Shown here one piece after another: positions 1 to 64,000 of a stretch of DNA of 64,000 bases. The DNA comes from Pirellulales bacterium (lineage in GTDB: Bacteria; Planctomycetota; Planctomycetia; Pirellulales; Thermoguttaceae), in contig JAFGDS010000056.1 of NCBI GenBank assembly GCA_016931995.1, positions 1-64,000 on the forward strand, in the 5' to 3' direction. Numbering within the stretch: the first letter of the stretch is position 1; each line of letters opens with the position of its first letter. The translations under genes and the position numbers were made by a program. The notes beneath the pieces were generated by a model, which was not told the DNA's origin, did no database searches, and saw nothing but the letters and a program-made list of their open reading frames with translations.

Positions 1-475
1 ATGGCCGGAACGCGCGGCAAAGATGCTCCGGCAAGATTTGGCGGCGGCCGGCTTGCCCTACGAGACGGCCGATGGCGTGTTTGACTTTCACGCCTTGAGG
101 CACCAGTTTCTTTCCGACCCGGCGAGTTTGGGGGTCCACCCAAAGGATGCCCAGGAGTTGGGCCGCCACTGCACAATCAGCCTGACCATGGATCGCTACT
201 CGCACGTCCTGGACGGCCAGAAGGAAAAGGCCCTTGAGGGCCTCCCCACGCTGGGGAGTGGACACCAAAGTGGACACCACACTTTGGCGTTAGGTGTGCC
301 CGAGGAGTCGCAAACTATCACAATGGGGAGTGCTGTCCCACTCCCACTCCTCTCGACGGAACCCGTTATCGTGGGCGGGTTTAGCGTTGGGTGTCCCGAA
401 GTGTCACTGGGTGACATAAGTAGCGGCGCAGGGACTCGAACCCCGGACACGCGGATTATGATTCCGCTGCTCTAA
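1..475 (+). CDS. Tyrosine recombinase / phage-type integrase, C-terminal part (5' end outside window)
   Basis: The reading frame is open from base 2, so the gene begins outside the window; the first in-window ATG (23) is internal. The visible part is the catalytic C terminus of a tyrosine recombinase, which cuts and rejoins DNA through a Tyr-3'-phosphate. It shows the HxLRH box (FHALRHQF), a GRH segment, and the nucleophile in TMDRYSHV. The frame continues about 80 codons past that Tyr and enters the tRNA gene in antisense (GAGTRTPDTR), so the last residues are probably tRNA sequence captured by the frame. Because the gene points at the 3' end of the tRNA, it likely marks the right edge of an element integrated there and lying to the left. 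Whether the protein is still functional cannot be judged. Confidence 0.8.
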   Translation, partial: WPERAAKMLRQDLAAAGLPYETADGVFDFHALRHQFLSDPASLGVHPKDAQELGRHCTISLTMDRYSHVLDGQKEKALEGLPTLGSGHQSGHHTLALGVPEESQTITMGSAVPLPLLSTEPVIVGGFSVGCPEVSLGDISSGAGTRTPDTRIMIPLL

Positions 476-494
476 CCAACTGAGCTACGCCGCC
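421..494 (-). tRNA. tRNA-Met (anticodon CAU)
   Basis: On the minus strand the sequence folds as a full cloverleaf. The 7-bp acceptor stem is GGCGGCG with CGCCGCT (G-U at 1:72), followed by D-arm TAGCTCAGTTGGTTAGAGC, an anticodon stem GCGGA/TCCGC with loop ATCATAA (anticodon CAU), T-arm with GGTTCGAGTCC, and discriminator A. The 3' CCA is not encoded. CAU could be elongator Met, initiator Met or lysidine-modified Ile; the body looks most like elongator Met. Its 3' half is overlapped in antisense by the integrase frame, making it the likely attachment site. Confidence 0.93.
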
Positions 495-575
495 GTCGTG
501 GTTTTGGGGAAACAACGATCGGGCAATTCTACAACAAGAATTGGCGGACGAAAACCCACCCTGACGGGCTGCCGC

Positions 576-1457
576 TTAGTATTCGGGCGGGAGGGCGTAG
601 GCCTCGGTGAGGCAATCACCCTTGGTCAGCAGCCAGCGCTGGCCGTCCGATTCGAGGATCACGTCGGCGCCGCGCGCCTCGACGACGATGCCCGAGAACT
701 GGCCGACATCGAGCCGGTCTCCTATCCGCAGCTTGACCAGTTCATCCGTGGCGCGGAGGGTGAACCAGACTTCCGGCTCATCGTTTACGTAGTTTACGGC
801 GGACAGGTACGTCTGATCGATGGGATCGAGTCCGCCTCCCACGGCGAAGAGATTCCGGTCCATGATGGGTCGGTAATCGGCCAGCTTTGGCGAGGCGAGC
901 CTGTCGGACCGCTCGGCGGAGAGCTGGTCTTTGCGGTCGGCGGTGGGCAGCGACAGGGCTTCGATCGAGAAGGTCAGATCCAGTTCGCCCGACTTGGGGA
1001 GCGGCGTGATGGCCAGCGAGCGGATCTGGTGCAGGTGGCCGGCGCTGTAGAATTCGAAGAGAAACCGCGTCAGTTGTTCGAGGGTGCCCCGCGCGCGGAC
1101 CGAAAACGCCAGGACGGAGAACATGCCCTTTCGGCTGGCGGGTTCGTTGGAGTTCACGTTGGGGTCGGCCAGGCCGACGTGGGCGACCAGCTCAAGCAGC
1201 CAGCCTTGGTAGAGCGAGCGGGCCACCTCGGTGTCCTGGGGAAGCGATTGCCGGCGGTATTCGTCGAGCGTCTTGCCGGCCTCGCGGGCAAGCGACAACT
1301 CTTTCTTGCACTGTTCCAGCGATTTCTGAAGACCTTGGGCCGTCTGGCGGCGGGTCTCCAACGGGCCGCGCAGCAGCGTGTCCAGGAGCCATTGGCCCGC
1401 GTAAAACGCCAGGATGGCGCCCAGCGCGCCGTACAGGATGATCTTGCGGTGGTTCAC
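576..1457 (-). CDS. PilO/GspM-like inner-membrane protein with C-terminal PilP/GspC-like domain
   Basis: A 293-residue protein at the 3' end of the secretion operon. A short cytoplasmic N terminus (VNHRK) is followed by one transmembrane helix (about residues 5-25), a coiled-coil stretch (about 30-70), a ferredoxin-like PilO/GspM region (about 80-185), and a C-terminal beta-rich region (about 200-293) with IGDRL and a VVVEARG-like strand, resembling PilP/GspC homology-region domains. Such proteins link the cytoplasmic assembly platform to the periplasmic secretin. The GTG start overlaps the stop of the upstream gene (GTGA), implying translational coupling. The longer frame upstream runs antisense-like through the PilM/N gene and is not real. 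The PilP/GspC assignment is inference from topology and position. Confidence 0.72.
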   Translation of the reverse strand: MNHRKIILYGALGAILAFYAGQWLLDTLLRGPLETRRQTAQGLQKSLEQCKKELSLAREAGKTLDEYRRQSLPQDTEVARSLYQGWLLELVAHVGLADPNVNSNEPASRKGMFSVLAFSVRARGTLEQLTRFLFEFYSAGHLHQIRSLAITPLPKSGELDLTFSIEALSLPTADRKDQLSAERSDRLASPKLADYRPIMDRNLFAVGGGLDPIDQTYLSAVNYVNDEPEVWFTLRATDELVKLRIGDRLDVGQFSGIVVEARGADVILESDGQRWLLTKGDCLTEAYALPPEY

Positions 1458-2956
1458 GGCGAGTCGGCGGGAGGCGTGGGGAGATGACTGGTGTATTGGC
1501 TCTTGTCGCGTTTGAGGACGTCCATGGTCGCGTCGAATTGCCACGTGTAGTCGCGTTCCTGCTGGCGTTCCTGGACGCGCCGGCTGCGGACCTCGTGGAA
1601 TCCGTCGCGGATCGTGGTTTCCATCCGCACGACGATGGCCGGATCGCGGACGAGCCCGACAAACGCGACGGACCCTCCGCTGCCGCGGCCGGGCGACAGG
1701 GTCATCTTGGTCACCAGGGCGTCGCGGCTGGACGGGAATCGAAGGGACAGGTCGCGGAGTTCGTCGAGCCAATTGACGTCGGTGGCCTGCCATTGCCGGA
1801 TGGCCTCGACGAGCTGGCACTTGTCGTTGGCCTGTTTCAGCAGCGCGCGATGCTCCTTGAGATCGTTGGCCAAACGAGCGTTCACGGCGTCGACGTCGGC
1901 CAACCGGTCCCAGACGTAGTAACCCCCGGCCGTCGCGACGGCCAGGGCGGCCGCAGCGGCGATGATCCAACGCCGGCGGCGATCCGGCGGCGGGGGCTCG
2001 CGCCGAGGATGGAGGAAGTCGATCGCGTGGCGGCTGCCTCGCGCTTCGTCCAAGAGCATTCCCAGAAGCGAGGCGAACGAGCCCGGATTGCCCGGCGCCA
2101 CGGAGGCGGCCACGTCCACCGACACGAACGGATCGACGACCATGGCCCGAAGCGCCAATTCGCCGCGGATCCGGTTGACGAGCACTTCGTGGTCGCCGTC
2201 GCCGCCGAAGACGTAGACGGCCTCGACGCGGCCGCCACCGGGCGTTTCCTGCACGGCAACGGCCAAGGTCCGCGCCATTTCGTCGAGCAGCCGGCGCGTG
2301 ACGACCGCCTCGTCGGCCTCGGGTAGCCGCGCGGTCCGCGAAAAAGCCACCCTGCCCGCGGCCATCACGGTTAGATCGACCTCGTCGCCCACCCGATTCA
2401 CCAGCAGACACACCTCCTCCGGCGGCGAGGCGGTTCGCGCGAAAAGCGACGCCGAGGCATACGGCCGGAGAAGGATACGGCGGGGCCGCAGCCGCGCGGC
2501 CGCCGCGATCCGCTCGATGCGTTCGCGCTGCTCTCGGGCAAGGATCACCGCGGTGACGTCGCGGGGTTGCGCGGGGTCGTCGCCCGAGGGAAGGAAGTCC
2601 AGCACGGACTCGTCCGGCGAGAAGTGCGACTCGCGGGCCGCTTGGTTGGCCACCAGCTCGGGCAGTTCGTCGTCGGTGGCCGGCGGAAGCGAAAGGTGCA
2701 ACAGCTCGACGCTGCCGCGGTCCACGCCCAACAGAACCGTCGCGCGTCCGATGCCGTGCCGTTTCAGCGCCTCGCCCAGTACCTCGCCCAGGCGGACGTC
2801 CGCGGCGTCGTCGGATTCGGCGTCCGCGTCGGACCCGGTCGGCGCGCCGCGCGGCACGGATCCCGCGGCGCGGATCTGAATCGTCCGGCCGCTGGCCGAC
2901 GCCAGAACAAACCTGGCCTCCGTGCGGTCCCAGTCAATCGCCAGAAGGTGCGCCAT
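1454..2956 (-). CDS. GspL-like fusion of PilM (actin-like) and PilN domains
   Basis: A 500-residue protein of the type II secretion/type IV pilus assembly platform. Residues 1 to about 310 have an actin-like ATPase fold opening with LLAIDWDRTEARFV, matching PilM or the cytoplasmic domain of GspL. After a basic, Pro-rich linker there is one membrane helix (about 330-350) and a coiled coil plus small periplasmic domain like PilN. In GspL these parts are one chain; in type IV pili they are two proteins, so this is a GspL-type arrangement. It would bind the ATPase GspE on the cytoplasmic side. It is separated from gspK by 137 bp that contain a palindromic doublet, and overlaps the PilO/P gene by 4 bp. 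Confidence 0.8.
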   Translation of the reverse strand: MAHLLAIDWDRTEARFVLASASGRTIQIRAAGSVPRGAPTGSDADAESDDAADVRLGEVLGEALKRHGIGRATVLLGVDRGSVELLHLSLPPATDDELPELVANQAARESHFSPDESVLDFLPSGDDPAQPRDVTAVILAREQRERIERIAAAARLRPRRILLRPYASASLFARTASPPEEVCLLVNRVGDEVDLTVMAAGRVAFSRTARLPEADEAVVTRRLLDEMARTLAVAVQETPGGGRVEAVYVFGGDGDHEVLVNRIRGELALRAMVVDPFVSVDVAASVAPGNPGSFASLLGMLLDEARGSRHAIDFLHPRREPPPPDRRRRWIIAAAAALAVATAGGYYVWDRLADVDAVNARLANDLKEHRALLKQANDKCQLVEAIRQWQATDVNWLDELRDLSLRFPSSRDALVTKMTLSPGRGSGGSVAFVGLVRDPAIVVRMETTIRDGFHEVRSRRVQERQQERDYTWQFDATMDVLKRDKSQYTSHLPTPPADSP

Positions 2957-3004
2957 GGTAAGCCAAGCTTAACTAATGAGTCGTTTCGTCGTTTTCCGTC
3001 ATCC

Positions 3005-3070
3005 GTGTGCCACTGGCTTCGCCAGTGCCGTCGCGCGACGTGATAATCACTGGCAAAGCCAGTGGCACAC
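3005..3070. repeat. REPIN-like doublet (family A) between gspK and gspL
   Basis: Two 23-nt palindromic arms in inverted orientation (3005-3027 and 3048-3070) flank a 20-nt spacer. Each arm is itself a palindrome around GCCACTGGCTTCGCCAGTG; only the central loop differs (TTC against AAA on the reverse arm). The same unit recurs more than ten times in this window. It sits within the secretion operon and may affect mRNA stability between cistrons. Confidence 0.9.
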
Positions 3071-3093
3071 CACCAAAGGCCGTGGCACATGCG

Positions 3094-4767
3094 TCACCAC
3101 GTCGCCAGGGCGTCGGTTTGATCGGACGTGCCGCCGAGCGACTCGCGCGTGAAACCGGGCCCCCACGGGCTTAGGTCCTTCCAGTATACTCGCCGCGGTG
3201 GCGTCGCGGTAGCGTCGATCACCACTTCCGTTCGTGCCACGGCGCGGGAATCATCGAAGAATCCGATCAATTGCGCCCGGTACACGTCCCCACCCGCCGT
3301 AAGCCAGGGCAACGCGGTCTTCATCGTGTCGAGCGTGATGAGCCCCTCGGTCAAGAGCCACGTGGGATGGCGGCGCGCGGGATCCACCGACGTGTCGCCG
3401 CGCGAGGGCCGCGTGGCCACGATTTGCGCCACGGTCGCCTCGTCCAGACCCGGCACGCCCAGGAGAACCTCGCGCGGGGCCGCGTTCACGTTCACCTGGC
3501 CGCGGAGCACCGACTCGGCCGTGACCGCGGTTTCGTCGAGCAGCTTGGGCAGGTAGTCGGCCATCTGGATCGGGTCGTTGGCGAAGGGACTGGGCACGCG
3601 CGCGGGCGGCTGGGGGCCACGGGCGGGCAGTGCCACCCATGCGTCCACCAGATCGAGCACCGAGTCGAGCTTCACCTTGGCCGGCACGGAGAAATCCAGC
3701 CGCACGTCCGCGGGCTCGGTCGACGACGCGGCGCCCGCGCCGCCGCCCGCGCTCGGCGCATCCGTCGCGACACGGCCGCCGTATTGCCGGTAGAGGATGA
3801 TGAATCGGGCCCAAGTCTCGTCGATCCGACCAGCCAGTTCGCGATGGACCTTGGCCAGATCGTCGTCGTTCAGGTTGACGCGGGGTTTTCCTGCCGGATT
3901 CACGTTGCGCCGCGCGCCGTGGAGCGTCACGAGCGTTGCCCAGGGCGGGCCGTCGCTTGAAGAGCCCTGGGGCGCCTCGCTGGGTTCAATTTGGTAGTTG
4001 TGGTTCGCGTCCGCGCCAAAGAGCCGCCCGCGGGTTACGCCCTTCACCAACAAGAGTTCCTCGACGCAGCCGGGCACGGCATTGCGCGGGGCATAGGGCA
4101 CGTCGGCGCCGGCGTAGGCGTCGGCCTCGGCGCCAAAGGGCCGCGGCGACGAATCGCCGTCCATCCAGTCGAGAATCGCGTCGGCCACGGCCTCGGTCAT
4201 GCCGGGCAGATTCATCAGGGCCGCCCGGGCGGCGCCGGGCGCGCGGCGTTCCCAATCGGGCAGCGCCGCCAGGTTCAGCCTGGCCGACTCGTCGGCAAGT
4301 CCAAAGCGAATCCCTTCCGATCCGTCTTCCGGGCCGCGCGGCGAGACGACGCTGAAGCGGCCCCGATGCCGCGACCGTTCCTCGCCCAGCACGAGCACGC
4401 CGCGGAACCAGGCCGCGTTGTCGTACGCGCCGCCAGCGGCCTGCCGCGCGTCTTCCGAGAGATCGAGCATCGCCTGCACCGACGCCTCGGCCGAGCCCAC
4501 CAGACATTGCGCCTCGAGCTCCTCGCCCCGCAAATGCACCGCCTTGTTCTCGGTTGACATGAGCCCAACGAAGCTCATCGCCGTGAGGCTCAACATGGCC
4601 GCGACCACGAGCACGACGATCAGCACGAAGCCCCGCGGGCGAGACGGGACCGCGTCTCTCCTCTCCCGCCTGTACGCGAGGGGCGTCGGGCAGATACCTC
4701 CCTTCTCCCGCAAGCGGGAGAGGGGAGATAGGGCGTTGGTGATCGTTCTCGGTAAAACGTCCATCAT
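3094..4767 (-). CDS. gspK: Type II secretion minor pseudopilin GspK
   Basis: A 557-residue GspK, the large tip pseudopilin that, with I and J, starts pseudopilus assembly. The prepilin peptidase site is RPRG|FVLIVVLVV; as is usual in GspK there is no Glu at +5. The following region contains the T2SSK helix-hairpin-helix segments (NLAALPDWERR, LMNLPGMTEAVADAILDWMDGD) and a second one near VNVNAAPREVLLGVPGLDEATVAQI. The start chosen is the ATG at 4767, whose ATGA overlaps the gspJ stop; an ATG at 4800 is possible. The leader before the cleavage site is 46 residues, far longer than normal, because a palindromic repeat has been translated in frame (residues about 13-35). Confidence 0.88.
   Translation of the reverse strand: MMDVLPRTITNALSPLSRLREKGGICPTPLAYRRERRDAVPSRPRGFVLIVVLVVAAMLSLTAMSFVGLMSTENKAVHLRGEELEAQCLVGSAEASVQAMLDLSEDARQAAGGAYDNAAWFRGVLVLGEERSRHRGRFSVVSPRGPEDGSEGIRFGLADESARLNLAALPDWERRAPGAARAALMNLPGMTEAVADAILDWMDGDSSPRPFGAEADAYAGADVPYAPRNAVPGCVEELLLVKGVTRGRLFGADANHNYQIEPSEAPQGSSSDGPPWATLVTLHGARRNVNPAGKPRVNLNDDDLAKVHRELAGRIDETWARFIILYRQYGGRVATDAPSAGGGAGAASSTEPADVRLDFSVPAKVKLDSVLDLVDAWVALPARGPQPPARVPSPFANDPIQMADYLPKLLDETAVTAESVLRGQVNVNAAPREVLLGVPGLDEATVAQIVATRPSRGDTSVDPARRHPTWLLTEGLITLDTMKTALPWLTAGGDVYRAQLIGFFDDSRAVARTEVVIDATATPPRRVYWKDLSPWGPGFTRESLGGTSDQTDALATW
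4652..4735. repeat. Palindromic repeat inside gspK leader region (family G)
   Basis: Contains inverted arms built on CTTCTCCCGCAAGCGGGAG and a CTCCC-rich flank. It is read in frame as LSPLSRLREKGG and the residues after it, within the N-terminal leader of GspK. The same CTCTCCCGCTTGCGGG core occurs at 12384-12411, showing that it is a dispersed repeat rather than native coding sequence. Confidence 0.8.
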
Positions 4768-5960
4768 CGACGTCCTCCCGGCGAATCGGTCCGCAGCCAC
4801 TGGTCCGGGTTCAGTCGCGCGGGCGCCGGCGAGTCTCGACGTGGCGCCGGAGGCAGCGGCAGCGCGTTGGGGCGCAATGGCGCGGGCAGCGCGGGAACGG
4901 GCAACGTCGCGCGACGCGTGCCCAGGGACCCTGCCGGGCGTTTCACGCCCGGGTGCGCGGCGGCGGTGCCCAACTCGACCACGAGGCGGTACGTGCGGCG
5001 ACGATCCGGCAGAACCGGCTCCGCCTCGCCCTCCATCTCGACCGCGTCCGGCCCTTCGGCGCCGACCACGTCGACCTCTTCATCGTGGCTGTTTGCCGCC
5101 ATCGCCGCGCGCCGCAGGTCGCGGGGGTCGAACGACTCGATCTCGACGCGGACCTCGATCGCCACCGGCAGCGATCGGCGGGCAATGCTGTCCCACTCGC
5201 TCGTCCAACCCTGACCGTCGAAATACCGGAACTCCAGGCCGACCACCTCGGGCAACCACTGAAGCGAAGGGTCGTCCTCCGGCCCGACAACGTCGCGACC
5301 AGCCGAGGAAGGAGACAGTCCCATTTTCGCCGGCGCGAAAATCGGGACAGTCCCCCGTGCGCGGTCGGACTCGCGCGGTTGGCTGGAAGTTTGGAAATCC
5401 CACTCGCGGCGGAAGAGGCCGGCGCGATGGGGAAGCGGGTCGTCCTCGGATTCCGCGGCCGGCGCGGCGGGCGATGGTTCTTCGCCGATTTCCTCCGGCG
5501 AGACGAACGTGTAGTGGATCGTCCGCAGCTCGGGCACTTCGGAGCCGGGACGATCCGACGTGGACTCACCGAGGACTCCGTCGCGAGCGGGCAGCGCCAG
5601 CGTCTGCTCGGGTGTGATCGCCATCACGTCCAGACGCAGCTCCCGCGACGTGCCAAAGAGGCCGAAGCGGCGGACGGCGGCGTCCATCTCGAAGGCGACC
5701 GTCGCCCCGGCCGCGTCGCTCGCCCCGGCCAGCCGCGCCGGCGCGGGCGGTTCCTGGATCGCGCCGGCCAGATCGGCGGCCATCTGCCCAAGCAGCGATC
5801 GGGCGAACTGGGACTGTTCCGTCCGGGCCTTGCCCATCTCGAACAGATCGGCATACGTGCTCATGAGTCCCCATAGCATCACCATGAGCGTGCTGGTGAG
5901 CACGGCGGCGATGAGCACCTCGACCAGGGTGAAGCCCGGACGCCCGTGAAGTGCGTTCAT
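4764..5960 (-). CDS. gspJ: Type II secretion minor pseudopilin GspJ
   Basis: A 398-residue protein with a short leader and the prepilin motif RPG|FTLVEVLIAAVL (Glu at +5). A hydrophobic helix of about 20 residues follows, then a periplasmic beta-rich domain with many acidic residues, typical of GspJ/PulJ although longer than the usual 200-240 residues. Part of the excess is an in-frame palindromic repeat (residues about 202-217, read as GTVPIFAPAKMGLSP), and the C terminus is Pro-rich and low in complexity. It overlaps gspI (4 bp) and gspK (ATGA), so the pseudopilins are translationally coupled. It acts in the pseudopilus tip with GspI and GspK. Confidence 0.87.
   Translation of the reverse strand: MNALHGRPGFTLVEVLIAAVLTSTLMVMLWGLMSTYADLFEMGKARTEQSQFARSLLGQMAADLAGAIQEPPAPARLAGASDAAGATVAFEMDAAVRRFGLFGTSRELRLDVMAITPEQTLALPARDGVLGESTSDRPGSEVPELRTIHYTFVSPEEIGEEPSPAAPAAESEDDPLPHRAGLFRREWDFQTSSQPRESDRARGTVPIFAPAKMGLSPSSAGRDVVGPEDDPSLQWLPEVVGLEFRYFDGQGWTSEWDSIARRSLPVAIEVRVEIESFDPRDLRRAAMAANSHDEEVDVVGAEGPDAVEMEGEAEPVLPDRRRTYRLVVELGTAAAHPGVKRPAGSLGTRRATLPVPALPAPLRPNALPLPPAPRRDSPAPARLNPDQWLRTDSPGGRR
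5312..5354. repeat. Palindromic repeat within the gspJ coding sequence (family F)
   Basis: A near-perfect inverted repeat: arms built on GACAGTCCCATTTTCGC and GCGAAAATCGGGACAGTC surround a CGGC centre. It is in frame and open in gspJ, giving the peptide TVPIFAPAKMGL. GTVPIF peptides of this kind recur as repeat-derived insertions in planctomycete proteins (recalled, not searched). Confidence 0.8.
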
Positions 5961-6505
5961 GGCGCGCCCTCCTCGTCGGAGCTGGTGGGCGGCGAAAAGG
6001 GCTCGGTCACGAAGCCGCCGTCCGTCGACTTCGCGCCGGCCAACGGATCGCGAATCCAGCGCACCAGCGCAAACGATCGGGCGCGGGGCTTCTCCTCTTC
6101 ATCGAGCACCTCTTCGGCCGCGGTCACCGTGAGCGCGGCCAGGCCCGGGCGGCCTGTGGGCGCCACGTCGACCGAGACGAGCCAGCCGGGCATTTCGGGC
6201 AGGGGCGCTTCGGCGGTCGATTCGGCCGGCGCGGCCCCGGCAAGGATCTCGTTGAGCTTCGACTGGCACGCCAACTGCGCGACGGCCAACTCGTCCGCCG
6301 ATTCGGCATGATCCCGCCCGATCTTCGCCAATCGCGACAACACCACCACGCACCCGGCTAACAGGGCCAGAGCCACGAGGACCTCGAAAAGAGAGAAGGC
6401 GCCGCGGGCACGTCGCGTGCCAGTGACACTCCCGCCCGCACTGGCACAGCCAGGGGCACTCTCCGGCACGGGCGGAGCCAGTGGCACTCTTGAAGGAACG
6501 ATCAT
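5957..6505 (-). CDS. gspI: Type II secretion minor pseudopilin GspI
   Basis: A 182-residue protein with a class III prepilin motif ARGA|FSLFEVLVALALLAG followed by a hydrophobic helix and a small periplasmic domain, as in GspI. With Glu at +5 the residue before the cleavage site is Ala36 rather than the usual Gly; Gly35 is the alternative. The ATG at 6505 is part of an ATGA overlap with the end of gspH. The leader is 36 residues, several times the normal 5-8, because residues 6-30 are encoded by a family A palindromic doublet. It is expected to nucleate the pseudopilus tip with J and K. Confidence 0.86.
   Translation of the reverse strand: MIVPSRVPLAPPVPESAPGCASAGGSVTGTRRARGAFSLFEVLVALALLAGCVVVLSRLAKIGRDHAESADELAVAQLACQSKLNEILAGAAPAESTAEAPLPEMPGWLVSVDVAPTGRPGLAALTVTAAEEVLDEEEKPRARSFALVRWIRDPLAGAKSTDGGFVTEPFSPPTSSDEEGAP
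6414..6489. repeat. Family A doublet translated as the GspI leader
   Basis: The right arm (about 6467-6489) carries CGGAGCCAGTGGCACTC, the inverse of the common GTGCCACTGGC arm. The left side (from 6414) and a central CACTGGCACAGCCAG are degenerate relatives. The whole block lies between the gspI start codon and its prepilin cleavage site and is read without stops. Confidence 0.8.
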
Positions 6506-7311
6506 GGCTTGGGCTCCGGCGCGACGAGCCCGGCGTCGGTGGGCTCAGGCTGCCAGGGCTTGCCGATTCGGGCGATGCCGACCAGGCCCCGCAACGTCAC
6601 ATCCACCATGCGGTTGTCCACGCCCACCAAGCGGAGCCGCGCGGACGTGCACCGACCGTTGGGAAAGAAGAGGATCGGCCGGGGGCCATCGTCGGCCGCG
6701 GACGCCGCGACGAGCGAGACGTTGGTCTCGGACCACGCGGAGGGATCGGACGCCACGTCCGTCGCCGGAAGCGTTTCTTCCCCGGGAAACAGTTCGTCGA
6801 CCGCATCGGGGTCGAGGAAGCGGACGCCGTGCGGCAACTGGCCGTCGAGCGGCTCCTCCTCGGGAACGTCTTCCTCGCCGGTCGTCGCGGTCGCCGACGA
6901 GTCGTCTGCTTCCGTCGAAAGCGGCGCGGCGTGGAATCGTCCCGATCCCGTCTGGAACCGGAACACCCAAGCCCGGCCCGACTCGATTGCCCGAATTCGC
7001 GTCTTTGCCAGGGTGATGCGGAGCTGATTGGCCGCGTCTTCCAGCCGGGTTTTGCCCCAGGGCGCGCGGAGCGAGGGCCAGGCCAGCGCGATCAGAAGCG
7101 AGATCACGCCCAGCACGACGAGCATTTCGACAAGCGTGTAGCCGGCCGGGTAGCACTGCTGGCTTGCGCAGCAGTGTTGGCGTCGCTGCTGGACAAGCCA
7201 GCCGCGGCGCCCAACCCGGCGGCCGAGACGCGCCGTGCTACTTGTTGCTCGACCTCGTCTTGCTCGTGGGCGCCGGCGACGCGCTCGTGCCGCTCTTTGT
7301 GTCCACGCCAT
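6502..7311 (-). CDS. gspH: Type II secretion minor pseudopilin GspH
   Basis: Carries the prepilin motif PAG|YTLVEMLVVLGVISLLIAL and a periplasmic domain with LEDAANQLRITLAKTRIRAIE, a typical GspH start. It is the adaptor pseudopilin between the GspG shaft and the tip complex. No ATG, GTG or TTG lies close to the cleavage site in this frame; the only start I can find is the ATG at 7311, which overlaps the end of gspG by 74 bp and gives a 57-residue leader. The segment just before the cleavage site (WLVQQRRQHCCASQQC) is encoded by a family B palindromic repeat. The true start therefore remains uncertain. Confidence 0.8.
   Translation of the reverse strand: MAWTQRAARARRRRPRARRGRATSSTARLGRRVGRRGWLVQQRRQHCCASQQCYPAGYTLVEMLVVLGVISLLIALAWPSLRAPWGKTRLEDAANQLRITLAKTRIRAIESGRAWVFRFQTGSGRFHAAPLSTEADDSSATATTGEEDVPEEEPLDGQLPHGVRFLDPDAVDELFPGEETLPATDVASDPSAWSETNVSLVAASAADDGPRPILFFPNGRCTSARLRLVGVDNRMVDVTLRGLVGIARIGKPWQPEPTDAGLVAPEPKP
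7154..7202. repeat. Family B palindromic repeat at the gspG/gspH junction, inside the GspH leader
   Basis: CACTGCTGGCTTGCGCAGCAGTG-type arm (7154-7176), a short spacer, then CTGCTGGACAAGCCAGC (7186-7202). The same arm types form a complete doublet at 17621-17712. It is translated in frame just upstream of the GspH cleavage site. Confidence 0.8.
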
Positions 7312-7780
7312 CCTCGTCCTCGGCCTTCCTCCAACTGACGATGTCGTCTTCGGTGTCGTCCTCGGCGTCGGGGCCGTAGGACCAGATTTCCGGGTCCTTG
7401 CCCTTGCCGTGGGTGGGCGGATACTCGTATTGGTACTCGTTGCCCCAGGGATCGACCGGGATGGCCTCGTCGTTCAGGTACGGCCCGTCCCATCGCAAGG
7501 TCTTCGTTGTCTCGCTGTCGGTCTCCTCTGGCTCCTCGACCAGCGCGACGAGTCCTTGCTCGGTGGTGGGGAAGTCGTTCATGTCCAAGGCGTAGCGCTC
7601 GAGCGCGGCCTTGAAGCCGCTGATTTGCGTGACCGCCGCGTTCACGTCGGCCTTCTTCTTCGAGCCGAGCACCTTGGGCAGGACCAATCCCGCCAGGAGC
7701 ACCAGAATCGCCATGACGACCAGGACTTCGACCAGCGTGAAGCCTCGCCGCGCCGGACGGCGTCGTTGCGTGTTTTGCAT
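7238..7780 (-). CDS. gspG: Major pseudopilin GspG
   Basis: A 180-residue protein with a normal 13-residue leader and the motif RRG|FTLVEVLVVMAILVLLAG. Its C-terminal T2SSG domain carries the hallmark YALDMNDFPTTEQGL, WDGPYLNDEAIPVDPWGNEYQYEYPP and calcium-site region of major pseudopilins. It polymerises as the pseudopilus shaft that pushes substrates through the secretin. The ATG at 7780 follows AAAGGATC, a good ribosome binding site, and 32 bp separate it from gspF. The acidic tail after the core (EDDTEDD onward) is longer than in most GspG and ends in a Ser/Thr/Lys-rich stretch. Confidence 0.95.
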   Translation of the reverse strand: MQNTQRRRPARRGFTLVEVLVVMAILVLLAGLVLPKVLGSKKKADVNAAVTQISGFKAALERYALDMNDFPTTEQGLVALVEEPEETDSETTKTLRWDGPYLNDEAIPVDPWGNEYQYEYPPTHGKGKDPEIWSYGPDAEDDTEDDIVSWRKAEDEDGVDTKSGTSASPAPTSKTRSSNK

Positions 7781-7812
7781 CGTGCAATGATCCTTTCGTA
7801 AAGGGTTGTGCG

Positions 7813-9021
7813 CTAGTTCATCGCGGAACTCATATCGAAAACGGGCAGCAGCAGGGCCACCATCACGAATCCGATCAGGCAACCCATCACCAGGAGCATC
7901 ACCGGCTCGACCATGCGGACCATGACGTCCAATTGCCGGCTCGTCTTCCGGTCGATGCCGTCGGCGACGTTGATCAGGACCTCGTCGAGATTGTTCGACT
8001 CCTCGGCGATGGTGATCATGGCCATGATCGACCGCGGGAACAGCCCGCACGCGGCCAACGGCTGCGCCAGCCGCTCGCCCGAGGAAATGTTCTCGGCCGA
8101 GGCCCGAATGGCTTGGGCCAACACGACGTTGCCGGCCGATTCGCTGCTGATCTGGAGCGATTTCAGGAGGGGGACGCCGTTTTTGAGGAGCGTGCCCAAC
8201 ACGCGGCAAAAGCGCGACAAGGCGGCGCCCAGGAAGATGGGACCGACCAGAGGCAGCTTGATTTTCGCGCGGTCCACCAGCGCCCGCCCTCGGGGCCGCG
8301 CGGCCGCCGCGCGGAGCCACGCCACGAGGCCGCCGACGGCCATGAGGACCAGAACGCCATAGCGGCCCAGGAAATCGCTGATGGCCAGGAGAATCACCGT
8401 CGCCGCCGGCAGCCCGCCCTCCTGTTCCAACCGGGCGAACAGCTCGGAGAACTTCGGCACGAAGAAGACCAGAAGCGCCACGGTGACGATGGTTCCGGCC
8501 GCGGCCAGAAACGCGGGATAGAACATCGCGCCCGCCACGCGGCTCTTGATTTCCTCCTGGCGTTCGAGGAAGTCGGCCGTGCGCTTCAAGGCGTCTTCCA
8601 GAAAAGCGCCTTCCGCGCCGGCGCGGACCATGCTCACGGTCAGCTCGCCAAACGTGCCTGGATGTTTGGCCATCGCCGCGTCCAGCGCGGCGCCCTCGGC
8701 CACGCGGTCGCGGACGTCGACGAGGATCTCGGCCAGTTGGGGATGGGCCGCCTGCGCGGCCAAGACGTCGAGCGACCGCAACAGCGGCACGCCGTTTTGC
8801 AGCAAATCGGCAAGCTGGTTGAGTGTGTTGGCCACGAGGGCCGTCTTCACCCGCCGGCGCGGCCGCCACCACGCCCGGGTCGGCGTTGCGTCCTCCACCC
8901 GCAAGGGGAAAAGCGCCTTCTCCGCCAGCGCGCTGAGCGTTTCCTGCCTGCTGCCGGCCGTGATCGTGCCGACGATGTCCTCGCCCCGGGCGGTTCGGGC
9001 TGTGTAGGTGAACTGAGGCAT
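7813..9021 (-). CDS. gspF: Type II secretion inner-membrane platform protein GspF
   Basis: A 402-residue polytopic platform protein that couples ATPase motion to pseudopilin extraction. It begins MPQFTYTARTARGEDIVGTI, the typical GspF/PilC N terminus, and holds two repeated T2SSF domains (about 70-190 and 270-395). Three transmembrane helices are visible, near 170, 220 and 375. Conserved segments include LADLLQNGVPLLRSLDVL and FCRVLGTLLKNGVPLLKSL. The ATG at 9021 was chosen over a frame extension to 9126 because it matches the family start. It lies 190 bp downstream of gspE, the gap being filled largely by a 27-nt-armed inverted repeat. Confidence 0.94.
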   Translation of the reverse strand: MPQFTYTARTARGEDIVGTITAGSRQETLSALAEKALFPLRVEDATPTRAWWRPRRRVKTALVANTLNQLADLLQNGVPLLRSLDVLAAQAAHPQLAEILVDVRDRVAEGAALDAAMAKHPGTFGELTVSMVRAGAEGAFLEDALKRTADFLERQEEIKSRVAGAMFYPAFLAAAGTIVTVALLVFFVPKFSELFARLEQEGGLPAATVILLAISDFLGRYGVLVLMAVGGLVAWLRAAAARPRGRALVDRAKIKLPLVGPIFLGAALSRFCRVLGTLLKNGVPLLKSLQISSESAGNVVLAQAIRASAENISSGERLAQPLAACGLFPRSIMAMITIAEESNNLDEVLINVADGIDRKTSRQLDVMVRMVEPVMLLVMGCLIGFVMVALLLPVFDMSSAMN

Positions 9022-9080
9022 GGGGGAACGGTTGGGGGCAAGGGAACGAATTCGGCGAACGCATGCCAGCAGTAGCGCCT

Positions 9081-9152
9081 TGTGGGAGGCGACTCCCGTC
9101 GCCGATTGCCCGTCAATCAAGCTCAAATCGGCGACGGGAGTCGCCTCCTACA
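9081..9152. repeat. Long inverted repeat (family H) between gspE and gspF
   Basis: Arms 9081-9107 and 9126-9152 (27 nt each) are built on GGAGGCGACTCCCGTCGCCG and its reverse complement, around an 18-nt loop. The arms match apart from one position. There is no T-run, so it is more likely a dispersed repeat or mRNA stability element than a terminator. Confidence 0.85.
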
Positions 9153-9211
9153 AATCTGGATTCAACCAATTTCTTCCCGCGCGGCGCATTGTCTTTCTCC
9201 GCGATACGCGA

Positions 9212-10909
9212 TCAATCCGCCTTCGTCACGCGGAGCACTTCATCCACGGAGGTTTTGCCGTCGAGCACCTTGCGCCAGCCGTCCACGCGGAGCGTTCGCA
9301 GGCCCGCCCGCATGGCGGCCTGTTTGATGATGTTGGACCCGACGCGTTGGCTGGCCAGCTCGCGGATTTCGTCGTTGGCCACAAGCAATTCGTAGATGCC
9401 CACGCGCCCGGCGTAGCCCGTCTGGCGACATTGCCGGCAGCCCACCGGGCGATGGATCCGCTTGCCCTGCTGAAGAACTTCGTCCAGGGGGAAGTCGGGT
9501 GGAACGTCCTCTTGGCGGGGAAGAAACGCTTCGCGGCACTCCGGGCAGAGCGTGCGCACCAGCCGCTGGGCCATCACGCCCTCGACCGTGCTGCTGACCA
9601 AAAACGGCTCGACGCCCATGTCGATCATCCGCATGAACGCGCCGGCCGCGTCGTTGGTGTGCAGCGTGCTGAAGACCAAGTGTCCGGTGAGCGAGGCCTG
9701 CACGGCGTTCTCCGCCGTCTCCAGGTCGCGGATCTCGCCCACCAACACCACGTCCGGGTCGTGCCGCAAAATGCTCCGCAGGCTGGCCGCGAACGTCAGG
9801 CCGACCTTGGCGTGGACCTGGATCTGGTTGATCCCCTCGAGCTGGTACTCGATCGGGTCCTCGGTCGTGATAATCTTGGTCTCTTCGTTCTTGATCTCGT
9901 TCAAGGCGCTGTAGAGCGTCGTGGTCTTGCCCGACCCGGTCGGGCCGGTGACCAGAATGATCCCGTGGGGAAGTTGGATCAAACGTCGAAACATTCCGTA
10001 GGTGTCTTCGTCCATGCCGATGCCGCGCAGCGAGAACTGCATGCGGTCCTTGTCCAGCACGCGCATGACGATGCCTTCGCCGTGCAACATGGGAATGATC
10101 GACACCCGCACGTCCACCTCGCGGCCGGAGACCTTGAGTTTGATCCGCCCGTCCTGCGGCACGCGCTTCTCCGCGATATTCAGCCGGGCCATGATCTTCA
10201 GACGGCTGAGGATCGCGGCGCGGAAGCGGTTCAACTCCGTCGGGATCGGCTGCTTCTGCAAAACGCCGTCAATGCGATAGCGGAGCTTGAGCCCGTGCGC
10301 CTGCGACTCGACGTGGATGTCGCTCGCCCGGGCTTCGACCGCTTCCTCGAGAATTTCGTTCACCAAGCGGACGACGGAGGCCTGCTGGGCCATCTCCGCC
10401 GCCTCGGATTGGTCCCACTCGACGTCCTCGAGCATCTCGACGTTGCCCTGCCGCGCGGCGTCCCGCGCCATCAGGCCGTCGATCGTCTCCGCGCCCACGC
10501 CCAGGTGCGTCTTGACGAGCTTGGCCAGCTCGGCCGGCAGGGCCAACACCGGCAATACGCCCATGCCCGTGGCCGCGCCCACCGCGTCCAAGGCGTGCAG
10601 GTCGAAGGGATTCCCCGTCGCCACCACAAGGGAGGTCTTCTCCCGGCGAATGGGGAAGACGCCGTGGCGGTGGATCAGCTTCAACGGGAACGACTCGAGC
10701 AGCGAAAGATCCACCTCGACCTTGGCCAGATCGATCAGCTCCAGGCCAAGCATCCGGCCGACCGTGGCCAGAGCCTCTTCCTCGGTGTCGCATCCGAGTT
10801 CCGGGGCGACCAGGCCCAGGTGGCCATCGACCGATTGAGCCTCGCGCGCCAATCGGAGTTGGCGCGAGTCCAGCTTCGCCCGGTGGGGCAGCGTCCGCGC
10901 AATAATCAT
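9212..10909 (-). CDS. gspE: Type II secretion ATPase GspE
   Basis: A 565-residue traffic ATPase that powers pseudopilus assembly from the cytoplasm. It has an N-terminal GspE/MshEN domain (about 20-150) and then the ATPase core with Walker A GPTGSGKTTT, Asp box TTEDPIEYQLEGINQIQV, Walker B DPDVVLVGEIRD and His box TGHLVFSTLHTNDA. A zinc-binding four-cysteine module (CPEC then CRQC) lies near the C terminus, as in GspE and PilB. The ATG at 10909 (MIIARTLPHRAKL) matches the family; the frame extends upstream to 11242 without homology. As the first gene of the cluster it probably follows the operon promoter. Confidence 0.96.
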   Translation of the reverse strand: MIIARTLPHRAKLDSRQLRLAREAQSVDGHLGLVAPELGCDTEEEALATVGRMLGLELIDLAKVEVDLSLLESFPLKLIHRHGVFPIRREKTSLVVATGNPFDLHALDAVGAATGMGVLPVLALPAELAKLVKTHLGVGAETIDGLMARDAARQGNVEMLEDVEWDQSEAAEMAQQASVVRLVNEILEEAVEARASDIHVESQAHGLKLRYRIDGVLQKQPIPTELNRFRAAILSRLKIMARLNIAEKRVPQDGRIKLKVSGREVDVRVSIIPMLHGEGIVMRVLDKDRMQFSLRGIGMDEDTYGMFRRLIQLPHGIILVTGPTGSGKTTTLYSALNEIKNEETKIITTEDPIEYQLEGINQIQVHAKVGLTFAASLRSILRHDPDVVLVGEIRDLETAENAVQASLTGHLVFSTLHTNDAAGAFMRMIDMGVEPFLVSSTVEGVMAQRLVRTLCPECREAFLPRQEDVPPDFPLDEVLQQGKRIHRPVGCRQCRQTGYAGRVGIYELLVANDEIRELASQRVGSNIIKQAAMRAGLRTLRVDGWRKVLDGKTSVDEVLRVTKAD

Positions 10910-11291
10910 GACAGGCTCGGGGTAGGGTCTGCTGTCGTGCGTGACGACGCCTGGATCAAACGGAATGTCCGTCCGCGAAGGTCCAGGCGGCGAATCTTCC
11001 TTGATTCTCCGGCCGCCAAAGTGGGAGCCGATCCCGGCAGGCGGCAGCTTCAGTGGGTAGGCGAGTCGTTGTAAGGCGGGGCGGTCGCCGGGCTTTGCCG
11101 CGACCGCAGTGTCGGCATAGAATGAACCTAGTCCCGAAGGTGATTGTACGGAGCGCGGCCGCTCCGTCAAGACGAACCCCGCGTTAGTTCCCCCCCCATA
11201 AGGCTGGACTCCTGCAATTCCATTTTCACCAACTCCTCCCATTTAACTCTTTTCTCCCTTTTGGAAGAGGGGGGTGGTGAGGGCCTGGCCA
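10910..11291. other. Divergent intergenic region: gspE operon leader and EF-hand gene leader
   Basis: About 380 bp between the minus-strand secretion operon and the plus-strand EF-hand gene. It should hold both promoters, but I see no convincing -35/-10 pair. The right half is purine-rich and contains part of a palindromic repeat (11250-11365). No secretin (gspD) gene lies here. Confidence 0.5.
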
Positions 11292-11365
11292 ATGGTTGGC
11301 GAGCTGAGAAGTCGAACTCCACTGCGAATCGCCCTCACCCTCACCCTCTCCCAGAGGGGAAGGAG
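11250..11365. repeat. Inverted repeat around the EF-hand gene start (family G-like)
   Basis: TCTCCCTTTTGGAAGAGGGG (about 11251-11272) with GGTGGTGAGGGCCTGGCC next to it, and a distant reverse match CGCCCTCACCCTCACCCTC (from 11330), form imperfect arms. The right arm is translated as ALTLTLSQRG in the protein N terminus. Confidence 0.6.
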
Positions 11366-12128
11366 ACAAGGGTTTGGCGCGTTCCTGGCCGCGATCGCCT
11401 TGCTCGTGGGCCAAGCTCAGTCTGGCATCGCCCAACCGGCGGCCGAACTCCGGCCGGGCGCTGAGCCGCCGCCCGCCGCCGCGCCGAGCGAGACGCTGCC
11501 CGAGACGCCCGTCGACGCCCCCGTGCCGGCCAAGGTGCTACGGTACGCCCAGCGGATGATATCGAGCTACGACACGAACGCCGACGCGAGGCTTGTGCCG
11601 GACGAGTGGGCTCGCATGAAGGGTTCGCCCCGGGCGATCGACCGCGACGGAGACGGCGCCATCACGGTGGCCGAAATGGCGCAATACGTGGCCAACTTCG
11701 GACGGCGTCGCAAGGTGCGGCTCCTCTCGACGCCGGCGGACGATGCCGCGGCGAACCAGCCGCTATTGCGCCCCGCCGCGCCGATCCCAGAGGGCGGCGC
11801 CACCCAGGGCGAATCGGTTGGAGAATCGCGCGGGCCGGCGGGCTTGGTGTTCGATCCGCCGACCCCGCGGGAGCCGGGCCAGGATCGGCGATTCCACGTT
11901 CCGCCGGAACGCCGCCCGGCGGGGTTGCCCGACTGGTTCAACGCCCGGGACGCCAACGGCGACGGGCAGCTCACGATGGCCGAATTCGCTCCCAAGGCCA
12001 CCCAAGCCGATCGCGCCGACTTTGCCCGATATGACGCCGACGGCGACGGCCTGCTCACGCCCGACGAATGCCTCCGCCGCTGGACGCCGCCGCCGACGGA
12101 AGGCAAGGTCGAGGATAAGACCAAGTAG
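11292..12128 (+). CDS. Exported protein with four EF-hand calcium-binding loops
   Basis: About 278 residues with a hydrophobic signal segment (FLAAIALLVGQAQSGIAQ) followed by a Pro/Ala-rich linker. Four EF-hand loops are visible: DTNADARLVPDEW, DRDGDGAITVAEM, DANGDGQLTMAEF and DADGDGLLTPDEC. The two pairs are separated by about 90 residues. Such calcium-binding exported proteins are common in planctomycetes; no enzymatic domain is seen. The start is unsure: GTG 11274 and ATG 11292 are both available, and the stretch before the signal segment is partly repeat sequence. It is transcribed divergently from the gsp operon. Confidence 0.75.
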   Translation: MVGELRSRTPLRIALTLTLSQRGRRQGFGAFLAAIALLVGQAQSGIAQPAAELRPGAEPPPAAAPSETLPETPVDAPVPAKVLRYAQRMISSYDTNADARLVPDEWARMKGSPRAIDRDGDGAITVAEMAQYVANFGRRRKVRLLSTPADDAAANQPLLRPAAPIPEGGATQGESVGESRGPAGLVFDPPTPREPGQDRRFHVPPERRPAGLPDWFNARDANGDGQLTMAEFAPKATQADRADFARYDADGDGLLTPDECLRRWTPPPTEGKVEDKTK

Positions 12129-12143
12129 GCGTTTCTCCGGCGG

Positions 12144-12363
12144 AGTGCCACTGGCTCTGCCCAATGGTATCTACACAAGTCCCGGGAAGCACGAAATTCC
12201 GTGCTCGCAAGGCCATGTGGCCCAGCCGCCCTCGGCTGGGCAGGCAGCACCGCCGAGGGCGGCGGTGCCACATGGAGACTTGCCCGAAAGATATGTAGAT
12301 ACCAATGGGCTTTGCCAGTGCGTGATTGAAGGCGTTGCGAGGCACGGGCGGAGCCCGTGGCAC
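12144..12363. repeat. Nested palindromic repeats, three levels deep
   Basis: Outer: a family A doublet whose left arm begins AGTGCCACTGGCTCTGCCC (12144) and resumes at GGGCTTTGCCAGTGC (from 12307), with its right arm GGCACGGGCGGAGCCCGTGG near 12341-12363. Middle: the arm is interrupted by a block with inverted ends AATGGTATCTACA and TGTAGATACCAATG. Inner: inside that block are inverted arms GGCCCAGCCGCCCTCGGCTG (from about 12219) and GCCGAGGGCGGCGGTGCCAC (about 12252-12271). Confidence 0.85.
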
Positions 12364-12383
12364 TTAGAATGCCCTCACCGTGC

Positions 12384-12411
12384 GACCCCTCTCCCGCTTG
12401 CGGGCGAGAAG
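12384..12411. repeat. Short dispersed palindrome (family G)
   Basis: CCTCTCCCGCTTGCGGGCGA core, the same as the repeat inside gspK. It lies just after the end of the downstream ABC permease gene and could serve as a 3' mRNA hairpin, though no T-run follows. Confidence 0.65.
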
Positions 12412-12419
12412 CGTGGTCC

Positions 12420-14696
12420 CTACAACCCCAGCGGCTCGTCCTCGGCCTCGATGCCGCGCTGGATGGCCTCTTGAAGGCGTTCTTCCTCCGTCTTCTCGTA
12501 GCGGAGCCGGCCGAACCACGTCAGAATCATGAGCGCGAGCACGACGGCCAACACGACCAGGGGCAATTTGTAGCAGGCGAACGCGCCATCGGGTCCGCGA
12601 CGGACGATGAAGTTCAAGAATGGCGACTCGTTCAGGAGTCCCGGCGTGATCTGCGCGGCGGTCAGGGCCAGCGCGTTGTGCGTCGCGTGGTACACAATGC
12701 ACGGAATGAGGCTTCCCGTTTGCACGGCGAGGAAACCGAGCACCACGCCCATCAAGCACGCGCTGATGGACTGTTGCAGAATCCCGTGCGCGAACCCGAA
12801 GAACACCGCCGAGAGCACAATCGCCCGCCACTTGCGTCCCACGTGACGGAAGCCGGAGAGGATGAACCCGCGGAAGGCCAGCTCTTCACACAACGCGGGC
12901 AGCACCGCGGCGATTAACAACAACTGCCAGAAATCGGGCGTCTGCCCCATGAGGTTTTTGAATGACGCCTCGACTTCCTTGGTGACGGGATAGAGGTCCA
13001 CGATCGCCACGCTGATGGCCATGGCCACGGGATGGAGCACGACGGCCAACACGGCCGCCGCCGCCACGGCCAGCGGCAACTCCGCCCGCCACGACCGCCG
13101 ATCCAGAAGCAACGTTCGGCTGGGACGGTTCGTGAAGAAGATCGTCATCAGCAAGGCCGGCGTGGCGATCACAACCAACTGCGTCGCGATGGCCGCCTTG
13201 GCCAGGCCAACGAAGTCCGTTGGCTCCGGCATCGCCAGACCCACGAAGAATTTGACCACGAGAATGAGCACGCCGCAGAAGGCCGCCGCGGCCACCGTGG
13301 GCGTGGGCTGTCGGTCGCGCAGGAGATGACGAAGCCAAAGCCCCAGGTCGAGTCGTTCGCTCTCGCGAAACAGCACCGATTCCTTGTTGAATTGATCGAC
13401 CGCCCAGCGAATCGCCAGCAGGCAGCCCACCAGCGTGACGCCCACCACGGGCAGGACGTACCGCAGCGCCTCCTGGTAGTTTCCTTCGAGCGTGCTCCGC
13501 AAAAGCAGAACCACGTTCGTGACGGGGATGAGGCTATTGCCCAGCGTAAGCGTGACGCCCGGGGCCAAAGGGAAAATGGCCAACGGCATCGTGACGAGCA
13601 ACAGCGGCATCAGGTAGTATTGGCCTTCCTTCGTGCTCTTGGCGAAGGCCGCCAGCGCCAGGCAAAGCGCGCTAAACAGGGCCGAGACGGGCAGCAACGC
13701 CAACAGCAGCCAAATAATCGAGGTCCAGGGCGGCGCCCCCAGACCCGGCAGCTTGGCCATGATGAGCCAACCGGTCAGGCCGATGCTCGCCAGGTTCAAG
13801 ATCACCGTCACGACGCTGAAGAGCATCACGGTCACCAGCTTGCCCAGGACGATCTCGCTCCGCTCGGCCGGGCTGCTCAAGAGCGTTTCGAGCGTGCCGC
13901 GCTCTTTCTCGCCGGCGCACAGGTCCACCGCGGGGTAGAACGCCCCGGTCAGGGCCCAAAGCAGGAGCATCACCGGCAGGATCTTCGACCAGATCGCCGT
14001 GCCGCGGTTGCCGGTCTGGCTGGCCAGGTCCGCGGTTCCCAGATCGAACGGCCGGGCGGTCTCCGGCGCGACGCCCGCGGCGGCCAGGTTGCGTTTGCCC
14101 ACTTCTTCCGACCACCGCCGCAGCACCTTTTGCAGCCGGACGAACGTGATCTGCGACCGCTCGTTGGCCGTGGTGAAAATGATTTCCGGCTTGGGCACCG
14201 CCGGCAGCGCCGCCGGCGCGGTCTTGGTCTTCTTTCCCTCGGACGGTTCGCCCGAGGCCGCCGCGAGGCTGGCCTCGCGGAATTCCTCGAGGCGCTCGGC
14301 GAAATCGGGTGGAATGTAGAGCGCGGCGTCGTACTCCCTCGACGTCACGGCCTCGTGCGCCCGCTCGAGCGGATCGACCCGCACGGCCCGCGGCCCCAGC
14401 GGTTCGCTCGGCTCGAACACCAACTCGAGGAGGTCCGCCTTATCCGGCTCGTCGAAAAGCTCCGGCGCAAAGCGTTCGTTGACCACCAGCGGCGGCTCCT
14501 CGGCCAGATGCCGCGCGCCGACGACGAGCACCCGCGTGGGCTGCTCCTTCATGAACTGGGCAACCTGGAAGAACGTCATGCCCAATAGCGGGTAGAGCAG
14601 GATCGGCAACACGACGATCATGAACAACGTGCGGCGATCGCGAAGCTGGTCGCGGATCTCCCGGGCGAGGATGAGCCTGACGTTCGACCAGCTCAT
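12420..14696 (-). CDS. NatB-like ABC-2 permease fused to a CPBP (CAAX-type) intramembrane protease
   Basis: A 758-residue membrane protein. Residues 1 to about 430 form an ABC-2 permease: an N-terminal membrane helix ([13 protein letters not shown]), a large extracytoplasmic domain, then helices with the [15 protein letters not shown] signature typical of NatB-type exporters. Residues about 460-740 add a CPBP protease module with EELAFRG, the FAHG segment and HATHN, the expected metal-ligand motifs of type II CAAX proteases. Its start overlaps the stop of the ATPase gene (ATGA), so the two are a co-translated exporter. Substrate unknown; NatAB relatives export sodium or peptides. The joint chain suggests that proteolysis and export act on one substrate (inference). 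Confidence 0.85.
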
Positions 14697-15451
14697 GGCG
14701 CCACCTCGTCCGCGCGGTCGTGGTCCAAAATGAGCTGGAAAAACAGCTCTTCAAGGTCCTGCTCGCCGTGCGCCTCGCGCAGGGCGTCCAGCGGCCCTTC
14801 GGCCAGGACCTTGCCGCGGTGGATGATGGCCGCGCGGTCGCAGAGCTTCTCCACCTCGCGCATGATGTGCGTCGAAAAGATGATGCACTTGCCCTGATCG
14901 CGCAGCTCGGCCACCGTGTTCAACAGGGCCCGGGCCACAAGCACGTCCAGGCCCGCCGTGGCTTCGTCGAAGATGACCACGGGCGGATCGTGAATGATCG
15001 ACCGGGCGATCGACACTTTCTGCTTCATCCCGGTCGACATCTTCGCGCCCAACAGGTCGCGGATGTCGTTCATCTGGAGCCGCGCGAAAAGGGTCTCCAT
15101 CCGCTCGCGCAGGCGTTCGTCCTGGATGCCGTGCAGCCGGCCGAAGTACTCGACCATCTCCCAAGCCGTCATCCGGTCGTACACCGCCGTGTTGGCCGAC
15201 ATGAAGCCGATCTGGTGGCGGACCTGCGACGATTGGGTCAGGACGTCGTAGCCGTTGACCGTCGCCCTGCCCGAGGTGGGCTTGAGCACCGTGCTGAGGA
15301 CCCGCAAGGCCGTGGTCTTGCCAGCCCCGTTGGGACCCAAGAGGCCGTAGATCTCCCCCTGCCTGGCACGGAAACTGATTCCGTCGAGCGCAACCAACCG
15401 GCCGCGGCGGAGATCGGCGTAGTGCTTGGTCAGTTGGTCGACGACGATCAT
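14693..15451 (-). CDS. ABC transporter ATPase, NatA-like
   Basis: A 252-residue ATP-binding subunit for the permease encoded just downstream. It has Walker [10 protein letters not shown], a Q-loop near QIGFMSAN, the signature segment [18 protein letters not shown] (STGMKQ in place of LSGGQ, as in NatA-type proteins), Walker [13 protein letters not shown] and switch His FSTH. The ATG at 15451 ([11 protein letters not shown]) fits the family; an earlier ATG at 15475 adds only eight basic residues. The stop overlaps the permease start by 4 bp. Confidence 0.9.
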
Positions 15452-15480
15452 CGGCGCTCTCGCGTGTCGGCGCAATCCAT

Positions 15481-15569
15481 GTCATGCTGAGCGAAGCGAA
15501 GCATCTCGGAGGGCATCCAGCCGGATCCTTCGCTTCGCTCAGGATGACCGACGCTTCGCTCAGGATGAC
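15481..15569. repeat. Family C repeat (TGAGCGAAGCGAAG doublet plus half unit)
   Basis: GTCATGCTGAGCGAAGCGAA (15481) pairs with the inverse TTCGCTTCGCTCAGGATGAC (15529-15548), and a third half-unit ACGCTTCGCTCAGGATGAC follows (to 15569). Copies recur at 35342-35405, 43551-43580 and 48249-48312. Confidence 0.85.
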
Positions 15570-15642
15570 CGAGGTCCTGGGCCGCGTAGTGACGTTGTCA
15601 AAAACCCTTATGGAATTTTAGCTTACGTTGTTCCGACGGCGA

Positions 15643-17508
15643 CTAGCCGGCCGGCGGGTCCAACAGGCGGTAGAAGACGTCTCGTCGGCGGGGTTGGTAG
15701 CCGGCCTGCTCGATCGCCTGGCGGATCTCCCGCTCGCTTGCCCGAAACGACGTGCCCGCGGCCGCCACGACGTTCTCCTCGATCATCACGCTGCCCAGGT
15801 CGTTGGCCCCGAAACAAAGGGCCAATGGGCCGATCCGCAGACCCTGGGTGACCCAACTGGCCTGCACGTTGGCGAAGTTGTCCAGATAGAGACGGCTCAC
15901 GGCCAGCGTGCGGAGGTAGTCGAACGACCCGGCCTTGCCGAGGTGAGTCAGGCCGGTATGATCCGGTTGAAACGTCCAACCGATAAAGGCGGTAAACCCG
16001 CCGGTCTCGTCCTGCAACTGCCGCAATCGCTCGAGGTGCTCGATCCGTTCGGCGGGCGTTTCAACGTGGCCGAACATCATCGTGGCCGAGCCGCGTCCGC
16101 CCAGAGCGTGCCACTGCCGGCACACGTCGAGCCACCCTTGGGCCGAGACCTTTCCGGGGCTCAACTCGCCTCGAACGCGATCCACGAGGATCTCCGCGCC
16201 CCCGCCGGGCAGGCTGCCAAGGCCCGCCGCGCGAAGCCGCTCGAGCGCCTCGCGAACCGAGATGCCGGAAACCCGCGCTATGTGGTGGATCTCCGGCGGG
16301 CTGAACCCGTGGACGTTGATCGTCGGAAACTCCCGACGGATGTCCCCCACGAGCCGCTCGTACCAGTCAATTCTCAGGTCCGGGTGCAATCCGCCCTGCA
16401 GTAGAATCTGATCGCCGCCCAGCGCGATTGTCTCGCGGATTTTTTCAAAGAGCTGCTTCTGGGACAGAACGTACGCCTTTGGATCGTCTGTCGAGCCGCA
16501 CGAGAACGCGCAAAACCGGCATCCGCTCGTGCAGACGTTCGTGTAGTTGACGTTGCGATCGACGTTGTACGTGCGGTACGGCTCCGGATGAAGCTGCCGG
16601 CAAAGCGCGTCCGCCGCCCGGGCCAATGTCGGCAACTCCGTACACTCCATGAGCCGCAAGCCCTGCTCGGGCGAGAGCCGGCCGCCGGCCAGCACGCCGT
16701 CCAAGAGCGCGTCGAGCGACAAATCGACCGGCGCGGGCACGACCGGCGGCGTCTCGGGCACCAAGCCCATATGGAGGGCCAACCGACGAAACCGCTCCAG
16801 ACCCCGGCGTTCCCGCGGCCCCAAGCGAAACGCCAAATGCTCGCGGAAATACGCCCGGCAAGCCGCCTCGTCAATGCTCGCCGTGGGGGCCTCTTGCCGG
16901 GCGAGTTCGTCCAGATGGTCCATCGCCTCGTCGCGAACACCGTTGAATAATGCCGCGAGCGGCTCCGGGGCCACGTCCCGCCGCGCGATCCACGCGGCAA
17001 AGACGAACGGCAAGCCCGTCCACTCCTTCCACTTCTCGCCCAGATCCCAGATCTCGACGAACGACTCCTCCGGTGGGCGGAGGCCGGGGTCGCCGATCAG
17101 GAGCACCGCGTCCGCGTCCACGGCGCCAGGCGAACCGTCGATCGGAAGCGGCCGATACTCCGGCGCGAGCCCGAGCCGCCGGGCCAGCAGGATCCGCGTC
17201 AACGCGGCGCTGGTGCGCGAAGCCTCGTGCAACGCGACCGAGCGGATCTTCGAGGGCTCAACCCGAAAGAAAAGCTTCACGCTCTGGACCGGTCCGTCGC
17301 AGGCGATGCACGCGTCGGAGACGATCTGGTAGCCGTCCCCGCGAAAGAGTTCCACGGCGGGCACCAACGCCGCGTCGAGCCGCCCGGTGGCCAGGCCGTC
17401 GGCCAGACGGCTGGGCACGTCCATGGTGATCTCCGCGTCCGGGGCCCCGCGGCGCAAGCCCGCCACCAGCGGCCGGGAGTTCAGATAGGACACGGCCCCG
17501 ATCCGCAT
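15643..17508 (-). CDS. mqnA/mqnC: Fused menaquinone enzymes: chorismate dehydratase (MqnA) + cyclic dehypoxanthinyl futalosine synthase (MqnC)
   Basis: A 621-residue chain of two enzymes from the futalosine route to menaquinone. Residues 1 to about 260 match MqnA (MRIGAVSYLNSRPLV, DAALVPAVELF, FAAWIAR), which converts chorismate to 3-enolpyruvylbenzoate. Residues about 270-621 match MqnC, a radical SAM enzyme that cyclises dehypoxanthine futalosine. It has the CxxxCxxC cluster motif CTSGCRFCAF after NVNYTNV, and the late motif TGGFTAFIGWTFQPDHT that sets MqnC apart from MqnE. The two steps are not consecutive in the pathway. The ATG at 17508 was chosen because MqnA proteins begin MRIGAVSYLN; an ATG at 17544 is possible. 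MqnB, MqnD and MqnE are not in the window. Confidence 0.9.
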   Translation of the reverse strand: MRIGAVSYLNSRPLVAGLRRGAPDAEITMDVPSRLADGLATGRLDAALVPAVELFRGDGYQIVSDACIACDGPVQSVKLFFRVEPSKIRSVALHEASRTSAALTRILLARRLGLAPEYRPLPIDGSPGAVDADAVLLIGDPGLRPPEESFVEIWDLGEKWKEWTGLPFVFAAWIARRDVAPEPLAALFNGVRDEAMDHLDELARQEAPTASIDEAACRAYFREHLAFRLGPRERRGLERFRRLALHMGLVPETPPVVPAPVDLSLDALLDGVLAGGRLSPEQGLRLMECTELPTLARAADALCRQLHPEPYRTYNVDRNVNYTNVCTSGCRFCAFSCGSTDDPKAYVLSQKQLFEKIRETIALGGDQILLQGGLHPDLRIDWYERLVGDIRREFPTINVHGFSPPEIHHIARVSGISVREALERLRAAGLGSLPGGGAEILVDRVRGELSPGKVSAQGWLDVCRQWHALGGRGSATMMFGHVETPAERIEHLERLRQLQDETGGFTAFIGWTFQPDHTGLTHLGKAGSFDYLRTLAVSRLYLDNFANVQASWVTQGLRIGPLALCFGANDLGSVMIEENVVAAAGTSFRASEREIRQAIEQAGYQPRRRDVFYRLLDPPAG

Positions 17509-17544
17509 GAGCCGCGGCCCGACGTCTTCCTTCGCGCTCGCCAC

Positions 17545-17902
<358 letters not shown>

Positions 17903-19396
17903 ATGCCTGACACCCACGATCCCGACTTCCTTTCGCGACTTGCGCGGGGCGAGGCGCCGGCCGGCGGCGCCGATCCCTGGGCGTCCATGGTCGCCACCGA
18001 GCCCGAGCACGCGGTCGAGGATGACCCGAAGCTCGCCGCCATGATCGACCGGATCAAGCGGCTCGGGACGGCCGACGAGGAGAAACCGTCGCCCGCCGCG
18101 GTCGCCGACGCCGTGGAGGATGCCGATCGGTTGAAAAACAGCTTCGTTCCGGTCGAGCCGGGCTCGTTTCGCGAGGCCGATCTGACCGACACCGAAGTCG
18201 AATCGCTGGCGTTGAAGTTCCTTCTGGCCCGGGGCGACGTGGCCGGACGCGACGTCGCCGAGCAGGTGAAGATGCCTTTCGTGCTGATCGACGAGCTGCT
18301 GCGGCGGATGAAGACCGACCAGTTGGTCGTCCACCGCGGCTCGGCGCCGATGAACGATTACGTCTACCAGTTGACCGAGATGGGTCGCGAGCGGGCGCGG
18401 CGTTACGCGAGTCATTGCACCTACTTCGGCTCCGCCCCCGTGGCCCTGGCCGACTACATTAAAAGCGTCCACGCCCAGTCGCTGCACAACCAACACCCCA
18501 CGTCCGAAGACCTCGAGCGGGCGTTCACCGACCTCGTCTTGAGCAAGAAGATGCTCGACCGGCTCGGGCCCGCCATCAATTCCGGCCGAGGGCTGTTTCT
18601 TTACGGATCGCCGGGCAACGGCAAAACGAGCATCGCCGAGCGGGCGACCATGGCCTTCGGCAAGTACATCTGGATCCCCCGCGCCATCGCCGTGGACGGC
18701 GAAATCATCCGCCTGTACGACCCCATCAACCACGAAACCGCGCCGGTCGAGGAATCCACCGGCCTGTTGGACCAGCGCAAGATCGACCGGCGGTGGATCC
18801 GCATCCGCCGGCCCACCATCGTCGCCGGCGGCGAGCTCACCATGTCGGCCCTCGAGGTGACGATCAACACCTCGACGGGCATCAGCGAGGCGCCGCTGCA
18901 AATGAAGAGCAACTGCGGGATCCTCGTGATCGACGACTTCGGACGGCAACGGATGAGCATCGACGAGCTTCTCAACCGCTGGATCGTGCCGCTGGAAAAG
19001 CGGTTCGACTTCCTTAATCTCCCCAACGGCAAGAAGATCAGCGTGCCGTTCGACCAGCTCATCATCTTCTCGACGAACCTGGAGCCGCGCGACCTGGTCG
19101 ACGAGGCCTTCCTGCGGCGAATCCCTTACAAGATCGAGGCGATCGACCCGACGGAGGAGGAGTTTCGCCACCTGTTCGAGGTGCTCGCGCCGAAGTTCGG
19201 CTTCCAGTACGATCCGGCTCCGATCGACCATCTCGTCGAAACGCACTACCGGGCCGCCGACCGGCCGCTGCGATTCTGCCAGCCGCGCGACCTGCTCATG
19301 CAGATCCGCAACTACTGCATCTACTACAACTATCCCCTCGAACTCACAAACGAGTATTTCGACAAGGCGGTCGAGAACTACTTCGCGGTGATGTGA
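17903..19396 (+). CDS. AAA+ ATPase with N-terminal winged-helix domain, function unknown
   Basis: A 497-residue cytosolic protein. After an acidic, low-complexity N terminus, residues about 100-165 look like a winged helix (LARGDVAGRDVAEQVKMPF then MKTDQLVVHRG). The AAA+ core follows with Walker A GSPGNGKTS (about residue 235), Walker B CGILVIDDFG, a sensor-1-like IIFSTNLEP and an Arg-finger candidate in FLRRIPYKI. It resembles ATPases frequent in planctomycetes and annotated only as AAA family. No partner lies in the operon. The ATG at 17903 (MPDTHDPDF) is where recognisable protein starts; an ATG at 17807 with a GTAGGG upstream is the alternative. Confidence 0.8.
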   Translation: MPDTHDPDFLSRLARGEAPAGGADPWASMVATEPEHAVEDDPKLAAMIDRIKRLGTADEEKPSPAAVADAVEDADRLKNSFVPVEPGSFREADLTDTEVESLALKFLLARGDVAGRDVAEQVKMPFVLIDELLRRMKTDQLVVHRGSAPMNDYVYQLTEMGRERARRYASHCTYFGSAPVALADYIKSVHAQSLHNQHPTSEDLERAFTDLVLSKKMLDRLGPAINSGRGLFLYGSPGNGKTSIAERATMAFGKYIWIPRAIAVDGEIIRLYDPINHETAPVEESTGLLDQRKIDRRWIRIRRPTIVAGGELTMSALEVTINTSTGISEAPLQMKSNCGILVIDDFGRQRMSIDELLNRWIVPLEKRFDFLNLPNGKKISVPFDQLIIFSTNLEPRDLVDEAFLRRIPYKIEAIDPTEEEFRHLFEVLAPKFGFQYDPAPIDHLVETHYRAADRPLRFCQPRDLLMQIRNYCIYYNYPLELTNEYFDKAVENYFAVM

Positions 19397-19444
19397 CGTC
19401 GCGGGGCGCCTCTGCGGTCTTGGCAAGCACTGCAGCGATCCCGT

Positions 19445-19512
19445 GTGTGCCACTGGCTTTGCCAGTGCCCTGCCACACCGGGGATTCCGCACTGGCCGAG
19501 CCAGTGGTACAC
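19445..19512. repeat. Family A REPIN-like doublet
   Basis: Arms 19445-19467 and 19490-19512 (23 nt each) around a 22-nt spacer, between the convergent AAA+ ATPase and GH172-like genes. The spacer (CACACCGGGGATTC core) resembles that of the copies at 22003 and 22132, showing that the whole 68-nt unit is copied. Confidence 0.9.
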
Positions 19513-19565
19513 GCGCCACTTCGCAGCTCAAGCGTTTCCTCGCAAGCGTGGACATGGCGTCCTCG

Positions 19566-21905
19566 CTACTCCACCGCCTCCAGCACCACCGCATCCAATC
19601 CCGCGCAAAAGCGGTGCATCGTCGGATCGGCGTCGAGCGCTTCCGCCTGGAGCGTGTGCGGGCCGTCGCCCAGGGTGATCTCGCCGGCGTCGACGACCGT
19701 GCGGACGATCTCGGGCGAGTGGCCCGGCGCCGGTTCGCCCAGCCGTTTGCCGTCGATCGACCACTGCACGTCGGCGTAATCCCAGGACTTCAACAGGTGG
19801 AGCGTGACGCGGTATCGGCCCGGCTTGACCGACTCCGGCAGGGCCAGCGCCATCGTGCCGCCCCTGCGCGCGAAGTCGATAAACAGCACGGTCCCGCCGG
19901 ACGTGGGCGGGATCGACCGCGTCCACACGACCTGCGGATGCGCCGAGGCTCCTTCGCTACCCCCGATCACCCGTAACGCCTCGCCTTCGATGGCCCCGGG
20001 TATCCGCAGGTCGTCGGCCGTCCAGCTCGTGATCCAATGGCTCGGATCGGTGCTGTCGCCCCGCATGGAATACAGGTCGAACGACTCTGGCCGATACCTG
20101 CCCGGGCAAGCGTATTGGTACGGCTGACGCCACGGATCGACCGGGATCCGCGTCGCGTCGAAAAACGGCTTGCCGTTCTGGCCCCGGGTCGTCAACAGAT
20201 CGTCCAGCCGCGCGGGATACGCGCCGCGCTCGCGGTGGAACGCCGCGACGGCCGCGGCCAGCGCGTCCACCGTCCTTCGGGCCGTGGCATCCCGCTCGGC
20301 CACGATCGCCCGCTCCTTGACCAGATACTTCTTGAGCCACTGGTCCATGTGATCCCACGGGAGCTTCCGCAACGAAATGAAATTGAGGCCCAGGTTGTAC
20401 CCGCGGCGGCCGAACTCGCCGGTCGTCGAGAGCGGATTGGAGCCGATGCACGTAAACCGCATCCGGTATTTGCCCGGCACGAGCCGAACGATGCCCAGCT
20501 TTTTCTCCGTGCGCGTGCCGAATTCGATATTCTCCGGGGAGTGTTCCTTGAGCGCGAGCGACGTATCGAAGAGATCCAGCTCGGGATCGAGCACTATCTC
20601 CACGCCCGGGCCCAGCAGCGTCACCTTCCAGATTCCGCAGTTACGAAAGAGGATCGGAAAAGCGGAGAGGGAGTACTGACCTTCGTCTTTGATCGTGAAC
20701 GGTAGATCCACCCACGCGCTGACCTTGTCGTTGCGCAAGCCCATGTACCACAGGCCGTGCATGACCCGCTCGGCGTGGCCGTCGCGTTTCATGTCGTCGG
20801 AGCACGGGAGCCTTTCCGTCCTTTCCCGGGTGGAGACGATGATCTCCGGATTCAGGCGGTCCTGGACGGGTGGGAACGCGCAAAACGGCTCGGCCACGCC
20901 CTTCTGATACCAGATGGCCACGCTCGAGAGGAAGTCGGGCCGATACTTGAACGGCATTTCGATGTCCTTGCCGGTGGCCGGATCGGTCACCGTGATGAAG
21001 CTCCGCCGCTCGTACTCGACGCGTAGCGACTTGTGGAACGTCACCGGCGCCTGCAGGTGCCAGCGATACGCCGTGAAGCGGCAGTCCACGCCGTTGGGCT
21101 CCTTGATCGTCACGCCGGCGTTGGCGTTGGTGAACACGCGGGTGTTCCAGGCGTCGGTGAGCCAGTCTTCCGTGCCGGTGCCGACCAGGGAAGGCTGCTC
21201 CTCGCCGTCGATGAAGTACAGATCGTCCGCCTCGCCCGCCCAATGGGCCAAAGCGCTTTGCGATGAGAAAACCGTCCCCACGTATTGCCCCTGGCCCTGG
21301 CCCTCGAAGATCACGTAAGGCTCAAAGGGCATTCTCGGGCATTCCTGCTTGTAGCGGGCGTGGAAGTACAATGTCGAATCCGGCAGCGCGTCGAACTTCA
21401 TCCAGTCGATCTGGCAATACACGCCCGCCAGGGCCTTGCCCTCGTTGGTTAGCTCGACCCGGGCCGACCGCCGAAACGGCATGTGCCAATAGCTGTTCAG
21501 CGCGCGCCCGTACGAAGTCACCTCCAACGGCACGGTGCTGACGTTCGCCCTCATGCCGTTTCCCGCCGCGAAGAAATCACCCAGGGGCGTCTCGACCGAG
21601 GGCACGTCCGAGTCGTCCCAGTAGATCCGCAGGACAATCGACCGCGTCCACCGAAACTCGCCGCTGACGGTGAACCAGATGTGGCGGATCTCGCCGGGTC
21701 CCTCCAACCGCGCGAACGTCTTCCGTTGGCCGGGGCTGAGGAAATACGCGTCGTTGTTCGACTCGGGGTCGAATACCCCGGTCGAAAACCGCATCGCCCG
21801 GCCGGGCTGCTGCCGCGTCACCTCGTCCAGCACGTCCGCCGCGGAAAAGGCGAAAAACACTCCCAACCACGCGACCATCGCCGCCGCCTGTCCGCCGATG
21901 CCCAT
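19566..21905 (-). CDS. Secreted DUF2961 (GH172-like) protein with embedded GspG-type domain
   Basis: A 779-residue protein with a signal peptide (VAWLGVFFAFSAAD). Residues about 30-370 form a DUF2961 fold, now glycoside hydrolase family GH172 (fructofuranosidases and arabinofuranosidases), with the conserved GTGTEDWLTDAWN and RWHLQAPVTFHKSLRVE segments; the Glu of GTGTED is the likely catalytic residue. Residues about 540-630 are unexpected: FHRERGAYPARLDDLLTTRG followed by IPVDPWRQPYQYACPGRY matches the T2SSG domain of major pseudopilins, without a prepilin leader. The C terminus is a beta-sandwich, perhaps carbohydrate binding. It lies convergent to the AAA+ ATPase gene. The natural glycan is unknown. 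Confidence 0.82.
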   Translation of the reverse strand: MGIGGQAAAMVAWLGVFFAFSAADVLDEVTRQQPGRAMRFSTGVFDPESNNDAYFLSPGQRKTFARLEGPGEIRHIWFTVSGEFRWTRSIVLRIYWDDSDVPSVETPLGDFFAAGNGMRANVSTVPLEVTSYGRALNSYWHMPFRRSARVELTNEGKALAGVYCQIDWMKFDALPDSTLYFHARYKQECPRMPFEPYVIFEGQGQGQYVGTVFSSQSALAHWAGEADDLYFIDGEEQPSLVGTGTEDWLTDAWNTRVFTNANAGVTIKEPNGVDCRFTAYRWHLQAPVTFHKSLRVEYERRSFITVTDPATGKDIEMPFKYRPDFLSSVAIWYQKGVAEPFCAFPPVQDRLNPEIIVSTRERTERLPCSDDMKRDGHAERVMHGLWYMGLRNDKVSAWVDLPFTIKDEGQYSLSAFPILFRNCGIWKVTLLGPGVEIVLDPELDLFDTSLALKEHSPENIEFGTRTEKKLGIVRLVPGKYRMRFTCIGSNPLSTTGEFGRRGYNLGLNFISLRKLPWDHMDQWLKKYLVKERAIVAERDATARRTVDALAAAVAAFHRERGAYPARLDDLLTTRGQNGKPFFDATRIPVDPWRQPYQYACPGRYRPESFDLYSMRGDSTDPSHWITSWTADDLRIPGAIEGEALRVIGGSEGASAHPQVVWTRSIPPTSGGTVLFIDFARRGGTMALALPESVKPGRYRVTLHLLKSWDYADVQWSIDGKRLGEPAPGHSPEIVRTVVDAGEITLGDGPHTLQAEALDADPTMHRFCAGLDAVVLEAVE

Positions 21906-22002
21906 CGTTGCGCCTCCGAATTGAACCCTGGGAAGCTACCTCCCATGGGCCATTGTGACTTGCGGTTGTGCCCCCGTCAACGTTGTGTGGGAACCATTCG
22001 CT

Positions 22003-22070
22003 GCGTGCCACTGGCTTTGCCAGTGTTTTGACACACCGAGAATTCAACACGTGCGGAGCCGGTGACACAT
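22003..22070. repeat. Family A element, copy 1 of an inverted pair
   Basis: 23-nt arms with a 22-nt spacer reading TTTTGACACACCGAGAATTC. The right arm is partly degenerate (GCGGAGCCGGTGACACA). Confidence 0.88.
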
Positions 22071-22131
22071 GATGTGCATTGGCGCGATCATTCCCCAGCG
22101 ATACACTCACGATTGGGGCTGATGTCACGGC

Positions 22132-22199
22132 GACCGCCACTGGCTTCGCCAGTGCTCGATTCTTGGTGTGTCAAAACACTGGCAAAGCCAGTGACACAC
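22132..22199. repeat. Family A element, copy 2, opposite orientation
   Basis: The spacer read on the minus strand is TTTTGACACACCAAGAATCG, almost the same as copy 1. The two 68-nt units are therefore inserted in opposite directions 61 nt apart. Confidence 0.9.
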
Positions 22200-22239
22200 G
22201 CGCCGCCAACCTTCAAGAAGCCAAAGGAATCTCCTCATC

Positions 22240-23196
22240 ATGAACATCGTTGTCCTCGACGGCTTTGCGTCCAACCCCGGCGATCTGAGTTGGGCCCAAC
22301 TGGAATCGCTCGGGCCATGCACGGTCTTCGACCGGACGCCGGTCGAAGAGGTTGTTCCGCGCGCCGCCGGGGTCGGTATCATCCTGGTCAACAAAGTGGC
22401 GATCGACCGGCCGGTGATCGAGGCCCTGCCTGAGCTGCGCTACGTGGGCGTTCTGGCCACGGGCTATGACATCGTCGACTGCGAAGCCGCGCGCGAGCGG
22501 GGAATCGTCGTCACGAACGTGCCCAGCTACGGCACCGACTCCGTGGTGCAGATGACGCTCGCGCATTTGCTGAACCTGACGCTTCACGTCGGCGAGCACG
22601 CCCAAGCGGTCGCCCAAGGGCGCTGGGCCGCGTCGCCGGACTTCTGTTTCTGGGACTTCCCGCTCGTGGAGCTAAGCGGCCTGACGATGGGGATCGTCGG
22701 GTTCGGACGGATCGGCCGGGCAGTGGCCCGGGTGGCGCGGGCGTTGGGAATGAAGGTCCTGGCCTGCGATCTCGCCAAGCCGACCGACCCGCCCGAGGGC
22801 GTCGAGATCGTGGAACTGGACGATCTCTTCCGGCGAAGCGACGTGGTGAGCCTGCACTGCCCGCTGTCGCCCCAGACGCGCCATTTGGTCGATACCCGGC
22901 GACTGGCCCTGATGAAGCCCTCGGCCATGCTCGTCAACACGAGCCGCGGGCCGGTGGTGGACGAGCGGGCCCTGGCCGAGGCGCTCTCCGCGGGCCGGCT
23001 GGCCGGGGCGGGCCTGGACGTGCTGGCCGACGAGCCGCCGCCGCGAGACCACCCGCTGGTTGGCCTGGCGAACTGCTACGTCACGCCCCACGTCGCTTGG
23101 GCCACCCGTGCCGCACGCGACCGCCTGATGACCATCGCCGTCGACAACGTCCGCGCGTTCCTCGCCGGCGCGCCCCGCAATGTGGTCAATCCCTGA
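22240..23196 (+). CDS. D-2-hydroxyacid dehydrogenase (glycerate dehydrogenase-like)
   Basis: A 318-residue NAD(H)-dependent oxidoreductase. The catalytic domain surrounds a Rossmann domain (about 100-290) with the nucleotide motif GFGRIGRAVARVA. The catalytic Arg is in NTSRGPVVDE, the Glu in VLADEPPPRDHPL and the His in TPHVAWAT, all in the expected order. NFPxYGT-like NVPSYGTDSVVQ and the overall sequence are closest to hydroxypyruvate/glycerate dehydrogenases, so interconversion of hydroxypyruvate and glycerate is the best guess; other 2-keto acids are possible. It stands alone, flanked on both sides by repeats. Confidence 0.88.
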   Translation: MNIVVLDGFASNPGDLSWAQLESLGPCTVFDRTPVEEVVPRAAGVGIILVNKVAIDRPVIEALPELRYVGVLATGYDIVDCEAARERGIVVTNVPSYGTDSVVQMTLAHLLNLTLHVGEHAQAVAQGRWAASPDFCFWDFPLVELSGLTMGIVGFGRIGRAVARVARALGMKVLACDLAKPTDPPEGVEIVELDDLFRRSDVVSLHCPLSPQTRHLVDTRRLALMKPSAMLVNTSRGPVVDERALAEALSAGRLAGAGLDVLADEPPPRDHPLVGLANCYVTPHVAWATRAARDRLMTIAVDNVRAFLAGAPRNVVNP

Positions 23197-23699
23197 GTCT
23201 CGCCTCGCCCGCTTGCGGAGGTCTTCGGAGTGTGGCGACTCGTCGCCGCTTTCGTCGGGCGCTGGACCAGATCCTTACGCTTCGCACAGGATGACGCGCG
23301 TGTGCCACTGGTTTCCCTCGCGCCATTGGGTTTGCCAGTGCGGCGTTGCAGGGCACTGGCGAAGCCATTGGCACTCCGCGGATAGCCGTCTAGAGTGGAG
23401 CCGCTACATCTCAAAGAGGGGTTTTGCCGGCCACGCCCCCCACGTTGCACGTTTGGCGGGGAAGAGGTAGACTTCAAGGATTCCCCGTCCCACCGGCTTG
23501 GCGACCGGAGGTTCTTGCGCCGTCGCGATTTGTTTAGGAACAGAGAAGCTCCCGCGGCGGCACTCCCCCCGTTTGAGAAATCGTGTGTTCCGGCGGCAGG
23601 CGTCTTTGGCCACCCCGGCGCGCGAGCCATCAGGCGGCGTCCCGGAACCGTTTTTGGGCTCCCGATCACGATTGCATTGTCGCAAAACAAGTAGAAGCC
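23197..23699. other. 500-bp leader of hydrogenase set 1
   Basis: No credible gene: the short frames here lack family features. A degenerate family A doublet lies at 23299-23372. The remainder leads into hydC and should carry the operon promoter. A weak dyad TTGTCGCAAAACAA (23677-23690) lies just before the start codon. No clear sigma-70 or sigma-54 promoter was found. Confidence 0.5.
23299..23372. repeat. Family A doublet, degenerate
   Basis: GTGTGCCACTGG at the left, TTTGCCAGTG in the middle and CACTGGCGAAGCCATTGGCAC at the right. The left arm has an extra internal block of about 18 nt. Confidence 0.75.
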
Positions 23700-24281
23700 A
23701 TGTCGAATGAACCATCCACCAGCCCGGGCGACGATCCCGCGACCGCCACGGCGGCGCCGGCGTGCCCCTGCGGCCAAGCGCGTTCCGAGGAGGAGCTGCT
23801 GGCGCGGCTCGACGAGGTGCTCGCGGAATACGTCCACGTGCCCGGCGCGCTGATCCCCGTGCTGCAGATCACCCAGGCGATGTTCGGTTATCTGCCCGAG
23901 ACCGCGCTGCGCAAGATCAGCAAGGCCCTTGACAAGCCCTATAGCGAAGTGGCCGGCGTCGTGGGGTTCTATTCGTTTTTCACGACGGTGCCGCGCGGCA
24001 AGCATTTGGTGCGGGTGTGCCTGGGCACGGCCTGCTACGTTCGGGGAGGAAAGGAAGTCCTCGCCGCGCTGAAGCACGCGCTGGGTATCGAGGTGGGCGA
24101 AACCACCGGCGACCGGATGTTTTCGCTCGACGTGGGGCGGTGTTTCGGGGCGTGCGGGCTGGCGCCGGTCATCATGATCGACGACGACGTGCATCAGCGG
24201 GTGCGCCCGGCCAAACTTGCCCGCATCCTGGACGGCTACCGCCGCGACGAAGCCCGGCACGACAACGGAGAAGACGCATGA
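23700..24281 (+). CDS. hydC: Trimeric [FeFe]-hydrogenase gamma subunit, NuoE-like (set 1)
   Basis: A 193-residue NuoE/HndA/HydC-family protein. A helical N-terminal domain (about 25-95, with LPETALRKISKALDKPYSEVAGVVGFYSFF) precedes a thioredoxin-like [2Fe-2S] domain whose ligands lie in CLGTACYVRGG and CFGACGLAP. It passes electrons with the NuoF-like HydB. The first 20 residues carry an extra CPC. The ATG at 23700 is the first in frame with the conserved protein; the stop overlaps the hydB start (ATGA), so this is the first gene of a coupled operon. Confidence 0.93.
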   Translation: MSNEPSTSPGDDPATATAAPACPCGQARSEEELLARLDEVLAEYVHVPGALIPVLQITQAMFGYLPETALRKISKALDKPYSEVAGVVGFYSFFTTVPRGKHLVRVCLGTACYVRGGKEVLAALKHALGIEVGETTGDRMFSLDVGRCFGACGLAPVIMIDDDVHQRVRPAKLARILDGYRRDEARHDNGEDA

Positions 24282-27200
24282 GCAAGCCCTTGGCCCACCG
24301 CGACGATCTGAACCGCCTGCGCGATCGGCTCCGCGCCGAGGCCCAGGCGCAAAGCCAGAATCACCACAAGCGGATCCGCGTCTGCATGGGCGCCAGTTGC
24401 ATCGCCTCGGGCGCCCAACGCGTCAAGGCCGCGATCGAGGCGGAGCTGGTCCAGCGCGGTCTCGGGCGCAACGTTTCCGTGATCGACACGGGCTGCCTGG
24501 GTCCCTGCTCGGCCGGTCCGGTCATCATGGTGGACGAGGTCTTCTATGAAAACGTTCGTCCCGCCGACGCCGTCGAGATCGTCGCCGAGCACGTCGCCAA
24601 GGATCGCGTGGTGGAGCGGCTCACGCACAAGCGCCCCGACGGCCGCGCCATCCCCACGGCCGCCGAAATGGACTTCTTCAAGCGTCAGACGAAGATCGTT
24701 CTGCGCAACTGCGGCCGGATCGATCCACTGCGGATCGAGGACTACATCGCCGTCGACGGATACCAGGCCCTGGCCACGGTCCTGTCGAACAACAACCCAG
24801 ACGCGATCATCGAGACGCTCAAGGCCTCCGGCCTTCGCGGGCGCGGCGGCGCCGGCTTCCCCACGTGGATGAAGTGGAAGTACACCCGCGAGGCACACGG
24901 CGACCTCAAACACGTCGTCTGCAACGCCGACGAGGGCGACCCCGGCGCGTTCATGGACCGCAGCGCGCTCGAGGGCGATCCCCACAGCGTCATCGAGGGC
25001 ATGGCCATCGCCGCGCACACGATCGGCGCGTCGTCGGGCTACATCTACGTTCGGGCGGAGTATCCGCTGGCCGTCGAACGGTTGAAGATCGCCCTGGCGC
25101 AGGCTCGAGAATACGGTCTCCTTGGTAAAAACATCCTCGGCAGCGGATTCGACTTCGAGTTGGAGATCCGGATGGGCTCCGGGGCCTTCGTCTGCGGCGA
25201 GGAGACGGCGCTTCTGACCTCGATCGAGGGCAATCGCGGCGAGCCGCGGCCCCGCCCCCCGTTTCCCGCCCAAAAGGGCCTCTGGGGACGGCCCACCTCG
25301 CTCAACAACGTCGAAACCTACGCCAACGTGCCGGCCATCCTCCTCAACGGCGGCGACTGGTACGCCCAATACGGCACGGCGAAGAGCAAGGGCACGAAGG
25401 TCTTCGCCCTGGCCGGCGCCATCAAAAACTCCGGCCTGGTCGAGGTGCCCATCGGCATGTCGTTGGGCGACTTGATCTACGACATCGGCGGCGGCATCCC
25501 CGACGGCAAACAATTCAAGGCCGCGCAGATCGGCGGTCCCTCGGGCGGGTGCATCCCGCGGCAGCACCTCAACGTGCCGTTGGACTACGAGTCGCTGGCC
25601 GAGCTGGGGGCCATCATGGGCTCCGGCGGCCTGATCGTCATGGACGAGGATAGCTGCATGGTGGACGTTGCCCGCTTCTTCCTCGAATTCGTCCAGGAAG
25701 AATCCTGCGGCAAGTGCGTCCCCTGCCGCGTGGGCACGAAACGGATGCTCGAGATCCTCAATCGCATCTGCGCCGGCCACGGAGAGGAAGAGGACGTCGA
25801 ACGGCTCATCGAACTGGGCGAGATGATCAAGGACTCCTCGCTGTGCGGCCTGGGGCAAACCGCGCCGAACCCCGTGCTCTCGACCATCCGCCACTTCGGC
25901 AACGAATACGTCGAGCACATCCGCGACCGGCGGTGCCGCGCGGGCGTGTGCGCGGCGCTGGTCAACGCGCCCTGCTCCAGCGCCTGCCCAGCCACGGTGG
26001 ACATCCCCGGCTACGTCTCGCTCGTCGGCGAGAAACGCTACGCCGAGGCGCTGCGCCTGCACCGCGAGCGCAATCCGTTCGCCGCGATCTGCTCCCGCGT
26101 GTGCTTCCACACGTGCGAGGAAAAGTGCCGCCGCTCGACGCTGGACGCGCCCGTGTCGATCCGCGCGATCAAGCGGTTCATGGTCGATCAAGAGGTCACC
26201 ATGCAACTGCCCGAAGTCCGCGAAAACGAGCGAAACGCCGCGCGCCGCGTGGCGATCATCGGGGCCGGGCCGGCGGGCCTGTCCTGCGCGTACTTCCTGG
26301 CGCGGCTGGGCTACCGGCCGCGCGTGTACGAGGCCGAGCCACGGCCCGGCGGGATGCTCGTCCAGGCCATCCCCGCCTACCGCCTGCCCCGCGAGGTCGT
26401 CGCCCGCGAGATCCGCATGGTCGAAAACCTTGGCGTCGATATCCTCACCGACATGTCGCTGGGCCGCGATTTCACGCTCCGCTCGCTCCGCGCCGAAGGC
26501 TGCGAGGCCGTGTTCCTGGCCGTCGGCGCGCCGTTGGGCGTGGGGCTCAATATCCCCGGCGCCGAGGCGGAAGGCATCACCGACGCCCTGTCGTTCCTGC
26601 GGATCTACAACCTCCGCGGCTCCGTGCCGGTCGGCAAACACGTGGTGGTGATCGGCGGCGGCAACTCGGCCATCGACGCCGCGCGGTCCGCCGTCCGCCT
26701 GGGCGCCGAAAGCGTCACGGTCGTCTACCGCCGCAGCCGCGAGGTCATGCCCGCCTATAAGGAAGAAATCGAAGAGGCCATGGCCGAGGGCGTCATCCTG
26801 CGGCTCCTGACCGCGCCGGTCGAGGTGCTCACCGAGGGCAAGCGCGTGGTGGGGCTGAAGTGCCAGTCGATGCGGCTGGGCGAGTTCGACGAATCCGGCC
26901 GACGCCGGGCGGAGGAGGTGGGCGACACGTTCGTCCTGCCCACCGACCACATCCTCGTCGCCGTCGGCCAGACGCTCGATCCGCAAAAAATCTGTGACGG
27001 CGAGGCGCTCGAAACCCGAAACAAAACGTTCATCAAAGTCGATCCCGTGACGGGTCAGACCTCGACGAAGTGGATCTTCGGCGGTGGCGACATGGTCACC
27101 GGCCCCTCGAGCGTCGTCGAGGCCGTGGCGGCGGGCGAACGCGCGGCTGCGGGAATCGACGAGTTCTTGACCGGCGAGAATCACGCCTTCTGGCGGGTCG

Positions 27201-27451
27201 AGCGGCCAGTCGATACGTTCTTCGACCCCGACGCCGAGCCTTCCGACGTCGCCCGCGAGAAGCTTACCATGATCCCGGTCGAGCGGCGGCGCAACAATTT
27301 CGACGAGGTGGAACAGCCCTGGCGCGAGGCCGTGGCCGTGCGGCAGGCCCGCCGCTGCCTCCGCTGCGATTACGGCAAGCGCTGCCAGTGCGAGACCCCG
27401 GCGGTCCCGGCCCACGCCGGCAGCATCGCCGACGACGCCGCGTCAATGTAG
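24278..27451 (+). CDS. hydB: HydB (NuoF-like) fused to GltD/NfnB-like NADPH oxidoreductase (set 1)
   Basis: A 1057-residue flavoprotein made of two electron-transfer units. Residues about 30-120 are a thioredoxin-like [2Fe-2S] domain (CMGASC, CLGPCS). About 150-560 is the NuoF core: FMN/NADH motif GLRGRGGAGFPTWMKW, NADEGDPGAFMDR, and the [4Fe-4S] site ESCGKCVPCRVGTKRM with a distal Cys in SSLCGLGQTAPNP. About 570-1020 is a GltD/NfnB unit: Fe-S ligands CSSACP and CSRVCFHTCEEKC, FAD motif GAGPAGLSCAY and NADPH motif GGGNSAIDAARSA. The tail has CLRCDYGKRCQC. Ordinary HydB ends in a two-cluster ferredoxin domain; here the GltD unit takes its place. NuoF-GltD fusions are known from Sporomusa-type transhydrogenases, so coupling NADPH to H2 metabolism is plausible (inference). 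Confidence 0.93.
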   Translation: MSKPLAHRDDLNRLRDRLRAEAQAQSQNHHKRIRVCMGASCIASGAQRVKAAIEAELVQRGLGRNVSVIDTGCLGPCSAGPVIMVDEVFYENVRPADAVEIVAEHVAKDRVVERLTHKRPDGRAIPTAAEMDFFKRQTKIVLRNCGRIDPLRIEDYIAVDGYQALATVLSNNNPDAIIETLKASGLRGRGGAGFPTWMKWKYTREAHGDLKHVVCNADEGDPGAFMDRSALEGDPHSVIEGMAIAAHTIGASSGYIYVRAEYPLAVERLKIALAQAREYGLLGKNILGSGFDFELEIRMGSGAFVCGEETALLTSIEGNRGEPRPRPPFPAQKGLWGRPTSLNNVETYANVPAILLNGGDWYAQYGTAKSKGTKVFALAGAIKNSGLVEVPIGMSLGDLIYDIGGGIPDGKQFKAAQIGGPSGGCIPRQHLNVPLDYESLAELGAIMGSGGLIVMDEDSCMVDVARFFLEFVQEESCGKCVPCRVGTKRMLEILNRICAGHGEEEDVERLIELGEMIKDSSLCGLGQTAPNPVLSTIRHFGNEYVEHIRDRRCRAGVCAALVNAPCSSACPATVDIPGYVSLVGEKRYAEALRLHRERNPFAAICSRVCFHTCEEKCRRSTLDAPVSIRAIKRFMVDQEVTMQLPEVRENERNAARRVAIIGAGPAGLSCAYFLARLGYRPRVYEAEPRPGGMLVQAIPAYRLPREVVAREIRMVENLGVDILTDMSLGRDFTLRSLRAEGCEAVFLAVGAPLGVGLNIPGAEAEGITDALSFLRIYNLRGSVPVGKHVVVIGGGNSAIDAARSAVRLGAESVTVVYRRSREVMPAYKEEIEEAMAEGVILRLLTAPVEVLTEGKRVVGLKCQSMRLGEFDESGRRRAEEVGDTFVLPTDHILVAVGQTLDPQKICDGEALETRNKTFIKVDPVTGQTSTKWIFGGGDMVTGPSSVVEAVAAGERAAAGIDEFLTGENHAFWRVERPVDTFFDPDAEPSDVAREKLTMIPVERRRNNFDEVEQPWREAVAVRQARRCLRCDYGKRCQCETPAVPAHAGSIADDAASM

Positions 27452-27479
27452 ACACGAGAAGGGAAGGACGGGGAGGACG

Positions 27480-27584
27480 CCACAGATGAACACAGATAGA
27501 CACAGATGGAGTGCCGCCACGTCGCGTTCATCCCCCTCGAATCCCCAATTCATCTCATCCGTGCTCATCTGTGTTCATCCGTGG
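27480..27584. repeat. Family D inverted repeat between hydB and hydA (set 1)
   Basis: CCACAGATGAACACAGATAG (27480) with a further ACACAGATG, and the inverse CATCTGTGTTCATCCGTGG (27566-27584). It fills most of the 180-bp gap inside an otherwise tightly packed operon. The same type of repeat occurs at 45810-46156. Confidence 0.88.
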
Positions 27585-27631
27585 TTTTCCATTCCCAATA
27601 GCGCCGACGATTTCGTCCCCGAGGACTTACG

Positions 27632-29404
27632 ATGATCTCGCTTACCGTCAATAACATTCCGGTCCAGGTGCCCGAGGGCACGACGATCCTGCACGCGGCG
27701 GCCCAGGTGGGCATCCACATCCCGACGCTGTGCCACGTCGAGGGCCTCCAGTCGATCGGCGCGTGCCGCGTGTGCGTGGTCGAGGTCGAGGGAATGCAAA
27801 ACCTGGCCGCGGCGTGCTCGATGCCCGTCCGCGAGGGAATGAAGGTCCGCACCAACAGTGCCCGCGCCCGACGCGCCCGGCGAACCGTCGTCGAGCTGCT
27901 CCTTTCCGAGCACAACGGCGAGTGCCAAACGTGCGACCGCAACGACGACTGCGAATTGCAGTCCCTGGCCAGCGAGTTGGGCATCCGATACGTCCACTAC
28001 ACGGGCGAGCGGACCAAGCAGCGGGTGGACATGTCCACGCCCGGCATCGTGCGCAACATGGGCAAGTGCATCAAGTGCCGCCGATGCGTCAGCGTCTGCC
28101 GCGAAGTCCAGCAGGTCGGCGCGCTGTTTCCGCAAAACCGCGGCTTCGAGACGGTGATCGGCCCCGCGTTCAACACGGACTTGCGCGACGTGGCGTGCGT
28201 CCAGTGCGGCCAGTGCGTGGCCGTTTGTCCCGTGGGCGCGCTGACCGAGCGCGACCAGATCGACGAGGTCTGGAAGGCCCTCGACGCCCGCGACAACCAC
28301 GTCATCGTGCAGACCGCCCCGGCCATCCGGGCGGCGCTGGGCGAATGCTTCGGCTGTCCGCCGGGCACGCTGGTGACCGGCAAGATGGTCGCCGCGCTGC
28401 GGCGGCTCGGGTTCGACGCCGTCTTCGACACGAACTTCGCCGCCGACCTGACCATCATGGAGGAGGGCAACGAGCTGCTCTCCCGGCTCCGCCGGGCGCT
28501 GGTGGACAAGGAAGACGTCGCCCTGCCGATGTTCACCAGTTGCTCGCCCGGCTGGATCAAGTTCATGGAGTATTTCCACCCGGACATGCTGCCGAACCTG
28601 TCCACGTGCAAGTCGCCCCAGCAGATGTTCGGCGCGGTGGCCAAGACGTACTACGCCCAGAAGCTCGGCCGACGTCCGCGGGAGATTTTCGTCGTCTCGG
28701 TCATGCCATGCACGGCCAAAAAGTTCGAGTGTCAGCGGCCCGAAATGGACGCCAGCGGAGTGCGCGACGTGGACGTCGTGCTGACCACGCGGGAGCTGGG
28801 TAAGATGATCCGCGCGGCGGGCATCGACTTCGAGGCCCTGCCCAACGAAGAGATGGACGCCCCGCTGGGCCTCTCCACCGGCGCGGCGGACATCTTCGCC
28901 AATACCGGCGGCGTGATGGAGGCCGCCCTGCGGACCGCCTACGAGGTCGTGACCGGCCGCGGGCTACCCATGGAGAAGCTGCACGTCGCCGCCGTGTTTG
29001 GCCTGGAGGGCGTCAAGGAGGCGTCCCTCACGATCGAGAAGACCCTGCCCCACTGGAAGTTTCTCGAAGGCGTCTCGCTCAACGTGGCGGTCGCCCACGG
29101 GCTGGGAAACGCCAACCGCGTGATCGAGGCGATCCGCTCGGGCGAGAAGACCTATCACTTCGTCGAGGTGATGGCCTGCCCCGGCGGCTGCATCGGCGGC
29201 GGCGGCCAGCCCCGCTTCACCACCAACGAAATCCGCATGGCCCGCATCGCCGCCATCTACGCCGAGGACGAAGGCAAGCGGCTGCGCAAGTCGCACGAGA
29301 ACCCGCAGATCCAGGAACTCTACAAGGAATTCCTCGGCGTCCCGCTGGGCGAGCGCTCCCACCACCTGTTGCACACGGAATACACGCCCCGCGACCGCGC
29401 GTGA
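27632..29404 (+). CDS. hydA: [FeFe]-hydrogenase catalytic subunit HydA (set 1)
   Basis: A 590-residue group A catalytic subunit that reduces protons or oxidises H2. In order: a plant-type [2Fe-2S] domain (CHVEGLQSIGACRVC with distal AAC), the His-ligated cluster HNGECQTCDRNDDCELQ, two [4Fe-4S] clusters (CIKCRRCVSVC and CVQCGQCVAVCP), and the H-cluster domain with L1 TSCSPGW, L2 MPCTAKKFE and L3 EVMACPGGCIGGGGQP. The usual proton-relay Cys after the first Cys of L1 (TSCCP in the clostridial enzyme) is Ser here. It forms a trimer with HydB and HydC upstream. Maturation genes hydE, hydF and hydG are not in the window. Confidence 0.95.
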   Translation: MISLTVNNIPVQVPEGTTILHAAAQVGIHIPTLCHVEGLQSIGACRVCVVEVEGMQNLAAACSMPVREGMKVRTNSARARRARRTVVELLLSEHNGECQTCDRNDDCELQSLASELGIRYVHYTGERTKQRVDMSTPGIVRNMGKCIKCRRCVSVCREVQQVGALFPQNRGFETVIGPAFNTDLRDVACVQCGQCVAVCPVGALTERDQIDEVWKALDARDNHVIVQTAPAIRAALGECFGCPPGTLVTGKMVAALRRLGFDAVFDTNFAADLTIMEEGNELLSRLRRALVDKEDVALPMFTSCSPGWIKFMEYFHPDMLPNLSTCKSPQQMFGAVAKTYYAQKLGRRPREIFVVSVMPCTAKKFECQRPEMDASGVRDVDVVLTTRELGKMIRAAGIDFEALPNEEMDAPLGLSTGAADIFANTGGVMEAALRTAYEVVTGRGLPMEKLHVAAVFGLEGVKEASLTIEKTLPHWKFLEGVSLNVAVAHGLGNANRVIEAIRSGEKTYHFVEVMACPGGCIGGGGQPRFTTNEIRMARIAAIYAEDEGKRLRKSHENPQIQELYKEFLGVPLGERSHHLLHTEYTPRDRA

Positions 29405-29448
29405 GCGGTCTGGGCCGCGGTAATCCCGTCCGCGTGCCAACGTGCCCG

Positions 29449-30255
29449 CTACCTTGTCCGCTCGAAGCGGTAGCCAGCCAGGCGGATGACGGCAAGCGAA
29501 GCGAGCATAAGAACGAACATCGGAACGAATAGCCCGAAGAATCGCGCCCATTCGACCTCGTCGCTCCACGGGGCCATGGTTACGGCAACGGGAACGGCAA
29601 GGACCGCGATGCTCCAGCGTATGGTGGCCCTCTGCCGCCCCAGCACGGCCCAAGTCGTCGCCAACGTAAGCAGGGCACTGGCTGACGCAAAAGCCACGCC
29701 CTCGCTCATCCATTCGTTCGTTCGAGAATAATCTAGCGTCCGGGCCAGCACGACCTGCGCGAGGCTCAGGCACACGGCCATGGCGGTCATCCACCCAAAC
29801 AACCGCGCCAGCGAGAATTGAAGCGGCCGTTTCGGGTCATCCGGCGCCGGGGCGGGAACCGACGCGTGCCGCAGCGCGTAGCCCCATCGTCGCAGAAACA
29901 ATAGGCCGGCGAGAACCACGATTGCCTGAAAGAAAAAGAACGTGCTCGCCGCAAGGATCGTGGCGGGTTCCACCCCCAGCCGCATGAAACAGAAGAGCAG
30001 TGCCTCGAACACGACGCCCGCAAACAACCCCGTCCACGGCCACGGGCTTCCAGGGCGCGCCAGGGCAACCAGCACCGCCAACACGCCCGTTTGACCGAAC
30101 GCCAACACTCCCAGAAGCACCACCCGCGGATTGGCCAGCCCGCCGTGAAGGAACCCTGCCTCGGGAAACATTGCCAGCACCACCAGATCGACGGCGACCG
30201 TGGCGAGGACGAGAAGACCGATCAACACCCGTGCGCTCCGCATGGGGCCGATCAT
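29449..30255 (-). CDS. Multi-pass membrane protein of unknown function
   Basis: About 268 residues with seven or eight hydrophobic helices, starting VLIGLLVLATVAVDLVVLAM. In the middle, RPLQFSLARLFGWMTAMAVCL resembles the FSL-R-LL-x-T-x-VA segments that mark many planctomycete membrane proteins of unknown role. No catalytic motif is visible. Possible starts are the ATGs at 30255 and 30243. It lies convergent to hydA of set 1, with only 44 bp between stops, and divergent from the shikimate-dehydrogenase-like gene. I cannot assign a function. Confidence 0.75.
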   Translation of the reverse strand: MIGPMRSARVLIGLLVLATVAVDLVVLAMFPEAGFLHGGLANPRVVLLGVLAFGQTGVLAVLVALARPGSPWPWTGLFAGVVFEALLFCFMRLGVEPATILAASTFFFFQAIVVLAGLLFLRRWGYALRHASVPAPAPDDPKRPLQFSLARLFGWMTAMAVCLSLAQVVLARTLDYSRTNEWMSEGVAFASASALLTLATTWAVLGRQRATIRWSIAVLAVPVAVTMAPWSDEVEWARFFGLFVPMFVLMLASLAVIRLAGYRFERTR

Positions 30256-30429
30256 AGCCGCCGGGGCCCCGCCGGCCAAGGTCGCCGTGGCCTCAAAAAG
30301 GGGGGAAACGTTGCATTCCGCCCGCCCATCGACGAAAATACGAGCCTGTTGGCCGTGTGGGGCGGTGTCCTTCGCGGAAGACCCGGCCGCGCGGCGGCCG
30401 TGGGTGTCCGTTCGGGGAGTCGATCCTTC

Positions 30430-31278
30430 GTGACCAGTTCCTCCTTGCAGCCGATCCTGGCTTGGCTGGGGTATCCCGCCGGCGGCAATCCCACCCAATA
30501 CGTCACCGAAAAGGCCTTCCGCCAGCACGAGCTGGACTGGCGCTATCTGACCGTCGAGGTCCAGCCGGAGGATCTTTGCGACGCGGTGCGCGGCATGAGG
30601 GCCCTCGGTTTTGCCGGCGGAAACGTCGGCTCTCCGCACAAGGAGGCCGTCCTGGCCTTCCTGGACCGCGCGACCGAGACCGCCTCGCTGGTCGGCGCGG
30701 CCAATGTCATCCTCCGCGACGAGGGCGGCCTGGTCGGCGACAACACCGAGGGCCGCGCGGCGGTCGAGGCCATCCGCCAGCGGCTGGACGTGGCCGAAAA
30801 GCGGGTGCTCCTGATCGGCGCCGGCCGCATGGCCCGGGCGATCGCGTGCGAACTGGTCCACGCCGGCGCCGGCCCGATCGCGGTGCTCAACCGCACGGCC
30901 ACCCGCGCCGCCGAGTTGGCCCACCTGATTACCGACCGGCTCCAAGGCGCCGCCGCCTGCGCCGCGTGGGACGAGCCCTTCGCCGGCCTGGGCGAGATCG
31001 ACGTGGTGATCCACGCCACGTCGCTGGCCGAGGGCGACCCGGACGCCGAGGTCCCGCTCGAATGGACCGGCGTCGATCCGCGGACGCTCGTGGTCGATGC
31101 GACGATCGACCCGGCGGCCACGCGCCTGCTGGAAACCGCCGCCGCGCACGGCTGCGCGACGGTCCACGGCGTGGAGATCCTCAGCCGTCAGGCCGCGATG
31201 AACGTCGAGCTTTGGACCGGCGCGGAGCCGGACCTGTCGCTTTTGCAGGAAGCCCTGGAGGAGTTTTTGGAGTTGTAG
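30430..31278 (+). CDS. Shikimate dehydrogenase family protein
   Basis: A 282-residue protein with an AroE N-terminal substrate domain and a Rossmann domain with GAGRMARAIACEL and NRTATRAAELA. The catalytic Lys is present in GSPHKEAVL. The second catalytic residue, Asp in the usual GDNTDG, is Glu here (GDNTEGRAAVE), and the usual Thr-x-Pro before the Lys is Gly-Ser-Pro. The C-terminal GVEILSRQAAMNVELWTG is as in the family. The start is taken as the GTG at 30430; the frame is open further upstream but without homology. It may be true AroE or a paralogue acting on another hydroxy acid such as quinate. Confidence 0.82.
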   Translation: MTSSSLQPILAWLGYPAGGNPTQYVTEKAFRQHELDWRYLTVEVQPEDLCDAVRGMRALGFAGGNVGSPHKEAVLAFLDRATETASLVGAANVILRDEGGLVGDNTEGRAAVEAIRQRLDVAEKRVLLIGAGRMARAIACELVHAGAGPIAVLNRTATRAAELAHLITDRLQGAAACAAWDEPFAGLGEIDVVIHATSLAEGDPDAEVPLEWTGVDPRTLVVDATIDPAATRLLETAAAHGCATVHGVEILSRQAAMNVELWTGAEPDLSLLQEALEEFLEL

Positions 31279-31332
31279 AAATCCAGATGCGTCGCGGCCG
31301 GTGTTGCACGTTGCGAAGTCGCGAGCGGCCGT

Positions 31333-31398
31333 GCGTGCCACTGGCTCCGCCAGTGCCGTGGCGTCTTTGGATTCACGCACTGGCGGAGCCAGTGGCAC
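31333..31398. repeat. Family A REPIN-like doublet
   Basis: Arms 31333-31355 and 31378-31398 with a 22-nt spacer, both carrying the CCACTGGCTCCGCCAGTG core. It lies in the leader of the DUF1080 gene. Confidence 0.9.
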
Positions 31399-31471
31399 TC
31401 GCCGATTTCACCAACTTTCGTTTCCCCACCGCCCCTTCTTCCGTTCCCTTCCTTCCACAGACTCGCTGACC

Positions 31472-33871
31472 ATGACGCACACCCTTCTTCGGGCCGGGGC
31501 CGGGTTCCTGGCCGCCATTCTCTTGATTACGCCGCCGGTTCGCGCCGATGAGCCCCGCGGCGTGAAGCTCATGCGGCCCGATTCGCTCGACGGCTGGGAC
31601 CACGGCGCCCAGATGCCGCGAGGCTGGACGATCTCCGATGGCTGGCTGACCGGAACGCACGAGGCGACGCCCCTGTTGTCCGGGTTCACGGCGGGCGCGT
31701 TCCGGCTGGAGTTCGCCTGGTCGGTCACACCCGGCGGCGCCTGGCGGATCCACCTGCCTGAAGTTCCTCGCGGCGACGGACTGGAGCTGATCCTCGACGA
31801 GAGCCCTCGGTGCGGTCGCTTGTCTGACGGGGGCAAGGTGGTTCAACCCGGCGCTCCGATCGGGCCAGCACGGGACGGCCGGCACACCGCGGTTCTCTCT
31901 CGCGAAGGCAACACGCTGGCCGTCTCGATCGATGGAACGCGGCTCCACGACGTGCCCGTCGACAACACGCGGCGTTTCGGTCTGGAACTCTCGCTGGCAA
32001 CCGGCCGCGGCGCGTTGTGGGACCTTCGCGGGAGCGAGCCGCCGGGCGAACCGCTCTTCAATGGCAAGACCCTGGACGACTGGTGGTGCGACGGCAACCT
32101 GTCCGCCTGGCGCGTCGAGGACGGCCAGATCGTGCTCGAGCCCGGCGGCGGCAACTTCCTTCGCACGAAGAAGGAATACGGGAATTTCACGCTCTCGCTG
32201 GAGTACCAGATCAAACCCGGCAGCAACTCGGGCATCGGCATCCGCACGCCCCGTGCCGGTTGGCCGTCGGGCGACGGCATGGAGATCCAATTCCTCGACG
32301 CCCCGCGCGGACGGTTGCTCGACGAGCACGCCGCACTGGCCATTTACGGCAACGTGCCCGCCCTGGCCCGCGCCGACCGCTCCGGCCAATGGAACCGCGT
32401 CGTCGTCAAGGCCGACGGCTGGATGATCTCCGCCTGGGTCAACGGCGAGCTGGTCCAACAATTCAACACGCTCCATCATCCCGAGTTGAAGCACCGTCAC
32501 CTGCGCGGGTGGATCGGCCCACAAGACCACGGCGCGTGGATCCGGCTCCGCAACCCGCGGATCCTGCCCGCGCCCGACGGGACCGGCCTGGACGCCTGGC
32601 TCGCGCCCAAGCCGCCCACGGCGGCCACGCGGATGATGGACCGGCTGATGAACTCCGAGAGCCTGTCACGGGCCGATGGCGTCCGCTCGGCCGTGGCCGG
32701 CGCGTCGTTCTCGGACCAAGAACCGAAGCGGCGCGTTCTGGCCGATCTCGCGGGCCCCGGCGCGGTTGTCCGGATCGCGCGGGCGAACAACCTGGGCCGG
32801 CTGGCCTTCTTCTTCGACGGCGAGGACGAGCCGCGGATCGAGTGCCGCCCGAGCGATCTGTGGAAGAAGGTCCCACCGCTTACGGAAGACGCCTCGCCGG
32901 TGCTCACGTATCTCCCGTTTGCCAAGTCGCTGCGGATCGAGCTCGATGGCTCGGCGCAAGGCGACTACCGCATGGACTACGTCACGTTTCCGCCGGACCT
33001 TGCCGTCCAGACGTTCACCACGCCCCGTGGCAGTGTTCCCCGCGGCTGGCTGTCCGCGCCGCTGTATCGGCAGCACGTGATCGGCTGGGGCGTCCACCGC
33101 GAGCACGACCCCGCCGCGCGGATCCGGTCCGATCCGAAGACGATTGCCCCCGGCGCGACGGAGACGCTTGCCCGGGTGGACGGCGCGGGCGTGGTCCGCT
33201 GGGTGAAGCTTCGCGCGCCGGCCGCGGCGCTGCGCAACGATGATCTGTGGCTGGCCGCCACCGTGGACGGCGAGACCGAGCCGGCCATCGCCGCCCCCGC
33301 GCGCTACTGGTTCCCCGGCCTTGCCGGCGGCGGCAACTACAACAACTTCGTCCTGGTCCAACGCGACGGCGCGGCCAACCTGCTGGCCATGCCGTTTGGC
33401 GACGGGATCGCAATCTCGGCCACGAACCGCGGACAGGCGCCGATCGACAACGTGGGAATCGACCTCTCCGTCGAGCAGGCGACGGAGGCCAACCGGGCCG
33501 AAATCGCCGCGAGACCGCGGCTGCGGGGCGACTTCCGCCGGGCAAGCGAGGACTCGAACGTGCTCTTCGACTGCCAGGGCCGCGGTCGTTGGGTCGGATT
33601 GGTCCTGGCCGCGCCCGGCGCGAAGCCGACGCCCGGCGTCGCCCGGCTCGTGGTCGATGGCCAACCGGCCGACGGCTGGCCCGCCGCGACACTCGACATG
33701 TTTCTCGGCCGCGAAGGGCGTGGTTGGCGTCGCGCGGCCAGCGGCCGATCGGGCGGTCTGGCGTGGCGCTATCTGCTCCTGGCCCCAGTCGATTTCGCCG
33801 AGTCCCTCCGCCTGGAGACCACGACCGCGACCCTGCCCGATCGGCTGGTATTGTACTATCAGGCCAAATGA
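31472..33871 (+). CDS. Secreted DUF1080 (3-keto-disaccharide hydrolase-like) protein with DUF2961-like C-terminal region
   Basis: A 799-residue protein with a signal peptide (GAGFLAAILLITPPVRADE). After an N-terminal beta-sandwich (about 30-185), residues about 190-365 form a DUF1080 concanavalin-like domain: LFNGKTLDDWWCDG, KEYGNFTLSLEYQIKPGSNSG and GEWN-type SGQWNRVVVKADG. The C-terminal half starts like the N terminus of DUF2961 proteins (LADLAGPGAVVRIARANNLG, YLPFAKSLRIELDG), but the GTGTED motif is absent, so that part is probably non-catalytic. DUF1080 proteins are abundant in planctomycetes and act on glycans. The ATG at 31472 directly precedes the signal peptide. Confidence 0.84.
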   Translation: MTHTLLRAGAGFLAAILLITPPVRADEPRGVKLMRPDSLDGWDHGAQMPRGWTISDGWLTGTHEATPLLSGFTAGAFRLEFAWSVTPGGAWRIHLPEVPRGDGLELILDESPRCGRLSDGGKVVQPGAPIGPARDGRHTAVLSREGNTLAVSIDGTRLHDVPVDNTRRFGLELSLATGRGALWDLRGSEPPGEPLFNGKTLDDWWCDGNLSAWRVEDGQIVLEPGGGNFLRTKKEYGNFTLSLEYQIKPGSNSGIGIRTPRAGWPSGDGMEIQFLDAPRGRLLDEHAALAIYGNVPALARADRSGQWNRVVVKADGWMISAWVNGELVQQFNTLHHPELKHRHLRGWIGPQDHGAWIRLRNPRILPAPDGTGLDAWLAPKPPTAATRMMDRLMNSESLSRADGVRSAVAGASFSDQEPKRRVLADLAGPGAVVRIARANNLGRLAFFFDGEDEPRIECRPSDLWKKVPPLTEDASPVLTYLPFAKSLRIELDGSAQGDYRMDYVTFPPDLAVQTFTTPRGSVPRGWLSAPLYRQHVIGWGVHREHDPAARIRSDPKTIAPGATETLARVDGAGVVRWVKLRAPAAALRNDDLWLAATVDGETEPAIAAPARYWFPGLAGGGNYNNFVLVQRDGAANLLAMPFGDGIAISATNRGQAPIDNVGIDLSVEQATEANRAEIAARPRLRGDFRRASEDSNVLFDCQGRGRWVGLVLAAPGAKPTPGVARLVVDGQPADGWPAATLDMFLGREGRGWRRAASGRSGGLAWRYLLLAPVDFAESLRLETTTATLPDRLVLYYQAK

Positions 33872-34000
33872 TTTGGAGTGCGGCGACTTGTCGCCGCTTT
33901 CCTTTGGGGAAGGCATGACGGGCGTCATCGGATGTTGGATCGGGCGCCGCGCCATCCGTGTTCAATAACAATCCATCCCAACCGCGGAAGAAGTCGGACA

Positions 34001-35116
34001 ATGACAACACTTCGAACCTCGCGTATCCGCCTTGCGACGGCGATCATCGTGCTTGCCGCCCTCGTTGCCCACGCCGCCGCCCGCGACGACGTGCGCCGGG
34101 AGGTCCATTTCCCCGATTTGCCGGGCTACGAGACGCTGGTTTGCGACCTGCACATGCACACGGTCTTCTCGGACGGCGACGTCTGGCCCCCGGTCCGCGT
34201 GGAAGAGGCCTGGCGTCAGGGGCTCGACGCGATTGCCCTGTCCGATCACGTCGAGTATCAGCCGCATCGCAAGGATCTGCCCACCAACCACAACCGCCCT
34301 CACGAACTGGCCGAGAACCTCGCCCTGATCAACAACCTGCTCCTGATCCGGGGCGCCGAGATCACCCGGCCCACGCCGCCGGGCCATTTCAACGCGATCT
34401 TCCTCCGCGACGTGGACGCGTTGGTGCAAGACGACTTCCTGGCCGTCGTCGAGGAGGCGAACCGGCAAGAGGCCTTCGTGTTCTGGAACCATCCCGGCTA
34501 TGAGACGGAGGGGAAAAGCCCGTGGCGCGACGTCCACACACGGATCTTCGAGAAGAAGTGGCTCCACGGGATCGAGGTCGCCAACGGCGATCGGTACTAT
34601 CCCGCCGCGCATCGGTGGTGTCTGGAAAAGAACCTCACGATGATGGGCAATTCCGACATCCACCCGCCCGACGCGCGGACGGCGAGCCGGCCGGGCAACC
34701 ATCGGACCGCCACATTGGTGTTCGCCAAGGAGCGAACCGTACCGGCCCTGAAGGAAGCCCTGTTCGCCGGGCGAACCGCCGTGTGGCACCAGGACAAGCT
34801 GATCGGCCGCCGCGAGTGGCTCGCGCCGCTCTTCGAGCGATCCGTGCGCGTCCGCCAGCCGCACTTGCGCCGGGCAGACGCCCTTTGGGTCGAAATCGAG
34901 AATCGCTCGGACATGAACATCGCGCTTGCGCGTACCGGCAAGGTCGGCCCCCATGGACTGACGCTGCCCGCCCGGGCGGTCGCGCTCGTCAAGATCCTAT
35001 CCAACCGTCCCGAGGAGCCGATCACCCTGGAATACACGGCGACAAACTTCTGGATCGAGCCCGAGAAGGGCCTGCCCGTGACCCTGTGCATCCCCGGCCA
35101 AGAAGCCCAACCGTAG
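34001..35116 (+). CDS. Secreted PHP-domain metal-dependent phosphoesterase-like protein
   Basis: A 371-residue protein with a signal peptide (IRLATAIIVLAALVAHAAA). The PHP domain has the metal-ligand motifs CDLHMHTVFSDG, LSDHVEY, a downstream GAEITRPT, a His in FWNHPGYET and the C-terminal ligand segment MGNSDIHPP. A short beta-rich domain closes the protein. PHP proteins hydrolyse phosphoesters with two or three metal ions; an exported form suggests an extracytoplasmic substrate, but the substrate is unknown. It follows the DUF1080 gene by 129 bp in the same direction and may be co-transcribed. Confidence 0.86.
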   Translation: MTTLRTSRIRLATAIIVLAALVAHAAARDDVRREVHFPDLPGYETLVCDLHMHTVFSDGDVWPPVRVEEAWRQGLDAIALSDHVEYQPHRKDLPTNHNRPHELAENLALINNLLLIRGAEITRPTPPGHFNAIFLRDVDALVQDDFLAVVEEANRQEAFVFWNHPGYETEGKSPWRDVHTRIFEKKWLHGIEVANGDRYYPAAHRWCLEKNLTMMGNSDIHPPDARTASRPGNHRTATLVFAKERTVPALKEALFAGRTAVWHQDKLIGRREWLAPLFERSVRVRQPHLRRADALWVEIENRSDMNIALARTGKVGPHGLTLPARAVALVKILSNRPEEPITLEYTATNFWIEPEKGLPVTLCIPGQEAQP

Positions 35117-35238
35117 CCGCGCGGAGGAGGTCGTTTTGTTTTTGCCGCGAGGCACGTTTTCCAGGAAGGCGGCGCCGCCGCGGTTTATTGCGAAGCTGCA
35201 AGCGGCTCGGGTCCGGTTGGCGTCTGGCCGCGGCAGGT

Positions 35239-35295
35239 GTGTGCCACTGGCTCCGCCAGTGCCGTGAACAGCCACGCTGGCAAATCCAGTGGCAC
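35239..35295. repeat. Family A REPIN-like doublet, short spacer
   Basis: Arms 35239-35261 and 35273-35295 with only about 11 nt between them; the right arm is imperfect (CACGCTGGCAAATCCAGTGG). Confidence 0.85.
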
Positions 35296-35341
35296 TCAAA
35301 ATCACCCTCAATAACTCCAAATCCCGAAGGCAATCGATACC

Positions 35342-35405
35342 GTCATTCTGAGCGCAGCGAAGAATCTCCCTTGCCACCGAGATCCTTCACCGCGCTCAGG
35401 CTGAC
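35342..35405. repeat. Family C doublet
   Basis: GTCATTCTGAGCGCAGCGAA and the inverse TTCACCGCGCTCAGGCTGAC around a spacer of about 24 nt. Confidence 0.85.
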
Positions 35406-35628
35406 TTGCGTGGGCGAATTTGGAGCTACTGAGCTTCCAATACCGCCCCCCGACCACGAGGCATTCCCCGCAGTCAACCTAGCCTCCCGATCTTTCCATG
35501 CATTCCTCCGATGGAGTCTGATTTCGTGAATTCGCCCGGGCGCCGTCTCCCGAGCGTTGACGTTCTTGCAGATCCCGCCAAAATGGGTGTGCTCAACAAA
35601 CGCAGCGCATTGTCCGAGGAGGGTCCGC

Positions 35629-36150
35629 ATGTTTTTGACCGAACGCGAACGGCTGCGGGACGAGCTGGTCGAGTTGGCCGACCGGTTTGGGCGAAGCCGC
35701 GGCGCGCTGCTGTTCATCCTGCAAGAGGTCCAGAACCGCTACTACTCGATCTCCGAGTACGCCATGCAGGTGATCGCCGACCTGTTGGACATCCACCCGG
35801 TCGAGGTCCACAGCGTCGTCTCGTTCTACAGCTTCCTCAACGAGCGGCCGCAGGGCCAGTTCGTGATTCGGCTGTGTCGGACGATCACGTGCGACATGGC
35901 GGGCAAGGACCAGGTCGCCCGGCAGTTGGAAAACGACCTAGGCATCACCTTCGGCCAGACCACGCCCGACGGCAAGTTCTCGCTCGAATGGGCCCACTGC
36001 CTGGGCATGTGCGACCAGGGTCCGGCGATGTTGGTGAACCAGCGCGTGTACACCCGGGTCACGCCCGAGAAGATCCACGGCATCTTGCAGGAGTGCCGGC
36101 AGCGGTTCGGGGTCCACGCCGTGGCCGACGGAAAGGAGCTGCCTCAATGA
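35629..36150 (+). CDS. hydC: Trimeric [FeFe]-hydrogenase gamma subunit, NuoE-like (set 2)
   Basis: A 173-residue NuoE/HydC protein. The helical N-terminal domain (LLFILQEVQNRYYSISEYAMQVIADLL, VEVHSVVSFYSFL) leads into the [2Fe-2S] thioredoxin-like domain with ligands in LCRTITCDMAG and CLGMCDQGP. The ATG at 35629 follows a strong GAGGAGGG site. Its stop overlaps the hydB start (ATGA). It is clearly diverged from the set 1 subunit, so the two sets are not a recent duplication. Confidence 0.92.
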   Translation: MFLTERERLRDELVELADRFGRSRGALLFILQEVQNRYYSISEYAMQVIADLLDIHPVEVHSVVSFYSFLNERPQGQFVIRLCRTITCDMAGKDQVARQLENDLGITFGQTTPDGKFSLEWAHCLGMCDQGPAMLVNQRVYTRVTPEKIHGILQECRQRFGVHAVADGKELPQ

Positions 36151-37346
36151 TCGTTTCCACGCGCACGGGTTCGCTGACGTTCGCCGAGGTTGCCCCGGGC
36201 AAGGGAATGGACGTCGCGCTGGCCCGCACGCCCGCCGACGTGCTGCGATGGATCGATGCCTCGGGCCTGCGGGGCCGCGGCGGCGCCGGATTCCCCACCA
36301 GCCTGAAGTGGGAGCTGGCCGCCAAGAGTCCCGGCGCGCTCAAGTACGTCATCTGCAACGCCGACGAAGGCGAGCCCGGCACGTTCAAGGACCGCGTCAT
36401 CCTCGCCGATTTCGCCGACCTCGTGTTCGAAGGCATGACGATCGCCGCGTATTGCATCGCCGCCCGGCAGGGTATCGTCTATCTGCGGGCGGAATACACC
36501 TACCTCCGGCCGCATCTGGAGGCCGTCTTGGCGCGCCGTCGCGAGGCCCATCTGTTGGGCAAGGGCATCGCCGGCCGCGCGGGATTCGATTTCGATATCG
36601 AGATCCACATGGGCTCCGGCTCCTACGTCTGCGGCGAGGAAACCGCCCTGATCGAGTCGCTCGAAGGCCAGCGGGGCGAGCCGCGCAACCGGCCCCCGTT
36701 CCCCATCGACACCGGCTATCTGGGCAACCCCACGACGGTCAACAACGTCGAGACGTTCGCCTGGGCCGCGTGCATCCTCGCCCGAGGCGCCGACTGGTTC
36801 AAGGAATACGGCACGGCCAAATCCACCGGCCACAAGCTTTTCAGCGTGTCGGGCGACTGCCAGCGGCCTGGCGTGTACGAGTTTCCACTGGGCATCACCA
36901 TCGAAGCCTTCCTCCAAGAGGTCGGCGGCGAGGACGCGAAGGCGGTCCAGGTGGGCGGGGCCGCCGGACAGTGCGTCCCCCGCGGCGAGTTCCACCGCGC
37001 CTTGGCCTACGAGGACATCCCCACCGGCGGGTCGATCATCGTCTTTGGCCCGCAGCGCGACATGCTCCGCGTCGCGGCCAATTTCCTCGAATTCTTCATC
37101 GACGAGTCGTGCGGCCAATGCACCCCCTGCCGCGAGGGCACGATAAAACTTCTCGAAGGCGTCAAGATGCTCCAGCGAGGCCAATGCTCGATGGATTACC
37201 TCGAAGAGCTCTGCTCGCTGGGCGAAACCATGCAACTGGCGTCCAAATGCGGCCTGGGGCAGACCGCGCCCAACACGTTCCTCTCGATCGTCAGCCACTT
37301 CCGCGACGAGATCCTCGGCCGCACCGCCGCCTGGTCGCCGGAATAA
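36147..37346 (+). CDS. hydB: HydB / NuoF-like FMN subunit, minimal form (set 2)
   Basis: A 399-residue NuoF core with motif GLRGRGGAGFPTSLKW, NADEGEPGTFKDR, an SLBB segment, the [4Fe-4S] site ESCGQCTPCREGTIKL and a distal Cys in SKCGLGQTAPNTF. Compared with set 1 it lacks the N-terminal thioredoxin-like domain and any C-terminal ferredoxin or GltD unit. It would accept or donate electrons at NAD(H) through FMN. The start overlaps the hydC stop (ATGA). The 221-bp gap to hydA is filled by nested repeats. Confidence 0.93.
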   Translation: MIVSTRTGSLTFAEVAPGKGMDVALARTPADVLRWIDASGLRGRGGAGFPTSLKWELAAKSPGALKYVICNADEGEPGTFKDRVILADFADLVFEGMTIAAYCIAARQGIVYLRAEYTYLRPHLEAVLARRREAHLLGKGIAGRAGFDFDIEIHMGSGSYVCGEETALIESLEGQRGEPRNRPPFPIDTGYLGNPTTVNNVETFAWAACILARGADWFKEYGTAKSTGHKLFSVSGDCQRPGVYEFPLGITIEAFLQEVGGEDAKAVQVGGAAGQCVPRGEFHRALAYEDIPTGGSIIVFGPQRDMLRVAANFLEFFIDESCGQCTPCREGTIKLLEGVKMLQRGQCSMDYLEELCSLGETMQLASKCGLGQTAPNTFLSIVSHFRDEILGRTAAWSPE

Positions 37347-37361
37347 TGACGGTATGAGAGA

Positions 37362-37497
37362 AACCACGAAACACACGAAAGGATGACGATATGAGTGCCA
37401 CTGGCTCCGCCAGTGCCGTGAGATGCCGCGGTCCGCGTCCGAAAAGGATCAATGACGTGCCATCTCGATCATCACTTCCTTTCGCGTGTTTCGTGGT
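37362..37497. repeat. Family E inverted repeat enclosing a family A unit, between hydB and hydA (set 2)
   Basis: Outer arms AACCACGAAACACACGAAAG (37362) and CCTTTCGCGTGTTTCGTGGT (37478-37497). Inside, a family A arm with CCACTGGCTCCGCCAGTG (37393-37415) and a degenerate partner. It mirrors the insertion at the same position in set 1 but uses a different repeat family. Confidence 0.88.
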
Positions 37498-37567
37498 CAT
37501 CTCTTTCCGATGTCCCTTGCGCGTGCGGTAAACCTCGTTCGCGTACTCTCAACCATGGATTTTGCTT

Positions 37568-39499
37568 ATGACCGACACGTCGCCTCACGAGTCCGCTCAC
37601 ACCCGGGCCCCGGCGAGCCAGCGATCGCGCACGGCCGAGATGCTCGAACACGCCAAGCGGCTGGGCAAGATGATCCCGGTCACGATCGACGGCAACCCCA
37701 TCGAGGTCCCCTTGGGAACGTCCGTCTTGGAGGCGGCCCAACGCCTTGGGATCCGCATTCCCACGCTCTGCTACCACGAGGACCTTTGCCTGGCCGGCGT
37801 GTGCCGCGTGTGCGTCGTCCAGATCGAGGGTCAGCGGACCTTGCAGGCGGCGTGCAGCTATCCGATCACCGCTCCCATCAACGTCAGCACGCACACGGCC
37901 AAGGTCCGCCGCGCCCGGCGCCACGTGATCGATCTGCTGCTCTCCGCGCACGTCGGCGAGTGTTACACGTGCAGCCGCAACAACCACTGCGAACTCCAGG
38001 ACCTGGCCGCGGAGTACGGCGTGGACGCCTTCCGTTTCGGCCGTCGGGAAACCCGCCGCTACCCCATCGACGCGTCGAGCCACGCGGTCGTCCGCGACAT
38101 GGACAAGTGCGTCTTGTGCCGCCGCTGCGTCCGCACGTGCATCGACCTGCAGGAGGTCGGCGTCTTGGAGGCCCTGCGCCGCGGCGCCCGGACGAAGATC
38201 GGCACCTTCATGGACAAGCCGCTGGGGTCGGTCGTCTGCATTAGCTGCGGCCAGTGCATCAACCGCTGCCCGACCGGCGCCCTGCGGGCCAACGACCCCA
38301 CGGACGACGTTTGGGACGCCATCGACGATCCCGATAAACACGTCGTGATCCAAACCGCCCCCAGCCCCCGCGCCGCCATCGGCGAGTGTTTTGGTCTCGA
38401 ACCCGGCAACGCCATCACCTTCAAATTGAACTCGGCCCTGCGCCGCTGCGGATTCGACCGCGTTTTCGACACCAACTTCGCCGCCGACCTGACGATCATG
38501 GAGGAAGGCGTCGAATTGCTGCTGCGGCTGAAGCGGGCTCTGGTCGACCGCGATTCGACCGCGGCCCTGCCCCAACTGACGAGCTGCTCGCCCGGTTGGG
38601 TCAAATTCCTCGAACACTTCTATCCCGAGTACATTCCCAATCTTTCCACCGCCAAAAGCCCCCAGCAGATGTTCGGGGCCCTGCTGAAGACGTACTACAC
38701 CGACCTCAACGGGCTTGATCCCAGGAACGTCGTCACCGTGGCGCTCATGCCCTGCTCGGCCAAGAAGTTCGAATGCAACCGCCCCGAAATGTGCGCCAGC
38801 GGATTCAAGGACGTTGACTACGGCCTGACCACGCGCGAATTGGGCAAGATGATCCGCGAGGCCGGCGTCGATCCGCTCAAGCTGCCCAAGTCCGATTTCG
38901 ACGATCCCTTCGGCACGGCGACCGGCTCCGGCGTCATCTTCGGCACGACCGGCGGCGTCATGGAGGCCGCGCTGCGGACCGTGCTCGAGTTGGTCACGGG
39001 TCTTAAGGTCGAGAAGTTCTTCGACCATGCCGACATCGTCCCGGTGCGAGGCTTCGAGGGCGTCCGCCACGTCGAAATCCCGGTGACCCAGGTTGGCCCG
39101 GTACCGCCGCTGGTGGCGCATCTGTTCAACAACTGGAAATGGCTCAAGGGCGCCACGCTCAAGGTGGGCGTCGCCCACGGCACGGCCAACGCGAAGAAGG
39201 TGATGGAGGACGTGAAAGCGGGCGGGCAGTTCAGCCAGTGCCACTTCATCGAGTTCATGGCCTGCCCGGGTGGGTGCCTCGGCGGCGGCGGCCAGCCCAC
39301 CCCCACCAGCCCCGCCATCCGCGCCGCCCGCGCCAAGGCCATCTACGCCGAGGACCGGTCCTACACCATCCGCAAGTCCCACGAAAACCCCGCCATCCTC
39401 AAGGTCTACGACGAATTCCTCACCGATGGCCCCTGCGGCCACCGCAGCCACAAGCTCCTGCACACGACCTATACGCCGCGAGGAAAGTACATCGAGTAG
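37568..39499 (+). CDS. hydA: [FeFe]-hydrogenase catalytic subunit HydA (set 2)
   Basis: A 643-residue group A catalytic subunit. In order: about 35 non-conserved residues, a plant-type [2Fe-2S] domain (CYHEDLCLAGVCRVC, distal AAC), His-ligated cluster HVGECYTCSRNNHCELQ, two [4Fe-4S] clusters (CVLCRRCVRTC, CISCGQCINRCP) and the H-cluster motifs TSCSPGW, MPCSAKKFE and EFMACPGGCLGGGGQP. Like set 1 it has Ser where the clostridial enzyme has the proton-relay Cys. A segment near residue 500 (VEIPVTQVGPVPPLVAHLF) is longer than in set 1. It would work with the minimal HydB and HydC upstream. Confidence 0.95.
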   Translation: MTDTSPHESAHTRAPASQRSRTAEMLEHAKRLGKMIPVTIDGNPIEVPLGTSVLEAAQRLGIRIPTLCYHEDLCLAGVCRVCVVQIEGQRTLQAACSYPITAPINVSTHTAKVRRARRHVIDLLLSAHVGECYTCSRNNHCELQDLAAEYGVDAFRFGRRETRRYPIDASSHAVVRDMDKCVLCRRCVRTCIDLQEVGVLEALRRGARTKIGTFMDKPLGSVVCISCGQCINRCPTGALRANDPTDDVWDAIDDPDKHVVIQTAPSPRAAIGECFGLEPGNAITFKLNSALRRCGFDRVFDTNFAADLTIMEEGVELLLRLKRALVDRDSTAALPQLTSCSPGWVKFLEHFYPEYIPNLSTAKSPQQMFGALLKTYYTDLNGLDPRNVVTVALMPCSAKKFECNRPEMCASGFKDVDYGLTTRELGKMIREAGVDPLKLPKSDFDDPFGTATGSGVIFGTTGGVMEAALRTVLELVTGLKVEKFFDHADIVPVRGFEGVRHVEIPVTQVGPVPPLVAHLFNNWKWLKGATLKVGVAHGTANAKKVMEDVKAGGQFSQCHFIEFMACPGGCLGGGGQPTPTSPAIRAARAKAIYAEDRSYTIRKSHENPAILKVYDEFLTDGPCGHRSHKLLHTTYTPRGKYIE

Positions 39500-39510
39500 C
39501 GCGGCCCCCC

Positions 39511-40527
39511 ATGACCACGCTTCCCCCCGTGCAACGCTTCGAAACGTCCTCCGGCGTCCGCGTCTACCGGATCGCTTGCAGGGTCATGCCGTATCTCGCC
39601 GCGCGCGTCTATCTGGTCGTGGGGGCGGGCCCCGTGACCCTCGTGGACACCGGCAGCGGACAAGGCGAGTCGACGCGCAACATCCTGGATGGAATCGATT
39701 CCCTCCGGGGACAATTCGGCGAGACGGCCGCCCTGGCCGACGTGAAGCGAATTCTCCTGACGCACGGCCATTTCGACCACTACGGCGGGCTGCCAGACCT
39801 GCTGCGGATCACGGAGGCCGAGGTCGGCATCCACCCCTCGGAACGGTGCATCGTCGCCGATCATGCCGCGTACCGCGCGGAGAACCAAGCGGCCGTCGAG
39901 CGCTTTCTTCGCGCCGCGGGCGTGCCCGACCAACAGGCCAGCGCCTTCCTCGCGCCCTACCACCGCGGTCAAACGGAATATCCCCGCGTCGCGGTCGAGA
40001 AAGACCTCGAGGACGGGCGCGAACTCGACGGTATCAGGGTAATCCACACGCCGGGTCATTCGGCCGGTCACGTCTGCCTGGCGATCGACGACGTGCTCCT
40101 CTGCGGCGATCACGTCCTGCCGCGGACGATTCCGCAGCAATGGCCGGAGAGTCTCGCGCCCGGCACGGGCCTGGCGCGCTATCTCGACTCGCTGGACAAG
40201 GTTGCGCAAGTCGAGGGGCTGCGACTGGCGCTTGCGGGCCACGAGTCCGTGATGGAAAACGTCGCCGCGCACGCGGCCAGGCTCCGACGAGCGCAAGCCC
40301 GCCGCAACGACCGGCTCGTCGGCTATCTTCAACGTGCCGACCGGCCGCTCTCGCCGTGGGAAATCGCTCGGGCGATCTACCAGCAGACGCGCGGCTTCTA
40401 CCTGTTCCTCGGCCTGGCCGACACGGTGGCCCGCATCGAATATCTGATCGAACAACGGGTGATCGAGCCAAGCGGGGCGCCGCGGGACCGCGACGTTGCC
40501 TCGGTGGATCGCATTGAGTTGGCATAG
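39511..40527 (+). CDS. Metallo-beta-lactamase-fold hydrolase
   Basis: A 338-residue protein with the MBL metal-site motif THGHFDHYGG, a second His in HTPGHSAGHV and an Asp in LLCGDHVLP, as in glyoxalase II-like hydrolases. A C-terminal helical segment (about 265-320) resembles the winged-helix tail of LACTB2-like members. It begins 11 bp after hydA of set 2 and is surely co-transcribed, so a role linked to this hydrogenase is possible, but no flavodoxin or rubredoxin domain is present to make it an electron carrier. A thioester or phosphodiester substrate is equally likely. Confidence 0.88.
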   Translation: MTTLPPVQRFETSSGVRVYRIACRVMPYLAARVYLVVGAGPVTLVDTGSGQGESTRNILDGIDSLRGQFGETAALADVKRILLTHGHFDHYGGLPDLLRITEAEVGIHPSERCIVADHAAYRAENQAAVERFLRAAGVPDQQASAFLAPYHRGQTEYPRVAVEKDLEDGRELDGIRVIHTPGHSAGHVCLAIDDVLLCGDHVLPRTIPQQWPESLAPGTGLARYLDSLDKVAQVEGLRLALAGHESVMENVAAHAARLRRAQARRNDRLVGYLQRADRPLSPWEIARAIYQQTRGFYLFLGLADTVARIEYLIEQRVIEPSGAPRDRDVASVDRIELA

Positions 40528-40868
40528 GCGGGTTAAGTCGGCCAGGCTTCGGTGTCTCGGTTGGCCCTGGACGAATCAACAACGACGCCTGGGGAATTCT
40601 CCCCCGTTTGGGAAGAGAATTGGCGGTGTAGCCCCCCTTTTGGAGGTAGAATGCGTTTGCGTTCCGTGTAGAGTAGTGATAGACTCCTTCGTGGCGACAG
40701 CCCCTCGTCAAGTGATGAGAAACCCCCCTCGCGGTCCGGCCGATGAAAGGAGCGGGGGGGCACTGGGCCGGCGGGCCACCGCGGCTGGCGACGGAACACG
40801 CTTCTCCCGCGGGGAACACGCGTCGAGCGGGAGCGAGGTCCGTCGCGCGGTTTCCGAGGAACCGGGTT
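40528..40868. other. Leader of the Ser/Thr kinase gene
   Basis: About 340 bp without a gene. A short dyad GGGGAATTCTCCCC lies at 40591-40604 and an AGCCCCCCTTTTGGAGG stretch near 40631. These could be a hairpin or operator, but nothing ties them to a known regulator. The kinase frame is open from 40743 without conserved sequence. Confidence 0.45.
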
Positions 40869-43478
40869 ATGGGCATGTCCGCGCAAGCATTTCTGGACTT
40901 GCTGGAGAAGAGCCACCTGCTCGCGCCCGAGCGGTTGGTCGAAGCCCACGACTACCTCCTGTTGACCGCCGACGCCGAGCAGTTCTCCCAAATTCTGATC
41001 GACCAGGGCTGGATCACCGGGTGGCAGACCGAGCAGCTCTTGGCCGGGCGGACGGTGTTCTTCGTCGGCAATTACGTGCTCCTGGAACTCTTGGGCCGCG
41101 GCGGAATGGGAAGCGTCTACCTCGCCCGCCACACCACCATGAATCGCGAGGTGGCCCTCAAGGTTGTCTCGAAGAAGCTGGGCAAGGACCCGGCCACCGT
41201 CGAGCGTTTCCTGTCCGAAGCCCGCGCGTCCGCCTCGCTCGACCACCCGAACATCGTCCGCGCCTATGACGTGGGCAAGGATAACGACCGCTTCTTCATC
41301 GTCATGGAGTACGTGCCCGGCCACGATCTCCAGGAACTGGTCGATCTCGAGGGGCCCTTGCCGCTGGAATTCGCCGTGGACTGCATCCGGCAGGCGGCCG
41401 AAGGTCTTGCCCACGCCCACGGACGCAATATGGTCCATTGCGACGTCAAACCGTCCAACCTATTGGTGAACGATTCCGGCGTCGTGAAGATCCTCGACAT
41501 GGGCATGGCGCGGCTGATGGACGAGCGCGGCATGGAGGGGGCCACCGGCCAACCCGATCAGCGCGTGTTGGGCACCGTCGATTTCATGGCCCCCGAGCAA
41601 GCCCTGCACGGCCCGAAATTCGATCATCGGGCCGACGTCTATTCGCTCGGCTGCACGCTGTTTTATTTGCTGACGGGGCGGCCGCCATTTGACGGGGGGA
41701 GCCTGACGCAACGGATCCTCAAACACCAGACGCAGCCGCCGCCCGACGTCCGCCAGTTCCGGCCCGACGTGCCCGACGATCTGGCCGAGATCTGCGCCAA
41801 GATGATGGCCAAGGATCCGGACGGGAGGTATCAAACCGCGCGGGAAATCAGCCGTCTCATGGCGGACTGGCATCCGAGCGTTTCGACGGCGCCGCGGGCC
41901 GTTCCCGCGCCGCCGCTGCCGGAGACGGTTCGCAACGGCGGAGTGAATCTCGCGGCGATTCCGGTTCCCGTCGTGCGGCGGAGCGCGTCGGCCGCATGGC
42001 CGCCGGTGGTGTGGGTGTTGATCGGCGCCGGCTTGGCGGCGGCGGCGCTCTTGGCCGTGACAATCGTATTGGTCCTTTTGACCCGTCCGCACCCGATGGC
42101 CCGACAGGTCAGCGGGTCGTCGCAACGCGGCCAGCCCGCTGGATCGGCGGCCGCCGAAGCGGCTCGTGCAGCGTCGTCGGTGGAGCCAGATGAGCGGGAG
42201 CCATCGCCGGCGCGTCCCACGGCCCCGGCGCCGTCCGAGCCGCGGTCCACCCTGGTGTCACCCATTGCCCCCGTGCCGCAATCCGTCCCGGTGGAACCCA
42301 TCGTCCCCCCAACGCCCGCCGCACAGCCGCCCGAGGCCCAATCCGCCGCCGTGGTGGCTTCGAAGCCGGAGGCAACCGCGGCGACGTCCTCGTTGTCGAC
42401 GGGGTCGACGTCGGCGATGGAGGCCATCGTGGGTTCCTCGCCCTCGACGATCCCGGAGCCCGCGAAGAACCCGCTCACGCCACCCCGCCCGAAGCCGCCT
42501 CGCCCGAAGCCGGACAGCCCGTTCGCGGAGTTTGAACGCGCCGTGGACTTGCCGGCGGCCCCCAGGGGAGGAGCGGCAAGCGAAACACCGCCCCATCGCC
42601 TGAATCCACTCAACGTCCGGTCGCCCGAATCCTGCCAGATCATGTTGATCGGGGGCGCGACGGCGCTGGTGGGCGACCGCGAGTTCCTGCTGTCGCGGGC
42701 GCCGGACGCGGCCGAATGGTTCGTCCGTTATCGGGGCTCGGACGGCAGTCTCGAACCCGTGGCCCGGCTTTGGGTCAAGGAGAAGGCGCTCTGGTTCGCC
42801 TGGGGTTTCGAGCGGGTCGTGCCGGCCGACAACCTGCGGTTGGCCGCCTTGCGCGTGGAGGTGGAGGGCCGCAGCGCGGTGGCGCAGCTTCAGAAGCCCC
42901 GGATCGAGGAGCCGCTGGTCATCAATCCGACAAGCGGGGCAGGCGCGGCGCCGCTTTCGCGCGAGCCGGCCCCCGAGCCGGAAGCTCGGCGACTGGTCAT
43001 CACCGGCGTGGAAGGCGCGCCGATCCAGCCGACGTTCGATCCTTCCGAGACCATCCCGCCCGACGGCCGCACCGAGATGGTCTTCGCGACGGAAGGCGCG
43101 CCCAAGGTGATCCTTCGCGCCGAGTATCCGCTGCGGCGCCGAAGCGCGCAACTGGAGGTGGCGGCCTACTACCAGATGCCCGATCAAACCCGCCGCTATC
43201 GCCTCAACGCCTCGACGTTCGCCGAACTGGTTGCCACGGCTCAAAAACTCGAAGCCCGCGAGGCCATGCTCGCCGCGCAACTGGCGAACCTTCGCAGCGA
43301 GACCGGCCGCCAAGCGGGATCGCTCAAGCAGCACCTGGCCAACGTCCGCGCGCAACGCGAGCAGATACGAAACCTCGACGCCTTCCGCGCCGCCCTCCAG
43401 GGACAAATTAAAATCCACTACCGCGAATACGTCGCCGCCGACGGACTGGAAATTGAATTGGCCAGAACGAAGCCCTAA
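40869..43478 (+). CDS. Membrane-anchored PknB-type Ser/Thr protein kinase
   Basis: An 869-residue protein. A short N-terminal helical region (FLDLLEKSHLLAPERL) precedes the kinase domain (about 65-330) with Gly loop LGRGGMGSVY, catalytic Lys in VALKVV, catalytic loop HCDVKPSN, DMG in place of DFG (KILDMGMARL) and APE as FMAPEQALHG. The HRD Arg is Cys, so activation probably does not depend on activation-loop phosphorylation. One membrane helix (about 378-400) is followed by a long Pro/Ala/Ser-rich linker and an extracytoplasmic part ending in a coiled coil (EAREAMLAAQLANLRSE). Planctomycetes have many such kinases; the ligand and targets are unknown. An internal ATG at 40875 is an alternative start. 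Confidence 0.88.
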   Translation: MGMSAQAFLDLLEKSHLLAPERLVEAHDYLLLTADAEQFSQILIDQGWITGWQTEQLLAGRTVFFVGNYVLLELLGRGGMGSVYLARHTTMNREVALKVVSKKLGKDPATVERFLSEARASASLDHPNIVRAYDVGKDNDRFFIVMEYVPGHDLQELVDLEGPLPLEFAVDCIRQAAEGLAHAHGRNMVHCDVKPSNLLVNDSGVVKILDMGMARLMDERGMEGATGQPDQRVLGTVDFMAPEQALHGPKFDHRADVYSLGCTLFYLLTGRPPFDGGSLTQRILKHQTQPPPDVRQFRPDVPDDLAEICAKMMAKDPDGRYQTAREISRLMADWHPSVSTAPRAVPAPPLPETVRNGGVNLAAIPVPVVRRSASAAWPPVVWVLIGAGLAAAALLAVTIVLVLLTRPHPMARQVSGSSQRGQPAGSAAAEAARAASSVEPDEREPSPARPTAPAPSEPRSTLVSPIAPVPQSVPVEPIVPPTPAAQPPEAQSAAVVASKPEATAATSSLSTGSTSAMEAIVGSSPSTIPEPAKNPLTPPRPKPPRPKPDSPFAEFERAVDLPAAPRGGAASETPPHRLNPLNVRSPESCQIMLIGGATALVGDREFLLSRAPDAAEWFVRYRGSDGSLEPVARLWVKEKALWFAWGFERVVPADNLRLAALRVEVEGRSAVAQLQKPRIEEPLVINPTSGAGAAPLSREPAPEPEARRLVITGVEGAPIQPTFDPSETIPPDGRTEMVFATEGAPKVILRAEYPLRRRSAQLEVAAYYQMPDQTRRYRLNASTFAELVATAQKLEAREAMLAAQLANLRSETGRQAGSLKQHLANVRAQREQIRNLDAFRAALQGQIKIHYREYVAADGLEIELARTKP

Positions 43479-43550
43479 CGTCGTCGCCTCGTTCCGGCCG
43501 AAAACGTCGCGTTGCCGGGCCAACCACGGCGCGATATAATCCCCTGCGGC

Positions 43551-43632
43551 GTCATCCCGAGCGCAGCGAAGGATCCCGTTGCCCTCGAACGAGTTAGGGC
43601 GCCGAGTACTACTGGCTCTGCCGGTGCGGCCG
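43551..43632. repeat. Half family C unit and a degenerate family A arm
   Basis: GTCATCCCGAGCGCAGCGAA at 43551, followed near 43611 by ACTGGCTCTGCCGGTGCGGC. It ends just before the ispF ribosome binding site. Confidence 0.7.
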
Positions 43633-43642
43633 AGTAAAACAC

Positions 43643-43657
43643 GGAGGTGACGCCACG
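43643..43657 (+). promoter_or_regulatory. Ribosome binding site deciding the ACG start of ispF
   Basis: GGAGG at 43643-43647 with a 7-nt spacer to ACG at 43655-43657. A GTG overlaps the site (43647) but is in another frame. The spacing is ideal for initiation at the ACG. Confidence 0.6.
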
Positions 43658-44143
43658 CACGAGCAACGCATTGGGATCGGATGGGACATCCATCGGTTGG
43701 GGTCCGGTGGGCCGATTCGTTTGGGTGGAGTTGATATCCCTCACGAGGTAGGGCTCGTGGGGCATAGCGACGCCGACGTGCTGCTGCACGCCGTGACGGA
43801 TGCGGTCCTCGGCGCCGCCGCGGCGGGCGACATCGGCCAGATGTTCCCCGACACGGATCCGGCCCATCGCGGGCGCGACTCCGCCGAGATGCTCGCGGCC
43901 GCCGTGGCTGCGGCGGCCGCGGCGGGTTGGAGCGTGGTCAACGTGGATTGCGTCGTCCTGGCCGAACGGCCGAAGATCGCGCCCCATCGCGACGCGATCC
44001 GACGCCGCGTCGGCGAGATTGTTGGAGTCCCCTCCGATCGCGTCGGCGTGAAAGCCAAGACCGCCGAGGGTCTCGGCCCCGTCGGAACCGGCCAGGCCAT
44101 CGCGGCCCAGTGCGTCGTCCTGCTGCGGTCGAACGACTTATAA
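43655..44143 (+). CDS. ispF: 2-C-methyl-D-erythritol 2,4-cyclodiphosphate synthase, apparently with an ACG start
   Basis: A 162-residue IspF, which forms the cyclodiphosphate in the MEP isoprenoid pathway. Zinc ligands are in GIGWDIHRLG and GHSDADVLLHAVTDA, and GDIGQMFPDTD and KAKTAEGLGPVG follow as expected. The conserved GWDIHR segment lies upstream of the first ordinary start (TTG at 43697), which would remove essential residues. No ATG, GTG or TTG occurs in frame before it. An ACG at 43655 sits 7 nt after GGAGG and gives a normal length; ATT at 43670 is the other candidate. A sequencing error cannot be excluded. cysS follows. Confidence 0.88.
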   Translation, partial: THEQRIGIGWDIHRLGSGGPIRLGGVDIPHEVGLVGHSDADVLLHAVTDAVLGAAAAGDIGQMFPDTDPAHRGRDSAEMLAAAVAAAAAAGWSVVNVDCVVLAERPKIAPHRDAIRRRVGEIVGVPSDRVGVKAKTAEGLGPVGTGQAIAAQCVVLLRSNDL

Positions 44144-44251
44144 GAACGCGCCCCGGGGAACACTCCCCGTGCGAAGCCAGCAAGCGGCTATTGTCTTCCA
44201 ACAACTGCCTACCGCATACCGCCTACTCTCAACTGCCTACTCCTTACTGCC

Positions 44252-45793
44252 ATGATCCGAGTCTACAACACGCTTTCGAAGACTAAGGAACCATTCGAGA
44301 CGGTTACGCCCGGCAAGGTGGGGATCTACCTCTGCGGGCCCACCGTCTACAAGCCCAGCCACATCGGCCACATGGTCGGGCCGGTCATCTTCGACGCGAT
44401 CAAGCGGTATCTCGTCTACTCCGGCTACGAGGTGACGTTGGTAATCAACGTGACCGACGTGGACGACAAGCTGATCGTCGAGTCGGCCAACCAAAACGTG
44501 CCCATGAGCGAGTTGGCCGCCGAGATGACCGCCGACTACATGCGCAACCTCAAGGCGATGTCCGTCGAGTCGGTCGATCATTTTCCGCGGGCGACGGAAA
44601 ACATCGACGAGATCATCCGGCTCACGGCCACCCTGGTCGAGAAGGGCTTCGCCTACGAGTCGGCCGGCGACGTCTATTTCGACGTCGCCCAGTGCAGGGA
44701 CTACGGCAAGCTCAGCGGACGCTCCGCCGACCAGATGCAAGGCGAAGGCGGCGAGGCCGCGGGGCGGAAGCGGTCGGCGGCCGATTTCGCGCTGTGGAAA
44801 TCCGCCAAACCGGGCGAGCCCTCGTGGCCCAGCCCCTGGGGCAACGGCCGGCCCGGCTGGCACATTGAATGCTCGGCCATGAGTCGGCGGCTCTTGGGCC
44901 GCACGTTCGACATCCACGGCGGCGGGCTGGACCTCGTATTCCCCCATCACGAAAACGAAATCGCCCAAAGCGAGTCCGCCCACGGCCAGCCCATGGCCAA
45001 ATACTGGATGCACAACGGCCTGATGCAGGCCTCCGACGAGGTGGGCAAGGTCGGCGGCCGGAACACCCGCGCGGCCGAGGGCGATCTGGCCAGCCAAGAA
45101 GCCGGCAAAATCAGCAAGTCGCGCGGCTCCAGCGCGTTCCGCGATCTCCTGGCGCAGTTCTCGCCCGAGACGATCCGGTTCTTCCTGCTCTCGACGCACT
45201 ACCGCCGCCCGATCGACTACAGCGAGGCGCGGATCGAACAGGTGGGCACGGGCATGGAGGCGTTCTACCGGTTCTTCAAACGATTCGAACGCGTGGCCGG
45301 GGAGAGCTTCCATGCCTTGCCCGTCGCCGCGCGACGCGTCCAGGGCGAGTTCGATTCGGGCAAGGATCCGCTCCTGGTGGACGTAACCAGGCACCGTCAG
45401 GCGTTTCTGGACGCGATGGACGACGACTTCAACACGGGCGGCGCCACCGGCGCGCTGTTCGAGCTGGTCCGCCGGCTCAACAAGTTCGTCGACGATGAGA
45501 AGCTCGAAGCCGGCGCGAAAGGCAAGGACGCCGCCGTGGCCGCGCTGCGGCAGGGCACTGTGACGCTGCGCGAATTGGCCGCCGCGTTGGGGCTCTTCCT
45601 CAAACCGGTCGAGGAGAAGCAGGTCAAGGCGGACAGCCTGGTCGATGACTTGATGGCCCTGCTGATTGACATTCGCAACGAATCGCGGAAGAAGAAGGAC
45701 TTTGCCACGGCCGATCGGATCCGCGAAACGTTGACCAAACTCGGCATCACCCTCGAAGACCGCCCCGGCGGCACCGAATGGAGCCGGAAATAA
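44252..45793 (+). CDS. cysS: Cysteinyl-tRNA synthetase
   Basis: A 513-residue class I synthetase that charges tRNA-Cys. Zinc ligands begin with the Cys of YLCGPTVY, the HIGH box is PSHIGHMVG, further ligands lie in GWHIECSAMS and HGGGLDLVFPHHENE, and the KMSKS loop is KISKSRGSS. An extra insertion (about residues 268-285, GKVGGRNTRAAEGDLASQ) precedes the KMSKS loop. The C-terminal DALR-type helical domain is present (RIRETLTKLGITLED). It follows ispF by 108 bp in the same direction; this pair is frequently linked in bacteria. Confidence 0.96.
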   Translation: MIRVYNTLSKTKEPFETVTPGKVGIYLCGPTVYKPSHIGHMVGPVIFDAIKRYLVYSGYEVTLVINVTDVDDKLIVESANQNVPMSELAAEMTADYMRNLKAMSVESVDHFPRATENIDEIIRLTATLVEKGFAYESAGDVYFDVAQCRDYGKLSGRSADQMQGEGGEAAGRKRSAADFALWKSAKPGEPSWPSPWGNGRPGWHIECSAMSRRLLGRTFDIHGGGLDLVFPHHENEIAQSESAHGQPMAKYWMHNGLMQASDEVGKVGGRNTRAAEGDLASQEAGKISKSRGSSAFRDLLAQFSPETIRFFLLSTHYRRPIDYSEARIEQVGTGMEAFYRFFKRFERVAGESFHALPVAARRVQGEFDSGKDPLLVDVTRHRQAFLDAMDDDFNTGGATGALFELVRRLNKFVDDEKLEAGAKGKDAAVAALRQGTVTLRELAAALGLFLKPVEEKQVKADSLVDDLMALLIDIRNESRKKKDFATADRIRETLTKLGITLEDRPGGTEWSRK

Positions 45794-46204
45794 GAAAAAG
45801 GGGAAGGGACCACGGATGAACACGGATGACGAAGAAGAAGGCGATGGCGAAGAGAACGCGGATGAACGCGGATTGGATGAAGGAGAAGACGGGAGCCGCG
45901 AAGAACGCGAATGCACGCGAAGGAAAGAGAACGAGGAAACAGCCGACGACGGACAGGCGATATGTGGGCCGTCCGGCTTCCTGCCCGTCAATCGCTGCCG
46001 ATGAAAGGCTGAATTCGGCAACTCGTCCCTCGTCCTCCACCTCTCGCCTCCCGTCATCCGCGTTCATCCGCGTTCATTTGCGTTCATTTGCGGTTCCTTC
46101 TCCTTCCTTCTTGATCCCGTTGCACTTCATCCCGTTCATCCGTGTTCATCTTTAGTTTCTCTCCCCTCTCAAATGATTCCCCTCCCTGACCGGCAGCACG
46201 TCTC
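45794..46204. other. Intergenic region dominated by family D repeats
   Basis: About 410 bp between cysS and ruvC. The short frames within it translate simple-sequence repeats and are not genes. The ruvC promoter would lie in the last 50 bp, but none is evident. Confidence 0.65.
45810..46156. repeat. Family D repeat cluster (CACGGATGAACACGGATG type)
   Basis: Left: CCACGGATGAACACGGATG (45810) with GAACGCGGATGAACGCGG following. Right: inverse units ATCCGCGTTCATCCGCG, CATTTGCGTTCATTTGCG (46055-46093) and TTCATCCGTGTTCATC (about 46138). The stretch between is purine-rich on the left. Confidence 0.85.
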
Positions 46205-46699
46205 ATGCGCGTTCTCGGCATCGATCCTGGCTTGAACGTGACCGGCTACGGCGTGGTCGAGTCGGCCGGCCGCGCGGTCCGGCTGGTCGAGGCCGGCGTC
46301 GTGCGGGGCACCGAGCGCGGGTCGCTCACCGCACGATTGGCCGAGATCCATCGCGGCGTCGCGGAGGTAATCGCCGCGCTGGGGCCGGTCGCCATGGCCC
46401 TGGAGGAACTGTATTCGCACTACGCGCGGCCGCGGACGGCGATCCTGATGGGCCACGCCCGGGGGGTCATCTGCCTCGCCGCCACCCAGGCCGGCATCCC
46501 CGTCGTGTCCTACTCGGCCACGCAAATCAAGAAGATCACCACCGGATCGGGCCGGGCGTCGAAGGCGCAAATCCAACGGGCGGTTCAGCGCGAGCTGGGC
46601 CTTGCCCACCCGCCCGAGCCCCCCGACGTGGCCGACGCCCTGGCCATTGCCCTGTGTCACCATTATCTTATGAGCAGGCCCAATCCCATCCAGAAATAG
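46205..46699 (+). CDS. ruvC: Holliday junction resolvase RuvC
   Basis: A 164-residue RNase H-fold endonuclease that cuts Holliday junctions at the end of homologous recombination. The acidic active site is visible: Asp in [12 protein letters not shown], Glu in [16 protein letters not shown], and Asp residues in [12 protein letters not shown]. Length is normal. ruvA lies 31 bp downstream; ruvB is not in the window. Confidence 0.96.
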
Positions 46700-46730
46700 C
46701 CGCGACGCGGCCGCCCGAGGAGAGGCTCCT

Positions 46731-47351
46731 TTGATCACGAAGGTCACCGGCACGCTGCGTAACCTCGGCGACGAGGCGGCCACGCTGGCCGTCGGCGCGT
46801 TCGAGCACGAGGTGCTCATCCCCGAGTTCACCCGCCGCCACCTCCAGGCCGAGGTGGGCCGCGAGATTAGCCTGCACACGATCGAATATCTCGAAGGCAA
46901 CGCCATGCACGGCCGGATCACGCCCCGGCTGGTCGGCTTCCTCACCGAGCCGGAACGCGAGTTCTTCGAGCTGTTCTGCTCCGTGGACGGCGTCGGCGTG
47001 AAGAAGGCCCTGCGGGCGATGGTCCGCCCGGTCAAGAAAGTGGCCACGCTGATCGAGGAGCAGGACGTCAAGACGCTGGCCACGTTGCCGGGCATCGGGC
47101 CGGCCATGGCCGAACGGATCGTCGCCAAGCTCCGGCGCAAGGTGCCCAAATTCGCCCTGATGGTCGCCCGGGCCGAGATCGAAGCCGACGTCGAATCGGA
47201 CGTCGTTTCCGAGACCTACGAAGTGCTCCGCGGCCTGGGCCACGGCGAGAGCGACGCCCGGCGGCTGTTGGACGCGGCGCTGGGGACCAAGAAGAAATAC
47301 AAAGACGTCCAAAGCCTGTTGCAGGCGATCTACCAGCAGACGCATTCGTAA
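46731..47351 (+). CDS. ruvA: Holliday junction DNA helicase subunit RuvA
   Basis: A 206-residue RuvA that binds the four-way junction and guides the RuvB motor. It has an N-terminal OB domain, tandem helix-hairpin-helix motifs ([13 protein letters not shown] and [19 protein letters not shown]) and a C-terminal RuvB-contacting domain ([17 protein letters not shown]). The start is TTG at 46731, preceded by GAGGAGAGG; no ATG or GTG fits. The stop overlaps the next start by one base (TAATG). Confidence 0.94.
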
Positions 47352-48202
47352 TGAAACTCGCCTACAGCTCCAATGCCTACCTACGGTTCTCCATCGAGGA
47401 GACGATCGCGCGGATCGCCGCGCTGGGTTACGCGGGGCTGGAGCTTTTGGCCGACGTGCCGCACGCGTGGCCCGCCGGACTGCTGCCGGAGCGGAAGGAA
47501 TCGATTCGCCGATGCCTGGCCGAGCACGGCCTGGCGATTGCCAACGTGAACGGGTTCATGATGCACGGCGTGGGCGATCCGCGGCAGCCGTATTGGCATC
47601 CGTCGTGGATCGAGCCGGACGCGAACTACCGGGCGATCCGCCGGGAACACACCTGCCGGGCGCTCGAGCTGGCGGCGGAGCTGGGTGGGCCCTCCGTCCA
47701 AACCGAGCCGGGCGGCCCGCTGCCGCCGGGCGCGTCCTGGCAGGCCGCGCTCGCGACGTTCCACGACGCGCTGATGCCCTGCGTCGAACTGGCCGGCAAG
47801 CTCGGCGTCCTGCTGCTCATCGAGCCGGAGCCGGGCCTCTTGATTGAGCGGTTCGAGCAGTATCTCGAACTGGCCCAACGGGTCGATTCGCCCTGGCTGG
47901 GGCTGAACTTCGACATCGGCCATGCCTACTGCGTCGGCCAGGAGCCGCGGGAATGGATCCCGCGGATGGCCGCGCACACGCGGCATTATCACATCGAGGA
48001 CATTGCCCCGAGCCGCGAGCACGCCCATCTGGTGCCCGGCCGCGGCGCGATCGACTTCCCCGCGGTCCTGGCGGCGATTCGAGCCACGGGGTACGATGGT
48101 TGGGTCACCGTCGAGCTGTATCCGTATGTCGAGGATCCGGACGCGGCGGGGCGGGAGGCGCGGGAGTGCCTGGAAAGGGCGATGGGGGGGAATGACGAAT
48201 GA
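47351..48202 (+). CDS. Xylose isomerase-like TIM-barrel protein (sugar phosphate isomerase/epimerase family)
   Basis: A 283-residue AP-endonuclease-2/xylose-isomerase-fold protein. Likely metal ligands are Glu in LLIEPEPGLL, Asp/His in GLNFDIGHAYC, His in RHYHIEDIA and Glu in WVTVELYPYV, arranged as in this family. It probably isomerises or epimerises a sugar or inositol derivative; the substrate is unknown. The ATG overlaps the ruvA stop by one base, so it is co-translated with ruvA although no functional link is apparent. Confidence 0.86.
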   Translation: MKLAYSSNAYLRFSIEETIARIAALGYAGLELLADVPHAWPAGLLPERKESIRRCLAEHGLAIANVNGFMMHGVGDPRQPYWHPSWIEPDANYRAIRREHTCRALELAAELGGPSVQTEPGGPLPPGASWQAALATFHDALMPCVELAGKLGVLLLIEPEPGLLIERFEQYLELAQRVDSPWLGLNFDIGHAYCVGQEPREWIPRMAAHTRHYHIEDIAPSREHAHLVPGRGAIDFPAVLAAIRATGYDGWVTVELYPYVEDPDAAGREARECLERAMGGNDE

Positions 48203-48248
48203 CGAAGCGAGAATGACGAAGTCAATAGTTCCCAATTCGCCCCCACAA

Positions 48249-48312
48249 GTCATCCTGAGCGCAGCGAAGGATCTCGGTGGCGAGGGAGATTCTTCGCTGC
48301 GCTCAGAATGAC
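48249..48312. repeat. Family C doublet
   Basis: GTCATCCTGAGCGCAGCGAA (48249) and the inverse TTCGCTGCGCTCAGAATGAC (to 48312), with a spacer of about 24 nt. It has the same length as the copy at 35342-35405. Confidence 0.88.
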
Positions 48313-48382
48313 GGTATCGATTGCTTCCGAAACCTGGAACTACTGAAGTGCCAATGACCAATCCTCTGTTCGGGAGAACATC

Positions 48383-50554
<2,172 letters not shown>

Positions 50555-50585
50555 GGCGGGTGGAGTGAGGGAAGGGACAGGGACA

Positions 50586-51176
50586 ATGGCAAAGGCTCAG
50601 AAGCTCGGCGGCTGGATGACTCGGTTCAAGCGATGCATCGACGCCGAAGCAAGTGCGGCAGTATCGAGGAAAGTCATCCTCAAGCCTGTACAATTTGATG
50701 AGACGTCGAACTACGCACGGAAAGCCGAATGGATAAGGAGCGCCGTAGAGCGTCTTGAGAAGGAAGTGGGCAAAGCTGCAGCGATCAAGGTGATGCAGGC
50801 TTGCGGCGCGAAATGCTGCGGTCGGGCGCAACAGAAACGGGCCAGGCAATTCATGGAGGAATCGCGCTCAGTCGAGGAGGTGCTCGCCAAGCTTAATGAA
50901 GCAGGCATCGGCGGCGGCAGGCTGACATTGAAGAATAAGAACACGATCTTGGGCGGTTACGACCGGTGCTACTGCGGACGGGTGAAACAGACGAAGGAGC
51001 CGTTTCCCACGGATACCTACTGCCATTGCTCAACGGGATGGTATAGATCCCTGTTTGAAGCCGCTTTCGATAAGCCCGTGGAGGTGACACTCAAGCAGTC
51101 CATCCTGCAGGGGGCGGATAGCTGCGAGTTCGAGATACGGCTTGGCAAGAATCTGGATTCGCGCGCGTGCCACTAG
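50586..51176 (+). CDS. Cys-rich small protein of unknown function
   Basis: About 196 residues from the ATG at 50586 (GTG 50565 is possible). Cysteine clusters are visible: CGAKCCGRA in the middle and YCGRVKQ, TYCHCSTGW towards the C terminus, then VTLKQSILQGADSCEFEIRL. That last pattern resembles the ligand-binding C-terminal half of V4R-like or DUF6144-type proteins, but I am not sure of the family. By eye the GC content is clearly lower and the codon choice more mixed than in the neighbours, suggesting transfer. The last residues (RACH) and the stop codon TAG come from a family A repeat arm. Confidence 0.72.
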   Translation: MAKAQKLGGWMTRFKRCIDAEASAAVSRKVILKPVQFDETSNYARKAEWIRSAVERLEKEVGKAAAIKVMQACGAKCCGRAQQKRARQFMEESRSVEEVLAKLNEAGIGGGRLTLKNKNTILGGYDRCYCGRVKQTKEPFPTDTYCHCSTGWYRSLFEAAFDKPVEVTLKQSILQGADSCEFEIRLGKNLDSRACH

Positions 51177-51230
51177 CTTTGCCAGTGCGTGCATCGCGAT
51201 ATCCCATGCCACCGGCAAAATCGATGGCGC
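51164..51230. repeat. Family A doublet supplying a gene stop codon
   Basis: The left arm reads GCGTGCCACTAGCTTTGCCA; the usual TGG is TAG, which ends the preceding gene. The right arm near 51207-51230 is degenerate. Confidence 0.78.
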
Positions 51231-51353
51231 TGAATCGCCCCGGGCGCGGCAACAGCGCCGCGACGGCGCACCACGACCGCTAACGCGGCGCGAACGCAGC
51301 GAAGAGGGGATCCCGTGCCGCGGGAATTGGCGTGCCAAGCGAGCGCAATCGGG

Positions 51354-51584
51354 TCAAGCCGGCTTGACGTTGGCGGCCCGGGGGCCTTTGCCGCCGCCTC
51401 GGCGAGAACCGCCACCGCCGCCGCCGTCTTCGACGTCGTACGTAACGGCTTGGCCTTCCTGGAGGTTGTCGAAACCCTCATCCGCCACGGCGCTGTGGTG
51501 GAAGAAAACGTCGGATCCCCCCTCGGACGAGATGAACCCGAACCCCCGATCCGAAACGATCTTCTTAATAACACCCTTCGGCAT
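51354..51584 (-). CDS. Cold-shock domain RNA-binding protein
   Basis: A 76-residue cold-shock protein, an RNA/ssDNA chaperone. RNP1 is DRGFGFIS and RNP2 is DVFFHHSA. A Gly/Arg-rich tail (GGGGGGSRRGGGKG) follows the domain, as in many high-GC relatives. The ATG at 51584 (MPKGVIKKI) has AGGA about 8 nt upstream; an in-frame ATG at 51593 is also possible. Single gene. Confidence 0.94.
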   Translation of the reverse strand: MPKGVIKKIVSDRGFGFISSEGGSDVFFHHSAVADEGFDNLQEGQAVTYDVEDGGGGGGSRRGGGKGPRAANVKPA

Positions 51585-52018
51585 TGCTGCCATCCTCGCA
51601 CACAAGGCAGGCACGAGCCCGCGATACCATGACACGCCGGTAGACCGAACGTCGACCGGATCCCGATAAGCCACCTCACGTACCATGCTCTTCCGGCCAC
51701 CGGCTTTGCATGGGCTGTAGCCAAGTTCGGGCGCCGTCCCGAACCGAAACGGCCCACAATGGCTTTCCTATACCACGAAGGGTTCAGGGGTTCAATACCC
51801 CTCGGCGGATATTACCCCGGATTTATCCCGTCCAAAGAGGGGGTTTCCTGTGTGCGCCGCGGGCTTTGCCCCGTGCGTGCGATTCGGCGTCCCAGCGTAC
51901 CGGCCGGCCGGGGGCGCTCAAGTGTGCCACGGGCTTGGCCAGTGCGGAAACCACCGCGCGTTTCAGGGCGTCGGCGAAGCCAGCGGCATGCCCAAGCCAG
52001 TCTCGCTCTCTGGAGAGC
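51585..52018. other. Cold-shock gene leader and degenerate repeats
   Basis: About 430 bp. The part next to the cold-shock gene may form its 5' UTR, which in this family is often long and regulatory, but no known cold-box is evident. A degenerate family A doublet occupies about 51920-51992, and a further half-unit lies near 51695-51715. Confidence 0.5.
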
Positions 52019-53125
52019 TTACTCGTTCTTGCTCTCGCTAGGCCGGCCGTACCAGAGGGCGACGCTCTCGTAGTGCTGGGCGCACTCGTTTGCGTGGCCC
52101 GCCTCGATCGAAGCCCGAAGGCTCCGGCGAAACACGATCGGGTCGTTCAGGTGCCACCGGTAGGCCACGAATCGACCGTCGTAGAAGCGGTCTTCCTTGG
52201 TCAATCCACGCTCGACGCAGGAACAGCCGTGGTCGTGGCCGAGGTACACCCGGTGGAATCCCCAGGCCATGCCGAAATAGTCCTCCGTGCCGGTGCCGTG
52301 CAGAAGTTCGCGACCGTCGATGAGAAACCGGTCGTCGCCCTCGTACCACTTGCCGGGCCGCGACGGGTGGGACTCGACCGCGAGGACTGTACCCACGTAC
52401 CGCCCCTCCATGGCCTTGATGTCGGCGAAAACATAGTCTTTCTCGCCCACGGCGGCTTTCTCGTTCGGATCGGCCGGCCGGGTGGGATGCTCGCGCCGAT
52501 GCGTGGCGTGAAACCAAAGCGGCCGCGGCGCCACCGGGTGCAGCAGGTAATCGACGTAGAAGAAGAGGGACAGCGGCTCCTTCGTTCCGTTGCGGATCTC
52601 GATTTCGACCGACTCGGCAAAGGGCATGGTCCATAGCAGGTTGAAGCTGCCGCGCCCAACGCCGGGATCGTCCTCGTCGCGGGGCCGCGAACGCATGACG
52701 TTGGCCACCGGCGAAACGACGTCGCCGACCCGCCACGGCCCGGTTGCCGCGAGCATCCCCAGCGGCACGTCGTCCGCGGTCACGCGGCCGTCGAACGTGA
52801 ACCGTAGGGTGGTCGCCGATAAATACTCCGGATCATTCGAGTTGATCGTCATCCAGATCCGTCGGATGCTCCCCGAGACGCCCCGACGCCGCAGCGGCGC
52901 GACGCGCTCGCCCGGCTTAACCGCGACGAAATCGCCATTGGCGCCGGTTTGATTCCAACTTGACGCCCGGTGGCGACTGCCCGTCAAGGGCAAGCTCCAG
53001 AGGTCGTCCAATGCCCTACCCGGCGCGGCGGTCGGCGGCGCCGGGGCGGCGACCGGGTCCTGGCCGCGCGCCGGGGGCGTGGTGATTGCGATGGCGAGGA
53101 GCACGACGTCGGCAAGGTGTCTCAT
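52019..53125 (-). CDS. Secreted DUF2961 (GH172-like) glycoside hydrolase
   Basis: A 368-residue protein with a signal peptide (ADVVLLAIAITTPPARG). It is a compact DUF2961/GH172 domain: ALDDLWSLP at the start, RIWMTIN in the first strand set, the conserved GTGTEDYFGMAWGFH with the likely catalytic Glu, and YRWHLNDPIVFRRSLRASIE near the end. Characterised GH172 enzymes act on fructofuranosides and arabinofuranosides. Unlike the protein at 19566-21905 it carries no added domains. Confidence 0.88.
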   Translation of the reverse strand: MRHLADVVLLAIAITTPPARGQDPVAAPAPPTAAPGRALDDLWSLPLTGSRHRASSWNQTGANGDFVAVKPGERVAPLRRRGVSGSIRRIWMTINSNDPEYLSATTLRFTFDGRVTADDVPLGMLAATGPWRVGDVVSPVANVMRSRPRDEDDPGVGRGSFNLLWTMPFAESVEIEIRNGTKEPLSLFFYVDYLLHPVAPRPLWFHATHRREHPTRPADPNEKAAVGEKDYVFADIKAMEGRYVGTVLAVESHPSRPGKWYEGDDRFLIDGRELLHGTGTEDYFGMAWGFHRVYLGHDHGCSCVERGLTKEDRFYDGRFVAYRWHLNDPIVFRRSLRASIEAGHANECAQHYESVALWYGRPSESKNE

Positions 53126-53155
53126 CAGGGCAGGCTCCCGGCGAGGTGATGGAGC

Positions 53156-53217
53156 GTTACTGGCTTTGCCAGTGCCATGAACTGCCGTAACGCACGCACT
53201 GGCGGAGCCAGTGGCAC
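53156..53217. repeat. Family A REPIN-like doublet
   Basis: Left arm TTACTGGCTTTGCCAGTG (to 53174), 22-nt spacer, right arm CACTGGCGGAGCCAGTGGCA (53197). It lies between the DUF2961 gene and the end of rplU. Confidence 0.88.
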
Positions 53218-53268
53218 CCCAAAAAGCGCCGAATACTTCCGTACAAGCGAGCAGCGGCGCCCCGACTA

Positions 53269-53583
53269 CTAGCCCGCGTTGATCTTCTCGATCCGGACGC
53301 GGGTGTAGCTCTGGCGGTGGCCGGTCTTTCGGCGGGAGTTTTTACGACGGCGGAGCTTCTGGACGACGAGCTTGGGGCCCTTGTCCTCGCCGAGCACCTC
53401 GGCGGTGACCGTGCCGCCGGCGAGCGTGGGCCGCCCCAGCGTTATGCCCGCGTCGTCGCGAAGGGCCAGAATCCGGTCGAAGGTGATCTTCTCGCCGGGC
53501 TCGATGTCCCGGAAGTCGATCTGGATCTCCTGGCCTTCCTCGACCTTGAGCTGTCGCCCGCCGTCCTCGATGATTGCGTACAT
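53269..53583 (-). CDS. rplU: 50S ribosomal protein L21
   Basis: A 104-residue L21. It starts MYAIIEDGGRQLKVEEGQEI and ends with the family signature KRRRK-NSRRKTGHRQSYTRVRIEKI. The ATG at 53583 is standard. It is the last gene of the hpf-to-rplU cluster and lies 122 bp downstream of the RNase gene, a common rng-rplU neighbourhood. The usual partner rpmA (L27) is not adjacent. Confidence 0.96.
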   Translation of the reverse strand: MYAIIEDGGRQLKVEEGQEIQIDFRDIEPGEKITFDRILALRDDAGITLGRPTLAGGTVTAEVLGEDKGPKLVVQKLRRRKNSRRKTGHRQSYTRVRIEKINAG

Positions 53584-53705
53584 CGTTCGTCTCGTAGTGT
53601 ATTCGACACCAACCCGTGGGGATCCGCCCGCCGCATGACCCGGTCGAGGCGGTAGCAAGCCCTTTAGTCTAGCCCAGGACGGCCCTGGGCATCAAGCCCC
53701 CCTTT

Positions 53706-55319
53706 TCACGTCGCGGTGAACTTCACCTCGCGCTCGTCGGCATCCCAACACTGGATGACCAGGTGTTCGGGCGAAACTCCTTTGACGCCAAGGACTTGCA
53801 CCGTCATGTTTCCCTCGTCTTCCAGCCGTGCCAGCTCGCGGCGCTTCCGGTTGCTCAGGTACGCCGCCACCTCGTCGGTCACCGTGACGGTCACCCGGGT
53901 GATCTCCTTCCGCTGGCTGACGAGCATGAGGTCGCGCACGACTTCGATGGCCATGCTTTCGGGCGTCTTGACCACTCCGGCCCCGTGGCACATCGGGCAG
54001 TCGCTGTAGACGCTCCGTTTCAGCCCGGGGCGGATCCGCTGACGCGTCATCTCCACCAGGCCGAACGGGCTCGTGCGGAGGATCTTCGTGCGTGCGCGGT
54101 CGCGTTTCACGGCGTCGCGCAGCGCCCGCTCGACCCCCCGGCGGTGCCGCTCCTGACGCATGTCGATGAAGTCATTGACGACCACGCCGCCCAGGTCGCG
54201 CAGGCGGATTTGCCGGGCGATCTCCTTGGCCGCGCGGACGTTGAGCTGGTAGGCCGTCTCCTCGGCCGAGTCCTCCGCCCGGAAGTTCCCGCTGTTGACG
54301 TCGATGGCCACCAGCGCCTCGGTCTGATCGATCACGATCGATCCGCCCTCCCGCAGCGGCACGGTCCGCATGTGGATCTTGGCGATTTCGTCGTCGAGAT
54401 GGTACTTGTGGAACAGGGGCTCCTTGCCCTCGTAAAGCTGCAAACGGTTGACGTAGCGGGGCATGACGAGCTGAAGAAACTCCCTCGCCCGCTCAAAGGC
54501 CGACGGCTCGTCGATGTAGATCGAGTCCACGTCGCTCGTGAAGATGTCGCGGATGGTCCGGATGATCATGTCGCTTTCTTCGTAGATGTCGACCGGGGCG
54601 GGCAGCTTCTTGATCCGTCGAACAATCACCTTCCACAGCCGAAGAAGATACGCCATGTCGCGAGAAAGCTCCTTCTTGGTCCGGTCGATGCCCGCGGTGC
54701 GGACGATGAAGCCCAAGCCCTTGGGCGGGTTGAGCTCGAGCATCACGTCGCGGAGCTTCAGCCGCGTGGTCTCGTCCTCGATCTTGCGCGACACGCCCAC
54801 GCGCCCCAAGGCGGGCATGAGCACAAGATACCGGCCCGGGATGCTCAGATAGGTCGAGAGCGTGGGCCCCTTGGTCCCGATTCCCTCCTTGGTGACCTGA
54901 ACGAGCACCTCGTCGCCCCGGCGAAGAATCTCTTGAATGGGTGGCTTCATCCGGGGACGCGCCCCTGGCGGGCGGCGCCGCGATGAAGGGCGGCCACCGG
55001 AGCCTTCCGGCGCGTCGTCGGCATCGTGGGAGCGGCCGCCGTTGCCGTTGGCGGCGCGTCGCGGGTCGTAACCGCCTTGACGGAAATACTGGGGCTCGAC
55101 GTCGCTGATGTGGAGAAACCCATTGCGGCCCACGCCGAAATCGACGAAAGCCGCCTGGATGCTCGGTTCCAGGTTGATGACGACGCCCTTGTAGATGTTT
55201 CCGACGAAGTTGTTCTGCGCGGTCCGTTCGACGTACAACTCCTCGAGGACGCGGTCCTCAACGATCGCGATGCGGCATTCTTCCGGTTGCGACACATTGA
55301 TCAGCATTTCTTGTTTCAT
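53706..55319 (-). CDS. rng: Ribonuclease E/G
   Basis: A 537-residue endoribonuclease that processes rRNA and starts mRNA decay. An N-terminal S1 domain (about 35-165) holds a Gly/Ser/Arg-rich insertion at about 85-125. The catalytic region has VAIDVNSGNF and VVNDFIDMRQERHR, which contain the Mg-binding Asp residues, and the zinc-link is SDCPMCHGAG. The scaffold tail of long RNase E is missing, so RNase G-type is the better name. The ATG at 55319 is standard; 55307 is an alternative. Confidence 0.94.
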   Translation of the reverse strand: MKQEMLINVSQPEECRIAIVEDRVLEELYVERTAQNNFVGNIYKGVVINLEPSIQAAFVDFGVGRNGFLHISDVEPQYFRQGGYDPRRAANGNGGRSHDADDAPEGSGGRPSSRRRPPGARPRMKPPIQEILRRGDEVLVQVTKEGIGTKGPTLSTYLSIPGRYLVLMPALGRVGVSRKIEDETTRLKLRDVMLELNPPKGLGFIVRTAGIDRTKKELSRDMAYLLRLWKVIVRRIKKLPAPVDIYEESDMIIRTIRDIFTSDVDSIYIDEPSAFERAREFLQLVMPRYVNRLQLYEGKEPLFHKYHLDDEIAKIHMRTVPLREGGSIVIDQTEALVAIDVNSGNFRAEDSAEETAYQLNVRAAKEIARQIRLRDLGGVVVNDFIDMRQERHRRGVERALRDAVKRDRARTKILRTSPFGLVEMTRQRIRPGLKRSVYSDCPMCHGAGVVKTPESMAIEVVRDLMLVSQRKEITRVTVTVTDEVAAYLSNRKRRELARLEDEGNMTVQVLGVKGVSPEHLVIQCWDADEREVKFTAT

Positions 55320-55397
55320 AAGCTCGCTTTCTTGTTCGGCAAGACAGGCGAGTTCGCATTCGCGTGGCCCCCAGCGGGTGGCGGCGCGTCCGATCGA

Positions 55398-56081
55398 TCA
55401 TGGCGTCACCTCCACGGCGGTCCGCCTAAGGCAGACGCCCTGCGATTCCAGATCCGCCAGACCGAGCCGTTCCAGAACGTCGCGCGGCCCTGGATTGGCC
55501 CCCGGAACGACCCGAAGCCGGATCGCCAATTCGCCGTCCTCCACGCCAAGCGCGTCGAGGCAGCAGCGAAGGTCGAGGGGCTCTGGACGGCCGGGCCGGT
55601 CGACGAAAGCCGCCGACGCCGCCATCAGTTCCGCGGCCCGCCGGGACGTCTCTTGCCGTCGCCCTTCGGGAATGGCAATGCGGTAGGTCACGTGCGTGAG
55701 CCGGGCCTTCTGGATTCTGCCTTCGTTGGGCAGCAGTTCGACCCGATGGAACGCGAGGCCCGGCACGGCGTGTTGCGACAGGTCCGCCAGCAACGACGCT
55801 TCACGGGGGGGTTGGGCCAACTCGAGCTCCATCACTTCATCGTGTCCTTCGATGCCGACCGCCAGGGCGGAGGGAAAGCTCATCCGCGGTTTGGGATGAA
55901 AACCCTCGCTCATGCCCAGCCGCAATCCCGCGCGGCGGAACAGCCGTTCCATCGCGCGGACGAGATCGCGGTGCCCGATCAGCCGCAGGTCTCCCTGCTT
56001 GGCGAAGCGAATACGTACTCGTTGTCGAACCGAGGATCCGTCTCGTTGCGTGGAAACCATCGGTTCGCCTCTTCCCGCCAC
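55398..56081 (-). CDS. DUF2344 protein (TIGR03936 type), radical-SAM-linked
   Basis: A 227-residue protein beginning RVRIRFAKQGDLRLIGHRDLVRAMERLFRRAGL, followed by SEGFHPKPRMSFPSALAVGIEG, both hallmarks of DUF2344. In many bacteria this domain is fused to or sits beside a radical SAM protein upstream of rng and rplU; here it is alone, but its position before rng fits. The function is not established; a tRNA or ribosome link has been suggested from context. Starts at 56081 or 56060 are possible. Confidence 0.85.
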   Translation of the reverse strand: MAGRGEPMVSTQRDGSSVRQRVRIRFAKQGDLRLIGHRDLVRAMERLFRRAGLRLGMSEGFHPKPRMSFPSALAVGIEGHDEVMELELAQPPREASLLADLSQHAVPGLAFHRVELLPNEGRIQKARLTHVTYRIAIPEGRRQETSRRAAELMAASAAFVDRPGRPEPLDLRCCLDALGVEDGELAIRLRVVPGANPGPRDVLERLGLADLESQGVCLRRTAVEVTP

Positions 56082-56243
56082 TGCCGTTGTCGGCGGGAAG
56101 CCCTAAAGGAATTTGTTTGTGAGACTCCGGCGGCGATTTTCTTTCGCGCCGAAGCGACCATGTTGTGGGCCCGACCGGCGCGGCCGGAGACCCGACGGAT
56201 TGTTTTGTGTGTTGACGCTGCCCCTTGCCCGGGCCGTGCCGCG

Positions 56244-57986
56244 TCAGGGCGACAACTCGGGGACGCGCTTTCGCAATTCTCCTTTCAAGTAGCTCTTGAT
56301 GTCGCGCGCATTTTCCATGGAAAGAGCCCGTTGGGCAATTCCGTGGCACTCGTGAATCGAAACGCTCCGGCAAACCTTCTTGATTTCCGGAATGGCGCTG
56401 GGAGTGACGCTGAATTGGCGCAGCCCCAGACCCAAAAGAAACATCGTATAGACGGCGTTGCCGCTCATCTGGCCGCAGAGATTAACCGGGATCCCGCTCT
56501 TGTTGGCCGCCTCGATCGTCGTCGCAATCAGCTTCAACACGGCCGGATCCGACGCGTTGTAAAGGCTGACCACGTCCTTATTGCTCCGGTCGACCGCCAG
56601 GGTGTATTGGATCAGGTCGTTGGTCCCGATGCTCAGAAAATCGACCTCTTTGACGAAGTGGTCGATCATCATGACGGCGGCGGGCACCTCGACCATCATG
56701 CCGATCGGCAAATCGCGGTCGAACCGGATCCCGCGCTCGTCGAGGTCTTCCATGACGTCGGAGAGCACCATCTTGGCCTGGCGGAGCTCGAGGATCGTGG
56801 ACACGAGCGGAAACATGACCTGCGCCTTGCCCAGCACGCTCGCCCGAAGAATCGCCCGCAACTGCGTGCGGAACATCGGCAAATTGCGCAAGGCCAGGCG
56901 AATGCTCCGCAATCCGAGGAAGGGGTTGCGCTCGTCCTCGGGGGAAGGCATGTGCGAGAGTTTGTCCGCCCCAAGGTCGAACGTGCGGATGGTGACGGGC
57001 CGGCGGCCCATCGTTCGGATAACGCGGGAATACGCCTGGTAATGAACCTCCTCATCCGGCTCGTTTTCCGCGCCGAGATAAAGGAATTCCGTGCGGTACA
57101 AGCCAATGCCGTCGGCCCCGCGCTTGGCGCAGTGATCCACTTCGTACGGGAACTCAATGTTCCCGAACAGATTCACGCGAACGCCGTCGGCCGTTTCGGC
57201 CGGCAGGTCGCGCAGCGCCTCGAGCTGCACCGCAAGCGTGCGGTGCTCCTCAACCTCGTGGCGGTAGCGGGCGACCGTCTCTTCGTCCGGATGGAGGATG
57301 ACGAGGCCCTGGTCGCCGTCGATGATCACCACGTCGCCGCCGGAGACGTCGGTCAGGAACGGGCCCGTGCCCACCACGGCCGGGATTTCCAATGCCTCGG
57401 CCACGATGGCCGTATGGCTGCCCAAGCCGCCGACCTCGGTGACGAACCCCCGCACGTATTTCCGGTCGAGGTTGGCCGTCTCGCTGGGCGTGAGATTGTG
57501 GGCCAGGATGAGCACGGGAGAGGTGAGCTGGGCAAGCCCCTCGCGCCGCCGGCCCAAAAGGCTTCGCAACAACCGCTTCTCGATGTCGAAAATGTCGTTG
57601 GCCCGCTCGGCCAGGTAGTGGCTCTCCAACTTCTGAAACACCTGCGCATAGCGGCGAAGCGTGCGGCTGACGGCGTACTCCGGCGCGTAGTGCCGCTGGC
57701 GGATCATCTCCTCCAGCTCGCCGCGAAGCTGGGTGTCGCCGAGCATCTGCAGGTGGGCCTCGAAAATCGCGCCGTACTTCTGCCCCAGCTCGCGCGAGAC
57801 CACGTCGCGGTTGAACGAAATCTCCTCGCCGGCGGCGGCGATGGCCTTGTCGAGCCGTTCCAACTCGCTTTCCACCGCGTCGCGCGCGACGAACCGGCGA
57901 GGAATCCGGAATCCCTCGTTGTCCATCACCAACGCCTCGCCGATCACGACGCCCGGCGAAACGGCTATGCCCTGCAGTTTTTGCAT
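56244..57986 (-). CDS. ptsI: PTS enzyme I (phosphoenolpyruvate-protein phosphotransferase)
   Basis: A 580-residue enzyme I that moves phosphate from phosphoenolpyruvate to HPr. It begins LQGIAVSPGVVIGEAL, has the phospho-His in GGLGSHTAIVAEAL, the PEP-binding barrel with YRTEFLY and TIRTFDLGADK, and the C-terminal catalytic Cys in NLCGQMSG (more often CGE). It is encoded 36 bp after HPr. No EIIB or EIIC sugar permease is nearby, so a regulatory role is likely. Confidence 0.95.
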   Translation of the reverse strand: MQKLQGIAVSPGVVIGEALVMDNEGFRIPRRFVARDAVESELERLDKAIAAAGEEISFNRDVVSRELGQKYGAIFEAHLQMLGDTQLRGELEEMIRQRHYAPEYAVSRTLRRYAQVFQKLESHYLAERANDIFDIEKRLLRSLLGRRREGLAQLTSPVLILAHNLTPSETANLDRKYVRGFVTEVGGLGSHTAIVAEALEIPAVVGTGPFLTDVSGGDVVIIDGDQGLVILHPDEETVARYRHEVEEHRTLAVQLEALRDLPAETADGVRVNLFGNIEFPYEVDHCAKRGADGIGLYRTEFLYLGAENEPDEEVHYQAYSRVIRTMGRRPVTIRTFDLGADKLSHMPSPEDERNPFLGLRSIRLALRNLPMFRTQLRAILRASVLGKAQVMFPLVSTILELRQAKMVLSDVMEDLDERGIRFDRDLPIGMMVEVPAAVMMIDHFVKEVDFLSIGTNDLIQYTLAVDRSNKDVVSLYNASDPAVLKLIATTIEAANKSGIPVNLCGQMSGNAVYTMFLLGLGLRQFSVTPSAIPEIKKVCRSVSIHECHGIAQRALSMENARDIKSYLKGELRKRVPELSP

Positions 57987-58022
57987 CGGAGTACGACTCC
58001 CTCCGCGGCAACGGCGCGGCGA

Positions 58023-58373
58023 TCAACCGGTTACCGCGTCGCCGTCGGCGACGTTCTCGGAAGAGTCCTCCCGGTCCGTCGGTTGCGTGGATTCCTCGAT
58101 ATCGAAATGGGAAGCGAACAGCGCGGCCAGCGCGTCGAGGGCCTCCGCGGCGTCGGGCCCGGTCGCCTCGAGCGCAACCTCGTCCCCGCGGCAGGCCCCA
58201 AGCCCAACAAGCTGCAGCGGCGTGCTCTTGCCGTCCACCACGTGTCCCTCCTTGCCGATGGCCACGGCGGATCGAAACCGCCGGGCACAAAGCACGAACA
58301 GAGTCGCCGCCCGAAGGTGAAACCCCTCGTCGTTGGTCACGGTAACGGTGCGAGTCTTCTTCAGGTCATCCAT
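58023..58373 (-). CDS. ptsH: HPr-like phosphocarrier protein
   Basis: A 116-residue HPr. The phospho-His lies in EGFHLRAATLF, where the usual GLHARPA is altered (Leu for Ala, Ala for Pro) but His and Arg are kept. The regulatory Ser region KSTPLQLVGLGA is present. A polar, acidic tail of about 25 residues extends past the normal 85-90. The ATG at 58373 (MDDLKKTRTVTV) was chosen; the longer frame has no homology. It links EI and EIIA(Ntr) in this cluster. Confidence 0.92.
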   Translation of the reverse strand: MDDLKKTRTVTVTNDEGFHLRAATLFVLCARRFRSAVAIGKEGHVVDGKSTPLQLVGLGACRGDEVALEATGPDAAEALDALAALFASHFDIEESTQPTDREDSSENVADGDAVTG

Positions 58374-58530
58374 GTTGAAGAGCGAACGATCGTGCCGTCC
58401 GCCGCCTTGTTTGGTCATCCCGTCGGCTGACCGTCCCGCGCCGAACGTCTGGTCCCGGTTCCCTCCGCTCCGGAAGGCCCAAGGCAAACGAGAGGGCCTG
58501 GAACAAAACGTCCTCCGGGGCGGCGCGCGA

Positions 58531-59007
58531 CTAGGCTCCGAACTGGTTGTTGTCGGCCTCGTCCAGGAGCTGCACGATGTCCTCCGCCGAATGCGCCCTC
58601 TTCAGAAACCGGCAGAACGTCTCGTCCCGCAGTTGACGCGAGATGTTCTCCAGCGCCCGCAGGTGGTCGCCCGGCCGGTCCGGCGGCGAGATCAACAGAA
58701 ACAACAACTGCACCTTCTCGCCGTCGAGACTGCTGAAGTTCACGCCCTCCTTGCTGACGGCGACCGTGCCAACCAATTGCTCGACGCTGGGATGCTTCGT
58801 GTGGGGCACGGCCACGCCGCGGCCGATCCCCGTGCTTCCCAGCTCCTCTCTCTTCAAGATCGCCTTGACGATGCTCTCCTGCTCGTCCGCGTCGATCTTG
58901 CCCGCGTCCAGCAGGGCTTGAACCATCTCGCGAATCACGCCCTCCTTGTCCTGCGCCTCCAGATTGGCGCGGATCGCCTTGCCACACACAAAGTCGGCGA
59001 ACTTCAT
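58531..59007 (-). CDS. ptsN: PTS EIIA component, PtsN (EIIA-Ntr) type
   Basis: A 158-residue EIIA of the fructose/nitrogen class. The phospho-His lies in [12 protein letters not shown], preceded by [13 protein letters not shown] and followed by [26 protein letters not shown], all standard. The ATG at 59007 follows CAAGGAGAAC. Being next to hpf, as PtsN is in many bacteria, supports a regulatory phosphorelay rather than sugar uptake. rpoN, often next to this pair, is absent. Confidence 0.94.
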
Positions 59008-59087
59008 GCAAACGTTCTCCTTGTATTGCTTCTCCCCGCGGATGATCCCGGCGGCGCCAGGCCGCCCGGCCCAAAACCCACGGAGTC

Positions 59088-59441
59088 TCACGAACCCACT
59101 TCTTCTTGGCCCGTCGGAGTCGGCGTCTCCCGTGGCGCGACGCCCCGGTGACGATCCAGGACCTTCTCCTTGTGCTTGCGAAGCTGCTGTTCCAGCTTGT
59201 GGATCACCGCGTCGACCGCGGCCATCAGCTCGTCCGCTTGATCCCGGGCGACAAAATCGTGCTTGTGCTCCGCCGAGACCTTCACGTCCACCACGGGCGT
59301 ATCGCGGTGCTCAAGGTCCACCGTCACCGTGATCGCCGAAAGCCGGTCAAACAGCCGGGACAGCTTCTCAAACTTGGCGGTGACTTTCTCCTGGGTTGCC
59401 GCACTCAACGCCCCATGCCGGGCCGTAATCGCAATTTGCAC
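59088..59441 (-). CDS. hpf: Ribosome hibernation promoting factor / sigma-54 modulation protein
   Basis: A 117-residue short-form HPF that binds the 30S subunit in stationary phase. It opens [20 protein letters not shown] and has the [26 protein letters not shown] region; a basic C-terminal tail follows ([12 protein letters not shown]). The start is a GTG at 59441 with AAGGAG 8 nt upstream; the frame beyond it (to 59501) does not match the family. First gene of the minus-strand cluster running to rplU. Confidence 0.93.
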
Positions 59442-59829
59442 CGGGCCAACTCCTTTTTCGGACCAACGACCATGGCCGTCCCGCCCAGGTAATGAAACCA
59501 CTCATTCTAGCGAAACCAGCCGGGGTAGACAAAGGCTACTGACGAGGTTTCCGAGCGGCGCACACCCCTCGCCCTTGTCCAGTTTAGCTTTTCGCGAACT
59601 CGGCGCAAGGGGGAACCCCTTGCAAGAACTCCCCAAACGGGTGGAAGCAGCGCGTCCCGTGGGTTTCGACGCACGCCCCGCTTGGGTGCCGCGCCCCACG
59701 CGCCGTCCAGCGCGCCGCGGCAACTGCCCTTCCTCGCCGGCCGCGCCGAGGCGGCCTAGGTCCCGCGATCGCCGGGCGGAGACCCGCCACCCGGCGTGTC
59801 GGATTGCCCTCGTTGTCGCTCCAAAAAAA
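59442..59829. other. Intergenic region before hpf
   Basis: About 390 bp. It should hold the hpf operon promoter on the minus strand, but I see no clear box. Short inverted repeats (AGGGGGAACCCCTT near 59608) and a very GC-rich stretch (59690-59760) are the only structures. Confidence 0.45.
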
Positions 59830-60099
59830 CTAGATCTTCAGGAGCGTCCCCCAAATCATCAGGAGCAACTCGGCGAAAAACCACGCTGGCAGTGCCCACG
59901 CAACCCCGTCCATGGTCGCGAAGAAGGCGATCACCACCGAAAAATGAACAACCAAGCTCAATACGATGTAGGGGCGTTGGCCCGCCGCACACCTCCAACG
60001 TTGTACCGCGGATAGCGAACCCGCCGGCTCGGGTGTCTTCCGGCGGCCATCCAAAATGCTCCCACGAAGACCCAGCTTTATGGTGGTGCTAAATGACAT
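59830..60099 (-). CDS. Possible small membrane protein
   Basis: An 89-residue frame with two hydrophobic stretches (YIVLSLVVHFSVVIAFFATM and WALPAWFFAELLLMIWGTLL) after a basic N terminus. The frame extends upstream through CRDCKHFMPGKW, so a longer start (ATG 60177) is possible. No homology is recognised. The hydrophobic pattern and lower GC argue for a real gene, but it could be chance; it is antisense to nothing and divergent from the PEP-CTERM gene. Confidence 0.4.
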   Translation of the reverse strand: MSFSTTIKLGLRGSILDGRRKTPEPAGSLSAVQRWRCAAGQRPYIVLSLVVHFSVVIAFFATMDGVAWALPAWFFAELLLMIWGTLLKI

Positions 60100-60330
60100 C
60101 TGGTAGGGGTGTGGCCGACAGTTCCACCACCCGTTAAGGTTGTCCCGTCCTTCCGGATCTTCCCATTTTCCCGGCATGAAGTGCTTGCAATCGCGACAAC
60201 CCGAGCGATAATGGGACGCGTACAGAGAGAGCGCACTTTCCGGAACGGACGGGCGCCACGCAACGCGTGGATTCCGTGAGGCGCGTGACAGGCCTACTTC
60301 TCCGATCCCACTTTCCGTGAGGTGCGAACG

Positions 60331-61884
60331 ATGATTGACTCTGTCGGAAAGCGCATTGCTCTTCTGCTTGCCGGCTGCGCGTTGCTGGCGTTCTGCGGCA
60401 GTGTCCAGGCCAGCGTGCTGGCGCATTGGACGTTTGAAGAAAACGGGGGCTCGACGGTCAACGACATCTCGGGCAACGGCTACCACGGGACGCTGATGAA
60501 TTTCCCGGACACCAGCGCCAACGCCGGTCAATATGAAGGCGGCGAAGGCTGGACCGCCGGCGCGCTCAATTTTCCCGGATACACGCTGGCCAACGGCGCG
60601 GCGGGCGCCGGCGTTGTCGTCACGTCGTTGCCGGCCGGCGCTCTGACCGGCAAGAGTTTCACGCTCGAGGCGATTCTTTCGCACAACTCCCCGAAGATGG
60701 GCACGTGGAGCCCCTTCTTCAACACCGATGACGAGTGCTGCTGGTTCTTCGGCAAGGCCAGCCAAACGGAAAACCTCCATTTCAATTTCACCAGCCTCGG
60801 CTCGGCCAACAGTATTCTGGTCCCCGCGTTCGACGGCAATCCGCATCACATCGCGGTGGTCTTCGACAACGTGGCCGACACGGTGGCAACGTATTTCGAT
60901 CACCAACTGGTGGGGCTCGTGGGCCGCATGACGGGCACGATCAACTCCAAGTTCAGTACCGGCGACGAGATAACGCTCGGCGGCTCGTTCACGGGAACCG
61001 CCACGGTCCGCGGCGGCGGCGAGCGGTGGGACGGCTTCGCCTACGAGGCCCGCATCACGGTGGACGAGGCCCTGACACCGGCCCAGTTCCTCGCGGTGCC
61101 GACGCCCACGGTCACCCCGCCCACGCCGCAAGGCGACACCATCACGTATGCCGACTTCTCGGATCCCTCGGATCTGCGGGCCCGCGGGTCGGCCGGCCCC
61201 TATAACGGCCGTCTGCGGTTGACCTCGGACGTCACGGGAAGCCAGTCCGGCGCGTACTGGGTGAATGGACCCGTGCAGTTCCTTTCCGACCTCTCGTTCA
61301 ATACCAAGTTCGCCTTCGAGATCAGCCGGACCGCGGACATCAACGGCGCCGACGGCATGTCCTTCGTCATCCAGAACGGCGGTCCGGACGCCATGGGCTG
61401 GTCGGGCGGAAGCCTCGGGTTGGACGCCCTGGCGGGCAAGTACATGGCCGTCGAACTGGACACCTACAAGGGTGGCATTTTTGACACGGCCTCGTCGCCC
61501 GGCAACCATATCGCCATCGACCTGAGCGGGGTCGCCGCCAGCGTGGCCGAGACCGCCGACGGCGTGGTGCCCGAGCTGGTCAACGCCGGCGTCGGCTACA
61601 TCTGGGTCGACTACAACGGCGTCACGGACGTGATGGACGTGTACTACGCCACCACGGACGTCAAGCCCGACACGCCGATCCTGAGCACGACGGTCGACCT
61701 GGCCGCACACTTCGGCGGCGCCACGGATCTGTGCGTCGGCTTCGTCGGCGCCACGGGCTCGATCACCGAAACCCACGACGTGCTGAATTGGGAATTCACC
61801 ACGATTCCCGAGCCGTCGAGTCTGGCGCTGATTGCCACCGCCCTCGTCGCGCTCGCCGGATACGGCTGGCGGCGGAAGAAGTGA
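60331..61884 (+). CDS. PEP-CTERM exported protein with LamG-like and L-type-lectin-like domains
   Basis: A 517-residue surface or exported protein. It has a signal peptide (IALLLAGCALLAFCGSVQAS), a concanavalin/LamG-like domain (about 30-245, starting AHWTFEENGGSTVNDISGNG), then a second lectin-like domain (about 270-490) with FAFEISRTADINGADGMSF and AVELDTYKGG, typical of legume-lectin folds. The C terminus is a full PEP-CTERM sorting signal: PEPSSLALIATALVALAG then YGWRRKK. It should be processed by an exosortase encoded elsewhere. The ATG at 60331 has GAGGTG 8 nt upstream. It is followed by a strong terminator. Confidence 0.92.
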   Translation: MIDSVGKRIALLLAGCALLAFCGSVQASVLAHWTFEENGGSTVNDISGNGYHGTLMNFPDTSANAGQYEGGEGWTAGALNFPGYTLANGAAGAGVVVTSLPAGALTGKSFTLEAILSHNSPKMGTWSPFFNTDDECCWFFGKASQTENLHFNFTSLGSANSILVPAFDGNPHHIAVVFDNVADTVATYFDHQLVGLVGRMTGTINSKFSTGDEITLGGSFTGTATVRGGGERWDGFAYEARITVDEALTPAQFLAVPTPTVTPPTPQGDTITYADFSDPSDLRARGSAGPYNGRLRLTSDVTGSQSGAYWVNGPVQFLSDLSFNTKFAFEISRTADINGADGMSFVIQNGGPDAMGWSGGSLGLDALAGKYMAVELDTYKGGIFDTASSPGNHIAIDLSGVAASVAETADGVVPELVNAGVGYIWVDYNGVTDVMDVYYATTDVKPDTPILSTTVDLAAHFGGATDLCVGFVGATGSITETHDVLNWEFTTIPEPSSLALIATALVALAGYGWRRKK

Positions 61885-61941
61885 TTTGTTCCGGCCCGCG
61901 CGGCCGCCAGGCCGTTGGGCCAACATCGGAGAAGCCTGTCA

Positions 61942-61977
61942 CGGGCCGGCCCCTTCGCGGGGCCGGCCCGATTTTTT
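61942..61977 (+). terminator. Rho-independent terminator of the PEP-CTERM gene
   Basis: A perfect 12-bp GC stem, CGGGCCGGCCCC, with loop TTCGC (UUCG-like) and the inverse, followed by GATTTTTT. It lies 58 bp after the stop codon. Confidence 0.95.
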
Positions 61978-62057
61978 CGGTCGACGTATTCCGCCCGCCT
62001 TTCGTGATGAATGTGTCTCGCGGCCCCGCGTCGATCCCGGCGGCGATCGATCTGCCG

Positions 62058-62417
62058 CTACCGTTTCACGCTCTTCACGCGGTTGCGCTCGTCCACCAAC
62101 ACCACGGTGGGATGCCACGCGGCGGCGTCCACCGCCTCAACCAGGCAGAAGGCGATGACGATGACCTGGTCGCCGACCATGCCCCGCCGGGCCGCCGGGC
62201 CGTTCAAGAGCACGGTCCCCGAGCCGGCGGGCCCCTCGATCACGTAGGTGATCAGTCGCTCGGCGTTGTTCAGATTGAGCACGTGGACCTGCTCGCCCGG
62301 CAGCATGCCGGCCGCCTCCATCAGGTCGCGGTCGATCGTGATGCTCCCTTCGTAGTCCAACTCCGTGCCGGTCAGCGTGGCGCGGTGGATCTTGGACCGG
62401 AGCATGAAACGTTGCAC
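62058..62417 (-). CDS. panD: Aspartate 1-decarboxylase
   Basis: A 119-residue PanD, which makes beta-alanine for pantothenate and CoA. The self-cleavage site is DYEGSITID, where Ser becomes the pyruvoyl group. KIHRATLTG and [13 protein letters not shown] are standard. The start is a GTG at 62417 ([12 protein letters not shown]), with AGGAG 6-7 nt upstream; the ATG at 62405 would remove four conserved residues. It is divergent from nadB. Confidence 0.95.
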
Positions 62418-62677
62418 GGGAGACTCCTGGAAATAGACGCTGCCTGGTTAATTCACCAAGCCTTATACTATGTCGCCTCGGCGGCGGTTATTCAACCGCG
62501 AATCGGCCGTTTTTCCCGCCGAATAAGCCGCTTGCGGCTTCGCACGATTCGGATGCCCCTCCCACGCCCGTTTCCCCCAGCCACCCCGGCGGCTACCGGC
62601 AGCCCGCTGGCCAGGATACAATCGGGGTTTCATCCGGCCGCGGCGCGCCACGGCCATCCCCGACCACCTGCCCCGCG
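62418..62677. other. panD/nadB divergent intergenic region
   Basis: 260 bp. It contains the dispersed motif AAGCCGCTTGCGGCTTCGCA (from about 62526), also seen near 17847. Both genes use aspartate, so shared control is conceivable, but no operator can be named. Confidence 0.5.
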
Positions 62678-64000
62678 ATGTCCGCAAGAACCCCCCGTTA
62701 TCTCGTCCCCTTTCACCCCAAACGGGTGCCCCATTACTTCGCCGACGTGCTCGTCGTGGGCGCGGGATTGGCCGGGCTTCGGGCGTCCCTGGGCGTCCGG
62801 CCGGACTTGTCCGTCCTGGTCCTGGCCAAGGACGATCTCTCGCAATCCAATAGCGCCTACGCCCAGGGCGGAATCGCCGGCGTGCTCGGGGCCGACGACC
62901 GGTTCGAGGACCACGTGGCCGATACGATGCTCGCCGGCGGGGGCCTCTGCGACCAGGACGTCGTTGAGCAAGTAGTCCACGAGTCGGCCGAGCGGATCGG
63001 CGAGTTGATCGCCTGGGGCACCAATTTCGACCGCCGAGGCGTTCATCTTTCGCTCACCCGCGAAGGCGGCCACGGGCGAAACCGCATCGCCCACGCCCAG
63101 GGCGACGCCACGGGCAAGGAGATCATGCGGGCGGTGGCCCATCGCGTCGTGCAGACGCCGAACATCGAAACCTGGCAGCATACCTTCGCCCTCGACCTGC
63201 TCACCTACGAAGGCGCCTGTCGCGGCGCGCTGGTGTGGAACCCCCAGCACGGCAAGACGCTCGTCTGGGCAAAACAAACGATCCTGGCCACGGGCGGGGC
63301 GGGGCAGGTCTACCGCGAGACGACCAACCCCGAGGTGGCCACCGGCGACGGCCTGGCCCTGGCTTATCGTGCCGGGGCCGAGCTGCGCGACATGGAGTTC
63401 ATGCAGTTCCACCCCACCGTCCTCTACATCGCCGGAAGCAGCCGCCATTTGATTACCGAGGCCATGCGGGGCGAGGGCGCCCATCTGGTCGATCGCCGCG
63501 GGCACCGCTTCATGCCCGACTACGACGACCGGGGCGAGTTGGCCCCGCGCGACGTGGTGGCCTGGGCCATCGTTAGCCAGATGGAGCGGACGCAGTACCC
63601 CAACGTGTTTCTGGACCTGACGCATCTCGACCCGGCCAAGGTGCTCGCGCGGTTTCCTGGCATCGCCGCGCTGTGCCGCGATTTCAGCCTGGACATTACG
63701 AAGGATCGCATCCCCGTCCGACCGGGAGCGCATTACATGGTCGGCGGCGTGACGACCGACTTGCAGGGGCGCACGACGCTGCCGTCGCTTTGGGCGGCCG
63801 GCGAAGTGGCCTGCACCGGGCTGCACGGCGCGAACCGTTTGGCCTCGAACAGCCTCTTGGAAGCGTTGGTCTTCGGCGCCCGCGCCGGCGAGGGCGCGGC
63901 GGCCAAGGCGGCCGAGCGGGACAACAGCTTCCGCGGCCTGGACATCGAGAATCCCGCGGTTGAGCCCGGCAGCGAGCCGTTGGACCTGGCCGACATCCGC
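62678..64000 (+). CDS. nadB: L-aspartate oxidase NadB (3' end outside window)
   Basis: 441 codons are visible with no stop before the window ends. It oxidises aspartate to iminoaspartate in NAD synthesis. The FAD-binding motif is VLVVGAGLAGLRAS, followed by SNSAYAQGGIAGV, the substrate-region HGRNRIAHAQGDATGKEI, TGGAGQVYRETTNP, and MEFMQFHPTVLY. The catalytic Arg is in PRDVVAWAI, and VRPGAHYMVGGVTTD and GLHGANRLASNSLLEALVFG are as in the family. The ATG at 62678 leaves about 20 residues before the FAD motif, a normal length. Confidence 0.94.
   Translation, partial: MSARTPRYLVPFHPKRVPHYFADVLVVGAGLAGLRASLGVRPDLSVLVLAKDDLSQSNSAYAQGGIAGVLGADDRFEDHVADTMLAGGGLCDQDVVEQVVHESAERIGELIAWGTNFDRRGVHLSLTREGGHGRNRIAHAQGDATGKEIMRAVAHRVVQTPNIETWQHTFALDLLTYEGACRGALVWNPQHGKTLVWAKQTILATGGAGQVYRETTNPEVATGDGLALAYRAGAELRDMEFMQFHPTVLYIAGSSRHLITEAMRGEGAHLVDRRGHRFMPDYDDRGELAPRDVVAWAIVSQMERTQYPNVFLDLTHLDPAKVLARFPGIAALCRDFSLDITKDRIPVRPGAHYMVGGVTTDLQGRTTLPSLWAAGEVACTGLHGANRLASNSLLEALVFGARAGEGAAAKAAERDNSFRGLDIENPAVEPGSEPLDLADIR

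Follow-up and report, generated by a model that had tools for sequence, protein, structure and literature searches.

Dispersed palindromic repeats in the predicted prepilin leaders of type II secretion pseudopilins in a Pirellulales bacterium

Palindromic elements inside genes and class III leaders

Palindromic repeats that lie inside bacterial reading frames are already known from the REP and RPE elements; their concentration in the cleaved class III leaders of prepilin-type genes, described here, appears to be new. In Rickettsia, the RPEs form several families of palindromic elements found in frame inside unrelated genes; they measure about 150 bp and encode a conserved peptide (PMC10969869, in part). 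REPs are high-copy palindromes, mostly intergenic and either single or paired, some of which lie inside ORFs, where in several species they are commoner at the N-terminus than at the end (PMC3733652, section 15 for the latter). Genes for Y1 transposases can be flanked by REPs or by terminal inverted repeats (the RAYT and TIRYT types; PMC3733652, in part). Class III leaders are hydrophilic, cytoplasmic segments of variable length that end in Gly or Ala and are removed by the prepilin peptidase (PMC10191384, in part), and those of the type IV pilins of S. sanguinis have 8–18 residues (PMC6497953, in part). A literature search by title and abstract found no paper linking such repeats to prepilin or other leader peptides.

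The window, that is, the whole stretch of 64,000 nucleotides analysed here, carries on its minus strand a type II secretion operon, gspE-F-G-H-I-J-K, in which three pseudopilin leaders contain palindromic repeats. Like the RPEs, to which we liken them by behaviour only, these repeats comprise several palindrome families lying in frame inside unrelated genes; unlike them, the units are shorter, the families are unrelated and they are concentrated in leaders predicted to be cut off. They resemble REPs in being present in high copy number and mainly intergenic, with some copies in ORFs. However, the GTAG/CGTC end tag is absent from the consensus copies of families A and B as judged by eye (the B copy in gspH has GTAG at one of its ends), and sections 15 and 16 of PMC3733652 contain neither translation from overlapping starts nor a link to prepilin leaders. 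As in the class III leaders of type IV pilins, the leader is of variable length and ends in Gly or Ala, but in contrast to those of S. sanguinis it reaches 57 residues where just one start is possible and up to about 90 when counted from overlapping starts, and consists partly of dispersed repeats.

The operon and its repeat families

The genome is a draft of 5.43 Mb in 153 contigs. GspE, GspF, GspG, GspJ and GspK were identified by Pfam, GspH and GspI solely by NCBIfam matches below the curated cut-offs together with operon position; several pseudopilin NCBIfam scores lie below these cut-offs. The pseudopilins of the window show the hallmarks of a class III signal peptide, namely Gly or Ala followed by a hydrophobic stretch, usually with Glu at +5. 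GspG, GspH and GspJ match N_methyl, GspI was recognised by NCBIfam and motif, and GspK by T2SSK, its sequence lacking Glu5. A prepilin peptidase is present, with Peptidase_A24 above its cut-off at three places in the genome.

Table 1. Pseudopilin genes, leaders and repeats of the operon, and the second operon of the same genome. Positions refer to the window unless another contig is given.
Feature	Position	Strand	Remarks
gspG	7238..7780	-	13-residue leader without repeat
gspH	6502..7311	-	ATG 7311 inside gspG; next in-frame ATG/GTG/TTG only at codon 63
GspH leader, apparent 57 residues	7141..7311	-	ends AG^YTLVEM
Family B palindrome, two inverted hairpins, in GspH leader	about 7147..7214		
gspI	5957..6505	-	ATGA overlap: start in gspH stop
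GspI leader, 36 residues	6398..6505	-	ends GA^FSLFEV
Family A palindromes in GspI leader	about 6437..6492		
gspJ	4764..5960	-	ATGA-overlap start; 9-residue leader without repeat
Family F palindrome, in frame, gspJ variable linker	about 5311..5355		
gspK	3094..4800	-	listed from GTG 4800; ATG 4767 is the start overlapping the gspJ stop
GspK leader, 46 residues from ATGA start at 4767	4630..4767	-	ends RG^FVLIVV
Family G palindrome and second, imperfect copy, in GspK leader	about 4655..4728		
gspG-H-I-J-K run (L046), T2SS-like	G000:C46:95000-108000, about 5062-9514		same genome

A recount bears out the leader lengths of the original prediction (13 residues in GspG, 57 in GspH, 36 in GspI, 9 in GspJ and 46 in GspK). 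Its claim that the long leaders are largely encoded by repeats holds in that each contains a different palindrome (B in GspH, A in GspI and G in GspK), but these encode the leaders only partly. It was also correct that the same repeats have further copies in the window (B at 17684-17714, G at 12386-12404 and A at many places), as they do genome-wide. The fourth family, F, does lie in frame within gspJ as predicted, and no second copy of it was seen in the window. The linker that holds it varies in length among nine aligned orthologues. Between gspF and gspE, outside genes, the window also contains a long palindrome of the GGAGGCGACTCCCGTCGCC type (9080-9158).

Across the genome, family A occurs at 402 + 405 places (free 3-base loop, at most one mismatch) and family B at 82 + 85 places (at most two mismatches), with no match for the reversed-pattern control of either. 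A sample of 697 kb, in which a custom codon-usage caller found 499 genes covering 82% of the DNA, contains 230 copies of families A, B, F and G; 197 are intergenic, 31 lie in called genes and two at edges. The repeats of the type II secretion leaders count as intergenic in this tally because the caller trims repeat-bearing leaders. Family F amounts to 24 half-elements in the same sample (window included), 11 of them within called genes.

Outside the secretion operons, F or A is read in frame in the genes of L090, L077 and L210, which we take to be a PLP-type enzyme, a YgiQ-like protein and a methylase-like protein, respectively, and in two proteins of L206, presumably PEP-CTERM-like. Family F lies in frame and away from the N-terminus at L090 18307-18376, L210 2235-2304 and L073 2962-3007, in apparent enzymes and a membrane protein. 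The two L206 proteins (13577-15712 and 15721-17670) are neighbours whose C-terminal tails behind the anchor are built of family A repeats. In-frame capture thus happens in mature proteins too, and tolerance of the repeats is not unique to leaders.

Prepilin leaders in related operons and genomes

We compared 19 operons from 18 genomes, giving 71 junctions, each defined as the segment from the previous stop to the cleavage site. The junction table leaves out G044 (L045), a second member of the genus of G012, and G019 (L049), whose later genes were unassignable; GspK of G005 and G027, GspH and GspI of G051 and GspI of G018 are missing from it owing to a contig end or because no motif was set. 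Junctions of at least 25 bases were searched against samples of 35–400 kb per genome. Two or more matches elsewhere in the sample of their own genome were found for 11 of the 71 junctions: GspH, GspI and GspK of the window, GspI, GspJ and GspK of a second type II secretion operon in the same genome (L046), GspH, GspJ and GspK of G013, GspJ of G057, and gspI of G002, whose repeat stays uncaptured ahead of a leader of normal, short length. GspK of G065 and GspH of G057, with one match each, were excluded from the positives. In whole-genome searches the GspK leader of G002 gave 28 further matches and the GspI leader of G037 gave 53, and the long leaders of GspJ in G007 and GspK in G038 had no other match in their own genomes; sample-based negatives therefore carry little weight, since two of four turned positive. 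Cases are known in this way from three further genera beyond this genome and its nearest relative.

This relative, G013, is the closest found among 100 family members searched (GspG identity 67%); the genome set searched held no second genome of the same genus. GspI bears a repeat here and has a repeat-free leader of 7 residues in G013, while GspJ has 9 residues here and a repeat there. GspH and GspK are repeat-bearing in both genomes, with unrelated families. The GspK leader of G013 (L032, from 5122) shows an F-like palindrome apparently split by an unrelated palindrome, D, as if by nested insertion. Within our own genome the second operon has repeats in the leaders of GspI, GspJ and GspK, and none in GspH; its GspJ leader consists in part of an array of about six family A units. 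The result that would have refuted the original prediction, the same long leaders in the orthologues, was not found: these differ in leader length (5 to 141 residues) and sequence. Long leaders shared by descent from an ancestor are ruled out by these differences.

When families A, B, F, G and D are searched with lax patterns, 9 of the 71 junctions in the 19 operons match, compared with 0.7 of 71 on average in shuffled sequences, which rules out chance resemblance; as the patterns were derived from the two genomes that hold these nine, the figure speaks for non-randomness and is no independent discovery. In the mature parts of the 71 genes the same patterns matched in 9 genes, mostly as single arms. 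We judged these to be chance matches except for the paired arms in gspJ of the window, the one clear repeat in the mature part of these genes.

A similar concentration emerges within the 697 kb. There, 49 genes have an in-frame start overlapping the upstream stop, and five of them have a palindrome within their first 110 codons. Four belong to the secretion operons, namely GspI and GspK in operon 1 (the operon of the window) and GspI and GspJ in operon 2; the fifth, L089, lies near Tad, T2SSF and T2SSE genes and is itself TadE-like, with a Pfam TadE match (E 0.0023) that falls below the cut-off. This corresponds to 5 of 7 prepilin-type genes versus 0 of 42 others (Fisher 1.1e-5, post hoc, two genes relabelled by hand), or to 4 of 7 versus 1 of 42 with the script labels unchanged (Fisher 7.8e-4, post hoc). 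The relabelled genes are L083, a motif match that by eye is no prepilin, and GspK, which lacks Glu5 and is a prepilin by profile. Leaving out the prepilin genes of operon 1, which had been the original pointer, and keeping the other genes of the window, the ratio is 3 of 4 versus 0 of 42 (Fisher 2.6e-4, post hoc). At the level of sequence, the recurrence of unrelated repeats at these positions in several genera is established, as is their concentration in the prepilin-type genes of the sampled DNA.

These observations are probably best explained by short non-autonomous palindromes that multiplied in this and related genomes, moved most likely by Y1 (HUH) transposases, and were kept in prepilin leaders that are discarded. 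The elements, whose transposases would be of the RAYT or TIRYT kind, are strongly depleted in coding DNA, and the stretch between start codon and peptidase site of a prepilin gene would tolerate them, as a cytoplasmic leader that is loosely constrained in length and sequence and then removed. The mature pseudopilin would remain unchanged by an open-frame insertion because the leader is cut off. Where a gene starts inside the upstream stop (ATGA), an element would have nowhere intergenic to land; one inserted just behind the ATGA start would join the leader and be retained only if in frame and free of stops.

A rival account, which we consider rather unlikely and which overlaps with this explanation instead of excluding it, holds that the leaders of this family are long and fast-changing anyway, the repeats being incidental additions to a part that can be dispensed with. 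The start rule used does give median leaders of 18 residues in GspH, 20 in GspI, 28 in GspJ and 40 in GspK (18, 17, 19 and 17 loci), and two of the four long leaders searched in whole genomes are free of dispersed copies. However, repeats occupy 6 of 8 type II secretion junctions of this genome versus 49 of 311 other codirectional gaps (Fisher 4.4e-4, post hoc), and GspI minus its repeat would, on our reading of the sequence, keep a leader of roughly ordinary length.

Start codons and possible mobilisers

Whether the repeats belong to the leaders depends on where translation begins. Each of gspI, gspJ and gspK opens with an ATG in an ATGA overlap of 4 bases with the upstream stop, and the repeats lie behind these starts. 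Overlaps of the ATGA type (with ATG, GTG or TTG as start) occur in 11 of 17 gspI, 12 of 19 gspJ and 13 of 17 gspK loci, which suggests that the arrangement is old in this operon. The gspH gene differs: its sole available start is found within gspG, 74 bases deep and in a different frame. As no in-frame ATG, GTG or TTG occurs after codon 1 until codon 63, translation of gspH, if it takes place, begins within gspG.

In none of the nine repeat-bearing type II secretion leaders of this genome and G013 does a start codon follow the complete repeat ahead of the cleavage site; with ATG, GTG or TTG as start, translation of these nine would take in at least a part of every repeat. The upstream ATGA start is kept in frame in six of them (GTGA included). 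Starts inside the repeats do exist. In G013 an F-like repeat supplies ATG at -10 in GspH and at -14 in GspK, corresponding to leaders of 10 and 14 residues, and further candidates are GTG at -24 and -30 in GspI and TTG at -28 in GspK of the window, and GTG at -12 in GspJ of operon 2. In the TadE-like gene, an ATG follows the repeat.

Such starts leave some room for the repeats being mostly extragenic, with translation beginning inside or behind them, some elements donating the start codon (ATG from F-like repeats, GTG from A) and perhaps acting as mRNA hairpins that tune the amounts of the minor pseudopilins. Section 15 of PMC3733652 itself cautions that many REPs at the N-termini of ORFs may be untranslated, and some of the leaders form strong hairpins (z from -0.4 to -5.8 against mononucleotide shuffles in eight leaders). 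Folding is uneven among them, for which reason strong RNA folding was rejected as their common function. In GspH of the window and GspI of operon 2, the sole possible start precedes the repeat. A wrong choice of start as the full explanation is thereby ruled out for these two, and for the remaining leaders it is weakened by the overlapping starts; altogether we regard an extragenic role as improbable. The open frames are weak evidence one by one, as a single leader stays open by chance with a frequency of 0.2-0.7 in shuffles, given the chosen start and frame. The product of these chances was discarded as evidence because one uncaptured case and hand-picked frames enter into it.

It is very doubtful that gspH was damaged by the insertion of B, its own start being lost and the protein no longer made, or that its real start is masked by an error in sequencing: at the remaining 17 of the 18 loci an in-frame GspH start does follow the gspG stop, 57 residues is the second longest of the 18 shortest-possible GspH leaders and the assembly is a draft, but the 269-codon frame is intact and open through the repeat up to the ATG, matches GspH profiles and can be aligned with orthologues where the pilin region begins.

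The preferred reading, insertion of mobile palindromes followed by their capture in the leader, had been part of the original prediction. What stands of it, as far as the sequence goes, is that the repeats are present in frame between start and cleavage site, in open frames with kept ATGA starts, and are absent at the same sites in G013. Transposition as the cause, translation through the repeats, and normal targeting and cleavage of the resulting leaders are what we infer from this pattern. The label of a "clear case" of mobile repeats reshaping signal peptides goes beyond this; the pattern does recur in the second operon and in other genera, but there are also long leaders in which no repeat was found, starts inside repeats, and capture away from leaders.

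If elements of this kind are mobile, Y1 transposases are the candidates to move them. Our genome has seven Y1_Tnp matches, five of them apparently intact, and family A flanks both sides of two of these five (L192, L197) compared with 9 of 499 genes (Fisher 0.004, post hoc). No transposase could be tied to family B or G. One end of family F, GGGGACAG, fits the terminal inverted repeat motif GGGGWSAS given in PMC3733652 (in part), and the other, GGGGACTG, is one base off. L200, a Y1 gene of G013, has exact inverted repeats of 21 bases at its borders; 16 of these bases make up the two ends of the palindrome found in the leader of G057 GspJ, and the 19-base form of the repeat gave no match in the reversed control. 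TIRYT-type terminal repeats were found only for this G057 palindrome, via the Y1 gene of G013. The leader in question (L048, about 3860-3960) contains a near-perfect long hairpin, with paired copies in L152 and L058. A correlation of Y1 genes with repeat-bearing leaders from genome to genome was dismissed: Y1 matches occur in all five genomes with such leaders, this one (G000), G013, G002, G037 and G057, but also in 9 of the 13 others searched, and nothing follows from the presence of these matches.

More tentatively, class III leaders could be a general sink for mobile palindromes, in which elements of Y1 transposases accumulate at little cost because the leader is removed; they would then record successive invasions and grow with them, as the apparent nesting in the GspK leader of G013 illustrates, and the hairpins may secondarily set the ratio of the minor pseudopilins; we hold this broader view to be possible, with the balance tilted somewhat against it. 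If capture in leaders is real, it would offer selfish DNA a way into protein-coding genes through a stretch that is translated and then thrown away, which predicts insertion sites to look for in other genomes. It would also make testable how long or odd a leader can become before targeting or the prepilin peptidase fails. Gene callers based on codon usage will mis-start such genes, as seen with our custom caller for gspH, gspI and gspK.

Elsewhere in the window, the regions 24819-29269 and 36253-39355 share several segments that are 74-79% alike in conserved order and probably represent paralogous gene clusters.
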